Positions 1 through 64,000 of a DNA stretch of 64,000 nt are shown here, in pieces (the stretch's first letter is position 1; each line of letters starts with the position of its first letter). A program made the translations under genes and the position numbers. The notes beneath the pieces are model-generated. The model did no database searches and was not told the origin of the DNA. It saw nothing but the letters and a program-made list of their open reading frames with translations. Source of the DNA: Mesostigma viride (Eukaryota; Streptophyta; Mesostigmatophyceae; Mesostigmatales; Mesostigmataceae); the NCBI GenBank assembly GCA_009746045.1, contig RPFO01000059.1, forward strand, positions 2,650,068 through 2,714,067, read 5' to 3'.

Positions 1-316
1 GAGCCAAGCGCAAAGCAGCCAATAGGTGAGCTCTGAGTGCAGCCATTTGGCTCTGAGGCAACGAGGTGGACTGTGGGATGCCACATCAGGTTTGAGGGTG
101 CAAAAGTTGCGCAACTGTGAACCAATACCAAACAAGCAAACTCAGTGCTCAAGTGGGATGTGGCACATGCAGGCTGTCGTGGGGCGCCAAGGAAAAGACA
201 CGGGAAAGGTTACATATGCAAGTAGGTACTCAGTGGCTCGCACTTATACACTAAACCACTAACCGACTCACACGGTCGCAAACACACCTGCAGCGGCACA
301 CTCTCATCTTGCTCAC

Positions 317-3300
317 GTACCCAACGACTCGGCTGTTCGGGCTCAATATGATCTTGTCGGGCTGGAAGTTCGTCACTGGCTCGCTGAACTGGACAGCGAA
401 CAGGGTCACCTGATTGTTGGTGATGTAGCCACTCAGGCTAGTCACTGTAGCCGAGGGGGGCGTCCCATCTGCCAGCACCGTTGTGAGATGAGTCCGGACC
501 ACAGGGGCTGTGTGAGTTTAGTTATTCCATGTGAGTTTGCTCCATATCATACCCCACCCCACCCCACCCCACCCCACCCCACCCCACCCCACCCCACCCC
601 ACCCCACCCCACCCCACCCCACCCCACCCCACCCCACCCCACCCCTACCCCTACCCCAGTGAAGCCCCACATACCGTACATGACCACGACTGGGTCCGAG
701 GAGAGGCTCTGCAGCCCATCGGGTGTGCTGCACACACCTTCGGGTAGGGACACCGCCATGGGCCCTTCACCGGTGGGCGATATCTGGTGAGAGGCATGGT
801 GAGGTTGGTGCATCCCCCGCGGCCAAACGAAGACATGAGTCAAGGAGGGGGTAACCAACATCATCATTGGCTAGACGGGATGGGAAAGGGAATGAGCACG
901 GCAAAGGGTACCCTCACCTTGACCATCTCATTTACTTATTTACTTATTTAAAAAAGCAATATCTCGCCAACCGTAGAAAACAGGCCTTGCCTATGTCACA
1001 GCCAATCTAATCATCCCCATCCATATCATCCGGTCGCCGGCAAATGACGTAGGCTGGATCAGCAGAACTGACTACATGGTCGGGTGGCGCACACCTAATG
1101 TCTCCATTGTTGTGGTGAGGGGTTGACAAGGCGACTGGCTATAAGCTGCTGCACCCTGGCTGCTTTTGAGGCGCAGGCCATGGATTCAAGCACGAAGTTT
1201 GCCTGCACATCATCAGGACACTAAGCAGGGCTGGGTGGGTGGGGGACCAAAGACTGGTATTATATGAAGGATCTTTGAAGGAAAGCCCAAGGGGACTGGG
1301 GAAGGGGCAGGCGACTTACATCTACTAGCGCAAGGATGGTGCTGCCCTGGCCGACCAGCGTGATCTTCTTCACCACGCCAGTGCCAAAGGTATCCACCTG
1401 GAGGTCTCCCCCGCACTGCATGTCCGTAATGCCGCACACCGCCCACGTCACGGGGTCACTGGCTGCAAAGAAGGCCGGCTTGGCGGTGTCATTGACATAC
1501 ACTGTGCTCTCCCGCATGGTGTGGTAGTCGGGTAGGATAACAACCCGGCGGACCTCTGCATGACCAGGGTGTGGGTGAGCAGGCAAGGCATGGAACCCGA
1601 GGCGCACACGGCTGTCCGGCTAAGATCTCGGAGCCCACGTCTACATAAGCAAGGGGCTCCTGTTCACTGCCACCAAAAAGGACACCAAAAGGTTTTCTAA
1701 CTTGGTTCCACCCAAATGGGGAATGCATGACTCGTGGGCACTATGCTCACCCTTCGCTCCCTTTGTATGCTTGGTACATGATAGATTGGTACATTGTAGA
1801 TTGGTAGTCTTGGCCTACTGCAGAGCCGCCGCAACAGAGAAAAGCTTACCTGGCAAAGAGGGCTGAAACATCCACCTTGTGTAATGTATTACCAGCCATT
1901 GCGTGACATTATCAACGTGCATTTCTAGGTAGAAGCTGGCATTAGCGTTGCACTAGTAATGTGCATTTCTACATAATAGCTGGCATCAAGAATTGTGATG
2001 CCCTGTGAGCTCTGTAGAAAAAGGTGCCTATCTATAACACCTATATAAAGGTGCACGTCCCAATATTCCTTGTCCTTGTTGGAAGCCACGTGCAGCACAT
2101 ACCCAGAAGTTTATTCGGGTAGCGTAGACTAGTGCTCTAAGCAGCCTGGATGCATGCTTCTCCTTAGGGTGAGTCTACCCCACCAAATGTCTTAGCCGGG
2201 CATGCAGCACCCAGGCATGATACCAAGCATGTTTACTGCTGCCTCATCAGCGGCGTTTAGTATTCAACGCATCAAAATATGGCCAGCCACAGGGAAAACT
2301 TTCATTCCACCTGCCCCTAGCCATAAATGGAGGGGGTGGTGATGTTGAGCTAGAGTCTACCGTAAGACGGTGGAGAAAGGAGTGATGTCAATCCATTGAG
2401 TGACTCTATTCAAGCCTGTGCCTTTGTCAAGCACGCAGGCCCATTCGCTCAACAGACACACTAACGTTACATACCGGCAGCCTCCAGGAAAACGATGCGC
2501 TCCCCCAGCGGCCCCAGGATGTAGCTGTTGCTCCGCTGGGCAATCACGACCACCCCGGTATCGTCCGTGACGGAAGTAGAGGTAATCCGTAGCATGGCAC
2601 CCACCATGAGTGGCATCACCAAAAGGTTGACGTTGACCGCCCCGCCCGGCAGAAGCGCGCCCAGCCGGCAATCTGACTGGCACGTGGACGTGCTGAAGCG
2701 GGTGCACGGTCCATTGGCAGAGTCTACTGAGGTGATCTGATACAGCTGGCAGCCAGAGGGCGCTTCGCCCATCATCCCTGTGGCAATCGTCAGCCTCAAC
2801 AAGACCGCCTCCACCGCGGCGCTGCCTGCGATGCTGCTTCCTGTGGCAGACCCCTGGTGCTGCACCGTGACCCGCAGGGAGGACGGCCGGCCCTCGTAGC
2901 AGAAGCCGTTGCAGTCATCCATCGACACCGATACCGCAAGGGCGGCCAGCGGTGGGGGAGGGGGGGGAGGGGAGGGCACAGGGCCTGGTGGGGGAAAGCG
3001 AGGGGGTCCTGGCGCCGGTGGCAGCAGTGGTGGCGGCAACGACGGTTGCGACGGTGACAAAGGGCTGGCCGGGGATGAGGGAATGAAAGGGGGCGGAGAG
3101 AATGCGGTGACAGGCACAAGAGGTGGCGGAGGGAGTGACGGTGGCCGTGGGTTCACGAAGGGGAGAGGGGGCGGCAAGGGTAGGTAGAGAGAAGGGGGTG
3201 GCGGGCAGGGAGGGGGAGAGAACTGCATTAGTGGTGACGAAGGTGGTGGCGAGAGAGGGGGGGGTGGACGAAGAGGGGGTGGTGGCGAGGGCGGCGGCGA

Positions 3301-6300
3301 CACACGAGGGGGTGGGGAGGAAGGGGGCGACAATGCAGGCGGCGGTGGTGGGGAAAGGACTGTAGGTGGGGGAGGGAGCCGGGGAGGGGAAGGGGGAGAC
3401 TTGGACAGTGGTGGCGGAGAGGGCGGTGGAAAGATTTGAATGGCAGGAAGAGGTGGAGATGGATTTGGTGGAGAGGGTGGTGGCGGTGGTGACGGAGGCT
3501 GTTGTGGTGAGAGCGCCGCTGGTGCTGCTGGTGGTGGTGGTGGTGGCGGTGGTGGTGGATGTGAGGGCGGTGGTGGTGGTGAGGGTGTTGCTGGCGGCAA
3601 AGGAGGTGTTGGGGACGGTGATAGTGGCGGTGAGGGCGGTGGTGGAGGGGAAGGTGGCGGTGGTGGTGAGGGTGGCAGAGAGGGTGAGGGTAGCGGTGGT
3701 GGTGAGGGTGGTGGTGGCGGCGAAGGAGGTGGTGGGGATGGTGGTGGTGGTGGTGGTGGTGGTGGTGGTGGTGGTGGTGGTGGTGGTGGTGGTGGTGGTG
3801 GTGGTGGTGGTGGTGGTGGTGGTGGTGGTGGTGGTGGTGGTGGTGGTGGTGGTGGTGGTGGTGGTGGTGGTGGTGGTGGTGGTGGTGGTGGTGGTGGTGG
3901 TGGTGGTGGTGGTGGTGGTGGTGGTGGTGGTGGTGAGGGCGGTGGCGGAGGGGAGGGTGGAGGCGGTAGTGACGCTGGTAGTGGCGGCGAGGGCGGTGGT
4001 GGAGGTGAGGGTGGAGGGGGTGGTGAGGGTGGCGGTGGAGGTGAGGGTGGTGGTGGTGGTGGTGGTGAGGAAGGTGGCGGGGTTGAGGGTGGTGGTGGTG
4101 GTGGTGCGGGCGGCGGCGGCAATGGAGATGGTGACAGCGGTGGTGGCGGTAGGGGCGGCGTTGGCGGCGAGGGTGGTGGTGGTGGTGGTGAGGGAGGTGG
4201 AGGTCGTGGTGGTGGTGACAGGGGTGGAGGGGTTGAGGGCGGGGGTGGGGATGAGGGTGGTGGCGGTGGCGAGGGTGGGGTGGGTTGCGAGGGTGGTGTA
4301 GGTGGCAAAGGCAGTGTTGGTGGTGGTGGTGGTCGTCGGGGGGATGGTGGAGGAGATGGCGGTGAAGGTGCCGATGGGGAAGGAGATGGCAGTGGCGGCG
4401 GTCTAGGGGGTGGTCGTGGCGGCGAGAGAGGCGGTGGGGGACTTGGCGGTGGTGGGGAAGGAGGAGGAGGTCGAGGTGGTGGTGGTGGGCTTGGTGGTGG
4501 TGATGGTGGTGGTGGTGAGGGCTCCGGCGGTGTTGAAGGTGGTGGTGGAGGTGAGGGCGGCAGTTGAGGTGAGGGCTGTGGTTGAGGTGAGGGCGGCGGT
4601 GGTGGTGAGGGAGCAGGAGGTGGTGGTGAGGATGGTGGTGGTGGTGGTGAGGGGGGCAGGGGTGGAGAGGGTGGTGGTGGTGGTGAGGGCGCCGGCGGTG
4701 GGGAAGGTGGTGGTGGAGGTGAGGGCGGCGGTTGAGGTGAGGGCGGTGGTGGAGGTGAAGGCGGCGGCGGTGGTGAGGGAGCAGGAGGTGGTGGTGAGGA
4801 TGGTGGTGGTGGTGGTGGTGGTGGTGAGGGCGCCGGCGGTGGTGAAGGTGGTGGTGGTGGTGAGGGCGCCGGCGGTTGAGGTGAGGGCGGCGGCGGTAGT
4901 GAGGGAGCAGGAGGTGGTGGTGAGGATGGTGGTGGTGGTGGTGAGGGGGGCAGGGGTGGAGAGGGTGGCGATGGTGGTGAGGGTGGTGGTGGTGGTGAGG
5001 GCGCCGGCGGTGGCGAAGGTGGTGGTGGAGATGAGGGCGGCGGTTGAGGTGAGGGCGGTGGTGGAGGTGAGGGCGGCGGCGGTGGTGAGGGAGCAGGAGA
5101 TGGTGGTGTTGAAGGTGGTGGTGGAGGTGAGGGCGGCAGTTGAGGTGAGGGCTGTGGTTGAGGTGAGGGCGGCGGTGGTGGTGAGGGAGCAGGAGGTGGT
5201 GGTGAGGATGGTGGTGGTGGTGGTGAGGGGGGCAGGGGTGGAGAGGGTGGTGGTGGTGGTGAGGGCGCCGGCGGTGGGGAAGGTGGTGGTGGAGATGAGG
5301 GCGGCGGTTGAGGTGAGGGCGGTGGTGGAGGTGAAGGCGGCGGCGGTGGTGAGGGAGCAGGAGGTGGTGGTGAGGATGGTGGTGGTGGTGGTGGTGGTGG
5401 TGAGGACGCCGGCGGTGGTGAAGGTGGTGGTGGTGGTGAGGGCGCCGGCGGTTGAGGTGAGGGCGGCGGCGGTAGTGAGGGAGCAGGAGGTGGTGGTGAG
5501 GATGGTGGTGGTGGTGGTGAGGGGGGCAGGGGTGGAGAGGGTGGCGATGGTGGTGAGGGTGGTGGTGGTGGTGAGGGCGCCGGCGGTGGCGAAGGTGGTG
5601 GTGGAGATGAGGGCGGCGGTTGAGGTGAGGGCGGTGGTGGAGGTGAGGGCGGCGGCGGTGGTGAGGGAGCAGGAGATGGTGGTGAGGATGGTGGTGGTGG
5701 TGGTGAGGGGGGCAAGGGTGGAGAGGGTGGTGCTGGTGGTGAGGGCGCCGGCGGTGGGGAAGGTGGTGGTGGAGATGAGGGCGGCGGTTGAGGTGAGGGC
5801 GGTGGTGGAGGGGAGGGTGGCGGTGGTGGTGAGGGTGGTGGTGGCAGCGAAGGAGGTGGTGGGGACGGCGGTGGTGGCGGTGAGGGCGGTGGTGGAGGTG
5901 AGGGTGGAGGCGGTGGTGAGGGTGGCAGTGGGGGTGAGGGGGGCAGTGGGGGTGAGGGGGGCAGTGGTGGGGAGGGTGGTGGTGATGGTGAGGGCGGTGG
6001 TGGAGGTGAGGGTGGTGGTGGTGGAGAGGAAGTTTTCGGGGGTGAGGGTGGTGGTGGTGGTGGTGTGGGCGGTGGTGGTGGCGGTGAAGCAGGAGGTGTT
6101 GGTGAGGATGGCGGTGGTGGTGGTGAGGGCGGCAGTGGAGGTGAGGGTGGTGGTGGTGAGGGTCGTGGTGGTGGTGGCGGTAAGGGTGGTGGTGGAGGCG
6201 AGGGTGGCGGCGGCGGTGGTGGTGGTGAAGAAGGCGGAGGTGGAGAGGGTGGTGGTGGTGGTGAGGGTGGTGGCGGTGGAGAGGGAGGTGGTGGTGGTGA

Positions 6301-9030
6301 TGGTGGCGGGTGGGGTGCAGGTGGCGGCAAAGGCGGCGGCGGTGGTGATGGTGGCGGTGGTGGTGATGGCAGCGGTGGAGGCGAGAGTGGCGGGGCAGGT
6401 GCGGGTGGTGGAGGAGGTGACGGTGGTGGCGATGGTGAAGGTGGCAGTGGGGGGAGGGGGGCGCAGGAGGAGGAGGCGGTGACGGTGGTGGTGGTGGTGA
6501 GGGTGGCGGGGATGGAGAGGGTGGTGGTGGTGGTGAGGGCGGCAGTGGAGGTGAGGGTGGGGGTGGTGGTGAGGGTGGTGGTGATGGTGAGGGTGGTAGT
6601 GGGGTGAGGGTGGCGGTAAGGGTGGTGGTGGAGGCGAGGGTGGCGGCGGCGGCGGTGGTGGTGAAGGAGGCGGAGGTGGCGAGGGTGGCGGTGGTGGCGA
6701 GGGTGGCGGTGATGGGCTTGGAGGTGGGGAGGGTGGAGGCGGGGATGACGGTGGGGGGGGTGGAGATGGGGGTGGTGATGGTGGTGAGGGCGGAGGGGAA
6801 GGTGGTGGCCGTGGCGAAGGCGGTGGTCGTGGAGACGGTGGTGGTGGGCGTGGTGATGGGGGCGGGGGTCGTGGTGGGGGTGGGGGTCGTGGTGGGGGCG
6901 GAGGGGAAGGTGGCGGCGGAGGGGAAGGTGGCGGTGGTGATGGGTACGGAGGGGAAGGTGGCGGCGGTGGTGGTCGCGCACTCAAGTGGGCATAGAGGGC
7001 ACCGTATGTGGTTGTGTTTTCGAACGCCAGGAACCCCGCCAAGATGGTATTGCCCCTGTCAATGGAGAAGCCATCAAAAACCAAGTCCCATGTGCACCCA
7101 TAGTGATCAAACGATCCCAGCACAGTGTTCACATCCTGCGTGATGGTCATAATGTCGGCATTCTCCACCGCCGAAATGTTGGGGTTGGTGTTGGTTGTGA
7201 AGTTGAGCGCCAGCGTCACTGTCACTGCCGCCGTGCGCTGCACCACCGGGGTGTTAATGTCCAGCACCATCTCGAGCGGGATGTTGCCGATATTGCTATT
7301 GCTCGTGATGCCATTGTCGTACTGCACAGCCAAGCCGGGAGAGGGCGCGAAGCACAGAAGAAACGTGAGGGGGGGCGTTGCAGGGAACGAGGGGTATGAT
7401 ATCCTGAGGGGGGGGGGGGGGTACAGGGAGTGCAAGAATCCAAACGCGTTGCTCAGGATGGATGGACAATAACAGGCACCCACACGCATGTGCGGTGGCA
7501 CAGTGCAAACTAAAGCCCACTCTTGTGCATTTGCAAACAACATGAACACAGAGTGGTTGGACCCGTGCACGTTGCTTCGAGTGGGTGGACCCGTGTGTGT
7601 CGCTCACAAACCAGCAGAAGAGGGAAGCAACGGAAGCATGCGGCCTTCAGAGACCCGCTGCCATCCGCGTGTACTCCCAGTAGACGTGCCCAGCAGACAA
7701 CAGACCCGGCACTCAAAAGGGGATTGCTGAAACTGCGACAGTGCCCTCCCATGACCGCAGTGCACTTCGGTGGGGGTAACCCGGTGGGGGCCTGCCAGCC
7801 AAAGCTTGCTGCTGTGCTCACCTCAATCTCTACCAGCTTGAGTGGGTCGGCAGCGTGCGTGGTGAAGCCACACTGGGCCACGCAGGGAAGCTCAATGCGG
7901 TTCTGGATGGACGGTTGCGATGCGACGAGGGTCCCCCAGACCACCTTGTGGTCGGTGCGCACCGCGCATGCCGAGCAGGTGACGTTCTGTGTGATCAGGC
8001 GTGCCTCTGCGTAGCCAGACACCACAGGGTATTGGGACACATCAGGGATGGCGCCATTGCACACGTCACACGCATCGCCGACCCCGTCCCCATCCGCGTC
8101 CGCCTGGTCGTGATTGGCCACCTGCAGGCAGTTGTCGCATTCATTACCCGCACCATCACTATCGCTGTCTGTCTGGTTGCTGTTGGGCACAGTCAGGCAG
8201 TTGTCGGACACATCATCCACACCGTCGCCATCCGTGTCGGCCTGCCGCAGGAAGATTTTGCGCATGCAATTATCACAGGCACCACCTGCGCCATCACCAC
8301 CACTGCCGGCTTGGTCAGCTTTGACAGTACCGCCACGGTTGTCAGAAGCGGCACCAATCCCATCTAGATTCTCATCTGTAGCAATGTCGGCTTGGTTGGG
8401 GTTCCACTTAGTGACGCCGGTGTCGCACGCGTCGCCAATGCCATCACCATCAAAATCCTCCTGAATGGGGTTGGCAGCAGCAGGACAATTGTCACAGGCA
8501 TCGCCGACTCCATCCCCATCGCTGTCAGCCGGGCTAGGACTTGAAACCAATGGGCAGTTATCGCAGGCATCACCAAACATGTCGCCGTCGCGGTTAGCCT
8601 GATTCTCGTTTGGAATGCTCACGCAGTTATCGCATACGTTCCCATGCCCATCATCGTCCTGATCGGCCTGGTCCAGGTTCGCCACCTTCGGGCAGTTGTC
8701 ATCAGGGTCCTTCTTGGTATCTCCATCCCAGTCCACACAGGGTGGCAGAGATCCCGTGCGGGCCTGAAACTGCTCCGCCAATTCGTCACAAGCCCGTGCC
8801 GACGTCCTAATAAGAGGGGTGCTCGTGCAGCCTTGCGTGTAGCAGTACGATATGCACAAGGTATGGGCACCTTGTATCTGATACCAGGGCGCGATTGGCT
8901 GAAGGCACGCATCGTCAACCTCTGGTTCTTTATAAACCGTCAACAGCAAACGTGAATTAGATGCATGGGCGGCCGTTAATATTAACAGGAAGACGCAAAA
9001 GGAAAGTACTGCTTTACACCTGCTTTTCAT
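317..9030 (-). CDS. Secreted matrix/cell-wall protein: TSP type 3 repeats plus giant hydroxyproline-rich shaft (5 exons seen, 3' end off window)
   Basis: Exons read on the minus strand: 9030-7822, 7321-2475, 1555-1320, 783-675, and 507 to about 317 or 321. Splice sites seen are GAG|GTGAGC, GTGCAG|TAC, GCCG|GTATGT, ATGCAG|AG, GAT|GTAAGT, ACCAG|ATA, TACG|GTATGT and ACAG|CC, and the codon phases match at every junction. I chose the ATG at 9030 because it begins a classic signal peptide ([20 protein letters not shown]). Order: signal peptide, Cys-containing N-terminal domain (about 30-100), TSP3 repeats (about 101-323), Cys domain, a globular piece (YDNG to [10 protein letters not shown]), more than 1,300 residues of Ser-Pro/poly-Pro, then C-terminal domains; the last has a bacterial Ig-like look (VQFSEPV). 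Likely extracellular, with prolines hydroxylated and glycosylated. In exon 2 the Pro frame slips by -1 near 6600 and again near 6450, both in G-rich runs, so indels or assembly errors are likely. Pherophorin-like in style; exact family unknown. Confidence 0.8.
508..674 (-). other. Intron 4 of the matrix-protein gene (167 bp, phase 1)
   Basis: Donor TACG|GTATGT at 674 and acceptor CACAG|CC at 508; the codon GCC is restored across the junction. Most of the intron is a pentanucleotide minisatellite. Confidence 0.7.
551..657. repeat. (ACCCC)19 minisatellite followed by two TACCCC units, inside intron 4
   Basis: Nineteen perfect ACCCC units at 551-645 are followed by TACCCC TACCCC. On the coding (minus) strand this is GGGGT repeated, strongly G-quadruplex prone in the pre-mRNA and the coding DNA strand. 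It resembles a G-rich telomere-type repeat, but its intronic position argues for a plain minisatellite. Confidence 0.9.
784..1319 (-). other. Intron 3 of the matrix-protein gene (536 bp, phase 0)
   Basis: Donor GAT|GTAAGT and acceptor CTCACCAG|ATA join open frames at phase 0. AT-rich repeats of the type tttactta lie near 930-950. Nothing else recognised. Confidence 0.7.
1556..2474 (-). other. Intron 2 of the matrix-protein gene (919 bp, phase 1)
   Basis: Donor GCCG|GTATGT at 2474 and acceptor CATGCAG|AG at 1556; together they rebuild a GAG codon across the junction. A short imperfect duplication (about 1915-1985, sharing gtgcatttcta and agctggcat) lies inside. No gene seen in it. Confidence 0.72.
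3740..3934 (+). repeat. Uninterrupted (GGT)65 microsatellite coding poly-proline on the minus strand
   Basis: There are 65 perfect GGT units with no interruption. In the gene's frame (ACC/CCA on the minus strand) they encode a proline homopolymer of more than 60 residues. A perfect tract this long is expected to be length-variable between individuals and hard to assemble, so the exact count is uncertain. Confidence 0.9.
4531..5684. repeat. 576-bp tandem duplication inside the Pro-rich array
   Basis: The string tgttgaaggtggtggtgg occurs at 4531 and again at 5107, and the sequence between is repeated almost unchanged to about 5684. The period (576) is a multiple of three, so the duplication keeps the reading frame and adds 192 residues. 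This fits unequal crossing over within the shaft. Confidence 0.8.
7322..7821 (-). other. Intron 1 of the matrix-protein gene (500 bp, phase 0)
   Basis: The donor GAG|GTGAGC and acceptor TGTGCAG|TAC join two open frames cleanly at phase 0. The intron holds a C10-like run near 7408-7418 and no recognisable gene. Confidence 0.75.
8062..8730 (-). repeat. Thrombospondin type 3 Ca-binding repeats (protein level)
   Basis: Residues about 101-323 contain repeated blocks of the form D-x-D-G-D-G-x-G-D-x-C-D-N-C, for example [15 protein letters not shown]. Such repeats bind calcium and form a disulfide-linked wire in thrombospondins. The stretch at about residues 205-253 is degenerate: several Asp and Cys positions are lost, so those units probably no longer bind calcium normally. 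Confidence 0.88.
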
Positions 9031-9237
9031 TTTCCCTCGCTCCACACGCCAAATACGATGCGCCGGCGGTAACGATGAGAAAAGCTGTAGCTGGTCTTCC
9101 CAAATCTGCAAAATTAAGCGAGCGAGCTATAAATTATGAAAGGGGGCGAAGGGGCGGGCAGGCTTCGTGCCAAAATAACACGAGGCCCGCTTCTGAAAGA
9201 GAGCGCTGAGGCGATCAGTCGAGTTCTCGGTCGAACC

Positions 9238-9249
9238 TTATATATATTC
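9238..9249 (-). promoter_or_regulatory. Candidate TATA box of the matrix-protein gene
   Basis: The minus strand reads atatatataagg about 210 bases upstream of the chosen ATG at 9030, which would leave a 5' UTR of roughly 170-180 bases. This is a sequence match only; the transcription start is not visible. Confidence 0.4.
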
Positions 9250-10316
9250 TTTTCGTGAATACACCTAAGTAAATCACCATCAACCTTATTATGTGCACAA
9301 AAGGTAAGGCACCAAACATGCACGCATGACGTTGCAGGTTAATTATCATGCCCTGATAATCCCTATGGTCCTGATCACCCTGTGAAAGGGAAAGGGTGGC
9401 CAGCCCACATCGGCTGTGCCACCCACTCTATCCCCATGTCGATGATCAAGCCGCGGCTAGGGTGGGTGGGTACTTAGGATTTGGGAAGCTGGTGGAAAAA
9501 CAGGTGCGCTTTCATGATCCAATGTGACGTAGCTGCCCGAGAAAAAAAGGTGCAGGGGTTGTACAACCGCAGTTAAGAAAAAAAAGGAAGGGGGCGGGGG
9601 CAGAACTAGTTGTATCAATACGATGAAACACAGGACTGCAATATTTCCCAAGCGGAATGAATGCATCGCAGTCGTTCGAGTCACAAGTGCAGCGCGCAGC
9701 AACTCGTGTGGTCAGCACGCGCCGTAGGTAGGCAACGCAGCACGCTGTGATCATGTACCCGCCCCAAAAGCTTTTGGCTCGTACATCAATTTGGAGATGA
9801 CTGTCGATCGAATGTCGTCGAGATGACTGTCGAATGTCGAGCACTGAGCCACTGACCAGCATTCACGTGCGTCTAGAACGTAAGTGATTACACATATATA
9901 GATATCATTCATTGGTTTTGGACTGGGTTATCGACAAGCGATCGCAGGCGTACGATAGCACATAACAGCGATCTCAACTACCTATATTACGATCGTGTCC
10001 CGCAACGGAGAACCCTGAACTACCTGACACCGCCGCGTGCGCCGTACCGTACGGCCTGATCGCACCTCCACGCGCGAAAGCCATTGCTGAAATCCTGCGG
10101 AGCCGCGAGTTCGGGCCCGTAACCGAGGGCCTGAACGCAGTCCACACCCGCGTAAGATCGAGTCTTACCAATTCTGAACGGTTGATGAATTCAGCAAGAT
10201 GCGCGAGAAATGGCGGGGGGCATATACGGCTGGGGGGAAGAGTTTGGTACGAAGCAGCTTGTTGTTGTTGCCAGTCTGCTGCAGTCAGTTGTTGTGGTGG
10301 TGGTGGTGGGTGATGG
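9250..10316. other. Gene-free flank between the matrix-protein gene and the transposon nest
   Basis: No convincing coding frame, RNA gene or complete repeat was found. The short minus-strand frames here have no recognisable domain. A small TGG repeat lies near 10285-10308. This is the last host-like sequence before the nested LTR elements. Confidence 0.6.
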
Positions 10317-10550
10317 ATGTTACGACTCTGCCGACTACCTCCGCCTCTACCTAATCCCCGTCTAATACTACCTACTAAATTAGTGAGGCCACCTCTAGTT
10401 AATCCCTGTGCGAAAGACGAACGTGACGAGCCGGATCTCAATGCATTTACATAAGTACGACTATAATATGCCATCAGCCATTCAGTAACCGAAACCCCGT
10501 TTATTCCAGGAATAGAGGAAGGAAACACTACTACACTGCCATGACCCTAG
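10317..10550 (-). repeat. LTR-C, outer part (old Gypsy-B family LTR split by Gypsy-B copy 1)
   Basis: It starts TGTTACG and matches the Gypsy-B LTR with many substitutions. It is cut after CCTAG (10546-10550) and resumes after a second CCTAG at 47735. Joined, the two parts give an LTR of about 564 bp, close to the 573 bp of the younger copies. It is the 3' LTR of an older minus-strand element whose internal remnant is at 48065-48604. Confidence 0.8.
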
Positions 10551-11123
10551 TGTTACGCCGCGGATATCTACCTCCACCTCTACCTCTAATGGGCCTGATA
10601 CTACCTAAACTGGTAAGGCCGCCTCTACTCAAACCTCTGGCGAAAGACGAACGTGACGGAGCTGATCTCAATGCATTAACATATGTGTTACTATAATACG
10701 CCATACAACCATTTACCAAAACCCGTTTACTCCAGGAATAGAGGAAGGAAACACAACTACACTGCCGTGACCCAAGCCTAAATGTGTTAATTCATTTAAC
10801 ACACGCCGAGTGCACACACGAGGGGTAGAACGTGCATAAATGGTCACCAACGGTCCAACACGCTCGGGCCGACATGGCCCTCGCCTACAGATGCACGCTG
10901 GTCCACTACATCTACAGATGCACGCTGGTCCACTACATTCTACCAAAGGATCACGACCACTAGTAAAGTACACGGCGCGGCGCCCCAAAGGCACCCAATG
11001 TACCACGGTACTGTTACGAGGACAATAGTGTCCCGGTAGGAGCTACACGTAAACCTAGGGACAACCGAGGCAAAAGACCTAATTTACGTCCGTAACTACA
11101 ACGAATTGTTACGCGACGTAACA
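10551..11123 (-). repeat. 3' LTR of Gypsy-B copy 1 (573 bp)
   Basis: The ends TGTTACG...CGTAACA are inverted repeats of each other with TG/CA termini. It is nearly identical to 47157-47729; a few single-base differences were seen (for example ggtaaggcc versus ggtcaggcc). Preceded by TSD CCTAG. Confidence 0.9.
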
Positions 11124-11140
11124 CCTCCCCCCCCACAAAG
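11124..11140 (-). promoter_or_regulatory. Polypurine tract of Gypsy-B copy 1
   Basis: The minus strand reads ctttgtggggggggagg directly before the 3' LTR, the expected place for the plus-strand DNA primer. The same tract sits beside the LTRs at 48065 and 54614. Confidence 0.75.
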
Positions 11141-11492
11141 GTAGGGAGCCCTCTCCCTACGCACAGGGAGGTAACAAAGGAGTAGGAAACCTAATGCACC
11201 CAGCACACACCAACACAATCGGCAGACCATCCAAGATACAAAGCACCAATAGTTCACACGGTCTCCACCACCACGCCGGGAGGTGTAGGGTTAGCCAGCA
11301 CCAAGCCTGGTGGTAGGTTCCCCTAACTGCCTGGAACAAAGTCCTTGCCGGGGGGAACGGCACTGGGCAGGACACACAGAGTAAACACATCAGCACCAAG
11401 GACCAAGAACGACCAGTCAACTGGCCAGCACGTGAGGGCGACTCTATATACCGGAGGGACAACACCCTCAGGTCGGGCCTAAGGCCCTCTAT
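11141..11492 (-). other. 3' untranslated region of Gypsy-B copy 1
   Basis: Sequence between the ORF3 stop and the polypurine tract. It is conserved in copy 2 (54631-54982) and, more diverged, in the copy C remnant (48082-48435). No further ORF recognised. Confidence 0.6.
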
Positions 11493-13943
11493 CTAATGGC
11501 CATCCGTCTGGTAGGTACCACGGGAGGCCAGCAGGACATCCAGGTACGCCTGGTAGTGAGACACATCCTCAGCATTGTCGTGCCTATCTACAGTGAGGAA
11601 AACATCGGCCCACACGCCGTCAGGGAAAAGACCCAGGAAGGCCCAGTAATACCTATGCTGCGTAAGAACGACCTGGCCCCGGGCCCAGTCCAGGAAACCA
11701 CAGGCAAAGAGGCGTAGGAAAGGCTCTACCGCGATCAGGCAGAGAGCCCGCAGGAGCAGGCGATGGTACCGGATCCGAGGGCGCATACCCGTCGGGAAAA
11801 ACAAATCTACCAAGGGCTCCACGTTGGACGGCCACAACCTAATCTGCCGAATCTCACGGGAGCGCCACCGACGGGCACACTGTCGCGACCCGAACGTCTC
11901 GAGGTAGTCGCTAGCCCGAGGAGGAGGATGACCCCGCGAGTCCAAACCCTGGCCCGGGATGGGCGCTGGACGACGGGCATCCCACTCTAGGATGGGCTGA
12001 AGGACCGTGCTGTACGTGGCACCCGGCACCGCAGGAAACTCTACCGTAAGGGCATCTGAGGCCGTAATGCCCAGAGGCGGAGGGTAAGCCCACTGGAACC
12101 CGCCGTAGGTGTCCAAGTCATTGTGGCGCCTAGCCCAGCGATACAGGACGCGCCGCACCAGGATCTCACCCTGGAACACCGGATCAGCTAAAATAACCAT
12201 GTCGAAAGGAGGCCGATCAGTCTCAACTGGTAGGCCACGGTCCCGCGGCGCCCGACACACCTGGGAGAACCCGTAGGACATGGGCGAAATGGCAAGCTCG
12301 GCGGAGGCGCGCGGCAGGTCACACTGGCGGCAGGCGAGCGCAGACATACCATACCCAAAGACAGGCGTGTCGCGCGACTCCGGAGTCGCATGCACCACAG
12401 AAGGGGCCCGATCCCGATCGCCCTCTGACAACTCCCGAAGGGAATCGGCAGCACGGGTGGCGCGCGGGTCAGCGCCACTGGACCGAACAACCGCGGCCAA
12501 AGATCGCGGGGCCGAAGGGACAGGGGCCGACGAAGGGGTAGGAACCGGCACAGACGCAGACGGCGCCGGTACAACAGGGGGCCGCGTCGGACCCGATGCC
12601 GCAGGGGGACGCGACGGACCTGCCTCCGCAACTGGCGCGCCGGTCTCTGGGGGCGGAGCACCACCAGGCCACATGTTGAAAATAGGGCCCGTGGGGACAG
12701 GCAAACCGGCATACGACTGGTTACCGTCCAAGCTCCAGTCAGGCACCGGGATCCTCTGCGGAGGACCGCCCTCCCAAAGCCTGGGAAGACCGCCCGGGTC
12801 GCTGAAGAAACCCCGCGAGGGCGGCGCTGACGTGGTGGGCGGCTCGGACGCGGCGGCGACGGGCGCGGCCGCTGGGACGGTGGACTCGCGCCGAGGCACA
12901 GGTACGTCAGTAGCAGGCGCAGAGGTAACCGAAGGCGTAGGAGCCGCAGCAACAGAGGGAGCCACAGCCGCCGAGGGCTCGCGCGGCCCAGACGGACCCG
13001 TAGACGCCGAGGCGACCGAAGGGGAAGGGGACACAGCTGCGGCAGACACCCCACCTGGCGTGGCTGGAGCGTGCGCCTGGGCCGCCATGAAGGCCCCGAA
13101 GGCCGCCGTCAGGGACTGGATCTGCGCCTGCATCGCAGAAACTGTCGCCGCAAGAGGATCAGGCTCACGACCAGAGCCCGAAGGGGTAGGCTCCACCGAT
13201 GCGCACAGGACCGACCTCGGTGAAGACGGGACAGGGGAAGGCGCCGACACTGAAGAGGAGGACGCCGCAGGGGAGGCCGAATACTCAGGGGAATACTGTG
13301 CCTCTACCGGCGCGTCCGTAGGGGTAGGGTCGCCCAATCCTACGCCCGCGTTCTGGTCTGCTATCTCCATGAACTCTACGGCCCGTAAAAGGTCGCAGGG
13401 GTTCTCATCCATTTCCGCATCACCCTCGGCCGGAAGCCAGGGGAACACATCCCGTAGGCAGGAGCGGCCCACAGGGGTAGAAAGGTAGGAAAACACCCTG
13501 GGGCACTGGAGAATCGCAGCTATCTGTCCCAGGGCTGGACAGCTGGAGCCACATTCTAGCAAACAGTGGCCGGCATCGTCGAACCCGTGCAAAACAAGCT
13601 GATGCGGTTCAGCAGGGGAAGGACCGTACCACGTGACCCCGAAGAGAGCCGCCCTGACTATGCCCGAATGCTGGGCCTGGAGGGCCGGATGCACGACGCC
13701 ACCCGGGAAACTGGACCGTGACACCCAACGGCCCGGAAGGGCCTCGAAGTACAGCTCAGGGTCCGGTAGGGGCAGGGACGGCAGCGGGCTCTCAGCCGGA
13801 GGGGTAGGCTCTGACATGACGGCTGCGGAGGGGAGGGGACAACCAACCACCCGTCGACAGCAGACATAACATAAGAGAGGAGAAGGCCTACAACTAGAGC
13901 TTGTGCAGGGTTTTATATTCCTGCAGCAGGCGACTACACCCAT
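11493..13943 (-). CDS. Gypsy-B ORF3, unknown protein downstream of pol (copy 1)
   Basis: 816 codons from the first ATG. The more likely start is the Met at residue 43 (13817, MSEPTPPAES), which lies just after the pol stop and has a better context. N-terminal about 150 residues: a compact region with conserved Cys, Trp and Gly (ALFGVTWYGPSPAEP). Middle: long Pro/Ala/Ser-rich linker with a short predicted helix (MQAQIQSLTAAFGAFMAAQA). C-terminal about 270 residues: a folded-looking region rich in Arg, Trp and Tyr (RYYWAFLGLFPDGVWADVFL). I see no transmembrane segment or signal peptide, so it does not look like an envelope protein despite sitting at the env position. Open in both full copies. 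Function unknown. Confidence 0.72.
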   Translation of the reverse strand: MGVVACCRNIKPCTSSSCRPSPLLCYVCCRRVVGCPLPSAAVMSEPTPPAESPLPSLPLPDPELYFEALPGRWVSRSSFPGGVVHPALQAQHSGIVRAALFGVTWYGPSPAEPHQLVLHGFDDAGHCLLECGSSCPALGQIAAILQCPRVFSYLSTPVGRSCLRDVFPWLPAEGDAEMDENPCDLLRAVEFMEIADQNAGVGLGDPTPTDAPVEAQYSPEYSASPAASSSSVSAPSPVPSSPRSVLCASVEPTPSGSGREPDPLAATVSAMQAQIQSLTAAFGAFMAAQAHAPATPGGVSAAAVSPSPSVASASTGPSGPREPSAAVAPSVAAAPTPSVTSAPATDVPVPRRESTVPAAAPVAAASEPPTTSAPPSRGFFSDPGGLPRLWEGGPPQRIPVPDWSLDGNQSYAGLPVPTGPIFNMWPGGAPPPETGAPVAEAGPSRPPAASGPTRPPVVPAPSASVPVPTPSSAPVPSAPRSLAAVVRSSGADPRATRAADSLRELSEGDRDRAPSVVHATPESRDTPVFGYGMSALACRQCDLPRASAELAISPMSYGFSQVCRAPRDRGLPVETDRPPFDMVILADPVFQGEILVRRVLYRWARRHNDLDTYGGFQWAYPPPLGITASDALTVEFPAVPGATYSTVLQPILEWDARRPAPIPGQGLDSRGHPPPRASDYLETFGSRQCARRWRSREIRQIRLWPSNVEPLVDLFFPTGMRPRIRYHRLLLRALCLIAVEPFLRLFACGFLDWARGQVVLTQHRYYWAFLGLFPDGVWADVFLTVDRHDNAEDVSHYQAYLDVLLASRGTYQTDGH

Positions 13944-14855
13944 CTAGCTCACTCTCCGTATACCAAACCTTATCTACTTCACTACGAGCATACATCCACT
14001 TCACTTTATACTGACGCTGGGTACCGCGGCCCTTTTTGATATCTCTATGGGCCACGATGCTTTCTACTTCGTCTTCTACTTCCCCAGTGTCAGGGTTATG
14101 CTCTAAAGGGGCAGGCGCTAGCTCTCTACCAGCGAACGTACTAGGGTGGTACAGTTTCAGCTGGCTCCTATGGAAGGTGTTCGAATGTGTCTGCCAAGAG
14201 GTAGGGATATCGACTTTATATAGGAAATTTCCTACTCTAGACAAAACATGGAAGGGTCCTAAGAAGGCGGGCCTAAGTTTGACCTTAAGTTCTGCTTCAA
14301 ACTTATGAGCAAAACGGCCAACACGGGGGCCTTCTACTAATACTAGATCTCCTATTTCTATCTCAGGTGCTCTTCTATCTAAGGAGGCACGCAACCTAGC
14401 AAGGTACTTAGACTGAGCTTTTTGGTACCCTGAGATCGCGTGGTCATGAGCAGTTTTCATTCTATCTAGTAAGGACTGTACACCTTCTACAGTATCTCGG
14501 GACACATCATCCTTGTCCCGTAGAGGACTAGCTAAGAGAGAGGTAGGGGTAAGGGGCTGTCTACCAGTATCTAGGAAGAAGGGCGTATATCCATGCGCAG
14601 CCTGGGGGCAATTGTTGAGGGAGAATTCTACTAAACATAAATAATCCTCCCAATCACTTCCCGAGCCTTTCACATAGTGCCTAAGCGCTTCTTCCACTAC
14701 CCTATTAAGACGCTCTACTAAATGAGAGGAAGAGGAGTGGTAGGCAGTACCGTAGGTAACCTTGGTACCGATGGCAGCGAAAAACTGCTGCCAAAAATCT
14801 GAGGTAAATAACTTATCCTTATCACTAATAAACTGCCTACTCAAACCATGATATC
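13894..14855 (-). pseudogene. Gypsy-B copy 1 integrase C-terminal half with chromodomain (cut by Gypsy-MT)
   Basis: Continues the integrase core from the second catalytic Asp (FISDKDKLF) and the Glu (HLVERLNR), through a GPF module (FLGPFHVL), to a chromodomain-like end (YKVKWMY and LLQEYKTLH). Its N-terminal half is 18 kb away at 33067-33813, separated by Gypsy-MT with TSD TGTA. The chromodomain marks the element as a chromovirus; such domains bind modified histone tails and bias insertion to heterochromatin. Confidence 0.85.
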
Positions 14856-14859
14856 TGTA

Positions 14860-15998
14860 TGTCACGGACGCGCGCTATGTCATCCGGGCGCCCACTATGC
14901 ACAAGACCGGTGACGTGCGCAAGGAATTTGTCTTCTACGCATTTTCGACAAAGGCTAGTGACCGGGGGGGGACACTAGCACTTGCAGCATAAGAGCGGAC
15001 GAAAGTGTACGTGCACGCGCGCCGGGCCAGGCACAGCTGGGCGCGCAGCACTGACTTGAGCGGACGGCAGCACAAGTGTGCAGCGTCGAGAGGATCATAC
15101 GCGTGTTAGTGGACAGCTGGAGCTGAAGCTGGACTGCTGGACTTCAACAGCGCCGAGGCTATTGACAGGCCAGGTGTCTTTGTGGTGTAGAATAGCGGGT
15201 CAACGTTATGAGGACTGGACAGAAAATGGAAAAGGACAATTTGCGGTGCGGAGCCAGATCGCTGGAATGAATGCGAAATCGCTGGCAGCCCTAAAAAGGG
15301 ATTTCTTCTAGAAAGGAACGATTAGACGCAATGTTTGCTGGGCCACTCACACGCAAGGTGTGAGCGTGCAGATTGTCTGAAGGATATTATGCTTCGACCT
15401 TGCTGGACGTGACTCAATGTCGGACATTCCCAGGGACAGAAATGCCGGAGCCTCTAGGAGATGAGATCGGCAACAGGGTAGCAATTTAGATTTGTCGGGA
15501 TGCCTTCCTGCTTTTGTTGGCATGTGTGGTAGAAAGCCAGGACGGCAACTGGAATGCGGTTTCTATTCGCATGGTTCAGGCAGCAAGATAGTTTTGGCAT
15601 TCCTGGCTGGACTGACAAGTGTGGCGTGTGTCATGCGTGTGGCATGACGAATGGTTTGGTTCATAGTCGAAGAGGACTCTCACGCAGCGTGTAGTCTCTT
15701 CGAGTCTCTCGTTAGTGGCCTTCGTGTTTCTCCCTTTCCTTGGGAGCAAGGCCGGTAGCATGTCATGGAGCGCTGCCTAACTGCGGGCTCGTGAGCATGG
15801 AGTGCATCGATATTGAGACTATCAACGTGTTGTAATTGTATTAACTTTCTCAATAAACTCCGCATGTGCGGCTTCATCATCAGACTGTGCAAAGTATGTG
15901 TTTTGAAAGCATTATTCTATAGCAGGGGAGGCAATAAGGTGGTTATCAGGCACGAGGGACAGTTCCTTGTCCTCGGCTGAGAGCCCTCCTTTCTTTAC
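14860..15998 (+). repeat. Gypsy-MT repeat A1 (5' LTR equivalent, 1139 bp)
   Basis: Matches A2 nearly base for base over its whole length. Differences seen include a G8/G7 run near 14964 and 24413, tagtcga versus tagccga, and gtattaac versus gtataaac. It lacks the 141-bp B segment that completes the 3' end. A 77-codon frame at 15078-15311 is identical in A2 but has no coding signature. Confidence 0.88.
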
Positions 15999-16011
15999 TC
16001 GAAGAGACTAC
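15691..16011 (+). promoter_or_regulatory. Self-priming site of Gypsy-MT: 15-nt complementarity between the LTR and the primer-binding position
   Basis: gtagtctcttcgagt at 15691-15705 is the exact reverse complement of actcgaagagactac at 15997-16011, which begins at the repeat/leader boundary where a primer-binding site belongs. No TGG-type tRNA site is present there. In the Tf1/sushi group the first bases of the mRNA pair with the primer site and prime reverse transcription; by analogy the transcript would start near 15691. A short hairpin (gactac-ccg-gtagtc) overlaps the site. Confidence 0.6.
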
Positions 16012-16322
16012 CCGGTAGTCTGCTTCCTTCTGTTCGAAGCCAAGACGTTGGCTTTAGTGTTTAGCAACCATCAGCAGTACAGGGAACGGCCTGGCTGACA
16101 GTTTGTAAAGGAAGTGTCTTGAGACAGATTTTAAGAAAATAGAACTAGCCAGAATTTGCTGGCTCTTGTCTTTTTCTGGCAGGCTAGTCGAGTCGTTATC
16201 CTTGACACCTGTTATAAAGCCTTTGGTTGTTGCTTCTTCTCAGCGAAACCTAGGCTTGTTGGTTCTTGTTTTGCCCATCGGTCAGCTGGTGCATGCCACT
16301 GACGCGAGCGCAGACTCGAGCC
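16012..16322 (+). other. 5' leader of Gypsy-MT
   Basis: Untranslated region between the putative primer site and gag. No ORF of note. An earlier in-frame ATG lies at 16293, but the ATG at 16323 has the better context (GCCATGG). Confidence 0.6.
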
Positions 16323-18101
16323 ATGGCAGATGCAAATAGAGCAGATGCCGACACGTCCGCTCCGGGGTCGAATGGCGGGATTCCTCCCGCCGTACCCGCA
16401 GTGGGTGAGAGTCGCGACCAAGAAGCGCCGCTGAGTATGGTGGCGCTGTTCGCGCAGATGCAAGCGCAGATGCAGCAACAGTCGCAACAGTTGCAGCAGC
16501 AATTGGCGCTGCAGATGCGGGAAGTGACCGACAGATTGGTGGCCGTAGAGGGTCGTCATCTGCAGTCCACACCATGGGACGGGCAGGCATCGATGCCGGG
16601 CCCCAGTGGTGTTGCCGCGGAGCCGAGGGAGCGGGACCAGCCGCCAACCTCAGGTAATGCGGCGGGAAGGGCTTCGATGGAACCGGGGGTTTTGGCTGGG
16701 TCGCTAACCCAACACGACTTGCTTGGTGAGGCGGATGGTCAGCCACGGGGCGAGTATACGCTGGCGCCCAGGCGCCTGCCTTTCGATCAAGCGCGAGACG
16801 GATTGCACGAGGAGAACGGGGCAGGGCTGGCGCGCGCGATGGACCCACACAGGGGTGCACCAGGACGCATGCTGCCAGGCGGGGCCTCAATTCCGTTTGG
16901 GCGAGGCGGTGGGGCGCTGACCGGCGGGTCGACTGCACGGTGGTCAAGTGTGCCAATCGGGCGCATTCCGCCCATGGAGGACATAACCACGCCGCTGGCT
17001 TTCCGAGTACGGGAGGCAGCACGACCAAGCACGCTGGCGCAGGGACGCGCAGCTCAGCGACCGCCGGAGGATGCCGATGGGGTGCAGTACCCGCAAAGGG
17101 TGCGCCTCATACCGGAAGGCGCGAAGATGCCCACCCTACCACGGGTGGACATGCGCGAGAAGTTCTCCACAACCGGCAATCTGGCCACGCTGGCGCAGGC
17201 CTACAACGCGTACAAGTCATGGATTGATCTGCAATACATGACTACGCAAGGCGCTGTAATGCATGAGTTTGTGATGAACAACATGCATTTTTTCTTTCAC
17301 GGCCTTACGCTGAGGCGAGTGGCTAGGCTGGTGGAGCAGTGGAGAGAGGTCTCGCTGTACACGCGTCACACGGACGTGTGGTTCGGCTTCGACGGGCGTG
17401 GCCAGCCCGACTATGACAACATCATGTATGGTGTCGACCCTGCCGAGGAACTGTGGGGCCTCCTTCGCCAGGAATACCCGGTGGAGACCATCAAGGCAGA
17501 GCGTGAGTGGCGCAGTTTCAAGATAGCCGAGGGTGAAACCCCGGAGCAATCTTACGAGCGCCTCATGGAGTTCGCCGGCGAAGTGGAGGACTGGTCCGAA
17601 AAGCTGGCGTGTCAGAAATGGCTGCAAGCGCTAGGCTCCAAGGAGATGGAGCTGCCCACGCCGCCCAACGGCCAGCCGTGGCGATTGCGGTCACTGTGCA
17701 TTGAGGTCAGGGCCATGATGCGACGACACGCGCAAGGCCGGATCTCGGTAAGCACGGTGGTGGCCGAGCTGCAGGCCAAGGTCGACGCGCTGACCAAGGC
17801 CAAGTCGGGTGAGTCGTCTGCCACAAGACAAGCGCGCCCGCAAGGCGGCCACGGTGCTAGCAGGAACCAAGGGGGGTCTCGCAACGCCTCATCGCATGAT
17901 GCAACCCAGGGTAACGCCGCTGGCGGCAACAAAGACGCTGCCGCCCCGACGCGAGCTGGGGGGGCACGTCCTCACAGACGGGTACTAGGACGGATGCGCG
18001 CAAATCGGGCTGCTTCCTTTGCGACAAGGATGGGCACCTTAGTCGCGAGTGTCCAAGCCGCTGCACGAAGCCGCATGGGGCAGACACGAAGTGGCACCTG
18101 A
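16323..18101 (+). CDS. gag: Gypsy-MT gag (capsid/nucleocapsid)
   Basis: 592 residues from the ATG in GCCATGG. A Gln-rich coiled coil (MQAQMQQQSQQLQQQ) is followed by a proline-rich linker and a helical capsid-like region (about residues 270-500, FRVREAA to VEAEWRS-like motifs such as EREWRSFK). The CCHC zinc knuckle (CFLCDKDGHLSREC, about 18011-18052) is not in this frame. It lies in the -1 frame, the frame of the downstream pol ORF, and the shift point is a G7 run at 17958-17964. The gag stop and the next ATG overlap as TGATG at 18099-18103. So either a -1 frameshift joins gag to knuckle-protease-pol, or one G is missing from the assembly. Confidence 0.8.
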   Translation: MADANRADADTSAPGSNGGIPPAVPAVGESRDQEAPLSMVALFAQMQAQMQQQSQQLQQQLALQMREVTDRLVAVEGRHLQSTPWDGQASMPGPSGVAAEPRERDQPPTSGNAAGRASMEPGVLAGSLTQHDLLGEADGQPRGEYTLAPRRLPFDQARDGLHEENGAGLARAMDPHRGAPGRMLPGGASIPFGRGGGALTGGSTARWSSVPIGRIPPMEDITTPLAFRVREAARPSTLAQGRAAQRPPEDADGVQYPQRVRLIPEGAKMPTLPRVDMREKFSTTGNLATLAQAYNAYKSWIDLQYMTTQGAVMHEFVMNNMHFFFHGLTLRRVARLVEQWREVSLYTRHTDVWFGFDGRGQPDYDNIMYGVDPAEELWGLLRQEYPVETIKAEREWRSFKIAEGETPEQSYERLMEFAGEVEDWSEKLACQKWLQALGSKEMELPTPPNGQPWRLRSLCIEVRAMMRRHAQGRISVSTVVAELQAKVDALTKAKSGESSATRQARPQGGHGASRNQGGSRNASSHDATQGNAAGGNKDAAAPTRAGGARPHRRVLGRMRANRAASFATRMGTLVASVQAAARSRMGQTRSGT

Positions 18102-21100
18102 TGAACAAGTGTCCAGCCGCGGGCATCAAGACGGTCCACTTCGCCGAGATGGCGGGCAAGACCGACTCGATGGAAGCCCAGGTGGCTGCCATCAAGCATG
18201 GTGAGGAGGCGACGGCGCCCCCCAACCAATTCGAGACGGTGTACCGGGAGGACCCATTCTGGGCGCCCATGCCGGGTGACGTCGAGATCAACGCTGCGGA
18301 GGCTACCAAAGGCAAGCAGGCACGCAGCCCGCTTTCTTTTCAGCAGGCACCCATGTTGCCTGCCGGGCAGTTGCCCGCGTCCTTTTCCATGCCGCTGGCT
18401 GGGGTGCAATCTGCTTTTGAGCATGCGAACCCTGCTGGGCTGGAGCAGCGTAGGCGATTGGCGCCTGTGTACCCAATGCCGTTCATTGTGGACGTACCCA
18501 TGTTTTCAGCACGGCAGGTGGTCGACACCTTCGGGCAGAAGGGGGTTGAGTGGCTGGGGTCGGTTGTGTCCGAGATCCAGTTGTTCGCAGATGGGCATGA
18601 TGTGCGCACCTTGCGCAATTCTGAGTCCGTCACCTACGGGCGCCAGCCGGTAGAAGCCGCAGTGCCCGTGGTGCAAGCGGGAGTGGTCAGCACAAGTAGC
18701 CAGCAGCGCACTAGTGCAGTCCCCCAGGTTCCCACGGTGGTTCCATACCCCAATGGTGAGCCGTCCATGGCGTTCCAAGCAGTTGGAGCCTGTGGAGATG
18801 TATGGAGCGACATGGTGACATGTCCGTTGGTTGGCGCAGTCAAGCTTGATAGCGGTGCTCAGCCGCTAGTCATCAGCACGGACTTGGCCACCATGCTGAA
18901 CCTGACCTACGAGAACGGTGGCTTAGTGGAAAGCCCCGTGTCTGTGTCAGGTTGGCAGGGTCCGGCTAGTAAGCCGTACGCTATGACGGCGGTTAAAGTC
19001 AACGTGATTTTCAATCCGTTGCGCGCCTCTAGCATGACCACCGTGTCCGCGTATGCGCTGGTGGTCAACAAGTGTGGATATTCCGCACTACTCGGGGTGG
19101 ATGTCCTTGCTCGCGCCATGGTTCAGGTGGACTATAGGGCGGAGGAGGCATCTTACATCCCTGATTGGGATGGGGCTGGCCTGAAGCGGGCCAGCGTGCC
19201 GGTCTCATGCTTCAGTTCTTCAGCCGGGGCTGCACGCCTCAACCCTTCCGCGGCTGCGGGCGTGGTGGAGGTCAGCATGGTGGAGGTACGGGCGGCGGGC
19301 TCATCGGCGTGGGACAAGCATCGGACGGTGCTGCCCCAGCCAACGGCGAGCATTGCCAAGATGCGCACGCAGTGGTCGCTGGATGCTGTGACGTCCACGC
19401 GGCAGCTGGCTATGCGCAAGCGGGTAACTGAAGCCGTCATCACCATTCCTCAGATGGCCAGCCATGGCCTCACTTTGCTGCAACCGGGTGTCTCGGAGGC
19501 CCAAGGTAATTTTTCTGCTGCAATCTTACCGCAGGCCCCTGATTTTGCCAAGGGTGCGGTAGTGTTGGAACTGTTTGCGGGGATCGGAGGGGGCATTGCA
19601 GGCTTTTTGGCCGCAGGCGGCGTGTGCCGTAAACTCATCGCGGTAGAGCCATCGCACAAGGCGCGTCAGGTGTACTTCAGTCACTGTGGCGTGTTGTCGC
19701 GAGAGTATCCCGCGCAGTTTCCGCCATCAGCATGGCGTGACCCGTTTGGGGAATGTCCTCAAGATATCCGAGCCATCGGTGAGGTGCAGGTGCAGCAGTT
19801 GTTGCGCAGGCATCATGCCATCGACTTGGTAATTGCGGGTTGGGAGTGCCAGGGCCTGAGCCAGGCAGGGCAAGGGCGGGGGCTAGCCGATCCGCGTAGC
19901 GCGCTGTTCTGGGAACTGTTGCGTGTGGTGGGACTGTTGCAGTCGCGTCAGCCCCATCCGCCTGCGTATCTGTTTGAGAACGTTGTGGCGGGTGACAGCC
20001 CACATCAGGCGGTGCGGGAGGACTGGGCTACAATCGTGGCACTCCTGGGGGAGCCCATCGTGTGTGACAACGCAGGGCTGGGTGGGCTCACGCATCGTTT
20101 GCGTGCCTATTGGACCAACGTGGCGTGTGCGACCGATGTGCAGGCGGTCTTGGGGGCCGTAGCAAGGCAGCATCCGAGTGTGTCTGCGGAGGTAGCATTG
20201 CCTTCCCACCTAGTCACGCAGAAGGTGGATAGCGAGGATCGCCCACCGTATGCACGCGTCAACCGGGTCGGGAGCCCCATGTGTGCACTGCCGACCCTGG
20301 TCAGTTACCAAGGGTCGACAGCATACCGTGATCGGGGTAAGGGTCTCGTTTGGGACACTACCACCGGTCTGTTGGTGCAGCCACCCGCAGAATTTCGTGA
20401 GGCCAGCATGGGTTTTCATGTCGGGGCCTCGGCGCTGCCGGGCGTGCTCGAGAGTGAGCGCTGGTCTTTGATAGGCCAGGCTATGTCGGTGTTGCAGGTC
20501 GGGTATGTGCTGCTTGCATCGGTTGCCGTGCGCCAGTCTGGGGGGGCGTCCCCAGCCAATCCGCCTCAGCAGGTTGAGGCGCGCGCAGCCAAACTGAAGC
20601 GCCCTGCAGCGACGGGGACTTCATCAGCATGGGGGTGGCGTCTGCGACAGGTGTGGACTATCATTCTCATGACCGCCCTGCTGACCAGCACCGTGCTGGC
20701 CGGCGAGCCCACGCTGCATCGGGTAATACACCGTGCGGCACGCGAGGCTCCGGCGGTGGGTGTCACACCAGGCGTGGCAGCCTTTTCCTTGTTCCACGAC
20801 GATGCGGCTAGGGCGCCGCATCTTGAGGCACATGCGGTAGCTGTGGGTGATCCCGCGGATACGCACCCCTGGGCTATTGGCGAACACCTTTCTGATGCGC
20901 AGCGCTCAGCCATGCTAAAGTGGCTAGGCACTGCAAGGGGGGCCTTCGCTTTCACAAGTGATGAACTGGGGTGTTTCAATGGTGGGACCATGCGTGTTCC
21001 ATTGGACACTGACACCCCTTTGTTCCGACGCCAGCATCGCCTGAGTCAGGCCGAGTTGGATTTTGTAGCCGAGCAATGCAAGGAGTTAGAGGATGCCGGT

Positions 21101-21502
21101 ATCATCAGGCAATCTTCCTCCAGCTATGCCGCTGCCGTTGTCGTTGCGCCCAAGAAGGACGCTATCACCGGGGCATGGACGGGTATGCGCATGGCCACCG
21201 ATCTGCGGTTGCTGAATGCACACACACCCGTGGACCGTTACCCCATGCCACGTGTGGATGATGTCCTGGATAAGATATCTCCTCATGTGAAGTTTGTGTC
21301 CTCGCTGGACCTGCGTAGCGGCTTTCATCAGATCGCAGTTGCGCCGGAGGATCAGCGGAAGCTTGCATTCTGGGGGGGGGCAATTTGTATGAGTGGGTGC
21401 GCATGCCCTTTGGGCACCGCAACGCTAGTGCTGTTTTCCAACGAGCTATGGACAAAGTGCTTGCAGGTCTTCCTTTCGCCGCTTGTTACATTGATGATGT
21501 AA
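18101..21502 (+). CDS. pol: Gypsy-MT pol, part 1: protease, C5-cytosine DNA methyltransferase, RT N-terminal half
   Basis: Residues counted from the ATG at 18101, though the open frame extends upstream through the zinc knuckle. Protease: LDSGAQP (Asp about 250) and LLGVDVL (about 331). Methyltransferase about 485-800: motif I LELFAGIGGG; motif IV WECQGLSQAG with Cys 583 (Pro of the usual PCQ replaced by Glu); motif VI FENVV; motif VIII HRLRAYW; late motifs REASMGF and LIGQAMSV. So all landmarks, including the catalytic Cys and the ENV Glu, are present. A hydrophobic stretch (VWTIILMTALLTSTVLAG, about 850-868) follows, then the RT fingers/palm (SSLDLRSGFHQI). The frame leaves the RT at a G9 run (21372-21380); the tail after it is out of frame. 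Retroelement-borne DNMTs are known from dinoflagellates and charophytes. Confidence 0.88.
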   Translation: MNKCPAAGIKTVHFAEMAGKTDSMEAQVAAIKHGEEATAPPNQFETVYREDPFWAPMPGDVEINAAEATKGKQARSPLSFQQAPMLPAGQLPASFSMPLAGVQSAFEHANPAGLEQRRRLAPVYPMPFIVDVPMFSARQVVDTFGQKGVEWLGSVVSEIQLFADGHDVRTLRNSESVTYGRQPVEAAVPVVQAGVVSTSSQQRTSAVPQVPTVVPYPNGEPSMAFQAVGACGDVWSDMVTCPLVGAVKLDSGAQPLVISTDLATMLNLTYENGGLVESPVSVSGWQGPASKPYAMTAVKVNVIFNPLRASSMTTVSAYALVVNKCGYSALLGVDVLARAMVQVDYRAEEASYIPDWDGAGLKRASVPVSCFSSSAGAARLNPSAAAGVVEVSMVEVRAAGSSAWDKHRTVLPQPTASIAKMRTQWSLDAVTSTRQLAMRKRVTEAVITIPQMASHGLTLLQPGVSEAQGNFSAAILPQAPDFAKGAVVLELFAGIGGGIAGFLAAGGVCRKLIAVEPSHKARQVYFSHCGVLSREYPAQFPPSAWRDPFGECPQDIRAIGEVQVQQLLRRHHAIDLVIAGWECQGLSQAGQGRGLADPRSALFWELLRVVGLLQSRQPHPPAYLFENVVAGDSPHQAVREDWATIVALLGEPIVCDNAGLGGLTHRLRAYWTNVACATDVQAVLGAVARQHPSVSAEVALPSHLVTQKVDSEDRPPYARVNRVGSPMCALPTLVSYQGSTAYRDRGKGLVWDTTTGLLVQPPAEFREASMGFHVGASALPGVLESERWSLIGQAMSVLQVGYVLLASVAVRQSGGASPANPPQQVEARAAKLKRPAATGTSSAWGWRLRQVWTIILMTALLTSTVLAGEPTLHRVIHRAAREAPAVGVTPGVAAFSLFHDDAARAPHLEAHAVAVGDPADTHPWAIGEHLSDAQRSAMLKWLGTARGAFAFTSDELGCFNGGTMRVPLDTDTPLFRRQHRLSQAELDFVAEQCKELEDAGIIRQSSSSYAAAVVVAPKKDAITGAWTGMRMATDLRLLNAHTPVDRYPMPRVDDVLDKISPHVKFVSSLDLRSGFHQIAVAPEDQRKLAFWGGAICMSGCACPLGTATLVLFSNELWTKCLQVFLSPLVTLMM

Positions 21503-24138
21503 TCGTCTTTAGCGCGACATTTGAGGAGCACCTGGCGCACTTGGAGCAGGTTCGCTTGGCTCTCGAGGAGCATAATATGCGGCTGCACCCTGAGAAGTGC
21601 AAGTTCGCCCAGCGGACCCTCTCATTCCTTGGTCATCAGATTGTGCCGGGTGGCCGGACGCCTGATGCCGCCAAGGTCGAATCCATTGTGCAGGCCGCCG
21701 TACCCACGGATGTCTCAGGGGTGCGGGCGTATTTGGGTTTGGCTGGCTATTACCGAGGTTACATTGAGAACTTCAGCAGCAAGGTGAAGCCCTTGACCGA
21801 GTTACTCAAGAAGGGGTGCGTGTGGGCGTGGGGTCCCGCACAGCAACGCGCCATCGAGACAATCAAGCAGGAGCTCACGTCGGCCCCGATTCTGCGCGCC
21901 CCTGACTATGCTTTGCCGTTTGTGTTATATACCGACTGGTCCAAGGTAGGACTGGGTGCGGTCTTGGCGCAAAAGGATGGTGATGGGCGCGAGCACGTTA
22001 TTGCTTATGCTAGTCGCAGCAACAACCCAGCGGAGAGCCGGTATTCTTCCTATGAGGGGGAGGCACTGGCTGTGGTGTGGGCCATCAAGCACTTTCGCCC
22101 GTATTTAGTTGGGCGCGTGTTTACTCTGGTGACAGACCACCAGCCGCTTCAGTGGCTAATGACCAACACCAACCTGACGGGTAAGCTCGCCCGATGGGCC
22201 ATGATTATCCAGGAGTACCACATGACCATTGTGCATCGGGCCGGCAAGGACCATGTCAACGCCGATGTGCTATCCCGATACGCCATGCCTACCACTGTTG
22301 ACCACACTGGAGCCCGGGCCATGGGTGCCGAGGGCTCGTCGGGTTCTGTGGTCTTTGTGAACGCTGCTGGGTATGCGGCCGACGATGAGGAGGAGGCGTG
22401 GTGGCGCAGTGTCGAGTACTCTGTGGCGGACTTCGGCATCAGCGACGACCCGGTGCGGCCGTCGCCATTCACGCCATCCAAAGCTGTGTGCGCTATGGAA
22501 GAGGGTAGGTCTCTGTCCTTTGACATTGATCCTTCTCTGCAGCAGCTGATCGCTGTGCAGGCTCTCTTAGCGCGTAGCTCTCTTGCTGATTGCTACACCG
22601 CTGATATCTGGCTAGATGGTCGAGTTTTGGAGCAAGTGCAGGGTGCTGTCTTGACTCCTACTCCAGTCGATTGGACTCCTGCTCAGAAGGCGACGGAGTT
22701 GAACAGGGTGCAGCACAGGGCTGCAACCTATGGTTGGGAAGATGGGGTTTTGTACAAGCTGTTGGGCAAGCGTAGGGTGGTCGTCCCACCGCCTGACAAG
22801 CGCGTTGCTATAGTGCAGGCGTACCACGAGCGGTATGGTCACTTGGGTGGCAATCGCACGCTCAGCCTCGTACGGACCAGCTATTGGTGGAATAACATGC
22901 GACACACAGTGGCCCAGGTAGTGGCCAGCTGTGTCCCGTGTGCTCGAACCAAGGCTAACTTTAGCGCAGATCATGGTGCCAAGGAGCTGATGTCGCTTCC
23001 CATCAAGGGCTTGTTTTATCGCTGGCACGTCGATCTGTGCGGGCCGTTTCAGGAGAGCCCTGACGGCAACCTCTATGTCATGGTATGCGTGGAGAGCTTT
23101 AGCAAATGGGTTGAGTTGATCCCCATTGCTGACAAGCATGCCGCTACCACAGCGAAGCATTTTGCAGACATCATCACCAGGTTTGGGGCTCCCGCGGAGG
23201 TAGTCACGGACCAGGGTGGTGAGTTCAGGGGTGAGTTCCAGGAGTTGCTGGATGGATGTCTTATTGATCACCGTCGCACTTCTCGGGAGCATCCTCAGGC
23301 CAATGGTTTGGCTGAGAGATTGGTGCAGACCGTCAAGCAGGCGCTGCGCAAGTGGAGCCTGCAGGTGCCGGAGTCGGCCAGGTGGGATCGCGAGTTGGCA
23401 TGGATTGCCATGGGTTATCGCATGTCTCCCCAGGAGTCTCTCGCTACCTTCTCCCCGTATTTCCTTCTGTTCGGGCGTAATCCTCTTTTGCCTACGGAGG
23501 CACAGGTTGCGCACCCCGAACCCATGGCCTTCGACAACGCTCAGCAATTTTTGGTTGAGGTGCTGGCCAGGGCAGAGACTTTTAAGAAGGTCATGCCCAT
23601 CGCGATGAACAACTTGTTCATTGCTCAGCACAGGGACTCCCTGCGTTACGCTCAGCGCCGGGGGGGCGCATACATGGCTCGCCAGCTGCGGTTTAGGCCA
23701 GGGCAGTATGTTTTCCTGCGCACTCAGCTGAAGCACACTTTGGATGTGGAGGCGGGGCCCACCATTTTGCGCATTGTGGCTATCAAACCATCGGGAGTGG
23801 CAATTTTGGAGGGCGCCGACGGGAGCCGTACGACAGACAACCTCAGCAATCTCAGTCCCTGCTCACTGCCCAATTTGGTCCACGACCTCCAACCGCACAC
23901 ATCTCGCCGAGTCAAGGACGCCCAGTGTCAGGTTTGTCACCGGGTCGATCAGGCGGAGTCCATGTTATTGTGTGATCAGTGTAACTGTGGTTGGCACATG
24001 CAGTGCTTGCAGCCCGTGGTCACCAGCATTCCGGAGGGGGATTGGTTTTGTCCAGTGTGCACCGCTGCGCAGTTTACCTCCCGCAGCTTGACTGCGGTCA
24101 CCGCTGCCCTTGTCTTGGTACGATCGCTGTCTTCGTGA
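21379..24138 (+). CDS. pol: Gypsy-MT pol, part 2: RT catalytic half, RNase H, integrase, PHD finger
   Basis: Continues the RT in the -1 frame after the G9 run. It holds YEWVRMPFG and the catalytic YIDDVIVF, then the RNase H triad (LYTDWSK, SYEGEAL, VTDHQPL). Integrase follows: H2C2 zinc finger (YGHLGG ... CVPCARTK), then the core D-D-E in WHVDLCGPF, VVTDQGGEF and GLAERLVQT. The C-terminus (about 848-893 counted from 21385) is a C4HC3 PHD finger: CQVC, LLCDQC, GWHMQC, DWFCPVC, with the conserved Trp. PHD fingers read histone H3 tails; here the domain takes the place that a chromodomain has in chromoviruses. Apart from the G-run shift all catalytic motifs look intact. Confidence 0.88.
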   Translation, partial: GNLYEWVRMPFGHRNASAVFQRAMDKVLAGLPFAACYIDDVIVFSATFEEHLAHLEQVRLALEEHNMRLHPEKCKFAQRTLSFLGHQIVPGGRTPDAAKVESIVQAAVPTDVSGVRAYLGLAGYYRGYIENFSSKVKPLTELLKKGCVWAWGPAQQRAIETIKQELTSAPILRAPDYALPFVLYTDWSKVGLGAVLAQKDGDGREHVIAYASRSNNPAESRYSSYEGEALAVVWAIKHFRPYLVGRVFTLVTDHQPLQWLMTNTNLTGKLARWAMIIQEYHMTIVHRAGKDHVNADVLSRYAMPTTVDHTGARAMGAEGSSGSVVFVNAAGYAADDEEEAWWRSVEYSVADFGISDDPVRPSPFTPSKAVCAMEEGRSLSFDIDPSLQQLIAVQALLARSSLADCYTADIWLDGRVLEQVQGAVLTPTPVDWTPAQKATELNRVQHRAATYGWEDGVLYKLLGKRRVVVPPPDKRVAIVQAYHERYGHLGGNRTLSLVRTSYWWNNMRHTVAQVVASCVPCARTKANFSADHGAKELMSLPIKGLFYRWHVDLCGPFQESPDGNLYVMVCVESFSKWVELIPIADKHAATTAKHFADIITRFGAPAEVVTDQGGEFRGEFQELLDGCLIDHRRTSREHPQANGLAERLVQTVKQALRKWSLQVPESARWDRELAWIAMGYRMSPQESLATFSPYFLLFGRNPLLPTEAQVAHPEPMAFDNAQQFLVEVLARAETFKKVMPIAMNNLFIAQHRDSLRYAQRRGGAYMARQLRFRPGQYVFLRTQLKHTLDVEAGPTILRIVAIKPSGVAILEGADGSRTTDNLSNLSPCSLPNLVHDLQPHTSRRVKDAQCQVCHRVDQAESMLLCDQCNCGWHMQCLQPVVTSIPEGDWFCPVCTAAQFTSRSLTAVTAALVLVRSLSS

Positions 24139-24155
24139 TGGGGCCGGTCGCCAGC

Positions 24156-24309
24156 GAGGGGGGGAATCATGGGACAGGTCCTCGCCCACCCCACAGGGCA
24201 TGCAGTTAAGGCAGGCACATCAGCTCAGCTCATTTGGGTTTTACCAAATTAAGCTGAGTGGCCAGCCGCCATGGTGGCGCCGGAGATTGTGGCACGCAGA
24301 CGCGACAGC
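24156..24309 (+). repeat. Gypsy-MT polypurine tract and B1 segment (141 bp) with palindromic junction
   Basis: GAGGGGGGGAA at 24156-24166 is a polypurine tract. B1 starts right after it (24167, TCATGGG) and ends GCGACA at 24307. Two bases (GC) separate it from TGTCACGG, the start of A2, so the junction reads GACAGCTGTC, a perfect palindrome that looks like a joined pair of integrase ends. B1 is repeated as B2 at the far right end of the element. An imperfect hairpin (agctcatttgg/ccaaattaagct) lies within it. Confidence 0.75.
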
Positions 24310-25144
24310 TGTCACGGACGCGCGCTATGTCATCCGGGCGCCCACTATGCACAAGACCGGTGACGTGCGCAAGGAATTTGTCTTCTACGCATTTTCGACA
24401 AAGGCTAGTGACCGGGGGGGACACTAGCACTTGCAGCATAAGAGCGGACGAAAGTGTACGTGCACGCGCGCCGGGCCAGGCACAGCTGGGCGCGCAGCAC
24501 TGACTTGAGCGGACGGCAGCACAAGTGTGCAGCGTCGAGAGGATCATACGCGTGTTAGTGGACAGCTGGAGCTGAAGCTGGACTGCTGGACTTCAACAGC
24601 GCCGAGGCTATTGACAGGCCAGGTGTCTTTGTGGTGTAGAATAGCGGGTCAACGTTATGAGGACTGGACAGAAAATGGAAAAGGACAATTTGCGGTGCGG
24701 AGCCAGATCGCTGGAATGAATGCGAAATCGCTGGCAGCCCTAAAAAGGGATTTCTTCTAGAAAGGAACGATTAGACGCAATGTTTGCTGGGCCACTCACA
24801 CGCAAGGTGTGAGCGTGCAGATTGTCTGAAGGATATTATGCTTCGACCTTGCTGGACGTGACTCAATGTCGGACATTCCCAGGGACAGAAATGCCGGAGC
24901 CTCTAGGAGATGAGATCGGCAACAGGGTAGCAATTTAGATTTGTCGGGATGCCTTCCTGCTTTTGTTGGCATGTGTGGTAGAAAGCCAGGACGGCAACTG
25001 GAATGCGGTTTCTATTCGCATGGTTCAGGCAGCAAGATAGTTTTGGCATTCCTGGCTGGACTGACAAGTGTGGCGTGTGTCATGCGTGTGGCATGACGAA
25101 TGGTTTGGTTCATAGCCGAAGAGGACTCTCACGCAGCGTGTAGT
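24310..25144 (+). repeat. Gypsy-MT repeat A2, left part (split by Copia-1)
   Basis: Matches 14860-15695 of A1. It is interrupted at GTAGT (25140-25144) by Copia-1 and resumes at 32619 after the duplicated GTAGT. Confidence 0.88.
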
Positions 25145-25772
25145 AGTTAACGAAACTGTGGCTGAACTGTGGTTCAGCCTGCACTGATTAATATCTACAG
25201 AGGAAGTAGTTATATTAATCAATAGGTTTACGTTGCTGGTTATGGCTACCAGCACAGAACGCACAAGGCACGTGAGAATCGTCGCCGAAGGTGCGAGGAC
25301 ACAGGTGCAGGGAAAGTGGTGCTACCAAGTGGCAGCGTCCTGCTCGTTATATACTAATTGTGACGCAGTCACATCCAGATGACTGATAGGACAGATCATC
25401 TCACAATATTGCTGTCCTTCACTCTGGACCAGCAGATCTCGACTCGTTATCCATAAATAGTCACATCAGTGTCCTGTCGCACAAGTCCTGTCACTATTTG
25501 TTACGTCTAATCAATAGCATTGAATAGACCGCAGTGTCGGAGACTAAATGTCCTATCGTACACTGTGACAAGACGTCGTATGCCACGCGTCACTTGAAGA
25601 ACCACCGTAGAATCACTGAATCCAAGTAGAATGTAGTAGAACAGTATCTTGCTCACATCTCGAGCAATACTCATCAGAATGAACCCGTTTCTGGATTGTA
25701 GTAACCGGAAGTAGAATCTCTACAAGCCAAGTAGCTTAGTAGAATAATATTGCTTGCCAGGCAATATTAACT
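25145..25772 (-). repeat. 3' LTR of Copia-1 (628 bp)
   Basis: Starts AGTTAACG and ends ATATTAACT (plus-strand reading). Same length as its partner at 31986-32613. Confidence 0.92.
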
Positions 25773-26548
25773 CCAGCCCTTTCTTCTCTTTTAGAGCTTG
25801 GACATAACAGCCATATTAACTCCAGCCCTTTCTTTCTTTTAGAGCTGTTAGGCTTGGCAACACATATATAGAAACAACATGCATAGCACTTGACATCCCT
25901 CCCAGCTCTCTGTAGTCTCTGCTCGGGATTAATCAAGCACCAGATCACAACACATCTCAGCCATGACGAATTACAATGAATTCCCTATCCACTGGAAGTA
26001 GAAAGCCAAGTGTTTGGAGTAGCAGCTTGTGGCTAACCAGAATAATGACCAAAATGGAATCACCACCATAATGGCTCCTGATTGGAACCCCACAAGTTAC
26101 CCACAAGACCTTATCAGGTAGACATTGATAGTTATCAGAACTGGCGCCCACCATGGACTGAGAAATAGCACATCACAAAATATATTAAGCACATGACAAA
26201 CTACCTTCCTCTGTCTGGGACAAAACTAGGGGGACCTGTCGCCACCTCACCAGCAAGGTTGATGGGTCAGCCAATCCGGGAAAATCCGCCTAAGCAGCCC
26301 CAGGGAATCGAACCCTGCCCTATAAAATCCCTTTGGTTGAGACAAACCTCAAACTGAGGACAAACCCCCAACCAACATCATGCTCCATGACTGAGCATTA
26401 CATAGAATACAGTATTATACACATATGTACACAGAGCATTACTGCCCTCAGAGCAACACAGCTCTCAGCATAACAGAGCCCAGCTCTATGTTAGCTCTTC
26501 TCACCCAATCAGTCATCAAGCTCAAAGCTCCAACTGGAATTGCTCAAC
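25773..26548 (-). other. 3' UTR of Copia-1: polypurine tract (duplicated with the LTR edge) and tRNA-like B-box motif
   Basis: On the minus strand a purine tract (aaaagagaagaaaggg) adjoins the LTR. The tract plus about 12 bases of the LTR edge is repeated at about 25812-25846. Near 26300-26318 the minus strand reads agggttcgattccct, a perfect T-arm-like stem-loop containing the Pol III B-box consensus GGTTCGATTCC; the same motif is at 36722-36742 in Copia-2. No matching A box or full tRNA fold was found. The rest shows no gene. Confidence 0.6.
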
Positions 26549-29500
26549 TCACACAGAGGAGCTCATCAGCTTGTAAAGAAGCTTATATTGCTCAGCAGAC
26601 TTGTGAGGCAACTTGGTCAAGGCATCAGCAGGATTCTCAGAACCTGGAAGATGTTGAATATCCACCAGACCTGCCAACTCCTTCAACAGGAGATAATCCA
26701 GATCTCTGCTTCTGGCCAACTGCTTGTGCACAAACTGGACCATACCCATGTTATCTGAAAGGATCAAGGTTTCCAGCTGAAGAGTATGAGGAGTCACTGA
26801 AGCCATAGCTAGCAACAGCTCCTTGATGTACAAACTAGACTGAATCCCTTCACAAATGGCTCTGCACTCAGAGACATCTGAACTCACAGCAACCCTTCTT
26901 TGAAGACGACTGTACCAGGCCACAAGACTAGGCCTATGTTGCTGAAGCACAAACAAGCCAGCTGACCTGCCTCTGACCTTAGAAACTTGCCTGCTATCCA
27001 TGGAGCTATCAACATAGATATCCAAGGAAAATGGCAAAGACAAATCTATCCCAGCTAAAGTAATACCAGGAGACTTGTTAACATGTGCAATAATCTGGGA
27101 AGGCTCCTCCAGAATTAGCACATCATCAGGGGATCTGCTATGGACCATCATGTCAGGCCCACAAATGCTGCCATACCAGGCCAACTTGCCTTTCAGCTCA
27201 GGTGCAATGGATGACGTCATGACCTCTGGAACAGATTGAAGAATGGTACTCTTGTAGTCATTGCCCGCCTGCAGCTTAATCAGCCACTGACTCCCCTCCT
27301 GAACCAATGTAGCCTGCATTCCACAGAACGTGACAGCCTCTCCAGGCTTCTGCCACAATTCTTTTCCCAAAGGAAATGCATCATTAATGATGGGCACAAA
27401 CTGACTCAACCACTTAGTGGGAGCAATCAAGTGCAAGTCATCACCATGCAGGCTAGCATACACAGGTAAATCATGCCACCTACCCAGCAATAAACATGGG
27501 TCCACAGATGACACCTTCAACCCACAGTGTTTAGTCAAGAAGTCTTCCAAGGTGAGCCTCCAAATGATGGGACTGGACCTGAGACCTTCTAGACCCTTCA
27601 GAATCAGCAGGTAGCTAGACTGGAGCTCTGCCTGCCAGGCTACAGGAACTGGCACATGAAATGGAGTTTCACAATGCCACACCTGCTGAGCCACACTGGG
27701 ATCACCCTTCAGAAATGCTCTCTTGAAATCTAGCAGAACTGAAGACACATCAGCACCCTGGTTCAGCATACCGACATACAGGCACAATAAAATACGCCAT
27801 GTATCATGTAGCATCCCAGGTGTATACAACTCCTCGCCCAGAAGATCCCCAGTACCACGGTATTCATTAAGAACTGGACGCACATGGGGAACAGACACCC
27901 CCTCCACCTCCTTCCGCTTGATGACGAATCTGAGCTTCAACCGTGTACTGTATGGAGGAACTTCATTCACAGGCTGACAGCAGTCAAACTGCAACCACTC
28001 CTCTAGGGCCTTGGCAAATGCTAGCCTCCAGGCCTCAAACATCAGAGGAGAACTCATTTCCTGGACAAGCTGATCATAGCTAAGAGGAGAATGAGCAGCC
28101 AGTGATCTCTTAGTAATACCAATACTGCTAGGATGAAGAGCAGCTGGCATCACAAGACTGGAAGCCACAGGAATCTGATCCTCAGGCCACTGCACATTCC
28201 TGATCGCTTTCACAGAGAAAAAATTAAGATTCAGGGCCCTGAAGTTAGTCAGTGGAATGCTACCCCAACCCTTACGAATAAGGCTATGAGATACAACCAC
28301 AACTCCAGGGGTGCAAAGAAAATTCTGACCCAAAATGATAGGGCCATCGTAATCTTCTAGCACTAGGAAGGAAACATCTACACCCATAAATGGTAAGATG
28401 ATTTCTCCTACCACTTTCATATGAACCCTGCCACTAAAGTCAGACACCCAGGAACAGCTAGACTCGCCAATCTGCCGCTGCCCTGTATGCTGAGACCCCA
28501 TGATTGAGACCTCTGCATTGGTATCTACTTCTAGTGCAGTGCACTCGGACTCCCCCAACTGGCTGAGCTTGGACACCCGAGGCTTTTGCTTGGCTTTTTG
28601 CATAGCCAGCACCACATCTTTCAGGCCCACACCTCTATGCTTAGTGAGGCTAGAGGGGACCACATCTGCCTGCTCTAAATCTGGAAAGTTAACCGGTCCA
28701 GGGGTCTGGCCAGGACTTACCCGGGGATTACTTCCAGCCGGAACGTGATGATCAGGGATGACGTCATGACCAACTGGCAAGGTTGTCACATCAGGAGTTA
28801 CTGCCTCTGCTTCAGCACCCCTTAGACGTACATATGACCACGACAGACGGTGCACATTCTGGGGAGGATCCTCCATCTTCACCCAGCACTTGTGCCCAGC
28901 TAGTTCCACCCTGGTCACTACTCCAGGGTGCCAGCTACCACGCTTGCCTGCAAGCTTGGGCTCTTTCCACACAATTACCCTCTGGCCAACAACAGGTTTC
29001 AGAACACTCCAGCCCTTGTCTTTCTGCCTCAACTTGGCAAACTTGAACATAAGGCTATCTTTCCAGGCTTGCTCAACCTCAGTAGGGAGCTCCCGAAGAT
29101 GCAATGATAATGGAGTCACAGGGACCTCTCCAACATACATGGGTGCCCTGACATTCAATCTGTCCTCAACTGACCTTAACCAGGCCGTCTTGATAATAGC
29201 TGGAACCAATCTTGGAATCTTCTTCTCCGTCAGCAGAATAGTCTTGAGCTCTCTGATTGTCCTCTCCACCACGCCTTGACTGCCATGGGACTCCCTGTGT
29301 ACAACAAATAACTCAGGGAGGTCTTCATGCCCCATGCAGCACTCAAATTCTAAATCACACTGCAGCTGGATCACTGGTTTCATTCTGGATCTGATAGCCT
29401 GGAGCCCAGCCACCAAACATGGCTTAGATTTGTCTTGCAACAGCTCCAGCACCTTGTACTTGGTGTATCTGTCAACACCCACCAACAAAATCAGTTTCCT

Positions 29501-30121
29501 GATTTCTTGGATATCACATTGTACATATCCAGGCTGCAACACAGGTTGTCTGACATGAGACTTCTTAGGCTTGGGAGCAACCAGCCTACAGGAACAAGCC
29601 TCAGCAACCTGCTTTACTGCATTAAACAAAGATGTCCCTCCCAGCCTCCTTGCAAACTGGAGTGCCTGGGCAGCATGACCAAACATATGATGCAATCTCA
29701 ATGCAATGTTTGACACAAGAGACATTTTATTAAATACAGGTGAGGTGCTTGGAACAGCACTCTCTCTTACAACCAAGCTCCCCATTGCATCATTCAGGCC
29801 ATCAGCCTCATCCTCCTCCTCTAAAGGAGCTTCCTGCCCTAAGGCAGGACTTCCACGCTCCAACATTGAAGGAGTACGCAAACTACCTCCAAGAGCCATG
29901 TGGGAACGTTGTTGCCTTGTGGTAACTGCTTTCACCATGGTGACGTGGGAAGACCCAGTCACTACCCCATTGTGTTCTTCCTCCATGGATGCACCCTCAA
30001 CCTGTGCAGGGGGACTCTCAACCTTAAGCGGGAGACTCTCAACCTGTGCAGGGAGCAAATCAACTTCATCCAGAGTAATGGGGGGGTCACTCTTAGCCCC
30101 CTCCCTGGCGGACCCTAGCAA
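26549..30121 (-). CDS. pol: Copia-1 pol: integrase, protease, RT, RNase H (in that order)
   Basis: About 1,190 codons. The printed start is a TTG and the frame is probably entered by frameshift from gag. Integrase: His pair (LHHMFGHAAQ, about 144), CSC (about 177), then D203 (QCDIQ), D256 (LQCDLEF) and E286 (QGVVERTIR). Protease follows it: VDTNAEVSIMG (Asp 533) and PIILGQNFL (about 594). RT: LLDFKRAFLKGD (Asp 798) and LHGDDLHL (894-895), where copia elements normally have YVDD. RNase H: IYVDSSMD, SECRAICEG, LSDNMGMVQF, ending ENPADALTKLPH as in copia elements. No D-S/T-G-A motif occurs before the integrase, so the protease really lies between integrase and RT. The frame is uninterrupted, so the element may have been recently active. 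Confidence 0.87.
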   Translation of the reverse strand: MLGSAREGAKSDPPITLDEVDLLPAQVESLPLKVESPPAQVEGASMEEEHNGVVTGSSHVTMVKAVTTRQQRSHMALGGSLRTPSMLERGSPALGQEAPLEEEDEADGLNDAMGSLVVRESAVPSTSPVFNKMSLVSNIALRLHHMFGHAAQALQFARRLGGTSLFNAVKQVAEACSCRLVAPKPKKSHVRQPVLQPGYVQCDIQEIRKLILLVGVDRYTKYKVLELLQDKSKPCLVAGLQAIRSRMKPVIQLQCDLEFECCMGHEDLPELFVVHRESHGSQGVVERTIRELKTILLTEKKIPRLVPAIIKTAWLRSVEDRLNVRAPMYVGEVPVTPLSLHLRELPTEVEQAWKDSLMFKFAKLRQKDKGWSVLKPVVGQRVIVWKEPKLAGKRGSWHPGVVTRVELAGHKCWVKMEDPPQNVHRLSWSYVRLRGAEAEAVTPDVTTLPVGHDVIPDHHVPAGSNPRVSPGQTPGPVNFPDLEQADVVPSSLTKHRGVGLKDVVLAMQKAKQKPRVSKLSQLGESECTALEVDTNAEVSIMGSQHTGQRQIGESSCSWVSDFSGRVHMKVVGEIILPFMGVDVSFLVLEDYDGPIILGQNFLCTPGVVVVSHSLIRKGWGSIPLTNFRALNLNFFSVKAIRNVQWPEDQIPVASSLVMPAALHPSSIGITKRSLAAHSPLSYDQLVQEMSSPLMFEAWRLAFAKALEEWLQFDCCQPVNEVPPYSTRLKLRFVIKRKEVEGVSVPHVRPVLNEYRGTGDLLGEELYTPGMLHDTWRILLCLYVGMLNQGADVSSVLLDFKRAFLKGDPSVAQQVWHCETPFHVPVPVAWQAELQSSYLLILKGLEGLRSSPIIWRLTLEDFLTKHCGLKVSSVDPCLLLGRWHDLPVYASLHGDDLHLIAPTKWLSQFVPIINDAFPLGKELWQKPGEAVTFCGMQATLVQEGSQWLIKLQAGNDYKSTILQSVPEVMTSSIAPELKGKLAWYGSICGPDMMVHSRSPDDVLILEEPSQIIAHVNKSPGITLAGIDLSLPFSLDIYVDSSMDSRQVSKVRGRSAGLFVLQQHRPSLVAWYSRLQRRVAVSSDVSECRAICEGIQSSLYIKELLLAMASVTPHTLQLETLILSDNMGMVQFVHKQLARSRDLDYLLLKELAGLVDIQHLPGSENPADALTKLPHKSAEQYKLLYKLMSSSV

Positions 30122-30438
30122 GCCCAGGGAAGGCTGAGCCTGTCAGGTTGGGTTGTTATACCCCCTTGGCCCCTTTGCTTACGCCAGCTAGGGCAGTCCT
30201 TACGGATGTGGCCCTGCTGGTGACAGAAATAACATGTGATACGAGGTGTCCCCACCCCAGGTGGTCCCCGCTGGGACCCCACCCTGTTGAAATCAAATCT
30301 GGGACGCTGAGCCGCTGGCTGCTCCTGGGAAGGACCTCCACGACGCTTGAAGCCACTGAAGCCCTTGGCCTGGAAGCCCCCCGCTTGGAAGGCCCTGACC
30401 TTGGTGGACCATAACCGTTGGAGGGCTGCCCCCCCCAT
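30115..30438 (-). CDS. gag: Copia-1 gag C-terminal part with CCHC zinc knuckle (-1 frame)
   Basis: Contains CYFCHQQGHIRKDC, a CX2CX4HX4C nucleocapsid knuckle, preceded by Arg/Gly-rich sequence. It is in the -1 frame relative to the main gag; the change occurs at a G8 run near 30428-30436. Its stop (TAG at about 30115) overlaps the start of the pol frame, which is again -1. Confidence 0.72.
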   Translation of the reverse strand: MGGAALQRLWSTKVRAFQAGGFQAKGFSGFKRRGGPSQEQPAAQRPRFDFNRVGSQRGPPGVGTPRITCYFCHQQGHIRKDCPSWRKQRGQGGITTQPDRLSLPWAC

Positions 30439-31190
30439 TGGTTGCCCTTGACCTTGGGAACACTGCCCCCTGCTGCAGCTGCCACATCCACCTTATCCTT
30501 CTCCTTCTGCTTCTCCCTGGCCTTGTCTGCCTCCTTCTTGCCTCCCACATACTTGCCCCTGAAATAATCCTTGATCTTGGCCACCATAGCAGCCCAGGTG
30601 GTGCATGTACGCATGTGCACCTGCAGGTTATCCAAGGTGACCTCATCCAATCCCAGGCTACCTAGGAAATCATCCATGGCAATCTCATCTGACACTACAT
30701 ACCCCTTGCCAGCACAATTGTGCCTGAGCTCCTGAAAATCCTCAAATGCCTGCAGAATCAGACCCTCAGCCTTGAAATCAATGTACTCCTTCTTCCAAAA
30801 GGAGCCATCACTAGCCCTCTTATCATCTAGGAACACCTCAAACTCAGCTATAAAAACATCCCAGGAATCTCCATCCTCAAACTTGTCATTTACATACTTC
30901 TGCACCCTCTTGGGACACTTAAGAAGGTACTGTGACATACACAGCACCTGCAGAGGATTGTTACCATTATACAAGCCCTTATATCCCTTAAGGTGCCTAA
31001 TGGTAATATCCTTATCCTTAACAGTCCAGTGCTCCTTGAGACTGGGAAGCTGGTTAAGAATAGCAAAGCCCTCCTGGGCCTTGGCTCTGCGGGGCTGCTC
31101 TGCTGCTGCTGGACGATTAAAATTCTGATTAAAATTCTGACCCCGCAGCATTTGTTCGCCGCGTATCTCGCCGTCTTCCAAACCCTGCAT
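30156..31190 (-). CDS. gag: Copia-1 gag (capsid part)
   Basis: The first ATG is at 31190 (MQGLEDGEIRGEQ). The helical capsid-like region matches the gag of Copia-2: shared patterns include a D-x-W-x-x-F segment (GDSWDVFIAEFEVFLDDKR versus GDTWAAFMTRLRVFLSDKR) and GKYVGGK. Coding in this frame probably ends at the G8 run near 30430; the remainder to 30156 is a shadow of the zinc-knuckle frame. Confidence 0.75.
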   Translation of the reverse strand: MQGLEDGEIRGEQMLRGQNFNQNFNRPAAAEQPRRAKAQEGFAILNQLPSLKEHWTVKDKDITIRHLKGYKGLYNGNNPLQVLCMSQYLLKCPKRVQKYVNDKFEDGDSWDVFIAEFEVFLDDKRASDGSFWKKEYIDFKAEGLILQAFEDFQELRHNCAGKGYVVSDEIAMDDFLGSLGLDEVTLDNLQVHMRTCTTWAAMVAKIKDYFRGKYVGGKKEADKAREKQKEKDKVDVAAAAGGSVPKVKGNQWGGQPSNGYGPPRSGPSKRGASRPRASVASSVVEVLPRSSQRLSVPDLISTGWGPSGDHLGWGHLVSHVISVTSRATSVRTALAGVSKGAKGV

Positions 31191-31340
31191 GGTCGCTGCG
31201 AATGCCGATGACAACTGTCGATGCCGATGCCGATGCTGAAGAAAGAATACTGCTGGGGAATTAATAAATTAATCCCTTAAGCTCTGGAACCAAGAAAAAA
31301 ATTTTCCTGAATTAATTCTCTGTTAATTATAACAGAAAAT

Positions 31341-31904
31341 TTAATCCAGCCGCATATCGTCGCGCGGAAACTGCAATACGTTATCCAAAATCTGCTGCAC
31401 AATACTCGGATATAAATCAGGAAGCCCCTCGCTGTTTTCACCTGGCTCCTCAGCGTTTGATTGCCGCTGAATCGAAGCAGCGACGTTTATGATACCGTCG
31501 ACTGACGACGCCCACCCGTTGTTGCTAACCGGAACTGCGACAGCCGGAAGAGTCGCCGAAATTCCAGACCACGCTGTCGCCAACGCCAGAACACCCAAGC
31601 CGTAGGTGCGAAGCGCCGAAATTACTTGAGCTTGCTCGTCTGATCCCGAAGCTGCAAGCCTTCGGAAAATATGGGAATTTTCCGACAGGATTTCCAAATC
31701 TTGAGTAAGGTCGTCGACGAACTGATGCAGATCGTTAGAAACTGGCGGCCGGCTGACGAGCGCTTGAGACAGCGAAGGTTGAACAGCACGCGAATGCAGC
31801 GCAGCAGTTGACGCCGTACGTTGAACGTTGAAATTAAAACCTGAAGACGATGGAGCCGACGCACGCTCGGGAGATGGCTCACGATATTCACGCGTGTTTC
31901 CCAT
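31341..31904 (-). CDS. Copia-1 accessory ORF upstream of gag
   Basis: 187 residues from the ATG at 31904 (MGNTREYREP). No domain recognised. A central segment (RPPVSNDLHQFVDDLTQDLE) resembles RPPVNRSFVQFVDDQVEDWE in the same place in Copia-2, so the ORF is a shared feature of this lineage and not chance. It starts close to the 5' LTR and precedes gag by about 150 bases. Function unknown. Confidence 0.6.
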   Translation of the reverse strand: MGNTREYREPSPERASAPSSSGFNFNVQRTASTAALHSRAVQPSLSQALVSRPPVSNDLHQFVDDLTQDLEILSENSHIFRRLAASGSDEQAQVISALRTYGLGVLALATAWSGISATLPAVAVPVSNNGWASSVDGIINVAASIQRQSNAEEPGENSEGLPDLYPSIVQQILDNVLQFPRDDMRLD

Positions 31905-31971
31905 ATAATGGAAAAACACCGTAAAAATTGCCGACACCAGAAATCAATGCCGTAATCAGTAGATTACGAAC

Positions 31972-31985
31972 TCGCTTGTAATTCG
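31972..31985 (-). promoter_or_regulatory. Candidate primer-binding region of Copia-1
   Basis: Directly after the 5' LTR the minus strand reads CGAATTACAAGC; Copia-2 has CAAATTACAACC at the same place (42829-42840). The conservation and position suit a primer site, though it does not begin with TGG. The tRNA is not identified. Confidence 0.35.
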
Positions 31986-32613
31986 AGTTAACGAAACTGT
32001 GGCTGAACTGTGGTTCAGCCTGCACTGATTAATATCTACAGAGGAAGTAGTTATATTAATCAATAGGTTTACGTTGCTGGTTATGGCTACCAGCACAGAA
32101 CGCACGAGGCACGTGAGAACCGTCGCCGAAGGTGCGAGGACACAGGTGCAGGGAAAGTGGTGCTACCAAGTGGCAGCGTCCTGCTCGTTATATACTAATT
32201 GTGACGCAGTCACATCCAGATGACTGATAGGACAGATCATCTCACAATATTGCTGTCCTTCACTCTGGACCAGCAGATCTCGACTCGTTATCCATAAATA
32301 GTCACATCAGTGTCCTGTCGCACAAGTCCTGTCACTATTTGTTACGTCTAATCAATAGCATTGAATAGACCGCAGTGTCGGAGACTAAATGTCCTATCGT
32401 ACACTGTGACAAGACGTCGTATGCCACGCGTCACTTGAAGAACCACCGTAGAATCACTGAATCCAAGTAGAATGTAGTAGAACAGTATCTTGCTCACATC
32501 TCGAGCAATACTCATCAGAATGAACCCGTTTCTGGATTGTAGTAACCGGAAGTAGAATCTCTACAAGCCAAGTAGCTTAGTAGAATAATATTGCTTGCCA
32601 GGCAATATTAACT
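31986..32613 (-). repeat. 5' LTR of Copia-1 (628 bp)
   Basis: Partner of 25145-25772; followed by TSD GTAGT at 32614-32618. Confidence 0.92.
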
Positions 32614-32618
32614 GTAGT

Positions 32619-32921
32619 CTCTTCGAGTCTCTCGTTAGTGGCCTTCGTGTTTCTCCCTTTCCTTGGGAGCAAGGCCGGTAGCATGTCATGGAGCGCTGCC
32701 TAACTGCGGGCTCGTGAGCATGGAGTGCATCGATATTGAGACTATCAACGTGTTGTAATTGTATAAACTTTCTCAATAAACTCCGCATGTGCGGCTTCAT
32801 CATCAGACTGTGCAAAGTATGTGTTTTGAAAGCATTATTCTATAGCAGGGGAGGCAATAAGGTGGTTATCAGGCACGAGGGACAGATCCTTGTCCTCGGC
32901 TGAGAGCCCTCCTTTCTTTAC
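32619..32921 (+). repeat. Gypsy-MT repeat A2, right part
   Basis: Resumes the A repeat after the Copia-1 TSD and matches 15696-15998 of A1 with a few substitutions (for example gtataaac, gacagatcc). It ends CTTTAC and runs without a gap into B2. Confidence 0.88.
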
Positions 32922-33062
32922 TCATGGGACAGGTCCTCGCCCACCCCACAGGGCATGCAGTTAAGGCAGGCACATCAGCTCAGCTCATTTGGGTTTTACC
33001 AAATTAAGCTGAGTGGCCAGCCGCCATGGTGGCGCCGGAGATTGTGGCACGCAGACGCGACA
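32922..33062 (+). repeat. Gypsy-MT B2 segment (141 bp), right terminus
   Basis: Copy of B1 (24167-24307), ending GCGACA. It is followed by the TSD TGTA and Gypsy-B sequence. The A2-B2 junction (CTTTAC|TCATGGG) is exactly what joining one repeat end (before the primer site) to one repeat start (after the polypurine tract) would give. Confidence 0.8.
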
Positions 33063-33066
33063 TGTA

Positions 33067-33813
33067 TACATTATTGAGGTATAGGCGTGCGCAATCACGT
33101 GCGGTGAGTTCTAAAGGACACGGCACGAGATGGCACATACGAGTAAAACGATCTATGAACACAAGGATCTGGGCATTGCCCCTCTCATTCTTTCTAAAAG
33201 GTCCTACAAAATCCATCATGATAGAATCCCAAGGCATGATGGGGTCAGGCAAGGTCCTAGGTTCTGCTATCTGTCCTACATTATTGGGTTTCATTTCCTG
33301 GCAAGATTGACAAGTTCTGACATACTCATCTACATCCTTATAAAGGGAAGGCCAGTAATAAGAGCGGGCTACTAGGTCCCGTACCCGTTTACCACCCTGA
33401 TGAGCAGCTAAGTCATGCAACTCAAAGAGCAAGGAGGAGCGACAGATAGGAGGGACATACAGGCGCCATTGAGGGGGAGAATCTGCTATCTGCACATATA
33501 AAAACCCACCTACACATTTACAAGGGTGCTTGCCTAATTGTTGGGGATGTGCAGCAATGGCAGCTAATGCTTCCGGCTCAGTGGCCGTAAATCTACTAAT
33601 AAGGCGTTCAAGATCAGAGGTAGGCATCGCTACAGAAGTATCCAGAACAGGTTTAAAGAGATCTCCTACCGCCTTGCCAAAGAGAAGGGGAGGTCCTAGA
33701 GGGACTACGTTTTCATAAGACTTTCCTGACCTAGTCGCTATATGGCTAAGCGGTATAGAAATTTTATTTTTCCCCTCCCGGCCCCCCCACCGAGGCCACG
33801 GGAAGGGCCTCAC
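33067..33813 (-). pseudogene. Gypsy-B copy 1 integrase N-terminal half (cut by Gypsy-MT)
   Basis: Holds the H2C2 finger (LHDLAAHQGG ... CQSCQEMK) and the first catalytic Asp (MMDFVGPF), then stops at YLNNVY where Gypsy-MT entered. The rest is at 13894-14855. The frame lies one base off the RT frame upstream, with the change in a C/G run at about 33775-33788. Confidence 0.85.
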
Positions 33814-35413
33814 ACGGGAGAGAGAGTCCTACGTGAGAAAGGAGATCAGGCATGCGAACAGCTGTATGAAAGAGGTAGGCATAGGATTCATCATCAGGTA
33901 GTTCACCATAAGGGGTTACACCCATAGTAGTAGGAACTAGAGTAGTATTGAGAACATCAAGGTCCTCGAAGAAGGAATAGTCTGCACGACGAGAGAGTGC
34001 ATCTGGTACTATGTTATCTACACCCTTGACATACTGAAGTTTAAAAGGGGAAAACTGTGCTAAAAATTCCATCCAGCGCGCTTGCCGAGGGGTAAGGTTG
34101 GGTTGGGAGAGAAGATGGGTAAGGGGACGATGATCCGTTTGGATAACTAACCTATAAGGATCTAGCTCACAGGGTTCATTCAGGCAGACATCAAATTGAG
34201 CCCCTTTAAGAAAGTGCTGCCACGCGTGGCAACAATACACCACCGCTAAGAGTTCCTGCTGGTGTACGGGATAGTTACGCTCCGCAGGGAGCATTGTCCT
34301 AGAGATATACTCAATTGGCTGTAAGCCCTGACCCTGATCCTGGAGAAGGACGCCCCCTATAGCTACTTTACTAGCATCTGTAGCTACCACAAAGGGTTTA
34401 GTAGTATCCGGTAGGATGAGTACAGGAGGGGAAAGGAGTAGGGATTTTAGACACTGAAAAGCCGACTGACATTCACTACTCCAAACAAAGGGGATATCCT
34501 TCTTTAATAAATGATTAATAGGGGCTGCTATGGTTGCGAAACGCGGGATAAAACGCCTATAGTAAGAAGCAATTCCTAGGAAACTACGTACACCTTTAAC
34601 GTCGGTAGGAGTAGGCCATTCCTGAATTGACTTAGTTTTATCCGGGTCGGTAGCGACCCCGGCATCTGACAGAACGTGCCCTAAAAATGGGACACTCCTA
34701 CCCGAACGCACTTTAGCACGGCGCGCCCACAAAGAATTTTCAGCCATTATTTCTAATACTTTCTTTAAATCACGTAGGTGCGTTTCAAAATCGGGAGAGT
34801 AAATAAGAATATCATCTAAGTAAGCTTGAGCACAAGAACGGTCATGCTCAGATAAAGAAACAGAGGAGAAGGAAGGTTCCTTTAAATCAGAGGACACCTG
34901 AGGAAGATGAGAATTTCCCATAACAGGTCTAAGCACTTCATTCATTAACATTTGAAAAGAGGCAGGCGAGTTACAGAGTCCCATAGCCGCTACTCTAAAC
35001 TGGTAATGACCAAAAGGGGTAGCAAAGGCGGTTTTATGGCAATCCTCAGGAGCTATCCGCAACTGCCAAAAACCATCCGCACAATCCAGTACTGTGAAAC
35101 AAGTGGAACCTTTAACCTTATTAAATATATCATCAATACGAGGTAGAGGGTATTTAGACTTCACAGTAATATCATTCAACTTCCTATAATCAGTAACTAG
35201 GCGAAACTTGCCATTTGGCTTAGGAACTAACAGGACACCAGCTGAGTAGGGAGAGTTACTAGGCTCTATCAATCCTGCTTCTAAATATGACACTACAATC
35301 TGTTTTAGTTCCTTTAACTCGGTAGGGCCCATTCTATACATCGGAGAGTTCGTAGGAACTGCACCGTCCTTGATAACTACACGGTGTAAAACAGAACGAG
35401 GAGGAGGATAAGA
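33764..35413 (-). pseudogene. Gypsy-B copy 1 reverse transcriptase and RNase H (5' part cut by Copia-2)
   Basis: RT motifs TDYRKLND, LDCADGFWQL and AYLDDILIYS are followed by RNase H (VVATDASK, HQQELLAVV, QTDHRPL). An insert of roughly 28 residues lies between the MNEVLRPVMG helix and YLDD. The frame is open up to the Copia-2 edge at 35413; the first residues of the longer frame come from the Copia-2 LTR and are not part of the gene. Confidence 0.85.
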
Positions 35414-36119
35414 AGTTAACGTTCCTAGCACACGCAATGTGAAGGATATTTGAAGGATATGGTTGCAATGCAGCAATGTGTGAATATGGTTGGAAACGGA
35501 GCTTTGTTAAAATTGGATAATGTTACAGCGCTCACACACTTGAGGCTTGTACACGCGCTTGCCAAGTCAAGGCACAACACGTGAGGCGGGCTCGCAAGAG
35601 ATCTTCAATTGGCACTAGCCTATTGTTTATATACTTGTGCACTGTGCTTGCTAGTCCTGAGCAGCCTAGAAGGCATGCTCAGTAATAACACCCCCGGTAC
35701 AGTATTCACTACCTGTACAGCGCCCAGTTCCTATACAGTAGGTCTGCCATACAGGCACAGTGACCACAGAGCGCAGTCCACAGTGACTATTGCATCTGCA
35801 CCTAGAAGTCCAGGACTAAGCCTGCGGTACCAACAGACCACAGGTTAAGGTTCCTATTTCCTGCGTACGACGTATTAATCCAATACCGTCGTAGGTACAG
35901 CACCTAATTCCTGTCAGCCCAGGAATTACTGTCGACCCCATATGCGTCGGCAAATATTCACGTCCGACTTAGAAGAACAGCCGGCTCGCGCTCGCGCGCG
36001 ACCGGGAAGTCGGAACGCCATAACTTTCTTGATACTTGTCGGAATGAACTCGTTCCGGTGCCGCTGGAATCGCAGAGATATGCCGAATCAGGATCACGCC
36101 AATGCGCTTGGCGTTAACT
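35414..36119 (-). repeat. 3' LTR of Copia-2 (706 bp)
   Basis: Begins AGTTAACG and ends GCGTTAACT. It contains the extra tgaaggatatt not present in its partner. Confidence 0.92.
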
Positions 36120-36926
36120 CCAATCCTTTCTTTTCTTGAGCTGTAGCAGCTCACACAAGTCTACATACAAACACACACAATGGGTACTGGACATCCTCCC
36201 CGACTACAAGTCACAACCCACTGGGCATGACAGCCAGCTTGGATTCCTGGACATCCTCCCCGACTACAAGTCACAACCCACTGGGCATGACAGTCAGCTT
36301 GGATTCCTTATTATATGTACATAGCACCCATACTGGTTCAGGAGCACAAACAAATTACAATGAGTCCCTATCCCTTCACGGGAGGCTCGTTGTGTTACCC
36401 ATGTACAAGAGGTTGGCCAACTGTGGCAGCCCATAGGTGTTCAGCTAAGAACTTGAGAAGTATGTACAACCTTCAGGACCTTAGGCGAAACCCCACAGAT
36501 CACCCACAACAGCTCATCAGAAAACATTGCTGACCCCCAGACGGGAGTCGGCGCCGGTCTGCTGCCCCTTATCGAACCAGACACAACATCTACGCGAAGC
36601 ACATGCAAAACACAAGCTCCCATACTCGTTCCAACCGTGGAAAATCAGGGGACCTGTCGCCACCTCACCAGCATGGTGGATGGGTCAGCCAGTCCGTGAA
36701 ACTCCGCCTTAAGACGGCACCAGGGAATCGAACCCCGCCCACAAACCACAGATCTGGGGAAACCTCAGACTGAGATGAAAACCCCAGATAGACATCTCTC
36801 CATCAGAGACAATGTCAGACATTCCCACACCAGAGACATGTCTCACCCCTCAAGGTGTGCTCAGGATTATGTACAATCAAGCTCCCAGCCTGATATCCAG
36901 AGACTTAAGCACCCAGCTCTCAGCTT
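36120..36926 (-). other. 3' UTR of Copia-2: polypurine tract, 60-bp tandem repeat, B-box motif
   Basis: The purine tract (minus: agctcaagaaaagaaagga) adjoins the LTR. Two copies of a 60-bp unit (tggacatcctccccgactac...) lie at 36188-36247 and 36248-36307, differing by one base. Near 36722-36742 the minus strand carries GGGGTTCGATTCCC, a T-arm-like hairpin shared with Copia-1 together with a flanking block (gggacctgtcgccacctcac at about 36650). No gene. Confidence 0.6.
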
Positions 36927-39900
36927 TTAGACAGATAGACCGACTTGACAGTCAGCATTCATGAGCTTCCTCAGTACATTGTACTGGGCTGGGGCCTTGT
37001 GTGGCAGCTTTGTCAATGCATCAGCAGGGTTCTCCTCGCCAGGGATATGCTTCAAGTCAACCAAACTGGCCAACTCCTTCAGCAACAAATAATCCAGGTC
37101 CCGGCTTCTGGCCAGCTGCTTGTGAACAAACTGGACCATACCCATGCTGTCTGTTAGCAACAACGTCTCCATCTGCAAGGTCCAAGGGGTAACTGAAGCC
37201 AGCTCCAGCATTAACTCCTTTATGTACAGGCTGGACTGGATCCCCTCGCATATGGCCCTGCATTCTGCCACATCTGAACTGATACAGACCCTCTTCTGCA
37301 GTCTGCTGTACCAGCTGAACAAACTTGCCCTGCTCTGATAAAAAGCAAACAGAGCAGCAGATCTCCCCCTGACCTTGGTAACCTGGCGAGCATCCATGGA
37401 ACTGTCAACAAAGATCTCCAAGGTGATAGGCTGGGCAAAGTCAATCCCAGACAAAATCAGATCAGGGGTACTCTCCACCAACCGGGCTATGACTCGAGGC
37501 TTCTCATCCTCAAGCACCTCATCAGGCATTCTGCTATGGACCATCAAAGACGGACCACAGATGCTGGCAAACCAGGCCCACATGCCTCTCAACTCAGGTC
37601 CTGCAGCCTGGGTGATCTTCTCTGGCAAGGCCTTCACAATGGTCTGTTTATAATCTCCTCCAGCCTGAAGCCTGATACTCCACTCCCCGTCCCTCCTGAA
37701 CAGGGTAGCCTGCATTCCACAGAACACTACAGGCTTGTTGGGCTCCTGCCACAGCTCCTTGCCCAGTGAAAACTTGCCACTGATGACAGGAATAAACTTC
37801 TTCAGCCAGGTCGTGGGGGCTAGCAAATGCAGATCATCTCCATGCAAACTAGCATACACTGGCAGACCCTCCCATTGGGCCAGCAGCAAACAGGGATCAA
37901 CTGAAGACACTCTCAAGCCACACTCACTGATCAGAGCTTCCTGCAGCGTGAGTCTCCAGATGATTGGGCTCGACCTGAGTCCTTCCAGGCCCTTCAGAAT
38001 AACCAGGAATTGTTGATGCAGCTCCAGCTTCCAGATGGCAGGCACCTCAACACAGTAAGGCTCATCCTGCTTCCACACCCTCCTGGCCACTTCTGGATCA
38101 GATTTTAAAAATGCCCTCTTGAAGTCCAGCAGCACTGATGACATAGCTGCTCCCCTGTTCAGCAACCCCACGTAGAGACATAGCAAAATTCTCCATGTGT
38201 CGTGTAGCATCCCTGGCGTGTATAGCTCCTCTCCTGGCAGACTCCCCGTGCCGTGATACTCATTCAGGACAGGCCTGACATGGGGCACTGATACCTCATC
38301 CACAACCTTCCTCTTCAGCACAAATCTCAAAGCAAGCTTCCTTGATGCTGGGGGACGTCTGTCTGTTGGTGCAGCACACTCAAACTGCAACCACTCCTCC
38401 AATGCCTTGGAGAAGGCGAGCTTCCAAGCCTCAAACAAAGTAGGCGAGCTCATCTCTTGGACCAGCTGGTCATATGTCAAAGGAGAGTGTGCAGCAAGGC
38501 TCCTGTGAGTTATGCCAATACTGCTGGGGTGCAACACAGCTGGAATCACCAAACTGGCCGCTGGGGGCACCTCCCCTTCATCCCATTTTACACCCTTGAC
38601 CGGCTTGGCCCTGCACCTGACTGGAAATGTTGTCCTGAAATTTTCTAGGGGAATCATCCCCCAGCCATCTCTTCTCAGAGCTGTAGCTCTGATAGAAATC
38701 CCAGGATTGCCCAGAAAATTCTGACCCAAAATCACAGGGCCATCATAGTCCTCTAGGACAAGGAAGGTCACATCCACACCCATGACAGGGGCAGTAACCT
38801 CTCCCAACACCCTTAGATGCGTCCTACCACTGAAATCAGACACCCAGGGGCAACTTGGTTCTCCGACCAGCAGTTCTCCTGTATGCTGAGGTCCCATGAC
38901 AGAAACCTGTGCATTGGTATCTATCTCCATGGCAGCTACCTCAGGTTCATCCAACTGGACAAGCTTGGACACCTTAGGCTCCTTCTTGGCTCTTTGCAAA
39001 GCCTGTACAATATCTGATAGACGCACACCCCTAGGCCTGGTGTCGGGCCGTTCCGGAGGTGCAGCCTGTCCGCCTGCTTGCCCAACCACCGTATGTGAAG
39101 GTACCCCAGGGGCCGGGCCAGGGTCACCCTGAGGGCTCGATACAGCTGTAGCACCCTGATCAGGAAGCTCCACGTCACCCCCGCCTTGTACACCAGCGGG
39201 CACCTGGAAGAGGTCTCCTTGATTACCTCCCCGGGGACGGATCTTTGACCAGGACAGACGGTGCACTGCTTGGGAGCCATCAATGGCCACCCAGCACTTA
39301 TGGCCAGCGGCTTCTACTCGGGTCACCACCCCATCATGCCAGCTGCCACGTTTCCCTGGAAAGCTTGGTTCCTTCCACACAACAACCTGTTGTCCAACGT
39401 TAGGTTCTAGGACACTCCAGCCCTTGTCTTTCTGCCTCAGCTTGAGGAACTTGGCCTCTAGCTTCTCCTTCCATGCCTGCTCAGCATCAGCTGGCAGCAT
39501 CCTGGTATGCAGCATAAGAGGATTGATGGCAATGTCACCAAAGAACATGGGAGTCCTCAGGTTCAGCCTGTCCTCCACAGAACGTAGCCATGCAGATGTC
39601 ACAATGGCAGATGACGTCCTTGGAATCCTCTCCACCAGCAGCACAGTCTTGATCTCTTGGATGGCTCTCTCCACCACCCCTTGCTGGCCGTGGCTCTCCC
39701 TGGGTGTAATCAGCAACTCTGGAAACTCTGGCAGGTTCTCACAGCACTCAAACTGAATGTCACACTGCAACAACTCCAACCCAGGGTACCTGCTCCTTGT
39801 CAACTTCAGAGCAGCAATCAATGTAGGCTTCTCCATGTCAGGCAGGATCTCTAGGGTCTTGTACTTGGTATATCTGTCCACTGCCACCAGCAGCTTCAAA

Positions 39901-40484
39901 CCCCTGATTCTCTGAATATCTACCTGCACATGGCCTGGCTGCAAAATAGGAGTCCTGGCATGAGACTGCTTGGGCTTTCTAGCAACTAGCCTGCACTTGC
40001 AAGCTTGAGCAACCTGTTGGCAGATGGAGTACAACTCACTTCCTCCCAGCCGTCTAGCAACTTGCAAAGACTGAGCTGCATGGCCAAACATGGTATGCAA
40101 CCTTGAGGCAATGTCATACAAGAGAGAAAACCTTTTATTGTCATTATTAGCACTCAAGGTATGTACAGATCCCTTATGTACAGGAGGCACCAGGGTCGTG
40201 CCTGTCAGACTGTCTCCAGCCCTATCCTCATCCTGACCATCCTGTGCCAGTCCTGCACGGTCAGAATGCTTCTGAGATCCACCTGGGTCCACATCACCAG
40301 GTCCTACCTCAGGCTCAGCACCGCCATGGCGGGCACGTTGGCGAGTAACCACTGCAGCTACAGCTGGCATACTCTCTGTGGTAACCAAGCTTGCCCCATC
40401 GTGTCCAATAGGCTCTTTCACTAGAGCATGGGGCTGCCCCTCACTGCCGTCACTAGCAGCTACATTACACACCCCTGGGGGCAC
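36927..40484 (-). CDS. pol: Copia-2 pol: integrase, protease, RT, RNase H (in that order)
   Basis: About 1,185 codons. The printed first codon is GTG, so the true entry is probably by frameshift from gag. Integrase: LHTMFGHAAQ, CKC, QVDIQRI, LQCDIQFECC, QGVVERAIQEI. Protease after it: IDTNAQVSVMG and PVILGQNFL. RT: LLDFKRAFLKSD and LHGDDLHL. RNase H: IFVDSSMDARQ, AECRAICEG, LTDSMGMVQF, ENPADALTKLPHK. All catalytic residues match Copia-1, and the frame is open throughout. The shared order shows that the arrangement is inherited and not a rearrangement of one copy. Confidence 0.87.
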   Translation of the reverse strand: MPPGVCNVAASDGSEGQPHALVKEPIGHDGASLVTTESMPAVAAVVTRQRARHGGAEPEVGPGDVDPGGSQKHSDRAGLAQDGQDEDRAGDSLTGTTLVPPVHKGSVHTLSANNDNKRFSLLYDIASRLHTMFGHAAQSLQVARRLGGSELYSICQQVAQACKCRLVARKPKQSHARTPILQPGHVQVDIQRIRGLKLLVAVDRYTKYKTLEILPDMEKPTLIAALKLTRSRYPGLELLQCDIQFECCENLPEFPELLITPRESHGQQGVVERAIQEIKTVLLVERIPRTSSAIVTSAWLRSVEDRLNLRTPMFFGDIAINPLMLHTRMLPADAEQAWKEKLEAKFLKLRQKDKGWSVLEPNVGQQVVVWKEPSFPGKRGSWHDGVVTRVEAAGHKCWVAIDGSQAVHRLSWSKIRPRGGNQGDLFQVPAGVQGGGDVELPDQGATAVSSPQGDPGPAPGVPSHTVVGQAGGQAAPPERPDTRPRGVRLSDIVQALQRAKKEPKVSKLVQLDEPEVAAMEIDTNAQVSVMGPQHTGELLVGEPSCPWVSDFSGRTHLRVLGEVTAPVMGVDVTFLVLEDYDGPVILGQNFLGNPGISIRATALRRDGWGMIPLENFRTTFPVRCRAKPVKGVKWDEGEVPPAASLVIPAVLHPSSIGITHRSLAAHSPLTYDQLVQEMSSPTLFEAWKLAFSKALEEWLQFECAAPTDRRPPASRKLALRFVLKRKVVDEVSVPHVRPVLNEYHGTGSLPGEELYTPGMLHDTWRILLCLYVGLLNRGAAMSSVLLDFKRAFLKSDPEVARRVWKQDEPYCVEVPAIWKLELHQQFLVILKGLEGLRSSPIIWRLTLQEALISECGLRVSSVDPCLLLAQWEGLPVYASLHGDDLHLLAPTTWLKKFIPVISGKFSLGKELWQEPNKPVVFCGMQATLFRRDGEWSIRLQAGGDYKQTIVKALPEKITQAAGPELRGMWAWFASICGPSLMVHSRMPDEVLEDEKPRVIARLVESTPDLILSGIDFAQPITLEIFVDSSMDARQVTKVRGRSAALFAFYQSRASLFSWYSRLQKRVCISSDVAECRAICEGIQSSLYIKELMLELASVTPWTLQMETLLLTDSMGMVQFVHKQLARSRDLDYLLLKELASLVDLKHIPGEENPADALTKLPHKAPAQYNVLRKLMNADCQVGLSV

Positions 40485-40517
40485 CCTCCAGGGTTCAGGG
40501 ATGTGTGCAGGCTCAAG

Positions 40518-40886
40518 TCAATGATCAGCAGCCTTGCCCTTGCCCTTATCCTGGGATGGACCAGCCTTGTCCTTGCTGCCACCCTGAGCTGGCTTGCTCT
40601 GACCTTCCTGCCTCAGGTACGAGGGACACTCATTCCTGAAGTGACCCTTCCCCTGGCAGAAATAACATTCCACCTGACTGATGTCCCGTGAGGTCCCACT
40701 GCTGGGCCCAGCCTTGGGAGGACCACCCACCCTCTTGAAGTCAAACTGGGACTGTGGATGTCCCGACTTCGGCGGGGTCCCCCGTCCAGCCCTTCTGTCA
40801 CGCCCCCTCCTGGACCTTCCTCGACCCCTTGAAGAGGTCTCAGGCCCTCTCGAGGGCGCTGGGCCCCCGTGGCCCGATCCCCTCAT
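40518..40886 (-). CDS. gag: Copia-2 gag C-terminal part with CCHC zinc knuckle
   Basis: Arg/Gly-rich start, then CYFCQGKGHFRNEC (CX2CX4HX4C). Its ATG overlaps the stop of the preceding gag frame as ATGA at 40883-40886, so it could be reached by reinitiation or a -1 shift. It ends at 40518, 33 bases before the listed pol frame. Confidence 0.72.
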   Translation of the reverse strand: MRGSGHGGPAPSRGPETSSRGRGRSRRGRDRRAGRGTPPKSGHPQSQFDFKRVGGPPKAGPSSGTSRDISQVECYFCQGKGHFRNECPSYLRQEGQSKPAQGGSKDKAGPSQDKGKGKAADH

Positions 40887-41731
40887 GGACTTAACCGTGG
40901 GTTCAGTGGCCTCCTCATCACCTGACGAGGGCGCTTACCACCCACGTACTTGCCGCTGAAACACTCATACAACTGGTCCGTCATGGCTGCCCAGCCATGG
41001 ACCTGTCGCATGTGGATGGTCACATTATCCATGGTGACCGGATCCAGCTGCAGCGACTTGAGAAAGTCGCCCATGGCCATCCGATCTGCGACGAAGAAGC
41101 CCTTGGCCATGGCGTCCTCCCTCAGCTTGACGAAGTCTTCAAAGGCGTGGACCACTAGCTGCCCCTTGATGGGCTTGTAGTCCAGGTATTCTTGCTTCAG
41201 GTGGGACCCATCTATGGTCCTCTTGTCACTTAGGAACACCCTGAGTCGCGTCATAAACGCCGCCCAGGTGTCCCCCGCCGCGTGTCGCTCCCGAACAAAC
41301 TTGAACAGCCGCCTCGCCGACTGCCTTATGTAGGCACTAGACGCCAGGATGCGAAGCTTGTCACCGGTGTATATCTCCGTGTACAAGTTCATGTCCTCTA
41401 ACATCCTCTCAGCATCCCGTGGCTGCCAATTGTCCTTGATGGACTGAAACTGGCCTAGCACCGCGTACCCCTCAGCCACGGTCGGTCGCTTAGGAGCCGC
41501 TTGATCTGCGGCTGGCGCGTTCTGACCGCCCTGCGATCCTTGGCTCTGATTATCTGGCACCTCAGCCTGGTCTCCTAGCGCCTGGCCGTCCCCGCGTCCA
41601 TCGCGTCCACCGCGTCCATCGCGTCCATCGCGTCCACCGCGTCCATCGCGTCCATCTCGTCCATCCATCCCAGCGCCGCGCCGCGCGAAGCCCATAAAGC
41701 CCGCTTGTTGGTTGATAGCTCCATCATCCAT
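40883..41731 (-). CDS. gag: Copia-2 gag (capsid part)
   Basis: 282 residues from an ATG (MDDGAINQQ). A striking MDGRDGRDGRGGRD repeat near the N-terminus comes from a 9-bp (gtccatcgc) slippage tract at about 41591-41665. The helical capsid-like region follows, matching Copia-1 gag, and ends GKYVGGKR. Confidence 0.77.
   Translation of the reverse strand: MDDGAINQQAGFMGFARRGAGMDGRDGRDGRGGRDGRDGRGGRDGRGDGQALGDQAEVPDNQSQGSQGGQNAPAADQAAPKRPTVAEGYAVLGQFQSIKDNWQPRDAERMLEDMNLYTEIYTGDKLRILASSAYIRQSARRLFKFVRERHAAGDTWAAFMTRLRVFLSDKRTIDGSHLKQEYLDYKPIKGQLVVHAFEDFVKLREDAMAKGFFVADRMAMGDFLKSLQLDPVTMDNVTIHMRQVHGWAAMTDQLYECFSGKYVGGKRPRQVMRRPLNPRLSP
41591..41665. repeat. 9-bp tandem repeat (gtccatcgc/gtccaccgc) in Copia-2 gag
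   Basis: About eight units of cgtccatcg or cgtccaccg run in tandem and encode GRD/DGR tripeptides in gag. The period of nine keeps the frame. Confidence 0.8.
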
Positions 41732-41833
41732 GATGGCCTCTGTTCAGATCTGCTACAGCCAGCCAAGTGGCCAAGCAGCAATTAAAGCAATATAAGCTAC
41801 TGAACAAGAAAGGAAAGTGCCAAGTGTTACCAC

Positions 41834-42749
41834 TCAGGCAAGACCACCACGGTTGGCCCCAGGCGCGCCCTGGTTCTCCTTGTCGCTGTCGTCGTCGCTG
41901 TCGCTCACCACAATCAGCTCTGGCACCCTGCTCCCCGCTGCGCCGTCGTCGACCCGCTGTCGGCCCGCGATGACTGAATCGTCACCGTTGGTATAGTAGA
42001 CAGGTGACAACCCGTCGTTGGCACCCCGCGGATTGTATCTTGGCACCTCGTGGTCGCCAAGTGTCTCGTCGCCTAGCCCAGCGACACCCCCTGCTCCCAC
42101 CTCAAGGTCACTATCGTACCCAAGAGGTGCAAACTCCTCCCAACGCGTCACACGAACGCGAAGGGGCGGGGCAGTTCCTGAAAAGGAACCCTTGCTCGCT
42201 CCGGAAACCTGCCGACTCTTGCCGCGCGCTGTCCTCCGGTGATGGCTTCCGCTGTCGCCCCGACCTCTGCAAGCCGCCTGTAGTGCTCCGCTCCGCGTCG
42301 TTCACGCCTAACTGGCCCGCTGCAACACCCTCGTCGCCGATACGCCTGCGAAAGTACGTGGTACCCGCACCCGCTGCTGTCGGTACAAACTCGTGTCGCA
42401 CTGCGCCAGCTGCCTCCGCAACCTCGCCACGTCTTGCCGCCAACTCCGCACGCACTCGCTCAGCTACTGCTGTAATCACCGTCTGGATGCCGACCAAACC
42501 GTGAAGCTCCTGCTCGAGGTCGTCGATGCTCCGGTGCTCCGGAATGACGATGGTTTGTACGTGCCGCAGAATTCGCTCCCAATCTTCGACCTGGTCGTCG
42601 ACGAATTGCACGAAGCTGCGATTAACAGGCGGACGATCTGCAAGCAATAAAGATAGATCCCGAACGACACGACGCAATTCAGGCGAAATCGAACCCCCAG
42701 CAGACTGCCGAAACCGGAAATCCTGCTGCCGTTGTTCTTCCTGCACCAT
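41834..42749 (-). CDS. Copia-2 accessory ORF upstream of gag (two overlapping frames)
   Basis: The first frame (42749-42111, ATG start MVQEEQRQQD) contains RPPVNRSFVQFVDDQVEDWE, the block shared with Copia-1, and a long helical stretch. An overlapping frame (42151-41834) continues with an acidic Ser/Asp tail (VVSDSDDDSDKENQG), suggesting one protein with a frameshift near 42130-42150. No known domain. It lies between the 5' LTR and gag. Confidence 0.55.
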
Positions 42750-42840
42750 TCACCACCGGACGAGCTCCTCGTCGTCAACGCTGCACACCGCAACCGGCAA
42801 CGACCCTCCTGGCCGTTCCGCTGAGACTGGTTGTAATTTG

Positions 42841-43536
42841 AGTTAACGTTCCTAGCACACGCAATGTGAAGGATATGGTTGCAATGCAGCAATGTGTGAA
42901 TATGGTTGGAAACGGAGCTTTGTTAAAATTGGATAATGTTACAGCGCTCACACACTTGAGGCTTGTACACGCGCTTGCCAAGTCAAGGCACAACACGTGA
43001 GGCGGGCTCGCAAGAGATCTTCAATTGGCACTAGCCTATTGTTTATATACTTGTGCACTGTGCTTGCTAGTCCTGAGCAGCCTAGAAGGCATGCTCAGTA
43101 ATAACACCCCCGGTACAGTATTCACTACCTGTACAGCGCCCAGTTCCTATACAGTAGGTCTGCCATACAGGCACAGTGACCACAGAGCGCAGTCCACAGT
43201 GACTATTGCATCTGCACCTAGAAGTCCAGGACTAAGCCTGCGGTACCAACAGACCACAGGTTAAGGTTCCTATTTCCTGCGTACGACGTATTAATCCAAT
43301 ACCGTCGTAGGTACAGCACCTAATTCCTGTCAGCCCAGGAATTACTGTCGACCCCATATGCTGTCGGCAAATATTCACGTCCGACTTAGAAGAACAGCCG
43401 GCTCGCGCTCGCGCGCGACCGGGAAGTCGGAACGCCATAACTTTCTTGATACTTGTCGGAATGAACTCGTTCCGGTGCCGCTGGAATCGCAGAGATATGC
43501 CGAATCAGGATCACGCCAATGCGCTTGGCGTTAACT
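42841..43536 (-). repeat. 5' LTR of Copia-2 (696 bp)
   Basis: Partner of 35414-36119; followed by TSD TAAGA. Confidence 0.92.
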
Positions 43537-43541
43537 TAAGA

Positions 43542-44254
43542 AGGAGTCTTTTCTTCAAAAACGTTTGAGGAATCTATCACAGCCATGTATCTTACTATTT
43601 CATTTTCAGTAAATCCCACTCCTATTGTATCCACTGTGTTTATATCTATATCCACACTATTATTAACTTGATAGGTATCTCCTGTACTTCTAACTGAAGG
43701 AACATACATAATAAATATCCATATTCCTTTAGTTCAGAACGCAACTCATCATTGGACATTAATACTTCAGGTATAGGTCTTACAGGAGGATCAACAGGTG
43801 TAGGAGGAGTAATATCTACCAAGGATAAATTTTCCAATCTATAATGACGTTCCGGTACCCAGTAAGAGCTATCTGGAAACCAAATGACCATGGTATCATA
43901 ATTAATAGTAATCTTATTATCCTGGTGCCAATCTAATCCTAGTAATACATCAGCGGTAGTGATAGGGCCTATAGTGGCCGTCAGGTTGACAGTACGTCCT
44001 TGTATGACCAGGGGAAGGGACACCGTACCCGGGGAATGACTGGTGCGACCATCAGCATAATGAACAGTGACAGGTTTGGTGTGAGGGGTAGGGACTAGTC
44101 CTAAACGCCTAACTAGGGCCTCACTCACAAAGGAGCTAGCCGCACCGCTATCTACCAACACAGAGACATTCAAGAGTTCATCAGCATGCAAGAAGGGGTC
44201 TACAACAGTGTGAGGGACGGTTAAACCACCATTCAAGAACATAAGAGGACGCAC
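43542..44254 (-). pseudogene. Gypsy-B copy 1 protease and pol N-terminal segment
   Basis: Contains the active-site motif VLVDSGAASSFVS and the second motif VLLGLDWHQDN of a Ty3-type aspartic protease, then the linker to the RT. Relative to copy 2 there is a 2-bp gain (attattaacttgatagg versus attattagtgatagg) that ends the frame early at 43646, and Copia-2 separates it from the RT. Confidence 0.8.
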
Positions 44255-44348
44255 ACGTAGTGGTAGGGAAGATTCAGCTCCTACAGAGGTTATAAAAACA
44301 GGCAGGCAAAAATTTTTATCTGGGGTACTATCTAAGGACCTGTCCAGG

Positions 44349-46106
44349 TTACCCCCGGCTGACAGGCCTACTGTTCCCCCTCCCCCCCAAATCCATATGA
44401 ACTAACCCCGAAGAAGACCCTGGCGAAAAAGCCACTGCTGGAGGGTCACGAGGGAGCGAAGAGGGTGCGGGAGCCTGATTATCATAGGGGAACCCTGGGA
44501 GCCCTGCCTGCACAGCATTCAGCCTACTAGGGGTAGCTGAGGGAATGCGTCCTGAAGTGGGACGAATAGGAGCACGCTGAGGGGTACGAGGAGGGCGAGC
44601 GTCGGGATGAGGGGGAGCACCCGAAAGGAACTTGGGGCACTCACGTTTAAGATGACCTACTTCCTTACAATGATAGCATGTGAGTGATATGAGAGACATC
44701 AAGGGCTGAAAGGTCAGTAACACAGATATCTAATTCTTCTACATAGGAGTTCTCCTCCTCAGGGGTAAGGATAATATTATTAATACGGGAACGGGTAGGA
44801 AGAGAAGGGGTGGTGAAGAAATCTGCTACACGCAAGAGATGCTGGCGCACATGCTTGAGGGGCAGATCATTAAAACGGTAGGCAGAGAACTGGCGCTTGA
44901 CTTCACGTAATAAGGGTCTACTGAGGCCTTGGAGGAAGCGAGCACGTACTTCTGCACCCGACAAATCCCTAATTCGTACCATCTGAGCATCAAACTCTTT
45001 CATATACTCCTTAAATGATTTAGTACCCTGCTGCAAGGTACCAAAGGCTAATCTATCCTGCCAATCTGAATCAGGAGGGACTAAATGGTTCTCTAAACGC
45101 TTAAACAATTCTGCTACAGAGTTAGGGTAGGCATGAGAGGCCAAAGACTCACACTGAATGAGGTTAGCAAGCTCAGGAGTAATGCAGGTTGTAAGATAGT
45201 GAGGAACTAATACAGCATCAGAGACGCCATCTATTATGATTCTGCCACGACTCTGTGTTCTGGGTAAGCAACATAATAAAGGTGAAAAACTGTTGAGGGG
45301 TAGACTTGACATCCAGCTTGGGAAGGTTAGCAAAGGGGAAGAGCAGGGGGCTTAGGGGGATTAGAAGAGTCAGTTTTTCCCATAGGGCCACTATCTTCCA
45401 CTGCTACATAAGCGGGATAGAAGGAAGGAAGAGGAAAAGTCTTGGGTAGGGGTCTAGAAGGGGCCACCGTTTCAGGCTGGTGCCCATAAGAGAAGGGGAC
45501 AGTATATTGCTCACGAAGAGAGGAATAGGCAAAATGATCATAATTTCTATCATCTAGGGGCATGGTGCTGAAATCACTGTTAACTTCTAAATCAGCCACA
45601 CGGGTAGGGACCTGGGCTGCCTCATAGGCCGTCTCAGGGTAGGACCAGGAAGCAGGTGGGTAAAAGGGAACTGCACTAGGGCGCCCAGAAGGACCGACAG
45701 GGGCAGAGGCACGACCCGTGTTAAAAGCAGGCATGGAAGGCACAGGGTGGGAAGGAGGCCTAGCAACATTGTTAGTTAGTGAGGACCTGCTGGAGGGTTG
45801 AGCCAAGGTTGCAGGAGGGGCAGGGGCCTGGTTCAGGGTAAGGGAAGGGTCATCACTAAATCTGACCTGCATACGTTGACGTTGTTCATAGGTAGGAGGG
45901 GTAAGTGAGGGACGACGGCGACCACCAGCAACAGGAGAAGGAGGTGAGGTGCGAACATTACCTTGAGGAGTGAGATGGTGCACCGTTTCAAGTGAGTCCC
46001 GTCGGTTACCACGATTGTTGTTATGGTTGTTAGTATTATTATTAGTATTACTCATAGTAGGAGTGTTGGTAGGTATAGGCGACATGTTACCACCCACTGG
46101 ATCCAT
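44349..46106 (-). pseudogene. gag: Gypsy-B copy 1 gag, broken by three indels
   Basis: Three frames (46106-45327, 45333-44665, 44723-44349) together cover the intact 584-residue gag of copy 2. Compared with copy 2 there are two 2-bp losses (gcaaaggggaag near 45334; agagacgcc near 45222) and a 4-bp duplication (gtgagtgat near 44682) just at the CCHC knuckle (CYHCKEVGH). Confidence 0.85.
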
Positions 46107-46230
46107 TTTTATTTAAGTAAATGATCAGAAATCTAACTGAAAGCAACAAGGATAAAGGTCAAGGCCTAATTTAAGGCAAGGAAAGAAAAGAAAAAGCTTT
46201 TAATGACTTAAAAGAAGGAAACAATTTAAA

Positions 46231-46623
46231 TCAATCCTTTTTAACAACAGTAATGGATAGGGAACCGAATTCTAAGGTGAGAGGAGTATCTAAGCTAGAT
46301 GAGGATGCAGCCCGCTTAGGGGGAGACGAGGGAGGGGTAGCAAAATCTAGAGCTTCTACAGGAGGGCGACCGTGAGGAGTAGAACGTACGTGTAGGCCTA
46401 GATCTGATACACTATGGTCTATAAGGAATTGTTGAGCTTCCTCGAAGGTAACAAATTTCTTATACCTAATTACATTATATGTACGATTTTGCACTATCTT
46501 CCTAGCATCTGACCAAGAGAGGAAAATGGCTGACCATTGAGGGGTAATAACTACGTAATACTTAGCTAAGCTATTATCACTAGATGAATGGGAAGGCGCA
46601 GTAAAAACACGACGTTGACTCAT
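46231..46623 (-). CDS. Gypsy-B ORF-a: RNase H1 N-terminal/viroplasmin-like domain protein (copy 1)
   Basis: 130 residues, almost identical in copy 2. Residues about 20-70 (AKYYVVITPQWSAIFLSWSD, then RYKKFVTFEEAQQFL) fit the RNase H1 N-terminal hybrid-binding domain, also called the caulimovirus viroplasmin domain: Y-Y-V-V, a Trp-containing SW-x-D/E, K-K-F-x-T and EEA-x-x-FL at the expected spacing. That fold binds RNA:DNA hybrids. The C-terminal half is Ser/Pro-rich. It is a separate first ORF before gag, 124 bases upstream and in another frame. Intact although its element is dead. Confidence 0.7.
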   Translation of the reverse strand: MSQRRVFTAPSHSSSDNSLAKYYVVITPQWSAIFLSWSDARKIVQNRTYNVIRYKKFVTFEEAQQFLIDHSVSDLGLHVRSTPHGRPPVEALDFATPPSSPPKRAASSSSLDTPLTLEFGSLSITVVKKD

Positions 46624-47156
46624 GGTAACTCACCTGGTGGGTCTTGTGACGTCACGCTAGAAGAAGTAGGGGTAGGCGACTTATCTGGACGATCTGGATC
46701 ACCGAAAGCAGAATGAGGGCGGAATTGTCCAGCTCTCGTCCTAAGTCAGCGACCGGATAGTCCAGCGCTCGTCCTAACACAGCGACCCGTATCTCTGCGG
46801 GTGCGGCCGTCTAATAAAGCAGCAGCACAAGGAAAAAGGTGTAGGTACTGCGACGCTAATCGTCTCCGAACAGTAATACTCCCCTATCTATGACAGGAAA
46901 CAACCGTAAGCAGGAAAACAAGGCGAAGGACAGGCTAACTACGAAAGGATTTATCCGCTGCGAGCAGGTCTAGCATCTAGGTAGAGCGTGTCCCGAAACG
47001 GGCAGCACTACTCTCCTAGCTTGAAGGCGACCCGCCCATTACCTATCAAGGAAGTGTCGTCTTCGTATCCCTGGACGCGGAAGGGGTCTTGTAAAGGCGT
47101 ATGTGGCAAGGGATAGTCGTCTCGTTCTCTACCTACTGAAGTTCCTCCGGAACCAT
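46624..47156 (-). other. 5' leader of Gypsy-B copy 1, with candidate primer-binding site
   Basis: 533 bases between the 5' LTR and ORF-a. One base after the LTR the minus strand reads TGGTTCCGGAGG (47155-47144), which has the TGG start of a tRNA primer site; the tRNA is not identified. No other ORF. Confidence 0.5.
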
Positions 47157-47729
47157 TGTTACGCCGCGGATATCTACCTCCACCTCTACCTCTAATGGGC
47201 CTGATACTACCTAAACTGGTCAGGCCGCCTCTACTCAAACCTCTGGCGAAAGACGAACGTGACGGAGCTGATCTCAATGCATTAACATATGTGTTACTAT
47301 AATACGCCATACAACCATTTACCAAAACCCGTTTACTCCAGGAATAGAGGAAGGAAACACAACTACACTGCCGTGACCCAAGCCTAAATGTGTTAATTCA
47401 TTTAACACACGCCGAGTGCACACACGAGGGGTAGAACGTGCATAAATGGTCACCAACGGTCCAACACGCTCGGGCCGACATGGCCCTCGCCTACAGATGC
47501 ACGCTGGTCCACTACATCTACAGATGCACGCTGGTCCACTACATTCTACCAAAGGATCAGGACCACTAGTAAAGTACGCGGCGCGGCGCCCCAAAGGCAC
47601 CCAATGTACCACGGTACTGTTACGAGGACAATAGTGTCCCGGTAGGAGCTACACGTAAACCTAGGGACAACCGAGGCAAAAGACCTAATTTACGTCCGTA
47701 ACTACAACGAATTGTTACGCGACGTAACA
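47157..47729 (-). repeat. 5' LTR of Gypsy-B copy 1 (573 bp)
   Basis: TGTTACG...CGTAACA, partner of 10551-11123; followed by TSD CCTAG (47730-47734). Confidence 0.9.
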
Positions 47730-47734
47730 CCTAG

Positions 47735-48064
47735 CTATATGTGTCAATTCATTAACACACTCACGCCGAGTGCCAACACGAGGGGTAGAACGTGCATAAA
47801 TGATCACCAACCGACGGTCCATCATGCTCGGGCCGACATGGCCCTCGCCTACAATTGCATAGATGCACGCCGGTCCACTACATTCTACCCGAAGGATAAG
47901 GACCACTACTAAAGTACGCGGCGCGACGCCAAATGCATCCAATGCACCACGGTACCGGGACAACAGTGTCCACCGGTAGAAGCTGCACGTAAACCTAGGA
48001 ACGACTGAGGCAAAGGACCTAATTTACGTCCGTAACTGTGACAGATTGTTACGCGACGTAACAC
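47735..48064 (-). repeat. LTR-C, inner part
   Basis: Continues the old LTR begun at 10317-10550 and ends CGTAACA at 48064, directly beside a polypurine tract (cctccccccccccacaaagg on the plus strand). Confidence 0.8.
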
Positions 48065-48604
48065 CTCCCCCCCCCACAAAGGTAGGGAGCCCTCTCCCTA
48101 CGCACAGGGAGGAAACCAAAGGAGTAGGAATAACCTAACGCACCCAACACAAGTCCAGCACAATCGACAGACCATCCAAGGTACAAAGCACAAACATGTT
48201 ATAAACTCGGTTCCACCCCGAGTGGTGTAGGGTTCACCAGCACCAAGCCTGGTGTGAGGTTCCCCTAACTGCCTGGCACGGAGGCCTTGCCGGGACGGAC
48301 GGCACTGGGCAGGACACACAGAGTAAACAATGTTAACACCAAGGACCAAGAACGACCAACCAACTGGCCAGGTCATGAGGGCGACTCTATATACCGGAGG
48401 GACAACACCCTCAGGTCGGGCCTAAGGCCCTCTATCTAGTTGCCATCAGTCTGGTAGGTACCGCCAGAGGCCATCAGAACATCCAGATATGCATGGTAGT
48501 GAGCCACATCATCAGCAGTGTCATGCCTGTCTACCGTGAGGAACACATCGGCCCACACGCCGTCAGGAAAGAGGCCCAGGAAGGCCCAGTAGTACCGGTG
48601 CTGG
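48065..48604 (-). mobile_element. Remnant of an older Gypsy-B family element (copy C), 3' end only
   Basis: Polypurine tract, 3' UTR and the last 56 codons of ORF3 (48604-48436, ending YQTDGN then TAG). Many differences from copies 1 and 2, but ORF3 remains open and most of its codon changes are synonymous. It is cut at 48604 by an inverted LTR piece. Confidence 0.75.
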
Positions 48605-48912
48605 TGTTACGTCGCGTAACAATCTGTCACAGTTACGGACGTAAATTAGGTCCTTTGCCTCAGTCGTTCCTAGGTTTACGTGTACTAAGCTTGTACCGGT
48701 GGGCACTGTTGTCCCGGTACCGTGGTGCATTGGATGCATTTGGCGTCGCGCCGCGTACTTTAGTAGTGGTCCTTATCCTTCGGGTAGAATGTAGTGGACC
48801 AGCGTGCATCTGTGCATTTGTAGGCGAGGGCCATGTCGGCCCGAGCATGCTGGACTGTTGGTGATCATTTATGCACGTTCTACCCCTCGTGTTGGCACTC
48901 GGCATGTGTTAA
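48605..48912 (+). repeat. Inverted Gypsy-B family LTR fragment, holding the piggyBac insertion
   Basis: Reads TGTTACGTCGCGTAACAATC..., the reverse orientation of LTR-C, up to TTAA at 48909-48912. About 16 bases of it (gaattgacatatagct-like) continue after the piggyBac at 52223-52238. It faces the direct LTR-D piece starting at 52239. Confidence 0.7.
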
Positions 48913-49224
48913 CCCTTAAATGGTACTCAGTCCGATTTGAAGGACTGAGTTTTTCTCAGTCCTAAAAATCGTACCGAGTTTGTGGCAGAACTAGCTATAA
49001 TTCTAGCAAACTTTTGAATATTCTGTTTGGACCAACTTCGAGATCTAGATTTGTACTTTTACGTACACCCCTGGTTTACTACTTTTGGACACCTGGACAG
49101 GGAGCTATGAACAGAAATATCCAGGGGGGTACCCTGGTCCAAAGGTAACTTTGGGCGCGAAAAAAATGACCAAAACGAGCCAAAACGACGAAGACCGCGA
49201 AAACGACGAGTAACGACGGCAGCC

Positions 49225-51592
49225 ATGGCGTCGCCTCCCGGTGGCGCGCAGTCAGGATTTTTGCTCAGACGTGGAATTAAGCTTTCGGTACCACCGGCTA
49301 TATTCGGTGCTGGCTGGGCATTGGAGAATTTCGGGGGAAATCATGCTACTGTGCGCATTCCTGGGTCTGTTGTGTCGCTGAACCGCGCATGCACTCTCGC
49401 GAAATGTCTTTTCGAGGGTGATCCAAAGAAATACGACTTCACCAAGGCGCAGGTTTATCAGTGGAAGGTCGCCGAGGCTGCAGGCTCGGCAGATGTTGAC
49501 GGTGGTGATGAGAATGATGGCGATGCCGCAGTGCAGGATGATGTTGACGACGGTGGGGTGTCGGGGGGTGCCGACGACGAATCTGACCCCTCCTCAGCTA
49601 GCGATGGCGACAGCGAGGATATTTCGGTTTTCCCGGTCAGGAAGCGTGCCAAGCGCAAGGCTGGCAATTCGGCCAGAGCACCGGCACGCCAGAATCCACC
49701 CAGAAGGCGTCGGCTGCAGCCACTCCGTGCTCCTGATGACGATGACAACTCCGAAGCCAGCGCTGACGAGGACAATGACGCCGAGGTGCCAGACCTGGTC
49801 GAGACCGACGATGAGGACGAGCCTGATGATGGTGCCGCTGGACGTCATGCTCGGCAGGATGGTGGCTGGATTTTCGGAAACGGCAAGCCTGAGGATGGAA
49901 TTCTGCCCGAGATACCTGCGCCTGCGTTTGACAGCAAGGCGACATACAAGAACATTCCCGGCCGTGCGCACAAGTTCAGTCCTCTCGACCTGTTTCTTCT
50001 GTTCTGGGATGTCAAGACTGTGCTCGAGCCCATCGTCGCTGAGACCAACCGGTATGCTGATCAAGAAGCGAGCTGCTGGCAAGCCTGGAGCTCGGGAATG
50101 GACACCTCTCACTATCAACGAGCTCGGCAAGTTTCTGGGCATCATCATCACAATGTCGCTGCTGCGTTTGCCTGCCAGGTCAGACTACTTTTCTGGGCTG
50201 CCCATGGGCGCTGCAGATCCTGCCAACCTGCAGCACATCATGCCTCGGATGAGGTTTGATCAGATTTGCCGCTTTCTCCATTTCAGGAACACTGCAGACC
50301 GCCCTGAGAACCGCCACTCTCGTGAGTGGAGGCTCTTCCAGTTCCTGCAACTGGAGGAGATTCTCAACAAGGCGTACAAGCATTACTTCGTGCCAGGGGA
50401 TCAGGCTGCCATCGACGAGCGCTCCATCTCGACGCGGCACAAGCTGTGCCCCATCCGGTGCTATAACCCGACCAAGCCCTCCCCGTTCCACATCAAGCAG
50501 TATTGCATCTGCGACTGGCCCACTGGCTACCTCTACCACGCACACACCTACGACAAGCTGCCCGAGGACCAGCACACGTTCAAGATCACCAAGATGCTGG
50601 CGGGCATGCTGCCGCACCCGTGCAGGATCGCCACTGACCGCTTCTACACCAGCCGTGACATGCTGGAGGAGCTCCACGACGTGCAGGGCCACCAGGTCGT
50701 GGGCACCATCATGCCCAACAGGCGCGGGCTTCCCTTCACGGAGGTCAAGGACCTGCTGGGGCGCAGGCCGGAACAGGGGGAGTATGCGTGGGCTGTCAAC
50801 GAGGATGGGCTCACCCTGACCGCGTGGCAGGACAGGAAGACGGTGTGGATGGCGTCCAAGGGGGTCCCGCTTACCGAGGTGGAGGTCAGCCGCCACGGGG
50901 GCCGCGACATGCGCATCACGGTGCCTGCCCCAAGCCTGGTGCCGATCTACTGGGGGGTCTACAAGGCGGTGGACCTGCAGGACCAGTTCGGGGCTGAATA
51001 CCCCGTGCAGGATGCGCTTGTGACACGCATCTGGTGGCACCGGGCAGCGACCGCCCACCTGGCCAACTCGGTCACCAATGCATTTATCCTGCACAAGCTC
51101 ATCCGCGCTGGTCGCGCTGACATGTACAGCCATGCTGGCTTCTTGAGCGAGCTGGCCCGACAGCTGGTCAGCAACCAGTGGACAGGCGGCAGGGTGACTC
51201 TCCTCGCCACGCCACCTATCCGCCAGCCTGGGATCAGCGGCCGCCTCACTGGCACCCACCTGGAGCCAGAGCGCATCCCCTTCGTGGAGCAGGCCCAGTG
51301 CGTGGTGTGCACGGTGGAGAAGGTGCGCAAGCGCACCAGCTTCTGGTGCAAAGACTGCGACGCGGCGCTGTGCGTGGGTGCCTGCTGGAACGTGTACCAC
51401 TCGGGGGCGCTGACCGGCCTGGACGGGGGCGACCGCAAGCAGCGCGCCCAGCAGCCGCTCACGAGCCGCAGCGCGGCTGGCAGGGCATGGGCTGAGGCCA
51501 ACGGGCGCACCACGAGGGCGGCAGAGGGTGCTGGCCTGCTGGGCGGGTCCGCGAGGCGCCGTGCTCTGAAGAGCAAGAGGCGCTCCTCGTAG
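49225..51592 (+). CDS. piggyBac transposase, one frameshift in the N-terminal part
   Basis: Start MASPPGGAQS at 49225. A small N-terminal region (VPPAIFGAGWALENFGG...), a long acidic Asp/Ser linker with a basic KRAKRK-type stretch, then the DDE_Tnp_1_7 domain. The frame changes by one base near 50055-50066 (from LEPIVAETNRYAD to KKRAAGKPGAREW), so as assembled the protein is split. The downstream frame holds all three catalytic Asp contexts (AIDERSIST, ATDRFYTSRD, KAVDLQDQFGAEYP) and the C-terminal Cys-rich finger (CVVC, FWCKDCD, LCVGACWNVYH) that binds transposon ends. Apart from the shift it looks functional. Confidence 0.85.
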
Positions 51593-52218
51593 ATGGTAGC
51601 CCTAAAGCTGTAGTGGGTCACCTTATAGGGCTAGACCTTTGCTTACCGGCGCCGCGCGCGCGCGTGTTTATGCTGGCACATGTGTGTATGTTTTATGGCA
51701 TAGTGTCTTGTGCCGACACCTGGGCTTGATAATTTTGTGCATTTGTGTGTCTTGCCATATGTTTATGCCATGCACAGGGAATACATATTTTGATTGGTTT
51801 GCTAGCAAATTGTAGCAAAAAAACTCAGTCCTATTTTTAGGACTGAGTCACTTTTGACGTTTTGCTAGCTGGCGTGTGGAGCTTTGTAACATTTCATGAA
51901 GTCAGTGTTCCTATGCCATTCCTAGGATTATTTCCATCTGCCTTTGAAATTTCAGGGCCAACAACATTGTAAAACAACCACTGATGCATTATATACATGT
52001 CAAATCCCATTTTTCCGTACCCCCCTGGGGTGTGCGCTATTTATAGCACCCAAAAGTAACTGATTTGGGACTAGTGACCTATCCCCCATGAAAATCAACA
52101 TATATGCATGCTTGGTACCAAGGGATAGCCAGAAATTGTTTTTGGGCCATGAGAAGCATAGGTGCAAAGATGTGCAACTCAGTCCGATTTTTAGGACTGA
52201 GTTGCTACCATTTAAGGG
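51593..52218 (+). other. piggyBac 3' subterminal region
   Basis: Non-coding, with palindromes ctcagtcctatttttaggactgag (split here by naming only its arms CTCAGTCC and GGACTGAG) near 51823-51848 and again at 52170-52202. No gene. Confidence 0.6.
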
Positions 52219-52238
52219 TTAATGAATTGACATATAGC

Positions 52239-52320
52239 TGTTACGTCTCAGATTTCTACCGCCACCTCTACCTCTACCTGGCCTGATGCTACCTAAACTA
52301 GTAAGGCCGCCTCTAGTTAA
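52239..52320 (-). repeat. LTR-D, first part (old Gypsy-B family LTR)
   Basis: Starts tgttacgtc and matches the beginning of the Gypsy-B LTR (ctacctctacc, cctgatgctacctaaac, aaggccgcctct). Cut at TTAA (52317-52320) by the MITE and resumed at 53678. Confidence 0.72.
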
Positions 52321-53673
52321 CCCATGGTCCGCTAGGCCTTTTTTGGCACTTTTTGACCCCTGAAAATGAAAAAAATCATAACTCACAGACTACAACTCCA
52401 AATACCCTCAACCCAGGTGCCAGGAATATCTACACTTCAAGGGCTTTCAGAATATGCAATAACATCTTGAGTCCAGCAAGTAGTTTGGAAGATATTAGCT
52501 GTCAAAGTTGTCTAAAAGACGATCTTTTTCAGGCAAGAAAAAGTGAACCTACCCCTATAATCTAGAGCAGGGTTTCAAACATCATTTTAATGATTGGATA
52601 ATTTCAATTGATAGTCCAGGGGTCCCCAACCAAGGGGGGTGCACTCAGAAATGCATTCTGACCATGGCACCACGCTCATATTGACACATGGGTATGCCGT
52701 CAATACGCGCTTGTAAAAAGGTCTTTATGGCATGCAACACAAATATGCAGTATAACAAGCAACAAAAGACAGCCAAAAGTGCTGGAATACAAACACGTTG
52801 CCTACCTGCACTAACGGAATGATATACTCCAAAGACATGCCACAAACTGGGCACTTTCAGGGCTAATACCACCCTCTACAGCAGGTATGGAAGCTTGCTG
52901 AACGGTGCACTAATAAACTCGTGAAATGTAATGGATGGAAGACGTATTCCGCTGCAAACAACACGCAAAAACGTGGCCGTACCTGGCTCGATCACGACCT
53001 TTCCGGATTCTGCTGGCCGGGACCCTCATATCTCACACATACTAATGCTATACAGGCATAGGCCGCCATATCCGCATCATGCATGCATCTGCCATGATTA
53101 CCAGGTTGATGCTCCGTGCATAGATGGCCTATAAACGCATCCGCAGGCCCAGGAAATGGTGCAGCGGATGTCCCGTAATAAACAGGATGCTCGGGCTGGC
53201 GCAGACTGCCCGGCCATAAGGAGAAAATCGAAATACGATACGCTATGGCCCATCTGGCACTGACGACCAAGAAGGCAGTATTTCCCCACCTGTATTTTCC
53301 CAATCCTGAAAATCTGGCCATGCCTGACTTACGAAAATCACGCATCACCATTCTGAGCAACATTCTGAACCGTTTCTAGCCGCGAGACGCAAAATTTCCT
53401 TGCTAACGGCACGTTGGCAGCCATATCTCGTTACGCGCGCGCGCGAGTGAAAATTTCCCGCCAAAGTCACGTGATAATTTCCTTTCCTGGGCTATATTTT
53501 ACAGGCTATGGCGAATTACCCCCCCAACCCTATACTTTTTCTGAATGCTCACGAGTTCCTGGACACGTTGGACCACTTGCTGCCGTCACATCTGGCGCGG
53601 CGCTCCCGGAAATTCGCGAAATGTGACGGGTACCAAAACTGGGTGCTGTAGCACCCAGTTTACGGACTATGGG
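52321..53673. mobile_element. Non-autonomous piggyBac-like element (MITE, 1353 bp)
   Basis: TTAA on both sides (52317-52320, 53674-53677). Inverted ends CCCATGGTCCG / CGGACTATGGG match at 10 of 11 positions. A perfect 10-bp stem hairpin (actgggtgct-gt-agcacccagt) sits just inside the right end. No transposase-like frame. The termini differ from the neighbouring piggyBac, so it was probably moved by another family member. Confidence 0.8.
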
Positions 53674-53677
53674 TTAA

Positions 53678-54040
53678 ACCCCTAGCGAAAGACGAACGAG
53701 ACGATCCAGATCTCAGTGCATTAACGTAAGTATTACTATAATACGCCATAAGCCATTTACACAACCCGTTTACTCCAGGAATAGAGGAAGGAAACACAAC
53801 TACACTGCCGTGACCCAAGCCTATATGTGTTAATTCATTTAACACACGCCGAGTGCACACACGAGGGGTAGAACGTGCATAAATGGTCGCCAACGGTCCA
53901 ACACGCTCGGGCCGACCTGGCCCTCGCCTCCAGATGCACGCTGGTCCACTACATTCTACCAAAGGGTGACCACTAATAAAGTACGCGGCGCGGCGCCCAA
54001 AGGCACCCAATGTACCACAGTACTGTTACGAGGACAATAG
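53678..54040 (-). repeat. LTR-D, second part (target of Gypsy-B copy 2)
   Basis: Continues the LTR from cctagcgaaagacgaacg to gaggacaatag, where copy 2 inserted. The LTR consensus continues tgtcccggtagg, so the target was cut inside the LTR. The 5 bases before copy 2 are AATAG; the matching duplicate is outside the window. Confidence 0.78.
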
Positions 54041-54613
54041 TGTTACGCCGCGGATATCTACCTCCGCCTCTACCTCTAATGGGCCTGATACTACCTAAAC
54101 TGGTCAGGCCTCCTCTACTCAACCCTCTGGCGAAAGACGAACGTGACGGAGCTGATCTCAATGCATTAACGTAAGTGTTACTATAATACGCCATACAACC
54201 ATTTATCAAAACCCGTTTACTCCAGGAATAGAGGAAGGAAACACAACTACACTGCCGTGACCCAAGCCTATATGTGTTAATTCATTTAACACACGCCGAG
54301 TGCACACACAAGGGGTAGAACGCGCATAAATGGTCACCAACGGTCCAACACGCTCGGGCCGACATGGCCCTCGCCTACAGATGCACGCTGGTCCACTACA
54401 TCCACTGATGCACGCTGGTCCACTACATTCTACCACAGGATCAGGACCACTAGTAAAGTACGCGGCGCGGCGCCCAACGGCACCCAATGTACCACAGTAC
54501 TGTTACGAGGACAATAATGTCCCGGTAGGAGCCTAAACGTAAACCTAGGGACAACCGAGGCAAAAGACCTAATTTACGTCCGTAACTACAACGAATTGTT
54601 ACGCGACGTAACA
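54041..54613 (-). repeat. 3' LTR of Gypsy-B copy 2 (573 bp)
   Basis: TGTTACGCC...GACGTAACA, same length as the copy 1 LTRs, followed by the polypurine tract at 54614-54630. Confidence 0.9.
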
Positions 54614-54630
54614 CCTCCCCCCCCACAAAG

Positions 54631-54982
54631 GTAGGGAGCCCTCTCCCTACGCACAGGGAGGAAAACAAGGGGTAGGAAACCTAATGCACCCAGCACACAC
54701 TAACACAGTCAGCAGGCCATCCAAGATACAAGGCACCAATAGTTCACACGGTCTCCACCACCACGCCTGGAGGTGTAGGGTTAGCCAGCACCAAGCCTGG
54801 TGGTAGGTTCCCCTAACTGCCTGGAACAAAGTCCTTGCCGGGGGGAACGGCACTGGGCAGGACACACAGAGTAAACCAATCAGCACCAAGGACCAAGAAC
54901 GACCAGTCAACTGGCCAGAACATGAGGGCGACTCTACATACCGGAGGGACAACACCCTCAGGTCGGGCCTAAGGCCCTCTAT
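54631..54982 (-). other. 3' UTR of Gypsy-B copy 2
   Basis: Equivalent to 11141-11492 in copy 1 with scattered substitutions. No ORF recognised. Confidence 0.6.
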
Positions 54983-57397
54983 CTAATGGCCATCCGTCTG
55001 GTAGGTACCACGGGAGGCCAGCAGGACATCCAGGTAAGCCTGGTAGTGAGACACATCCTCAGCATTGTCGTGCCTATCTACAGTGAGGAAAACATCGGCC
55101 CACACGCCGTCAGGGAAAAGTCCCAGGAAGGCCCAGTAGTACCTATGCTGTGTAAGAACGACCTGGCCCCGGGCCCAGTCCAGGAAACCGCAGGCAAAGA
55201 GGCGTAGGAAAGGCTCTACCGCGATCAGGCAGAGAGCCCGAAGGAGCAGGCGATGATACCGGATCCGAGGGCGCATACCCGTCGGGAAAAACAGATCTAC
55301 CAGGGGCTCCACGTTGGACGGCCACAACCGGATGTGCCGAATCTCGCGGGAACGCCACCGGCGGGCACACTGTCGCGACCCGAACGTCTCAAGGTAGTCG
55401 CTAGCCCGGGGAGGAGGATGACCCCGAGAGTCCAAACCCTGGCCCGGGATGGGCGCTGGACGACGGGCATCCCACTCTAGGATGGGCTGAAGGACGGTGC
55501 TGTACGTGGCACCCGGCACCGCAGGAAAATCTACCGTAAGAGCATCTGAGGCCATAATGCCCAGAGGCGGAGGGTAGGCCCACTGGAACCCGCCGTAGGT
55601 GTCCAAGTCATTGTGGCGCCGCGCCCAGCGGTACAGGACGCGCCGAACCAGGATCTCACCCTGGAACACCGGATCAGCCAAAATAACCATGTCGAAAGGA
55701 GGCCGATCAGTCTCAACTGGTAGGTTACGGTCCCGCGGCGCCCGACACACCTGGGAGAACCCGTAGGACATGGGCGAAATGGCCAGCTCGGCGGAGGCGC
55801 GCGGCAGGTCACACTGGCGGCAAGCGAGCGCAGACATACCATACCCGAAGACAGGCGTGTCGCGCGACTCCGGAGTCGCATGCACCACAGAAGGGGCCCG
55901 ATCCCGATCGCCCTCTGACAACTCCCGAAGGGAATCGGCAGCGCGGGTGGCGCGCGGGTCAGAGCCACTGGACCGAACAACCGCAGCCAAAGACCGCGGG
56001 GCCGAAGGGGCAGGGGCCGACGAAGGGGTAGGAACCGGCACAGGCGCAGAAGGTGCCGGTACAACAGGGGGCCGCGTCGGACCCGAGGCCGCAGGGGGTC
56101 GCGACGGACCCGCCTCCGCAACTGGCGCGCCGGTCTCTGGGGGTGGAGCACCACCAGGCCACATGTTGAAAATAGGACCCGTGGGGACAGGCAATCCGGC
56201 ATACGACTGGTTACCGTCCAAGCTCCAGTCAGGCACCGGGATCCTCTGCGGAGGACCGCCCTCCCAAAGCCTGGGAAGACCGCCCGGGTCGCTGAAGAAA
56301 CCCCGCGAGGGCGGCGCTGACGTGGTGGGCGGCTCGGACGCGGCGGCGGCGGGCGCTGCCACTGGGACGGCGGACTCGCGCCGAGGCGCAGGTACGTCAG
56401 TAGCAGGCGCAGCGGTAGCCGAAGGCGTAGGAGCTGCAGCACCAGAGGGAACCGTAGACGCCGAGGCGACCGAAGGGGAAGGGGGCACAGCTGCAACAGA
56501 CACCCCACCTGGCGTGGCTGGAGCGTGCGCCTGGGCCGCCATGAAGGCCCCGAAGGCCGCCGTCAGGGACTGGATCTGCGCCTGCATCGCAGAAACTGTC
56601 GCCGCAAGAGGATCAGGCTCACGACCAGAGCCCGAAGGGGTAGGCTCCACCGATGCGCACAGGACCGACCTCGGTGAAGACGGGACAGGGGAAGGCGCCG
56701 ACACTGAAGAGGAGGACGCCGCAGGGGAGGCCGAATACTCAGGGGAATACTGCGCCTCTACCGGCGCGTCCGTAGGGGTAGGGTCGCCAAATCCTACACC
56801 CGCGTTCTGGTCTGCTATCTCCATAAACTCTACGGCCCGTAACAGGTCGCAGGGGTTCTCATCCAGCTCCGCATCACCCTCGGCAGGAAGCCAGGGGAAC
56901 ACATCCCGTAGGCAGGAGCGGCCCACAGGGGTAGAAAGGTAGGAAAACACCCTGGGGCACTGGAGAATCGCAGCTATCTGTCCCAGGGCTGGACAGCTGG
57001 AGCCACATTCTAGCAAACAGTGGCCGGCATCGTCAAATCCGTGCAAAACAAGCTGATGCGGTTCAGCAGGGGAAGGACCGTACCACGTGACCCCGAAGAG
57101 AGCCGCCCTGACTATGCCCGCATGCTGGGCCTGGAGGGCCGGATGCACGACGCCACCCGGGAAACTAGACCGTGACACCCAACGGCCCGGAAGGGCCTCG
57201 AAGTACAGCTCAGGGTCCGGTAGGGGCAGGGACGGCAGCGGGCTCTCAGCCGGAGGGGTAGGCTCTGACATGACGGCTGCGGAGGGGAGGGGACAACCAA
57301 CCACCCGTCGACAGCAGACATAACATAAGAGAGGAGAAGGCCTACAACTAGAGCTTGTGCAGGGTTTTATATTCCTGCAGCAGGCGACTACACCCAT
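54983..57397 (-). CDS. Gypsy-B ORF3, unknown protein downstream of pol (copy 2)
   Basis: 804 codons from the first ATG; the Met at 57271 (MSEPTPPAES) is the likelier start because it lies after the pol stop at 57348. Same three-part build as copy 1: Cys/Trp N-terminal region, Pro/Ala/Ser linker with a short helix, and folded C-terminal region. The linker is 12 residues shorter than in copy 1 through in-frame indels, while the ends are nearly invariant. No signal peptide or membrane span seen. It may be a second structural or nucleic-acid-binding protein, but no family was recognised. Confidence 0.75.
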   Translation of the reverse strand: MGVVACCRNIKPCTSSSCRPSPLLCYVCCRRVVGCPLPSAAVMSEPTPPAESPLPSLPLPDPELYFEALPGRWVSRSSFPGGVVHPALQAQHAGIVRAALFGVTWYGPSPAEPHQLVLHGFDDAGHCLLECGSSCPALGQIAAILQCPRVFSYLSTPVGRSCLRDVFPWLPAEGDAELDENPCDLLRAVEFMEIADQNAGVGFGDPTPTDAPVEAQYSPEYSASPAASSSSVSAPSPVPSSPRSVLCASVEPTPSGSGREPDPLAATVSAMQAQIQSLTAAFGAFMAAQAHAPATPGGVSVAAVPPSPSVASASTVPSGAAAPTPSATAAPATDVPAPRRESAVPVAAPAAAASEPPTTSAPPSRGFFSDPGGLPRLWEGGPPQRIPVPDWSLDGNQSYAGLPVPTGPIFNMWPGGAPPPETGAPVAEAGPSRPPAASGPTRPPVVPAPSAPVPVPTPSSAPAPSAPRSLAAVVRSSGSDPRATRAADSLRELSEGDRDRAPSVVHATPESRDTPVFGYGMSALACRQCDLPRASAELAISPMSYGFSQVCRAPRDRNLPVETDRPPFDMVILADPVFQGEILVRRVLYRWARRHNDLDTYGGFQWAYPPPLGIMASDALTVDFPAVPGATYSTVLQPILEWDARRPAPIPGQGLDSRGHPPPRASDYLETFGSRQCARRWRSREIRHIRLWPSNVEPLVDLFFPTGMRPRIRYHRLLLRALCLIAVEPFLRLFACGFLDWARGQVVLTQHRYYWAFLGLFPDGVWADVFLTVDRHDNAEDVSHYQAYLDVLLASRGTYQTDGH

Positions 57398-59035
57398 CTA
57401 GCTCACTCTCCGTATACCAAACCTTATCTACTTCACTACGAGCATACATCCACTTCACTTTATACTGACGCTGGGTACCGCGGCCCTTTTTGATATCTCT
57501 ATGGGCCACGATGCTTTCTACTTCGTCTTCTACTTCCCCAGTGTCAGGGTTATGCTCTAAAGGGGCAGGCGCTAACTCCCTGCCAGCGAACGTACTAGGA
57601 TGGTACAGTTTAAGCTGGCTCCTATGGAAGGTGTTTGAATGCGTTTGCCAGGAGGTAGGGATATCGACTTTATATAAGAAATTTCCTACCCTAGACAACA
57701 CATGGAAGGGTCCTAAGAAGGCGGGCCTAAGTTTGACCTTCAGTTCTGCTTCAAACTTATGAGCAAAACGGCCAACACGGGGGCCTTCTACTAATACTAG
57801 ATCTCCTATTTCTATCTCAGGTGCTCGTCTATCTAAGGAGGCACGCAACCTAGCAAGGTACTTAGCCTGAGCTTTTTGGTACCCTGAGATCGCGTGGTCA
57901 TGAGCAGTTTTCATTCTATCTAGTAAGGACTGTACACCTTCTACAGTATCTCGGGACACATCATCCTTGTCCCGTAGAGGACTAGCTAAGAGAGAGGTAG
58001 GGGTAAGGGGCTGTCTACCAGTATCTAAGAAGAAGGGCGTATATCCATGCGCAGCTTGGGGACAATTGTTGAGGGAGAACTCTACCAAACATAAATAATC
58101 CTCCCAATCACTACCCGAGCCATTAACATAGTGCCTAAGCGCTTCTTCTACTACTCTATTAAGACGCTCTACTAAATGAGAGGAGGAGGAGTGGTAGGCA
58201 GTACCGTAGGTAACCTTGGTACCGATGGCAGCGAAAAACTGCTGCCAAAAATCTGAGGTAAATAATTTATCCTTATCACTAATAAACTGCCTACTCAATC
58301 CATGATATCTATATACATTATTGAGGTATAGGCGTGCGCAATCACGTGCGGTGAGTTCTAAAGGACACGGCACAAGATGGCACATACGAGTAAAACGATC
58401 TATGAACACAAGGATTTGGGCATTGCCCCTATCATTCTTTCTAAAAGGTCCTACAAAATCCATCATGATAGAATCCCAAGGCATGATGGGGTCAGGCAAG
58501 GTCCTAGGTTCTGCTATCTGTCCTACATTATTGGGTTTCATTTCCTGGCAAGATTGACAAGTTCTAACATACTCATCTACATCCTTATAAAGGGAAGGCC
58601 AGTAATAAGAGCGGGCTACTAGGTCCCGTACCCGTTTACCACCCTGATGAGCAGCTAAGTCATGCAACTCAAAGAGCAAGGAGGAGCGACAGATAGGAGG
58701 GACATACAGGCGCCATTGAGGGGGAGAATCTGCTATCTGCACATATAAAAACCCACCTACAAATTTACAAGGGTGCTTGCCTAATTGTTGGGGATGTGCA
58801 GCAATGGCAGCTAATGCTTCCGGCTCAGTGGCCGTAAATCTACTAATAAGGCGTTCAAGATCAGAGGTAGGCATCGCTACAGAAGTATCCAGAACAGGTT
58901 TAAAGAGATCTCCTACCGCCTTGCCAAAGAGAAGGGGAGGTCCTAGAGGGACTACGTTTTCATAAGACTTTCCTGACCTAGTCGCTATATGGCTAAGCGG
59001 TATAGAAATTTTATTTTTCCCCTCCCCCCCACCGA
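57348..59035 (-). CDS. pol: Gypsy-B copy 2 integrase with C-terminal chromodomain
   Basis: The listed open frame starts at MPTSDLERLI (58874), but the reading is open upstream to the G7 run near 59029-59035, where it departs by -1 from the RT frame. H2C2 finger (His 71, His 76, Cys 106, Cys 109 counted from 58874), catalytic MMDFVGPF (Asp 139), FISDKD (Asp 200 or 202) and HLVERLNR (Glu 236), GPF module, then a chromodomain-like C-terminus (about 447-505). The chromodomain is expected to tether integration to histone-marked chromatin; two insertions into old LTRs of the same family fit that. All catalytic residues are intact. Confidence 0.87.
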
Positions 59036-61135
59036 GGCCACGGGAAGGGCCTCACACGGGAGAGAGAGTCCTACGTGAGAAAGGAGATCAGGCATGCGAA
59101 CAGCTGTATGAAAGAGGTAGGCATAGGATTCATCATCAGGTAGTTCACCATAAGGGGTTACACCCATAGTAGTAGGAACTAGAGTAGTATTGAGAACATC
59201 AAGGTCCTCGAAGAAGGAATAGTCTGCACGACGAGAGAGTGCATCTGGTACTATGTTATCTACACCCTTGACATACTGAAGTTTAAAAGGGGAAAACTGT
59301 GCTAAAAATTCCATCCAGCGCGCTTGCCGAGGGGTAAGGTTGGGTTGGGAGAGAAGATGGGTAAGGGGACGATGATCCGTTTGGATAACTAACCTATAAG
59401 GATCTAGCTCACAGGGTTCATTCAGGCAGACATCAAATTGAGCACCTTTAAGGAAGTGCTGCCACGCGTGGCAACAATACACCACAGCTAAGAGTTCCTG
59501 CTGGTGTACGGGATAGTTACGCTCCGCAGGGAGCATTGTCCTAGAGATATACTCAATTGGCTGTAAGCCCTGACCCTGATCCTGGAGAAGGACACCACCT
59601 ATAGCTACTTTACTAGCATCTGTAGCCACAACAAAGGGTTTAGTAGTATCCGGTAGGATGAGTACAGGAGGGGAAAGGAGTAGGGATTTTAGGCACTGAA
59701 AAGCCGACTGACATTCACTACTCCAAACAAAGGGGATATCCTTCTTTAATAAATGATTAATAGGGGCTGCTATAGTTGCGAAACGCGGGATAAAACGCCT
59801 ATAGTAAGAAGCAATTCCTAGGAAACTACGTACACCTTTAACGTCGGTAGGAGTAGGCCATTCCTGAATTGACTTAGTTTTATCCGGGTCGGTAGCGACC
59901 CCGGCATCTGACAGAACGTGCCCTAAAAATGGGACACTCCTACCCGAACGCACTTTAGCACGGCGCGCCCACAAAGAATTTTCAGCCATTATTTCTAATA
60001 CTTTCTTTAAATCACGTAGGTGCGTTTCAAAATCAGGAGAGTAAATAAGAATATCATCTAAGTAAGCTTGAGCACAAGAACGGTCATGCTCAGATAAAGA
60101 AACAGAGGAGAAGGAAGGATCCTTTAGATCAGAGGACACCTGAGGAAGATGAGAATTTCCCATAACAGGTCTAAGCACTTCATTCATTAACATTTGAAAA
60201 GAGGCAGGCGAGTTACAGAGTCCCATAGCCGCTACTCTAAACTGGTAATGACCAAAAGGGGTAGCAAAGGCGGTTTTATGGCAATCCTCAGGAGCTATCC
60301 GCAACTGCCAAAAACCATCCGCACAATCCAGTACTGTGAAACAAGTGGAACCTTTAACCTTATTAAATATATCATCAATACGAGGTAGAGGGTATTTAGA
60401 CTTCACAGTAATATCATTCAACTTCCTATAATCAGTAACTAGGCGAAACTTGCCATTTGGCTTAGGAACTAACAGGACACCAGCTGAGTAGGGGGAGTTA
60501 CTAGGCTCTATCAATCCTGCTTCTAATAATGACACTAAAATCTGTTTTAGTTCCTTTAACTCGGTAGGGCCCATTCTATACATCGGAGAGTGCGTAGGAA
60601 CTGCACCGTCCTTGATAACTACACGGTGTAAAACAGAACGAGGAGGAGGATAAGAAGGAGTCTTTTCTTCAAAAACCTTTGAGGAATCTATCACAGCCAT
60701 GTATCTTACTATTTCATTTTCAGTAAATCCCACTCCTATTGTATCCACTGTGTTTATATCTATATCCACACTATTATTAGTGATAGGTATCTCCTGTACT
60801 TCTAACTGAAGGAACATACATAATAAATATCCATATTCCTTTAGTTCAGAACGCAACTCATCATTGGACATTAATACTTCAGGTATAGGTCTTACAGGAG
60901 GATCAACAGGTGTAGGAGGAGTAATATCTACCAAGGATAAATTTTCCAATCTATAATGACGTTCAGGTACCCAGTAAGAGCTATCTGGAAACCAAATGAC
61001 CATGGTATCATAATTAATAGTAATCTTATTATCCTGGTGCCAATCTAATCCTAGTAATACATCAGCGGTAGTGATAGGGCCTATAGTGGCCGTCAGGTTG
61101 ACAGTACGTCCTTGTATAACCATGGGAAGGGACAC
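58985..61135 (-). CDS. pol: Gypsy-B copy 2 protease C-terminal part, reverse transcriptase and RNase H
   Basis: From the second protease motif (VLLGLDWHQDN) through RT (TDYRKLND, LDCADGFWQL, AYLDDILIYS at about residue 356) and RNase H (VVATDASK, HQQELLAVV, IQTDHRPL) to the G7 run. About 28 extra residues separate the MNEVLRPVMG helix from YLDD compared with the usual Ty3 spacing. The frame spans the Copia-2 target site without interruption (near 60650). Confidence 0.88.
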   Translation of the reverse strand: MSLPMVIQGRTVNLTATIGPITTADVLLGLDWHQDNKITINYDTMVIWFPDSSYWVPERHYRLENLSLVDITPPTPVDPPVRPIPEVLMSNDELRSELKEYGYLLCMFLQLEVQEIPITNNSVDIDINTVDTIGVGFTENEIVRYMAVIDSSKVFEEKTPSYPPPRSVLHRVVIKDGAVPTHSPMYRMGPTELKELKQILVSLLEAGLIEPSNSPYSAGVLLVPKPNGKFRLVTDYRKLNDITVKSKYPLPRIDDIFNKVKGSTCFTVLDCADGFWQLRIAPEDCHKTAFATPFGHYQFRVAAMGLCNSPASFQMLMNEVLRPVMGNSHLPQVSSDLKDPSFSSVSLSEHDRSCAQAYLDDILIYSPDFETHLRDLKKVLEIMAENSLWARRAKVRSGRSVPFLGHVLSDAGVATDPDKTKSIQEWPTPTDVKGVRSFLGIASYYRRFIPRFATIAAPINHLLKKDIPFVWSSECQSAFQCLKSLLLSPPVLILPDTTKPFVVATDASKVAIGGVLLQDQGQGLQPIEYISRTMLPAERNYPVHQQELLAVVYCCHAWQHFLKGAQFDVCLNEPCELDPYRLVIQTDHRPLTHLLSQPNLTPRQARWMEFLAQFSPFKLQYVKGVDNIVPDALSRRADYSFFEDLDVLNTTLVPTTMGVTPYGELPDDESYAYLFHTAVRMPDLLSHVGLSLPCEALPVASVGGRGKIKFLYRLAI

Positions 61136-61440
61136 CGTACCCGGGGAATGACTGGTGCGACCATCAGCATAATGAACAGTAACGGGTTTGGTGTGAGGGG
61201 TAGGGACTAGTCCTAAACGCCTAACTAGGGCTCGCTCACAAAGGAGCTAGCCGCACCGCTATCTACCAACACAGAGACATTCAAGAGTTCATCAGCATGC
61301 AGAAAGGGTCTACAACAGTGTGAGGGACGGTTAAACCACCATTCAAGAACATAAGAGGACGCACACGTAGTGGTAGGGAAGATTCAGCTCCTACAGAGGT
61401 TATAAAAACAGGCAGGCAAAAATTTTTATCTGGGGTACTA
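61136..61440 (-). pseudogene. Gypsy-B copy 2 protease N-terminal segment, 1-bp frameshift
   Basis: Encodes the DSGA active-site region, but gggctcgctcac near 61228-61240 is one base shorter than gggcctcactcac in copy 1, so the active site is out of frame with the rest of pol. It may be a true lesion or a sequencing error. Confidence 0.7.
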
Positions 61441-61458
61441 TCTAAGGACCTGTCCAGG

Positions 61459-63213
61459 TTACCCCCGGCTGACAGGCCTACTGTTCCCCCTCCCCCCCAA
61501 ATCCATAGGAACTAACCCCGAAGAAGACCCTGGCGAAAAAGCCACTGCTGGAGGGTCACGAGGGAGCGAAGAGGGTGCGGGAGCCTGATTATCATAGGGG
61601 AACCCTGGGGATCCTGTCTGCACAGCATTCAGCCTACTAGGGGTAGCTGAAGGAATGCGTCCTGAAGTAGGACGAATAGGAGCACGCTGAGGGGTACGAG
61701 GAGGGCGAGCGTCGGGATGAGGGGGAGCACCCGAAAGGAACTTGGGGCACTCACGTTTAAGATGACCTACTTCCTTACAATGATAGCATGTGATATGAGA
61801 GACATCAAGGGCTGAAAGGTCAGTAACACAGATATCTAATTCTTCTACATAGGAGTTCTCCTCCTCAGGGGTAAGGATAATATTATTAATACGGGAACGG
61901 GTAGGAAGAGAAGGGGTGGTGAAGAAATCTGCTACACGCAAGAGATGCTGGCGCACATGCTTGAGGGGCAGATCAGTAAAACGGTAGGCAGAGAACTGGC
62001 GCTTGACTTCACGTAATAAGGGTCTACTGAGGCCTTGGAGGAAGCGAGCACGTACTTCTGCACCCGACAAATCCCTAATTCGTACCATCTGAGCATCAAA
62101 CTCTTTCATATACTCCTTAAATGATTTAGTACCCTGCTGCAAGGTACCAAAGGCTAATCTATCCTGCCAATCTGAATCAGGAGGGACTAAATGGTTCTCT
62201 AAACGCTTAAACAATTCTGCTACAGAGTTAGGGTAGGCATGAGAGGCCAAAGACTCACACTGAATGAGGTTAGCAAGCTCAGGAGTAATACAGGTTGTGA
62301 GATAGTGAGGAACTAATACAGCATCAGAAAGACGCCATCTATTATGATTCTGCCACGACTCCGTGTTCTGGGTAAGCAACATAATAAAGGTGAAAAACTG
62401 TTGAGGGGTAGACTTGACATCCAGCTTGGGAAGGTTAGCAAAGAGGGGAAGAGCAGGGGGCTTAGGGGGATTAGAAGAGTCAGTTTTTCCCATAGGGCCA
62501 CTATCTTCCACTGCTACATAAGCGGGATAGAAGGAAGGAAGAGGAAAAGTCTTGGGTAGGGGTCTAGAAGGGGCCACCGTTTCAGGCTGGTGCCCATAAG
62601 AGAAGGGGACAGTATATTGCTCACGAAGAGAGGAATAGGCAAAATGATCATAATTTCTGTCATCTAAGGGCATGGTGCTGAAATCACTATTAACTTCTAA
62701 ATCAGCCACACGGGTAGGGACCTGGGCTGCCTCATAGGCCGTCTCAGGGTAGGACCAGGAAGCAGGTGGGTAAAAGGGAACTGCACTAGGGCGCCCAGAA
62801 GGACCGACAGGGGCAGAGGCACGACCCGTGTTAAGAGCAGGCATGGAAGGCACAGGGTGGGAAGGAGGCCTAAAAACATTGTTAGTTAGTGAGGACCTGC
62901 TGGAGGGTTGAGCCAAGGTTGCAGGAGGGGCAGGGGCCTGGTTCAGGGTAAGGGAAGGGTCATCACTAAATCTGACTTGCATACGTTGACGTTGTTCATA
63001 GGTAGGAGGGGTAAGTGAGGGACGACGGCGACCATCAGCAAGAGGAGAAGGAGGTGAGGCACGAAGGTTACCTTGAGGAGTGAGATGGTGCACCGTTTCA
63101 AGTGAGTCCCGTCGGTTACCACGATTGTTGTTATGGTTGTTATTATTATTATTATTACTCATAGTAGGAGTATTGGTAGGTATAGGCGACATGTTACCAC
63201 CCACTGGATCCAT
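61459..63213 (-). CDS. gag: Gypsy-B copy 2 gag
   Basis: 584 residues, start MDPVGGNMSP. Asn-rich and Pro-rich N-terminal third, then a Ty3-type capsid region (FANLPKLDVK, VAELFKRLENHL, FKEYMKEFDAQM, RFLQGLSRPLL) and a CCHC knuckle (CYHCKEVGHLKREC), ending with a Pro-rich tail. Intact here, broken in copy 1. Confidence 0.88.
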   Translation of the reverse strand: MDPVGGNMSPIPTNTPTMSNNNNNNNHNNNRGNRRDSLETVHHLTPQGNLRASPPSPLADGRRRPSLTPPTYEQRQRMQVRFSDDPSLTLNQAPAPPATLAQPSSRSSLTNNVFRPPSHPVPSMPALNTGRASAPVGPSGRPSAVPFYPPASWSYPETAYEAAQVPTRVADLEVNSDFSTMPLDDRNYDHFAYSSLREQYTVPFSYGHQPETVAPSRPLPKTFPLPSFYPAYVAVEDSGPMGKTDSSNPPKPPALPLFANLPKLDVKSTPQQFFTFIMLLTQNTESWQNHNRWRLSDAVLVPHYLTTCITPELANLIQCESLASHAYPNSVAELFKRLENHLVPPDSDWQDRLAFGTLQQGTKSFKEYMKEFDAQMVRIRDLSGAEVRARFLQGLSRPLLREVKRQFSAYRFTDLPLKHVRQHLLRVADFFTTPSLPTRSRINNIILTPEEENSYVEELDICVTDLSALDVSHITCYHCKEVGHLKRECPKFLSGAPPHPDARPPRTPQRAPIRPTSGRIPSATPSRLNAVQTGSPGFPYDNQAPAPSSLPRDPPAVAFSPGSSSGLVPMDLGGRGNSRPVSRG

Positions 63214-63337
63214 TTTTGTTTAAGTAAATGATCAAAAATCTAACTGAAAGCAACAAGGATAAAGGACAAGGCCTAATATAAGGCAAGGAAAGAAAAGGAA
63301 AAGATTTTAATGGCTTAAAAGAAGGAAACAATTTAAA

Positions 63338-63730
63338 TCAATCCTTTTTAACAACAGTAATGGATAGGGAACCGAATTCTAAGGTGAGAGGAGTATCTAA
63401 GCTAGATGAGGATGCAGCCCTCTTAGGGGGAGACGAAGGAGGGGTAGCAAAATCTAGAGCTTCTACAGGAGGGCGACCATGAGGAGTAGAACGTACGTGT
63501 AGGCCTAGATCTGATACGCTATGGTCTATAAGGAATTGTTGAGCTTCCTCGAAGGTAACAAATTTCTTATACCTAATTACATTATATGTACGATTTTGCA
63601 CTATCTTCCTAGCATCTGACCAAGAGAGGAAAATGGCTGACCATTGAGGGGTAATAACTACGTAATACTTAGCTAAACTATTATCACTAGATGAATGGGA
63701 AGGCGCAGTAAAAACACGACGTTGACTCAT
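63338..63730 (-). CDS. Gypsy-B ORF-a: RNase H1 N-terminal/viroplasmin-like domain protein (copy 2)
   Basis: Same 130-residue protein as in copy 1 (46231-46623), with the domain at about residues 20-70. The DNA differs at several sites, yet the listed protein is identical, which suggests purifying selection in the source lineage. 124 bases separate its stop from the gag ATG. Confidence 0.72.
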   Translation of the reverse strand: MSQRRVFTAPSHSSSDNSLAKYYVVITPQWSAIFLSWSDARKIVQNRTYNVIRYKKFVTFEEAQQFLIDHSVSDLGLHVRSTPHGRPPVEALDFATPPSSPPKRAASSSSLDTPLTLEFGSLSITVVKKD

Positions 63731-64000
63731 GATAACTCACCTGGCGTGTCTTGTGATGTCAAGCTAGACGAGGTAGGGGTAGGCGACTTAGCTGGACGAT
63801 CTGGATCACCGAAAGAAGAAGGAGGGCGGAGTTTCCAGCTCTCGTCCTAAGTCAGCGGCCGGATATCCAGCGCTCGTCCTAACACAGCGCCCCGTAACTC
63901 TGCGGGTGCGGCCGTCTAATAAAGCAGCAGCACAAGGAAAAAGGTGTAGGTACTGCGACGCTAATCGTCTCCGAACAGTAATACTCCCCTATCTAAGACA
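63731..64000 (-). other. Part of the 5' leader of Gypsy-B copy 2
   Basis: Aligns with 46624-46894 of copy 1, with small indels. No gene. The window ends before the LTR. Confidence 0.6.

Follow-up and report, generated by a model that had tools for sequence, protein, structure and literature searches.

The element that occupies positions 14860-33062 of the window (the whole 64,000-nucleotide stretch of Mesostigma viride DNA analysed here) belongs to a green-algal clade of Ty3/Gypsy-type retrotransposons with a DNA methyltransferase (MT) and a PHD finger and has been active recently, and the pairing of these two domains in a Gypsy element is conserved and widespread. Pfam searches on the frames give the order gag-PR-MT-RT-RNaseH-integrase-PHD, with the protease weakly matched, and bear out the proposal of a first-pass annotation, made from the letters only, that one Ty3/Gypsy element encodes both domains (PF00145, E=3.1e-11; PF00628, E=4.3e-9). 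The split direct repeats of the element and their circle-like junction were not mentioned in that annotation. The features of the element are as follows:

14856-14859, no strand: left target site duplication, TGTA, from comparison of the flank with the uninterrupted chromovirus copy (58312-58314 region)
14860-15998, + strand: repeat A1, left end, starting TGTCACGG; 3 mismatches in 1138 against A2
15691-15705, + strand: putative 5' end of the RNA (start near 15691); 15 nt perfectly complementary to the primer site
15852, + strand: AATAAA in A1
15997-16011, + strand: putative self-primer binding site at the A1 end, complementary to 15691-15705
16254-18101, + strand: gag frame, 615 aa from stop to stop, called gag by its position
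17915-21502, + strand: first part of the pol frame, with zinc knuckle, protease-like region, methyltransferase and RT start (RVT_1 piece)
18008-18058, + strand: zinc knuckle, just below the Pfam cut-off
about 18842-19102, + strand: protease-like region, below the Pfam cut-off
19502-20524, + strand: DNMT3-type C5 cytosine methyltransferase, PF00145
21319-24138, + strand: second part of the pol frame, with Pfam matches to the remaining RT (RVT_1), RNase H, H2C2, rve and PHD
21829-22218, + strand: RNase H (Pfam)
22783-22962, + strand: H2C2 (Pfam)
22999-23478, + strand: DDE integrase core (rve, Pfam)
23917-24066, + strand: PHD finger, C4HC3, PF00628
24154-24166, + strand: putative polypurine tract GCGAGGGGGGGAA, directly 5' of B1
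24167-24307, + strand: repeat B1, ending GCGACA, identical to B2 over 141 bases
24308-24309, + strand: GC spacer in the palindromic B1-A2 junction (GACA-GC-TGTC)
24310-25144, + strand: repeat A2, first part, by match to A1
25145-32613, - strand: nested LTR element within A2, with LTRs at 25145-25772 and 31986-32613 that are 99.68% identical
32619-32921, + strand: repeat A2, second part, by match to A1
32922-33062, + strand: repeat B2, right end, ending GCGACA, identical to B1
33063-33066, no strand: right target site duplication, TGTA

The assignment to Ty3/Gypsy rests on a single pol with RT, RNase H and then H2C2/DDE integrase. The element departs from this group in that no identical LTRs directly border the internal region; instead, the window has the split-repeat layout A-int-B-A-B with outer ends TGTC...GACA. 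Compared with Pfam up to E 0.1, the three frames gave no tyrosine recombinase and no Chromo match after the integrase, where the PHD finger stands instead. The gag frame has no Pfam match. In the window copy pol is divided into two frames that are offset within RT and that were searched separately. Both frame overlaps contain poly-G runs (at 17958 and 21372), a third run at 20540 leaves the frame unbroken, and the frame lengths 1042 and 1195, which recur among genomic copies, reflect slippage or assembly error.

The MT lies between protease and RT, as the first-pass annotation had placed it, and retains motif I, the motif IV Cys, the motif VI ENV, the motif VIII R-x-R and motif X together with a DNMT3-like fold. 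DNMT3A/B are its top PDB matches both by sequence and by fold, with 16-24% identity to the animal proteins in structure alignments. The window copy has the catalytic Cys, the ENV Glu and R-x-R, as do most relatives that cover them. Motif IV of the window copy reads ECQ, in which Glu replaces the usual Pro before the catalytic Cys, and for this reason catalytic activity is not to be assumed. Among 27 element-type MTs covering the motif (a tally that keeps near-duplicates in and comes from an alignment omitting 8 MT rows), this residue is Glu in 16 and Pro in nine, and the motif is lost in two, both of the Volvox group. In the Volvox-group proteins P0036 and P0044, and in P0077 where visible, the MT is partly kept, motifs IV and VI are lost and R-x-R is altered. 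Judging from these residues, the MT of P0036 and P0044 is probably a dead, DNMT3L-like methyltransferase within a retroelement; its partial retention suggests that it either decays as the need for it relaxes or plays a structural part.

The PHD finger satisfies the C4HC3 pattern and is located after the integrase, in agreement with the first-pass annotation; this place behind the integrase C-terminus is that of the chromodomain in chromoviruses. The closest solved PHD fingers are those of BAZ2B (E=5.7e-16), Lid (1.9e-14) and BAZ2A (3.8e-14), with CHD4, ATXR5 and WSTF also near, and several of these read H3 tails in which K4 is unmethylated. In an alignment of 56 PHD fingers C4HC3 is largely conserved, and the window PHD is close to BAZ2 and Lid, i.e. 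akin to the BAZ2/KDM5-PHD1 type. It is plausible, as suggested earlier, that the element may methylate itself and select the chromatin into which it inserts: the MT has a DNMT3-type fold and keeps the catalytic Cys, and the PHD finger, which has H3-tail readers as kin, stands at the chromodomain position. Two observations are against self-methylation or neutral: the exchange of Pro for Glu in motif IV, and the absence of CpG depletion. The observed/expected ratio of CpG amounts to 0.79-0.90 for the element, compared with 0.43 for the nested LTR element and 0.70 for the chromovirus, and the element is therefore unlike a target of long-lasting CG self-methylation. CpG depletion was accordingly dropped as a methylation footprint: it is not seen in the element, and the copies are too young to judge.

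The element is present in many copies. Of 517 candidates for MT copies in the 440-Mb assembly (2243 contigs), 118 were scored, which makes the counts lower bounds, and there are at least 118 matches, each with 341 of 341 residues, free of stops and with an identity printed as 100%; some of these matches are on short contigs and may not represent separate insertions. Since 39 of the 118 scored copies have a 2074-aa frame that holds the MT and equals the whole pol length, intact copies exist. The EukProt protein P0001 (Mesvir1) covers 79% of the window MT used as query, with an identity likewise printed as 100%. Twenty of the 118 copies, chosen on large contigs, were inspected at both sides; with a probe that includes the whole PHD, the finger is complete in 16, partial in one and outside the extracted stretch in three. 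The first-pass annotation had named a missing MT profile match, or other copies without both domains, as what would speak against it. The profile match is significant, the complete PHD in 16 of 20 MT-bearing copies shows that this is no chance insertion, and a chance fusion or a single odd copy is ruled out by the joint presence of MT and PHD in many copies and relatives.

The split-repeat layout was read from the window and from these 20 Mesostigma copies. The window copy is inserted inside an older chromovirus, another copy of which shows the unfilled sequence. At the left, A comes first with no B before it in all 17 copies in which this end is seen (in 3 of 20 the A start is not in the extracted stretch). 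At the right, B-A-B is found in 13 of 20 copies, including one (L092) with about 90 bases separating A and B; otherwise B-A-B is cut by the stretch (1/20), only B is present (2/20), or the repeats are absent from the stretch or interrupted (4/20). The spacer at the B-A junction is GC in 14 of 14 readable copies. A 4-bp duplication lies exactly at A1 and B in 11 of the 12 copies with both ends, and also in the window copy; the twelfth has none. Both A-int-B copies have the duplication and may have arisen from a circle with one repeat or through a later B1-B2 recombination event. As A1 and A2 differ by only 17 mismatches in 10226 sites over nine copies (0.17%), the burst of these elements is recent.

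The complementarity between 15 nt at the end of A1 and positions 15691-15705 suggests self-priming, which in this form we take to be Tf1-like; an equally long match occurred in 0 of 300 mononucleotide shuffles of A1. A tRNA primer was rejected, as the TGG-like stretch near 15940 lies within A1 and the 15-nt self-primer fits the A1 boundary better. The nested LTR element, which has its own 5-bp duplication, GTAGT, and is not part of the studied element, entered A2 exactly at the putative RNA start; its long frames have no Pfam match at E 0.001, and by eye only it is Copia-like. In total, the split repeats, the TG...CA ends, the 4-bp duplications and the self-priming site point to a circular intermediate despite the DDE integrase.

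Relatives were sought in three protein searches, each scoring the best roughly 8000 candidates by shared words, so that counts are lower bounds. With the integrase-PHD part as query there are at least 112 protein matches; among the 112 listed, 20 have both MT and PHD (in P0034, P0068 and P0069 the MT piece is just 52-64 residues), three have the MT only, 35 the PHD only and 54 neither. The PHD-only group includes one host KDM5-like protein, and many of its members are truncated upstream, before the MT position. The named hosts are Volvox africanus, V. reticuliferus, Chromochloris, Klebsormidium nitens, Pseudoscourfieldia and the liverwort Calypogeia; among these, MT and PHD occur in one protein in V. 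reticuliferus (P0036) and Chromochloris (P0047), while Closterium gag/PR-MT proteins were found via the MT searches. The window copy, P0021, P0033 and P0058 have the MT ahead of RT; eight proteins in which RNase H and integrase are both visible have it between these two, and 13 more have it before the integrase.

Several relatives vary this architecture. P0047 has a G-patch between MT and integrase, and P0064 a PTM/DIR17-like Tudor domain after the PHD. In the sister elements P0078, P0079 and P0082 the PHD stands before the integrase rather than after it, and no MT is seen. P0081 (Pseudoscourfieldia) has an MT and no PHD, and its post-integrase tail resembles, by eye, another SAM-dependent methyltransferase. 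P0005 (Closterium sp. NIES-54) joins an MT of this kind to a Copia-type gag (PF14223, E=1.6e-17); either the MT may have passed from one retroelement order to another, or the model of this gene is a chimera. For P0009 (MT only) and P0029 (integrase-PHD) the longest contig is given as 9646 bases in both cases, and the two may come from one element.

In MT trees the element-type MTs form one clade, supported at 100/99 both for 21 rows set against phage and bacterial MTs and for 20 rows when a partial DNMT3A is included. The first tree was built after removal of 16 short or near-duplicate MTs, and P0044 was also taken out before the second. Another retroelement domain is present in the same protein for 17 of the 20 element-type rows; the tree label 'PR-MT(-RT)' is a guess for P0008, P0009 and P0011 (MT alone) and for P0005 (Copia-type gag). 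Because these MTs form one clade, the tree, which is without algal host DNMT3s, favours a single MT capture over an acquisition confined to the K. nitens lineage. In the same setting the partial DNMT3A row groups with phage MTs (90/83). With the same profile the best viral-contig MT scores 65.9 bits vs 65 bits for DNMT3A, and the phage rows are a biased sample, found with patterns from element MTs (80 of 106 relatives kept). A phage or bacterial origin of the MT is not favoured by these trees, in which the element-type MTs are a clade apart from phage MTs and DNMT3A. The RNH-MT-IN elements are united in the MT tree (97/95), whereas a single clade of them is rejected in the integrase tree (p-AU 0.00014); thus, the history is not simply vertical, and the trees suggest that modules may have been exchanged between elements. 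On a single move of the MT from a place ahead of RT to one ahead of the integrase the trees disagree: the MT tree suggests it and the integrase trees contradict it.

Gypsy elements bearing a Dnmt3 are already known, as the first-pass annotation had said of captured methyltransferases in general: de Mendoza et al. 2018 (PMC5890265) describe KnitGypsy-Dnmt3 of K. nitens, a Gypsy element with a Dnmt3-class MT and, in the Fig. 4 legend, with repeats laid out as in DIRS. The window element shares with it the Dnmt3-class MT in a Gypsy pol and the DIRS-like repeats; the MT clade reported here is much wider than the acquisition in the K. nitens lineage proposed in that paper. The main text of PMC5890265 has 0 occurrences of PHD and of Mesostigma, and its discussion of cDNA methylation mainly concerns Symbiodinium DIRS elements. 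P0058 of K. nitens, which has the MT before RT and 50% identity to the window integrase part, is at a guess KnitGypsy, although P0058 is not named in that main text; it ends before the PHD position, and P0058 and P0065 end too early or have a changed end. A 2025 survey mentions DNMT3 in 'LTR Copia and DIRS' elements (PMC12344493). The PHD pairing is unreported in our literature search, which covered subscription papers thinly and found no report of a Gypsy MT and PHD pairing or of its chlorophyte spread.

Compared with chromoviruses, the window element likewise has a histone-reading module behind the integrase C-terminus, but this is a PHD rather than a chromodomain, and it has an MT and split repeats rather than plain LTRs. 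With the DIRS/PAT/Ngaro group it shares the split repeats, in the order A1-ORF-B1-A2-B2 according to PMC4157794 and PMC6681497, and some of that group, including SymbioDIRS-Dnmt3, carry a methyltransferase domain; that group encodes a tyrosine recombinase and, according to one of these papers, lacks the integrase gene, in contrast to the DDE integrase and 4-bp duplications of the window element. The combination of split repeats with a DDE integrase goes against the usual tie of this layout to tyrosine-recombinase elements. Animal DNMT3A/B resemble the window element in MT fold and motifs and in the logic of reader plus writer, and differ in that the window motif IV has Glu before Cys and the PHD is joined to the integrase, not to the MT. 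The ADD module of animal DNMT3 reads H3K4me0.

Combining these data, we suggest, as the reading that we find moderately probable, that this is a circle-integrating Gypsy element in which the MT marks new DNA and the PHD tethers integration to H3 tails. In this model, (i) the RNA would start within A1 and prime its own reverse transcription; (ii) with the polypurine tract before B1, ordinary reverse transcription would yield BA-int-BA, the repeat being B-GC-A; (iii) the cDNA would close to a circle, which the integrase would open at the palindromic B-A junction to give A-int-B-A-B; (iv) the MT would mark freshly synthesised DNA in linear or circular form, probably at CG, such that the methylated element DNA would resemble host DNA or methylation would set a later chromatin state; and (v) the PHD behind the integrase would keep the integration complex on H3 tails, most likely those unmethylated at K4. 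Reader and writer on one polyprotein would, by analogy, recreate the logic of animal DNMT3. More tentatively, and as a scenario that we are inclined to doubt, a green-algal lineage may have changed from linear-LTR to circle-based integration with a DDE integrase, with MT and PHD as part of the switch: the circle would be methylated while waiting in the nucleus, and the PHD would bring it to H3K4-unmethylated chromatin. If so, MTs would go with split direct repeats and circular DNA generally (DIRS/PAT, SymbioDIRS and the Mesostigma-type clade), whatever the recombinase.

An MT and a PHD in one protein need not act together. The PHD could be an old integrase tether and the MT a later hitch-hiker, their pairing reflecting phylogenetic inertia; we hold this to be possible but rather unlikely. 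The 35 of 112 listed matches with a PHD and no MT in the same protein, many of them cut upstream, fit this idea, as do P0078, P0079 and P0082 with their PHD before the integrase. It accords less well with the retention of the MT across wide divergence within the clade and with the 49 more distant matches (P0083-P0131), which have no MT and a PHD in only one, a host protein. It is improbable, in our judgement, that the MT serves the host side by damping the element, and perhaps its neighbours, after insertion, with less harm and better persistence as the result and the PHD as no more than a tether of the integrase. A version of this, slower retrotransposition via the MT, is raised as an option in PMC5890265, where silent elements, KnitGypsy-Dnmt3 copies among them, are also reported to carry CHH and CHG methylation; the very recent burst in Mesostigma does not suggest strong self-silencing.

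Alternatively, the MT could be a relic or a structural, DNMT3L-like part and not an enzyme. The Glu in motif IV of the window and the Volvox-group proteins P0036 and P0044, which lost motifs IV and VI yet keep much of the domain, lend this some support; still, the catalytic Cys, ENV Glu and R-x-R are kept in the window copy and most relatives covering them, no stop interrupts the MT in 118 of 118 scored copies, and PMC5890265 reports purifying selection on KnitGypsy MTs (Ka/Ks under 0.2), so that we give this explanation little credence. That assembly errors, or nested or tandem insertions, produced the split direct repeats is highly improbable: repeats assemble poorly, A-int-B alone is seen in two of 20 copies and right repeats are missing from the stretch in four, but 13 of 20 copies have the same layout, 11 of 12 two-ended copies have the 4-bp duplication at A1 and B, and PMC5890265 gives a DIRS-like layout for the element of K. 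nitens.

Our preferred reading remains that of a circle-integrating element with a self-directed MT and a tethering PHD. Mobile elements are normally silenced by DNA methylation, and an own MT and histone reader kept over wide divergence would reverse the usual arms race. The element provides a natural system for studying whether a retroelement that methylates itself is thereby protected, hidden or tamed, and whether insertions track histone marks.

The window contains further mobile elements. A chromovirus-type Gypsy element with a chromodomain (Chromo, E=3.7e-08) lies at 54038-63219 (- strand), and a second chromovirus copy, in which the studied element is inserted, is present in pieces at 10548-14860, 33065-35415 and 43537-46895. 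Nested in the same copy is an LTR-flanked stretch at 35448-43536 (LTRs 35448-36119 and 42864-43536, 99.70% identical), the 1196-aa frame of which has no Pfam match. A piggyBac-type transposase is encoded at 49382-51592 (+ strand; DDE_Tnp_1_7, E=1.5e-42). At 3466-6943 there is a GGT-rich tandem array of 3.4 kb with a GC skew near 0.78 and long open frames on both strands, and it is adjoined by a frame with thrombospondin type 3 repeats at 7510-9126 (- strand).
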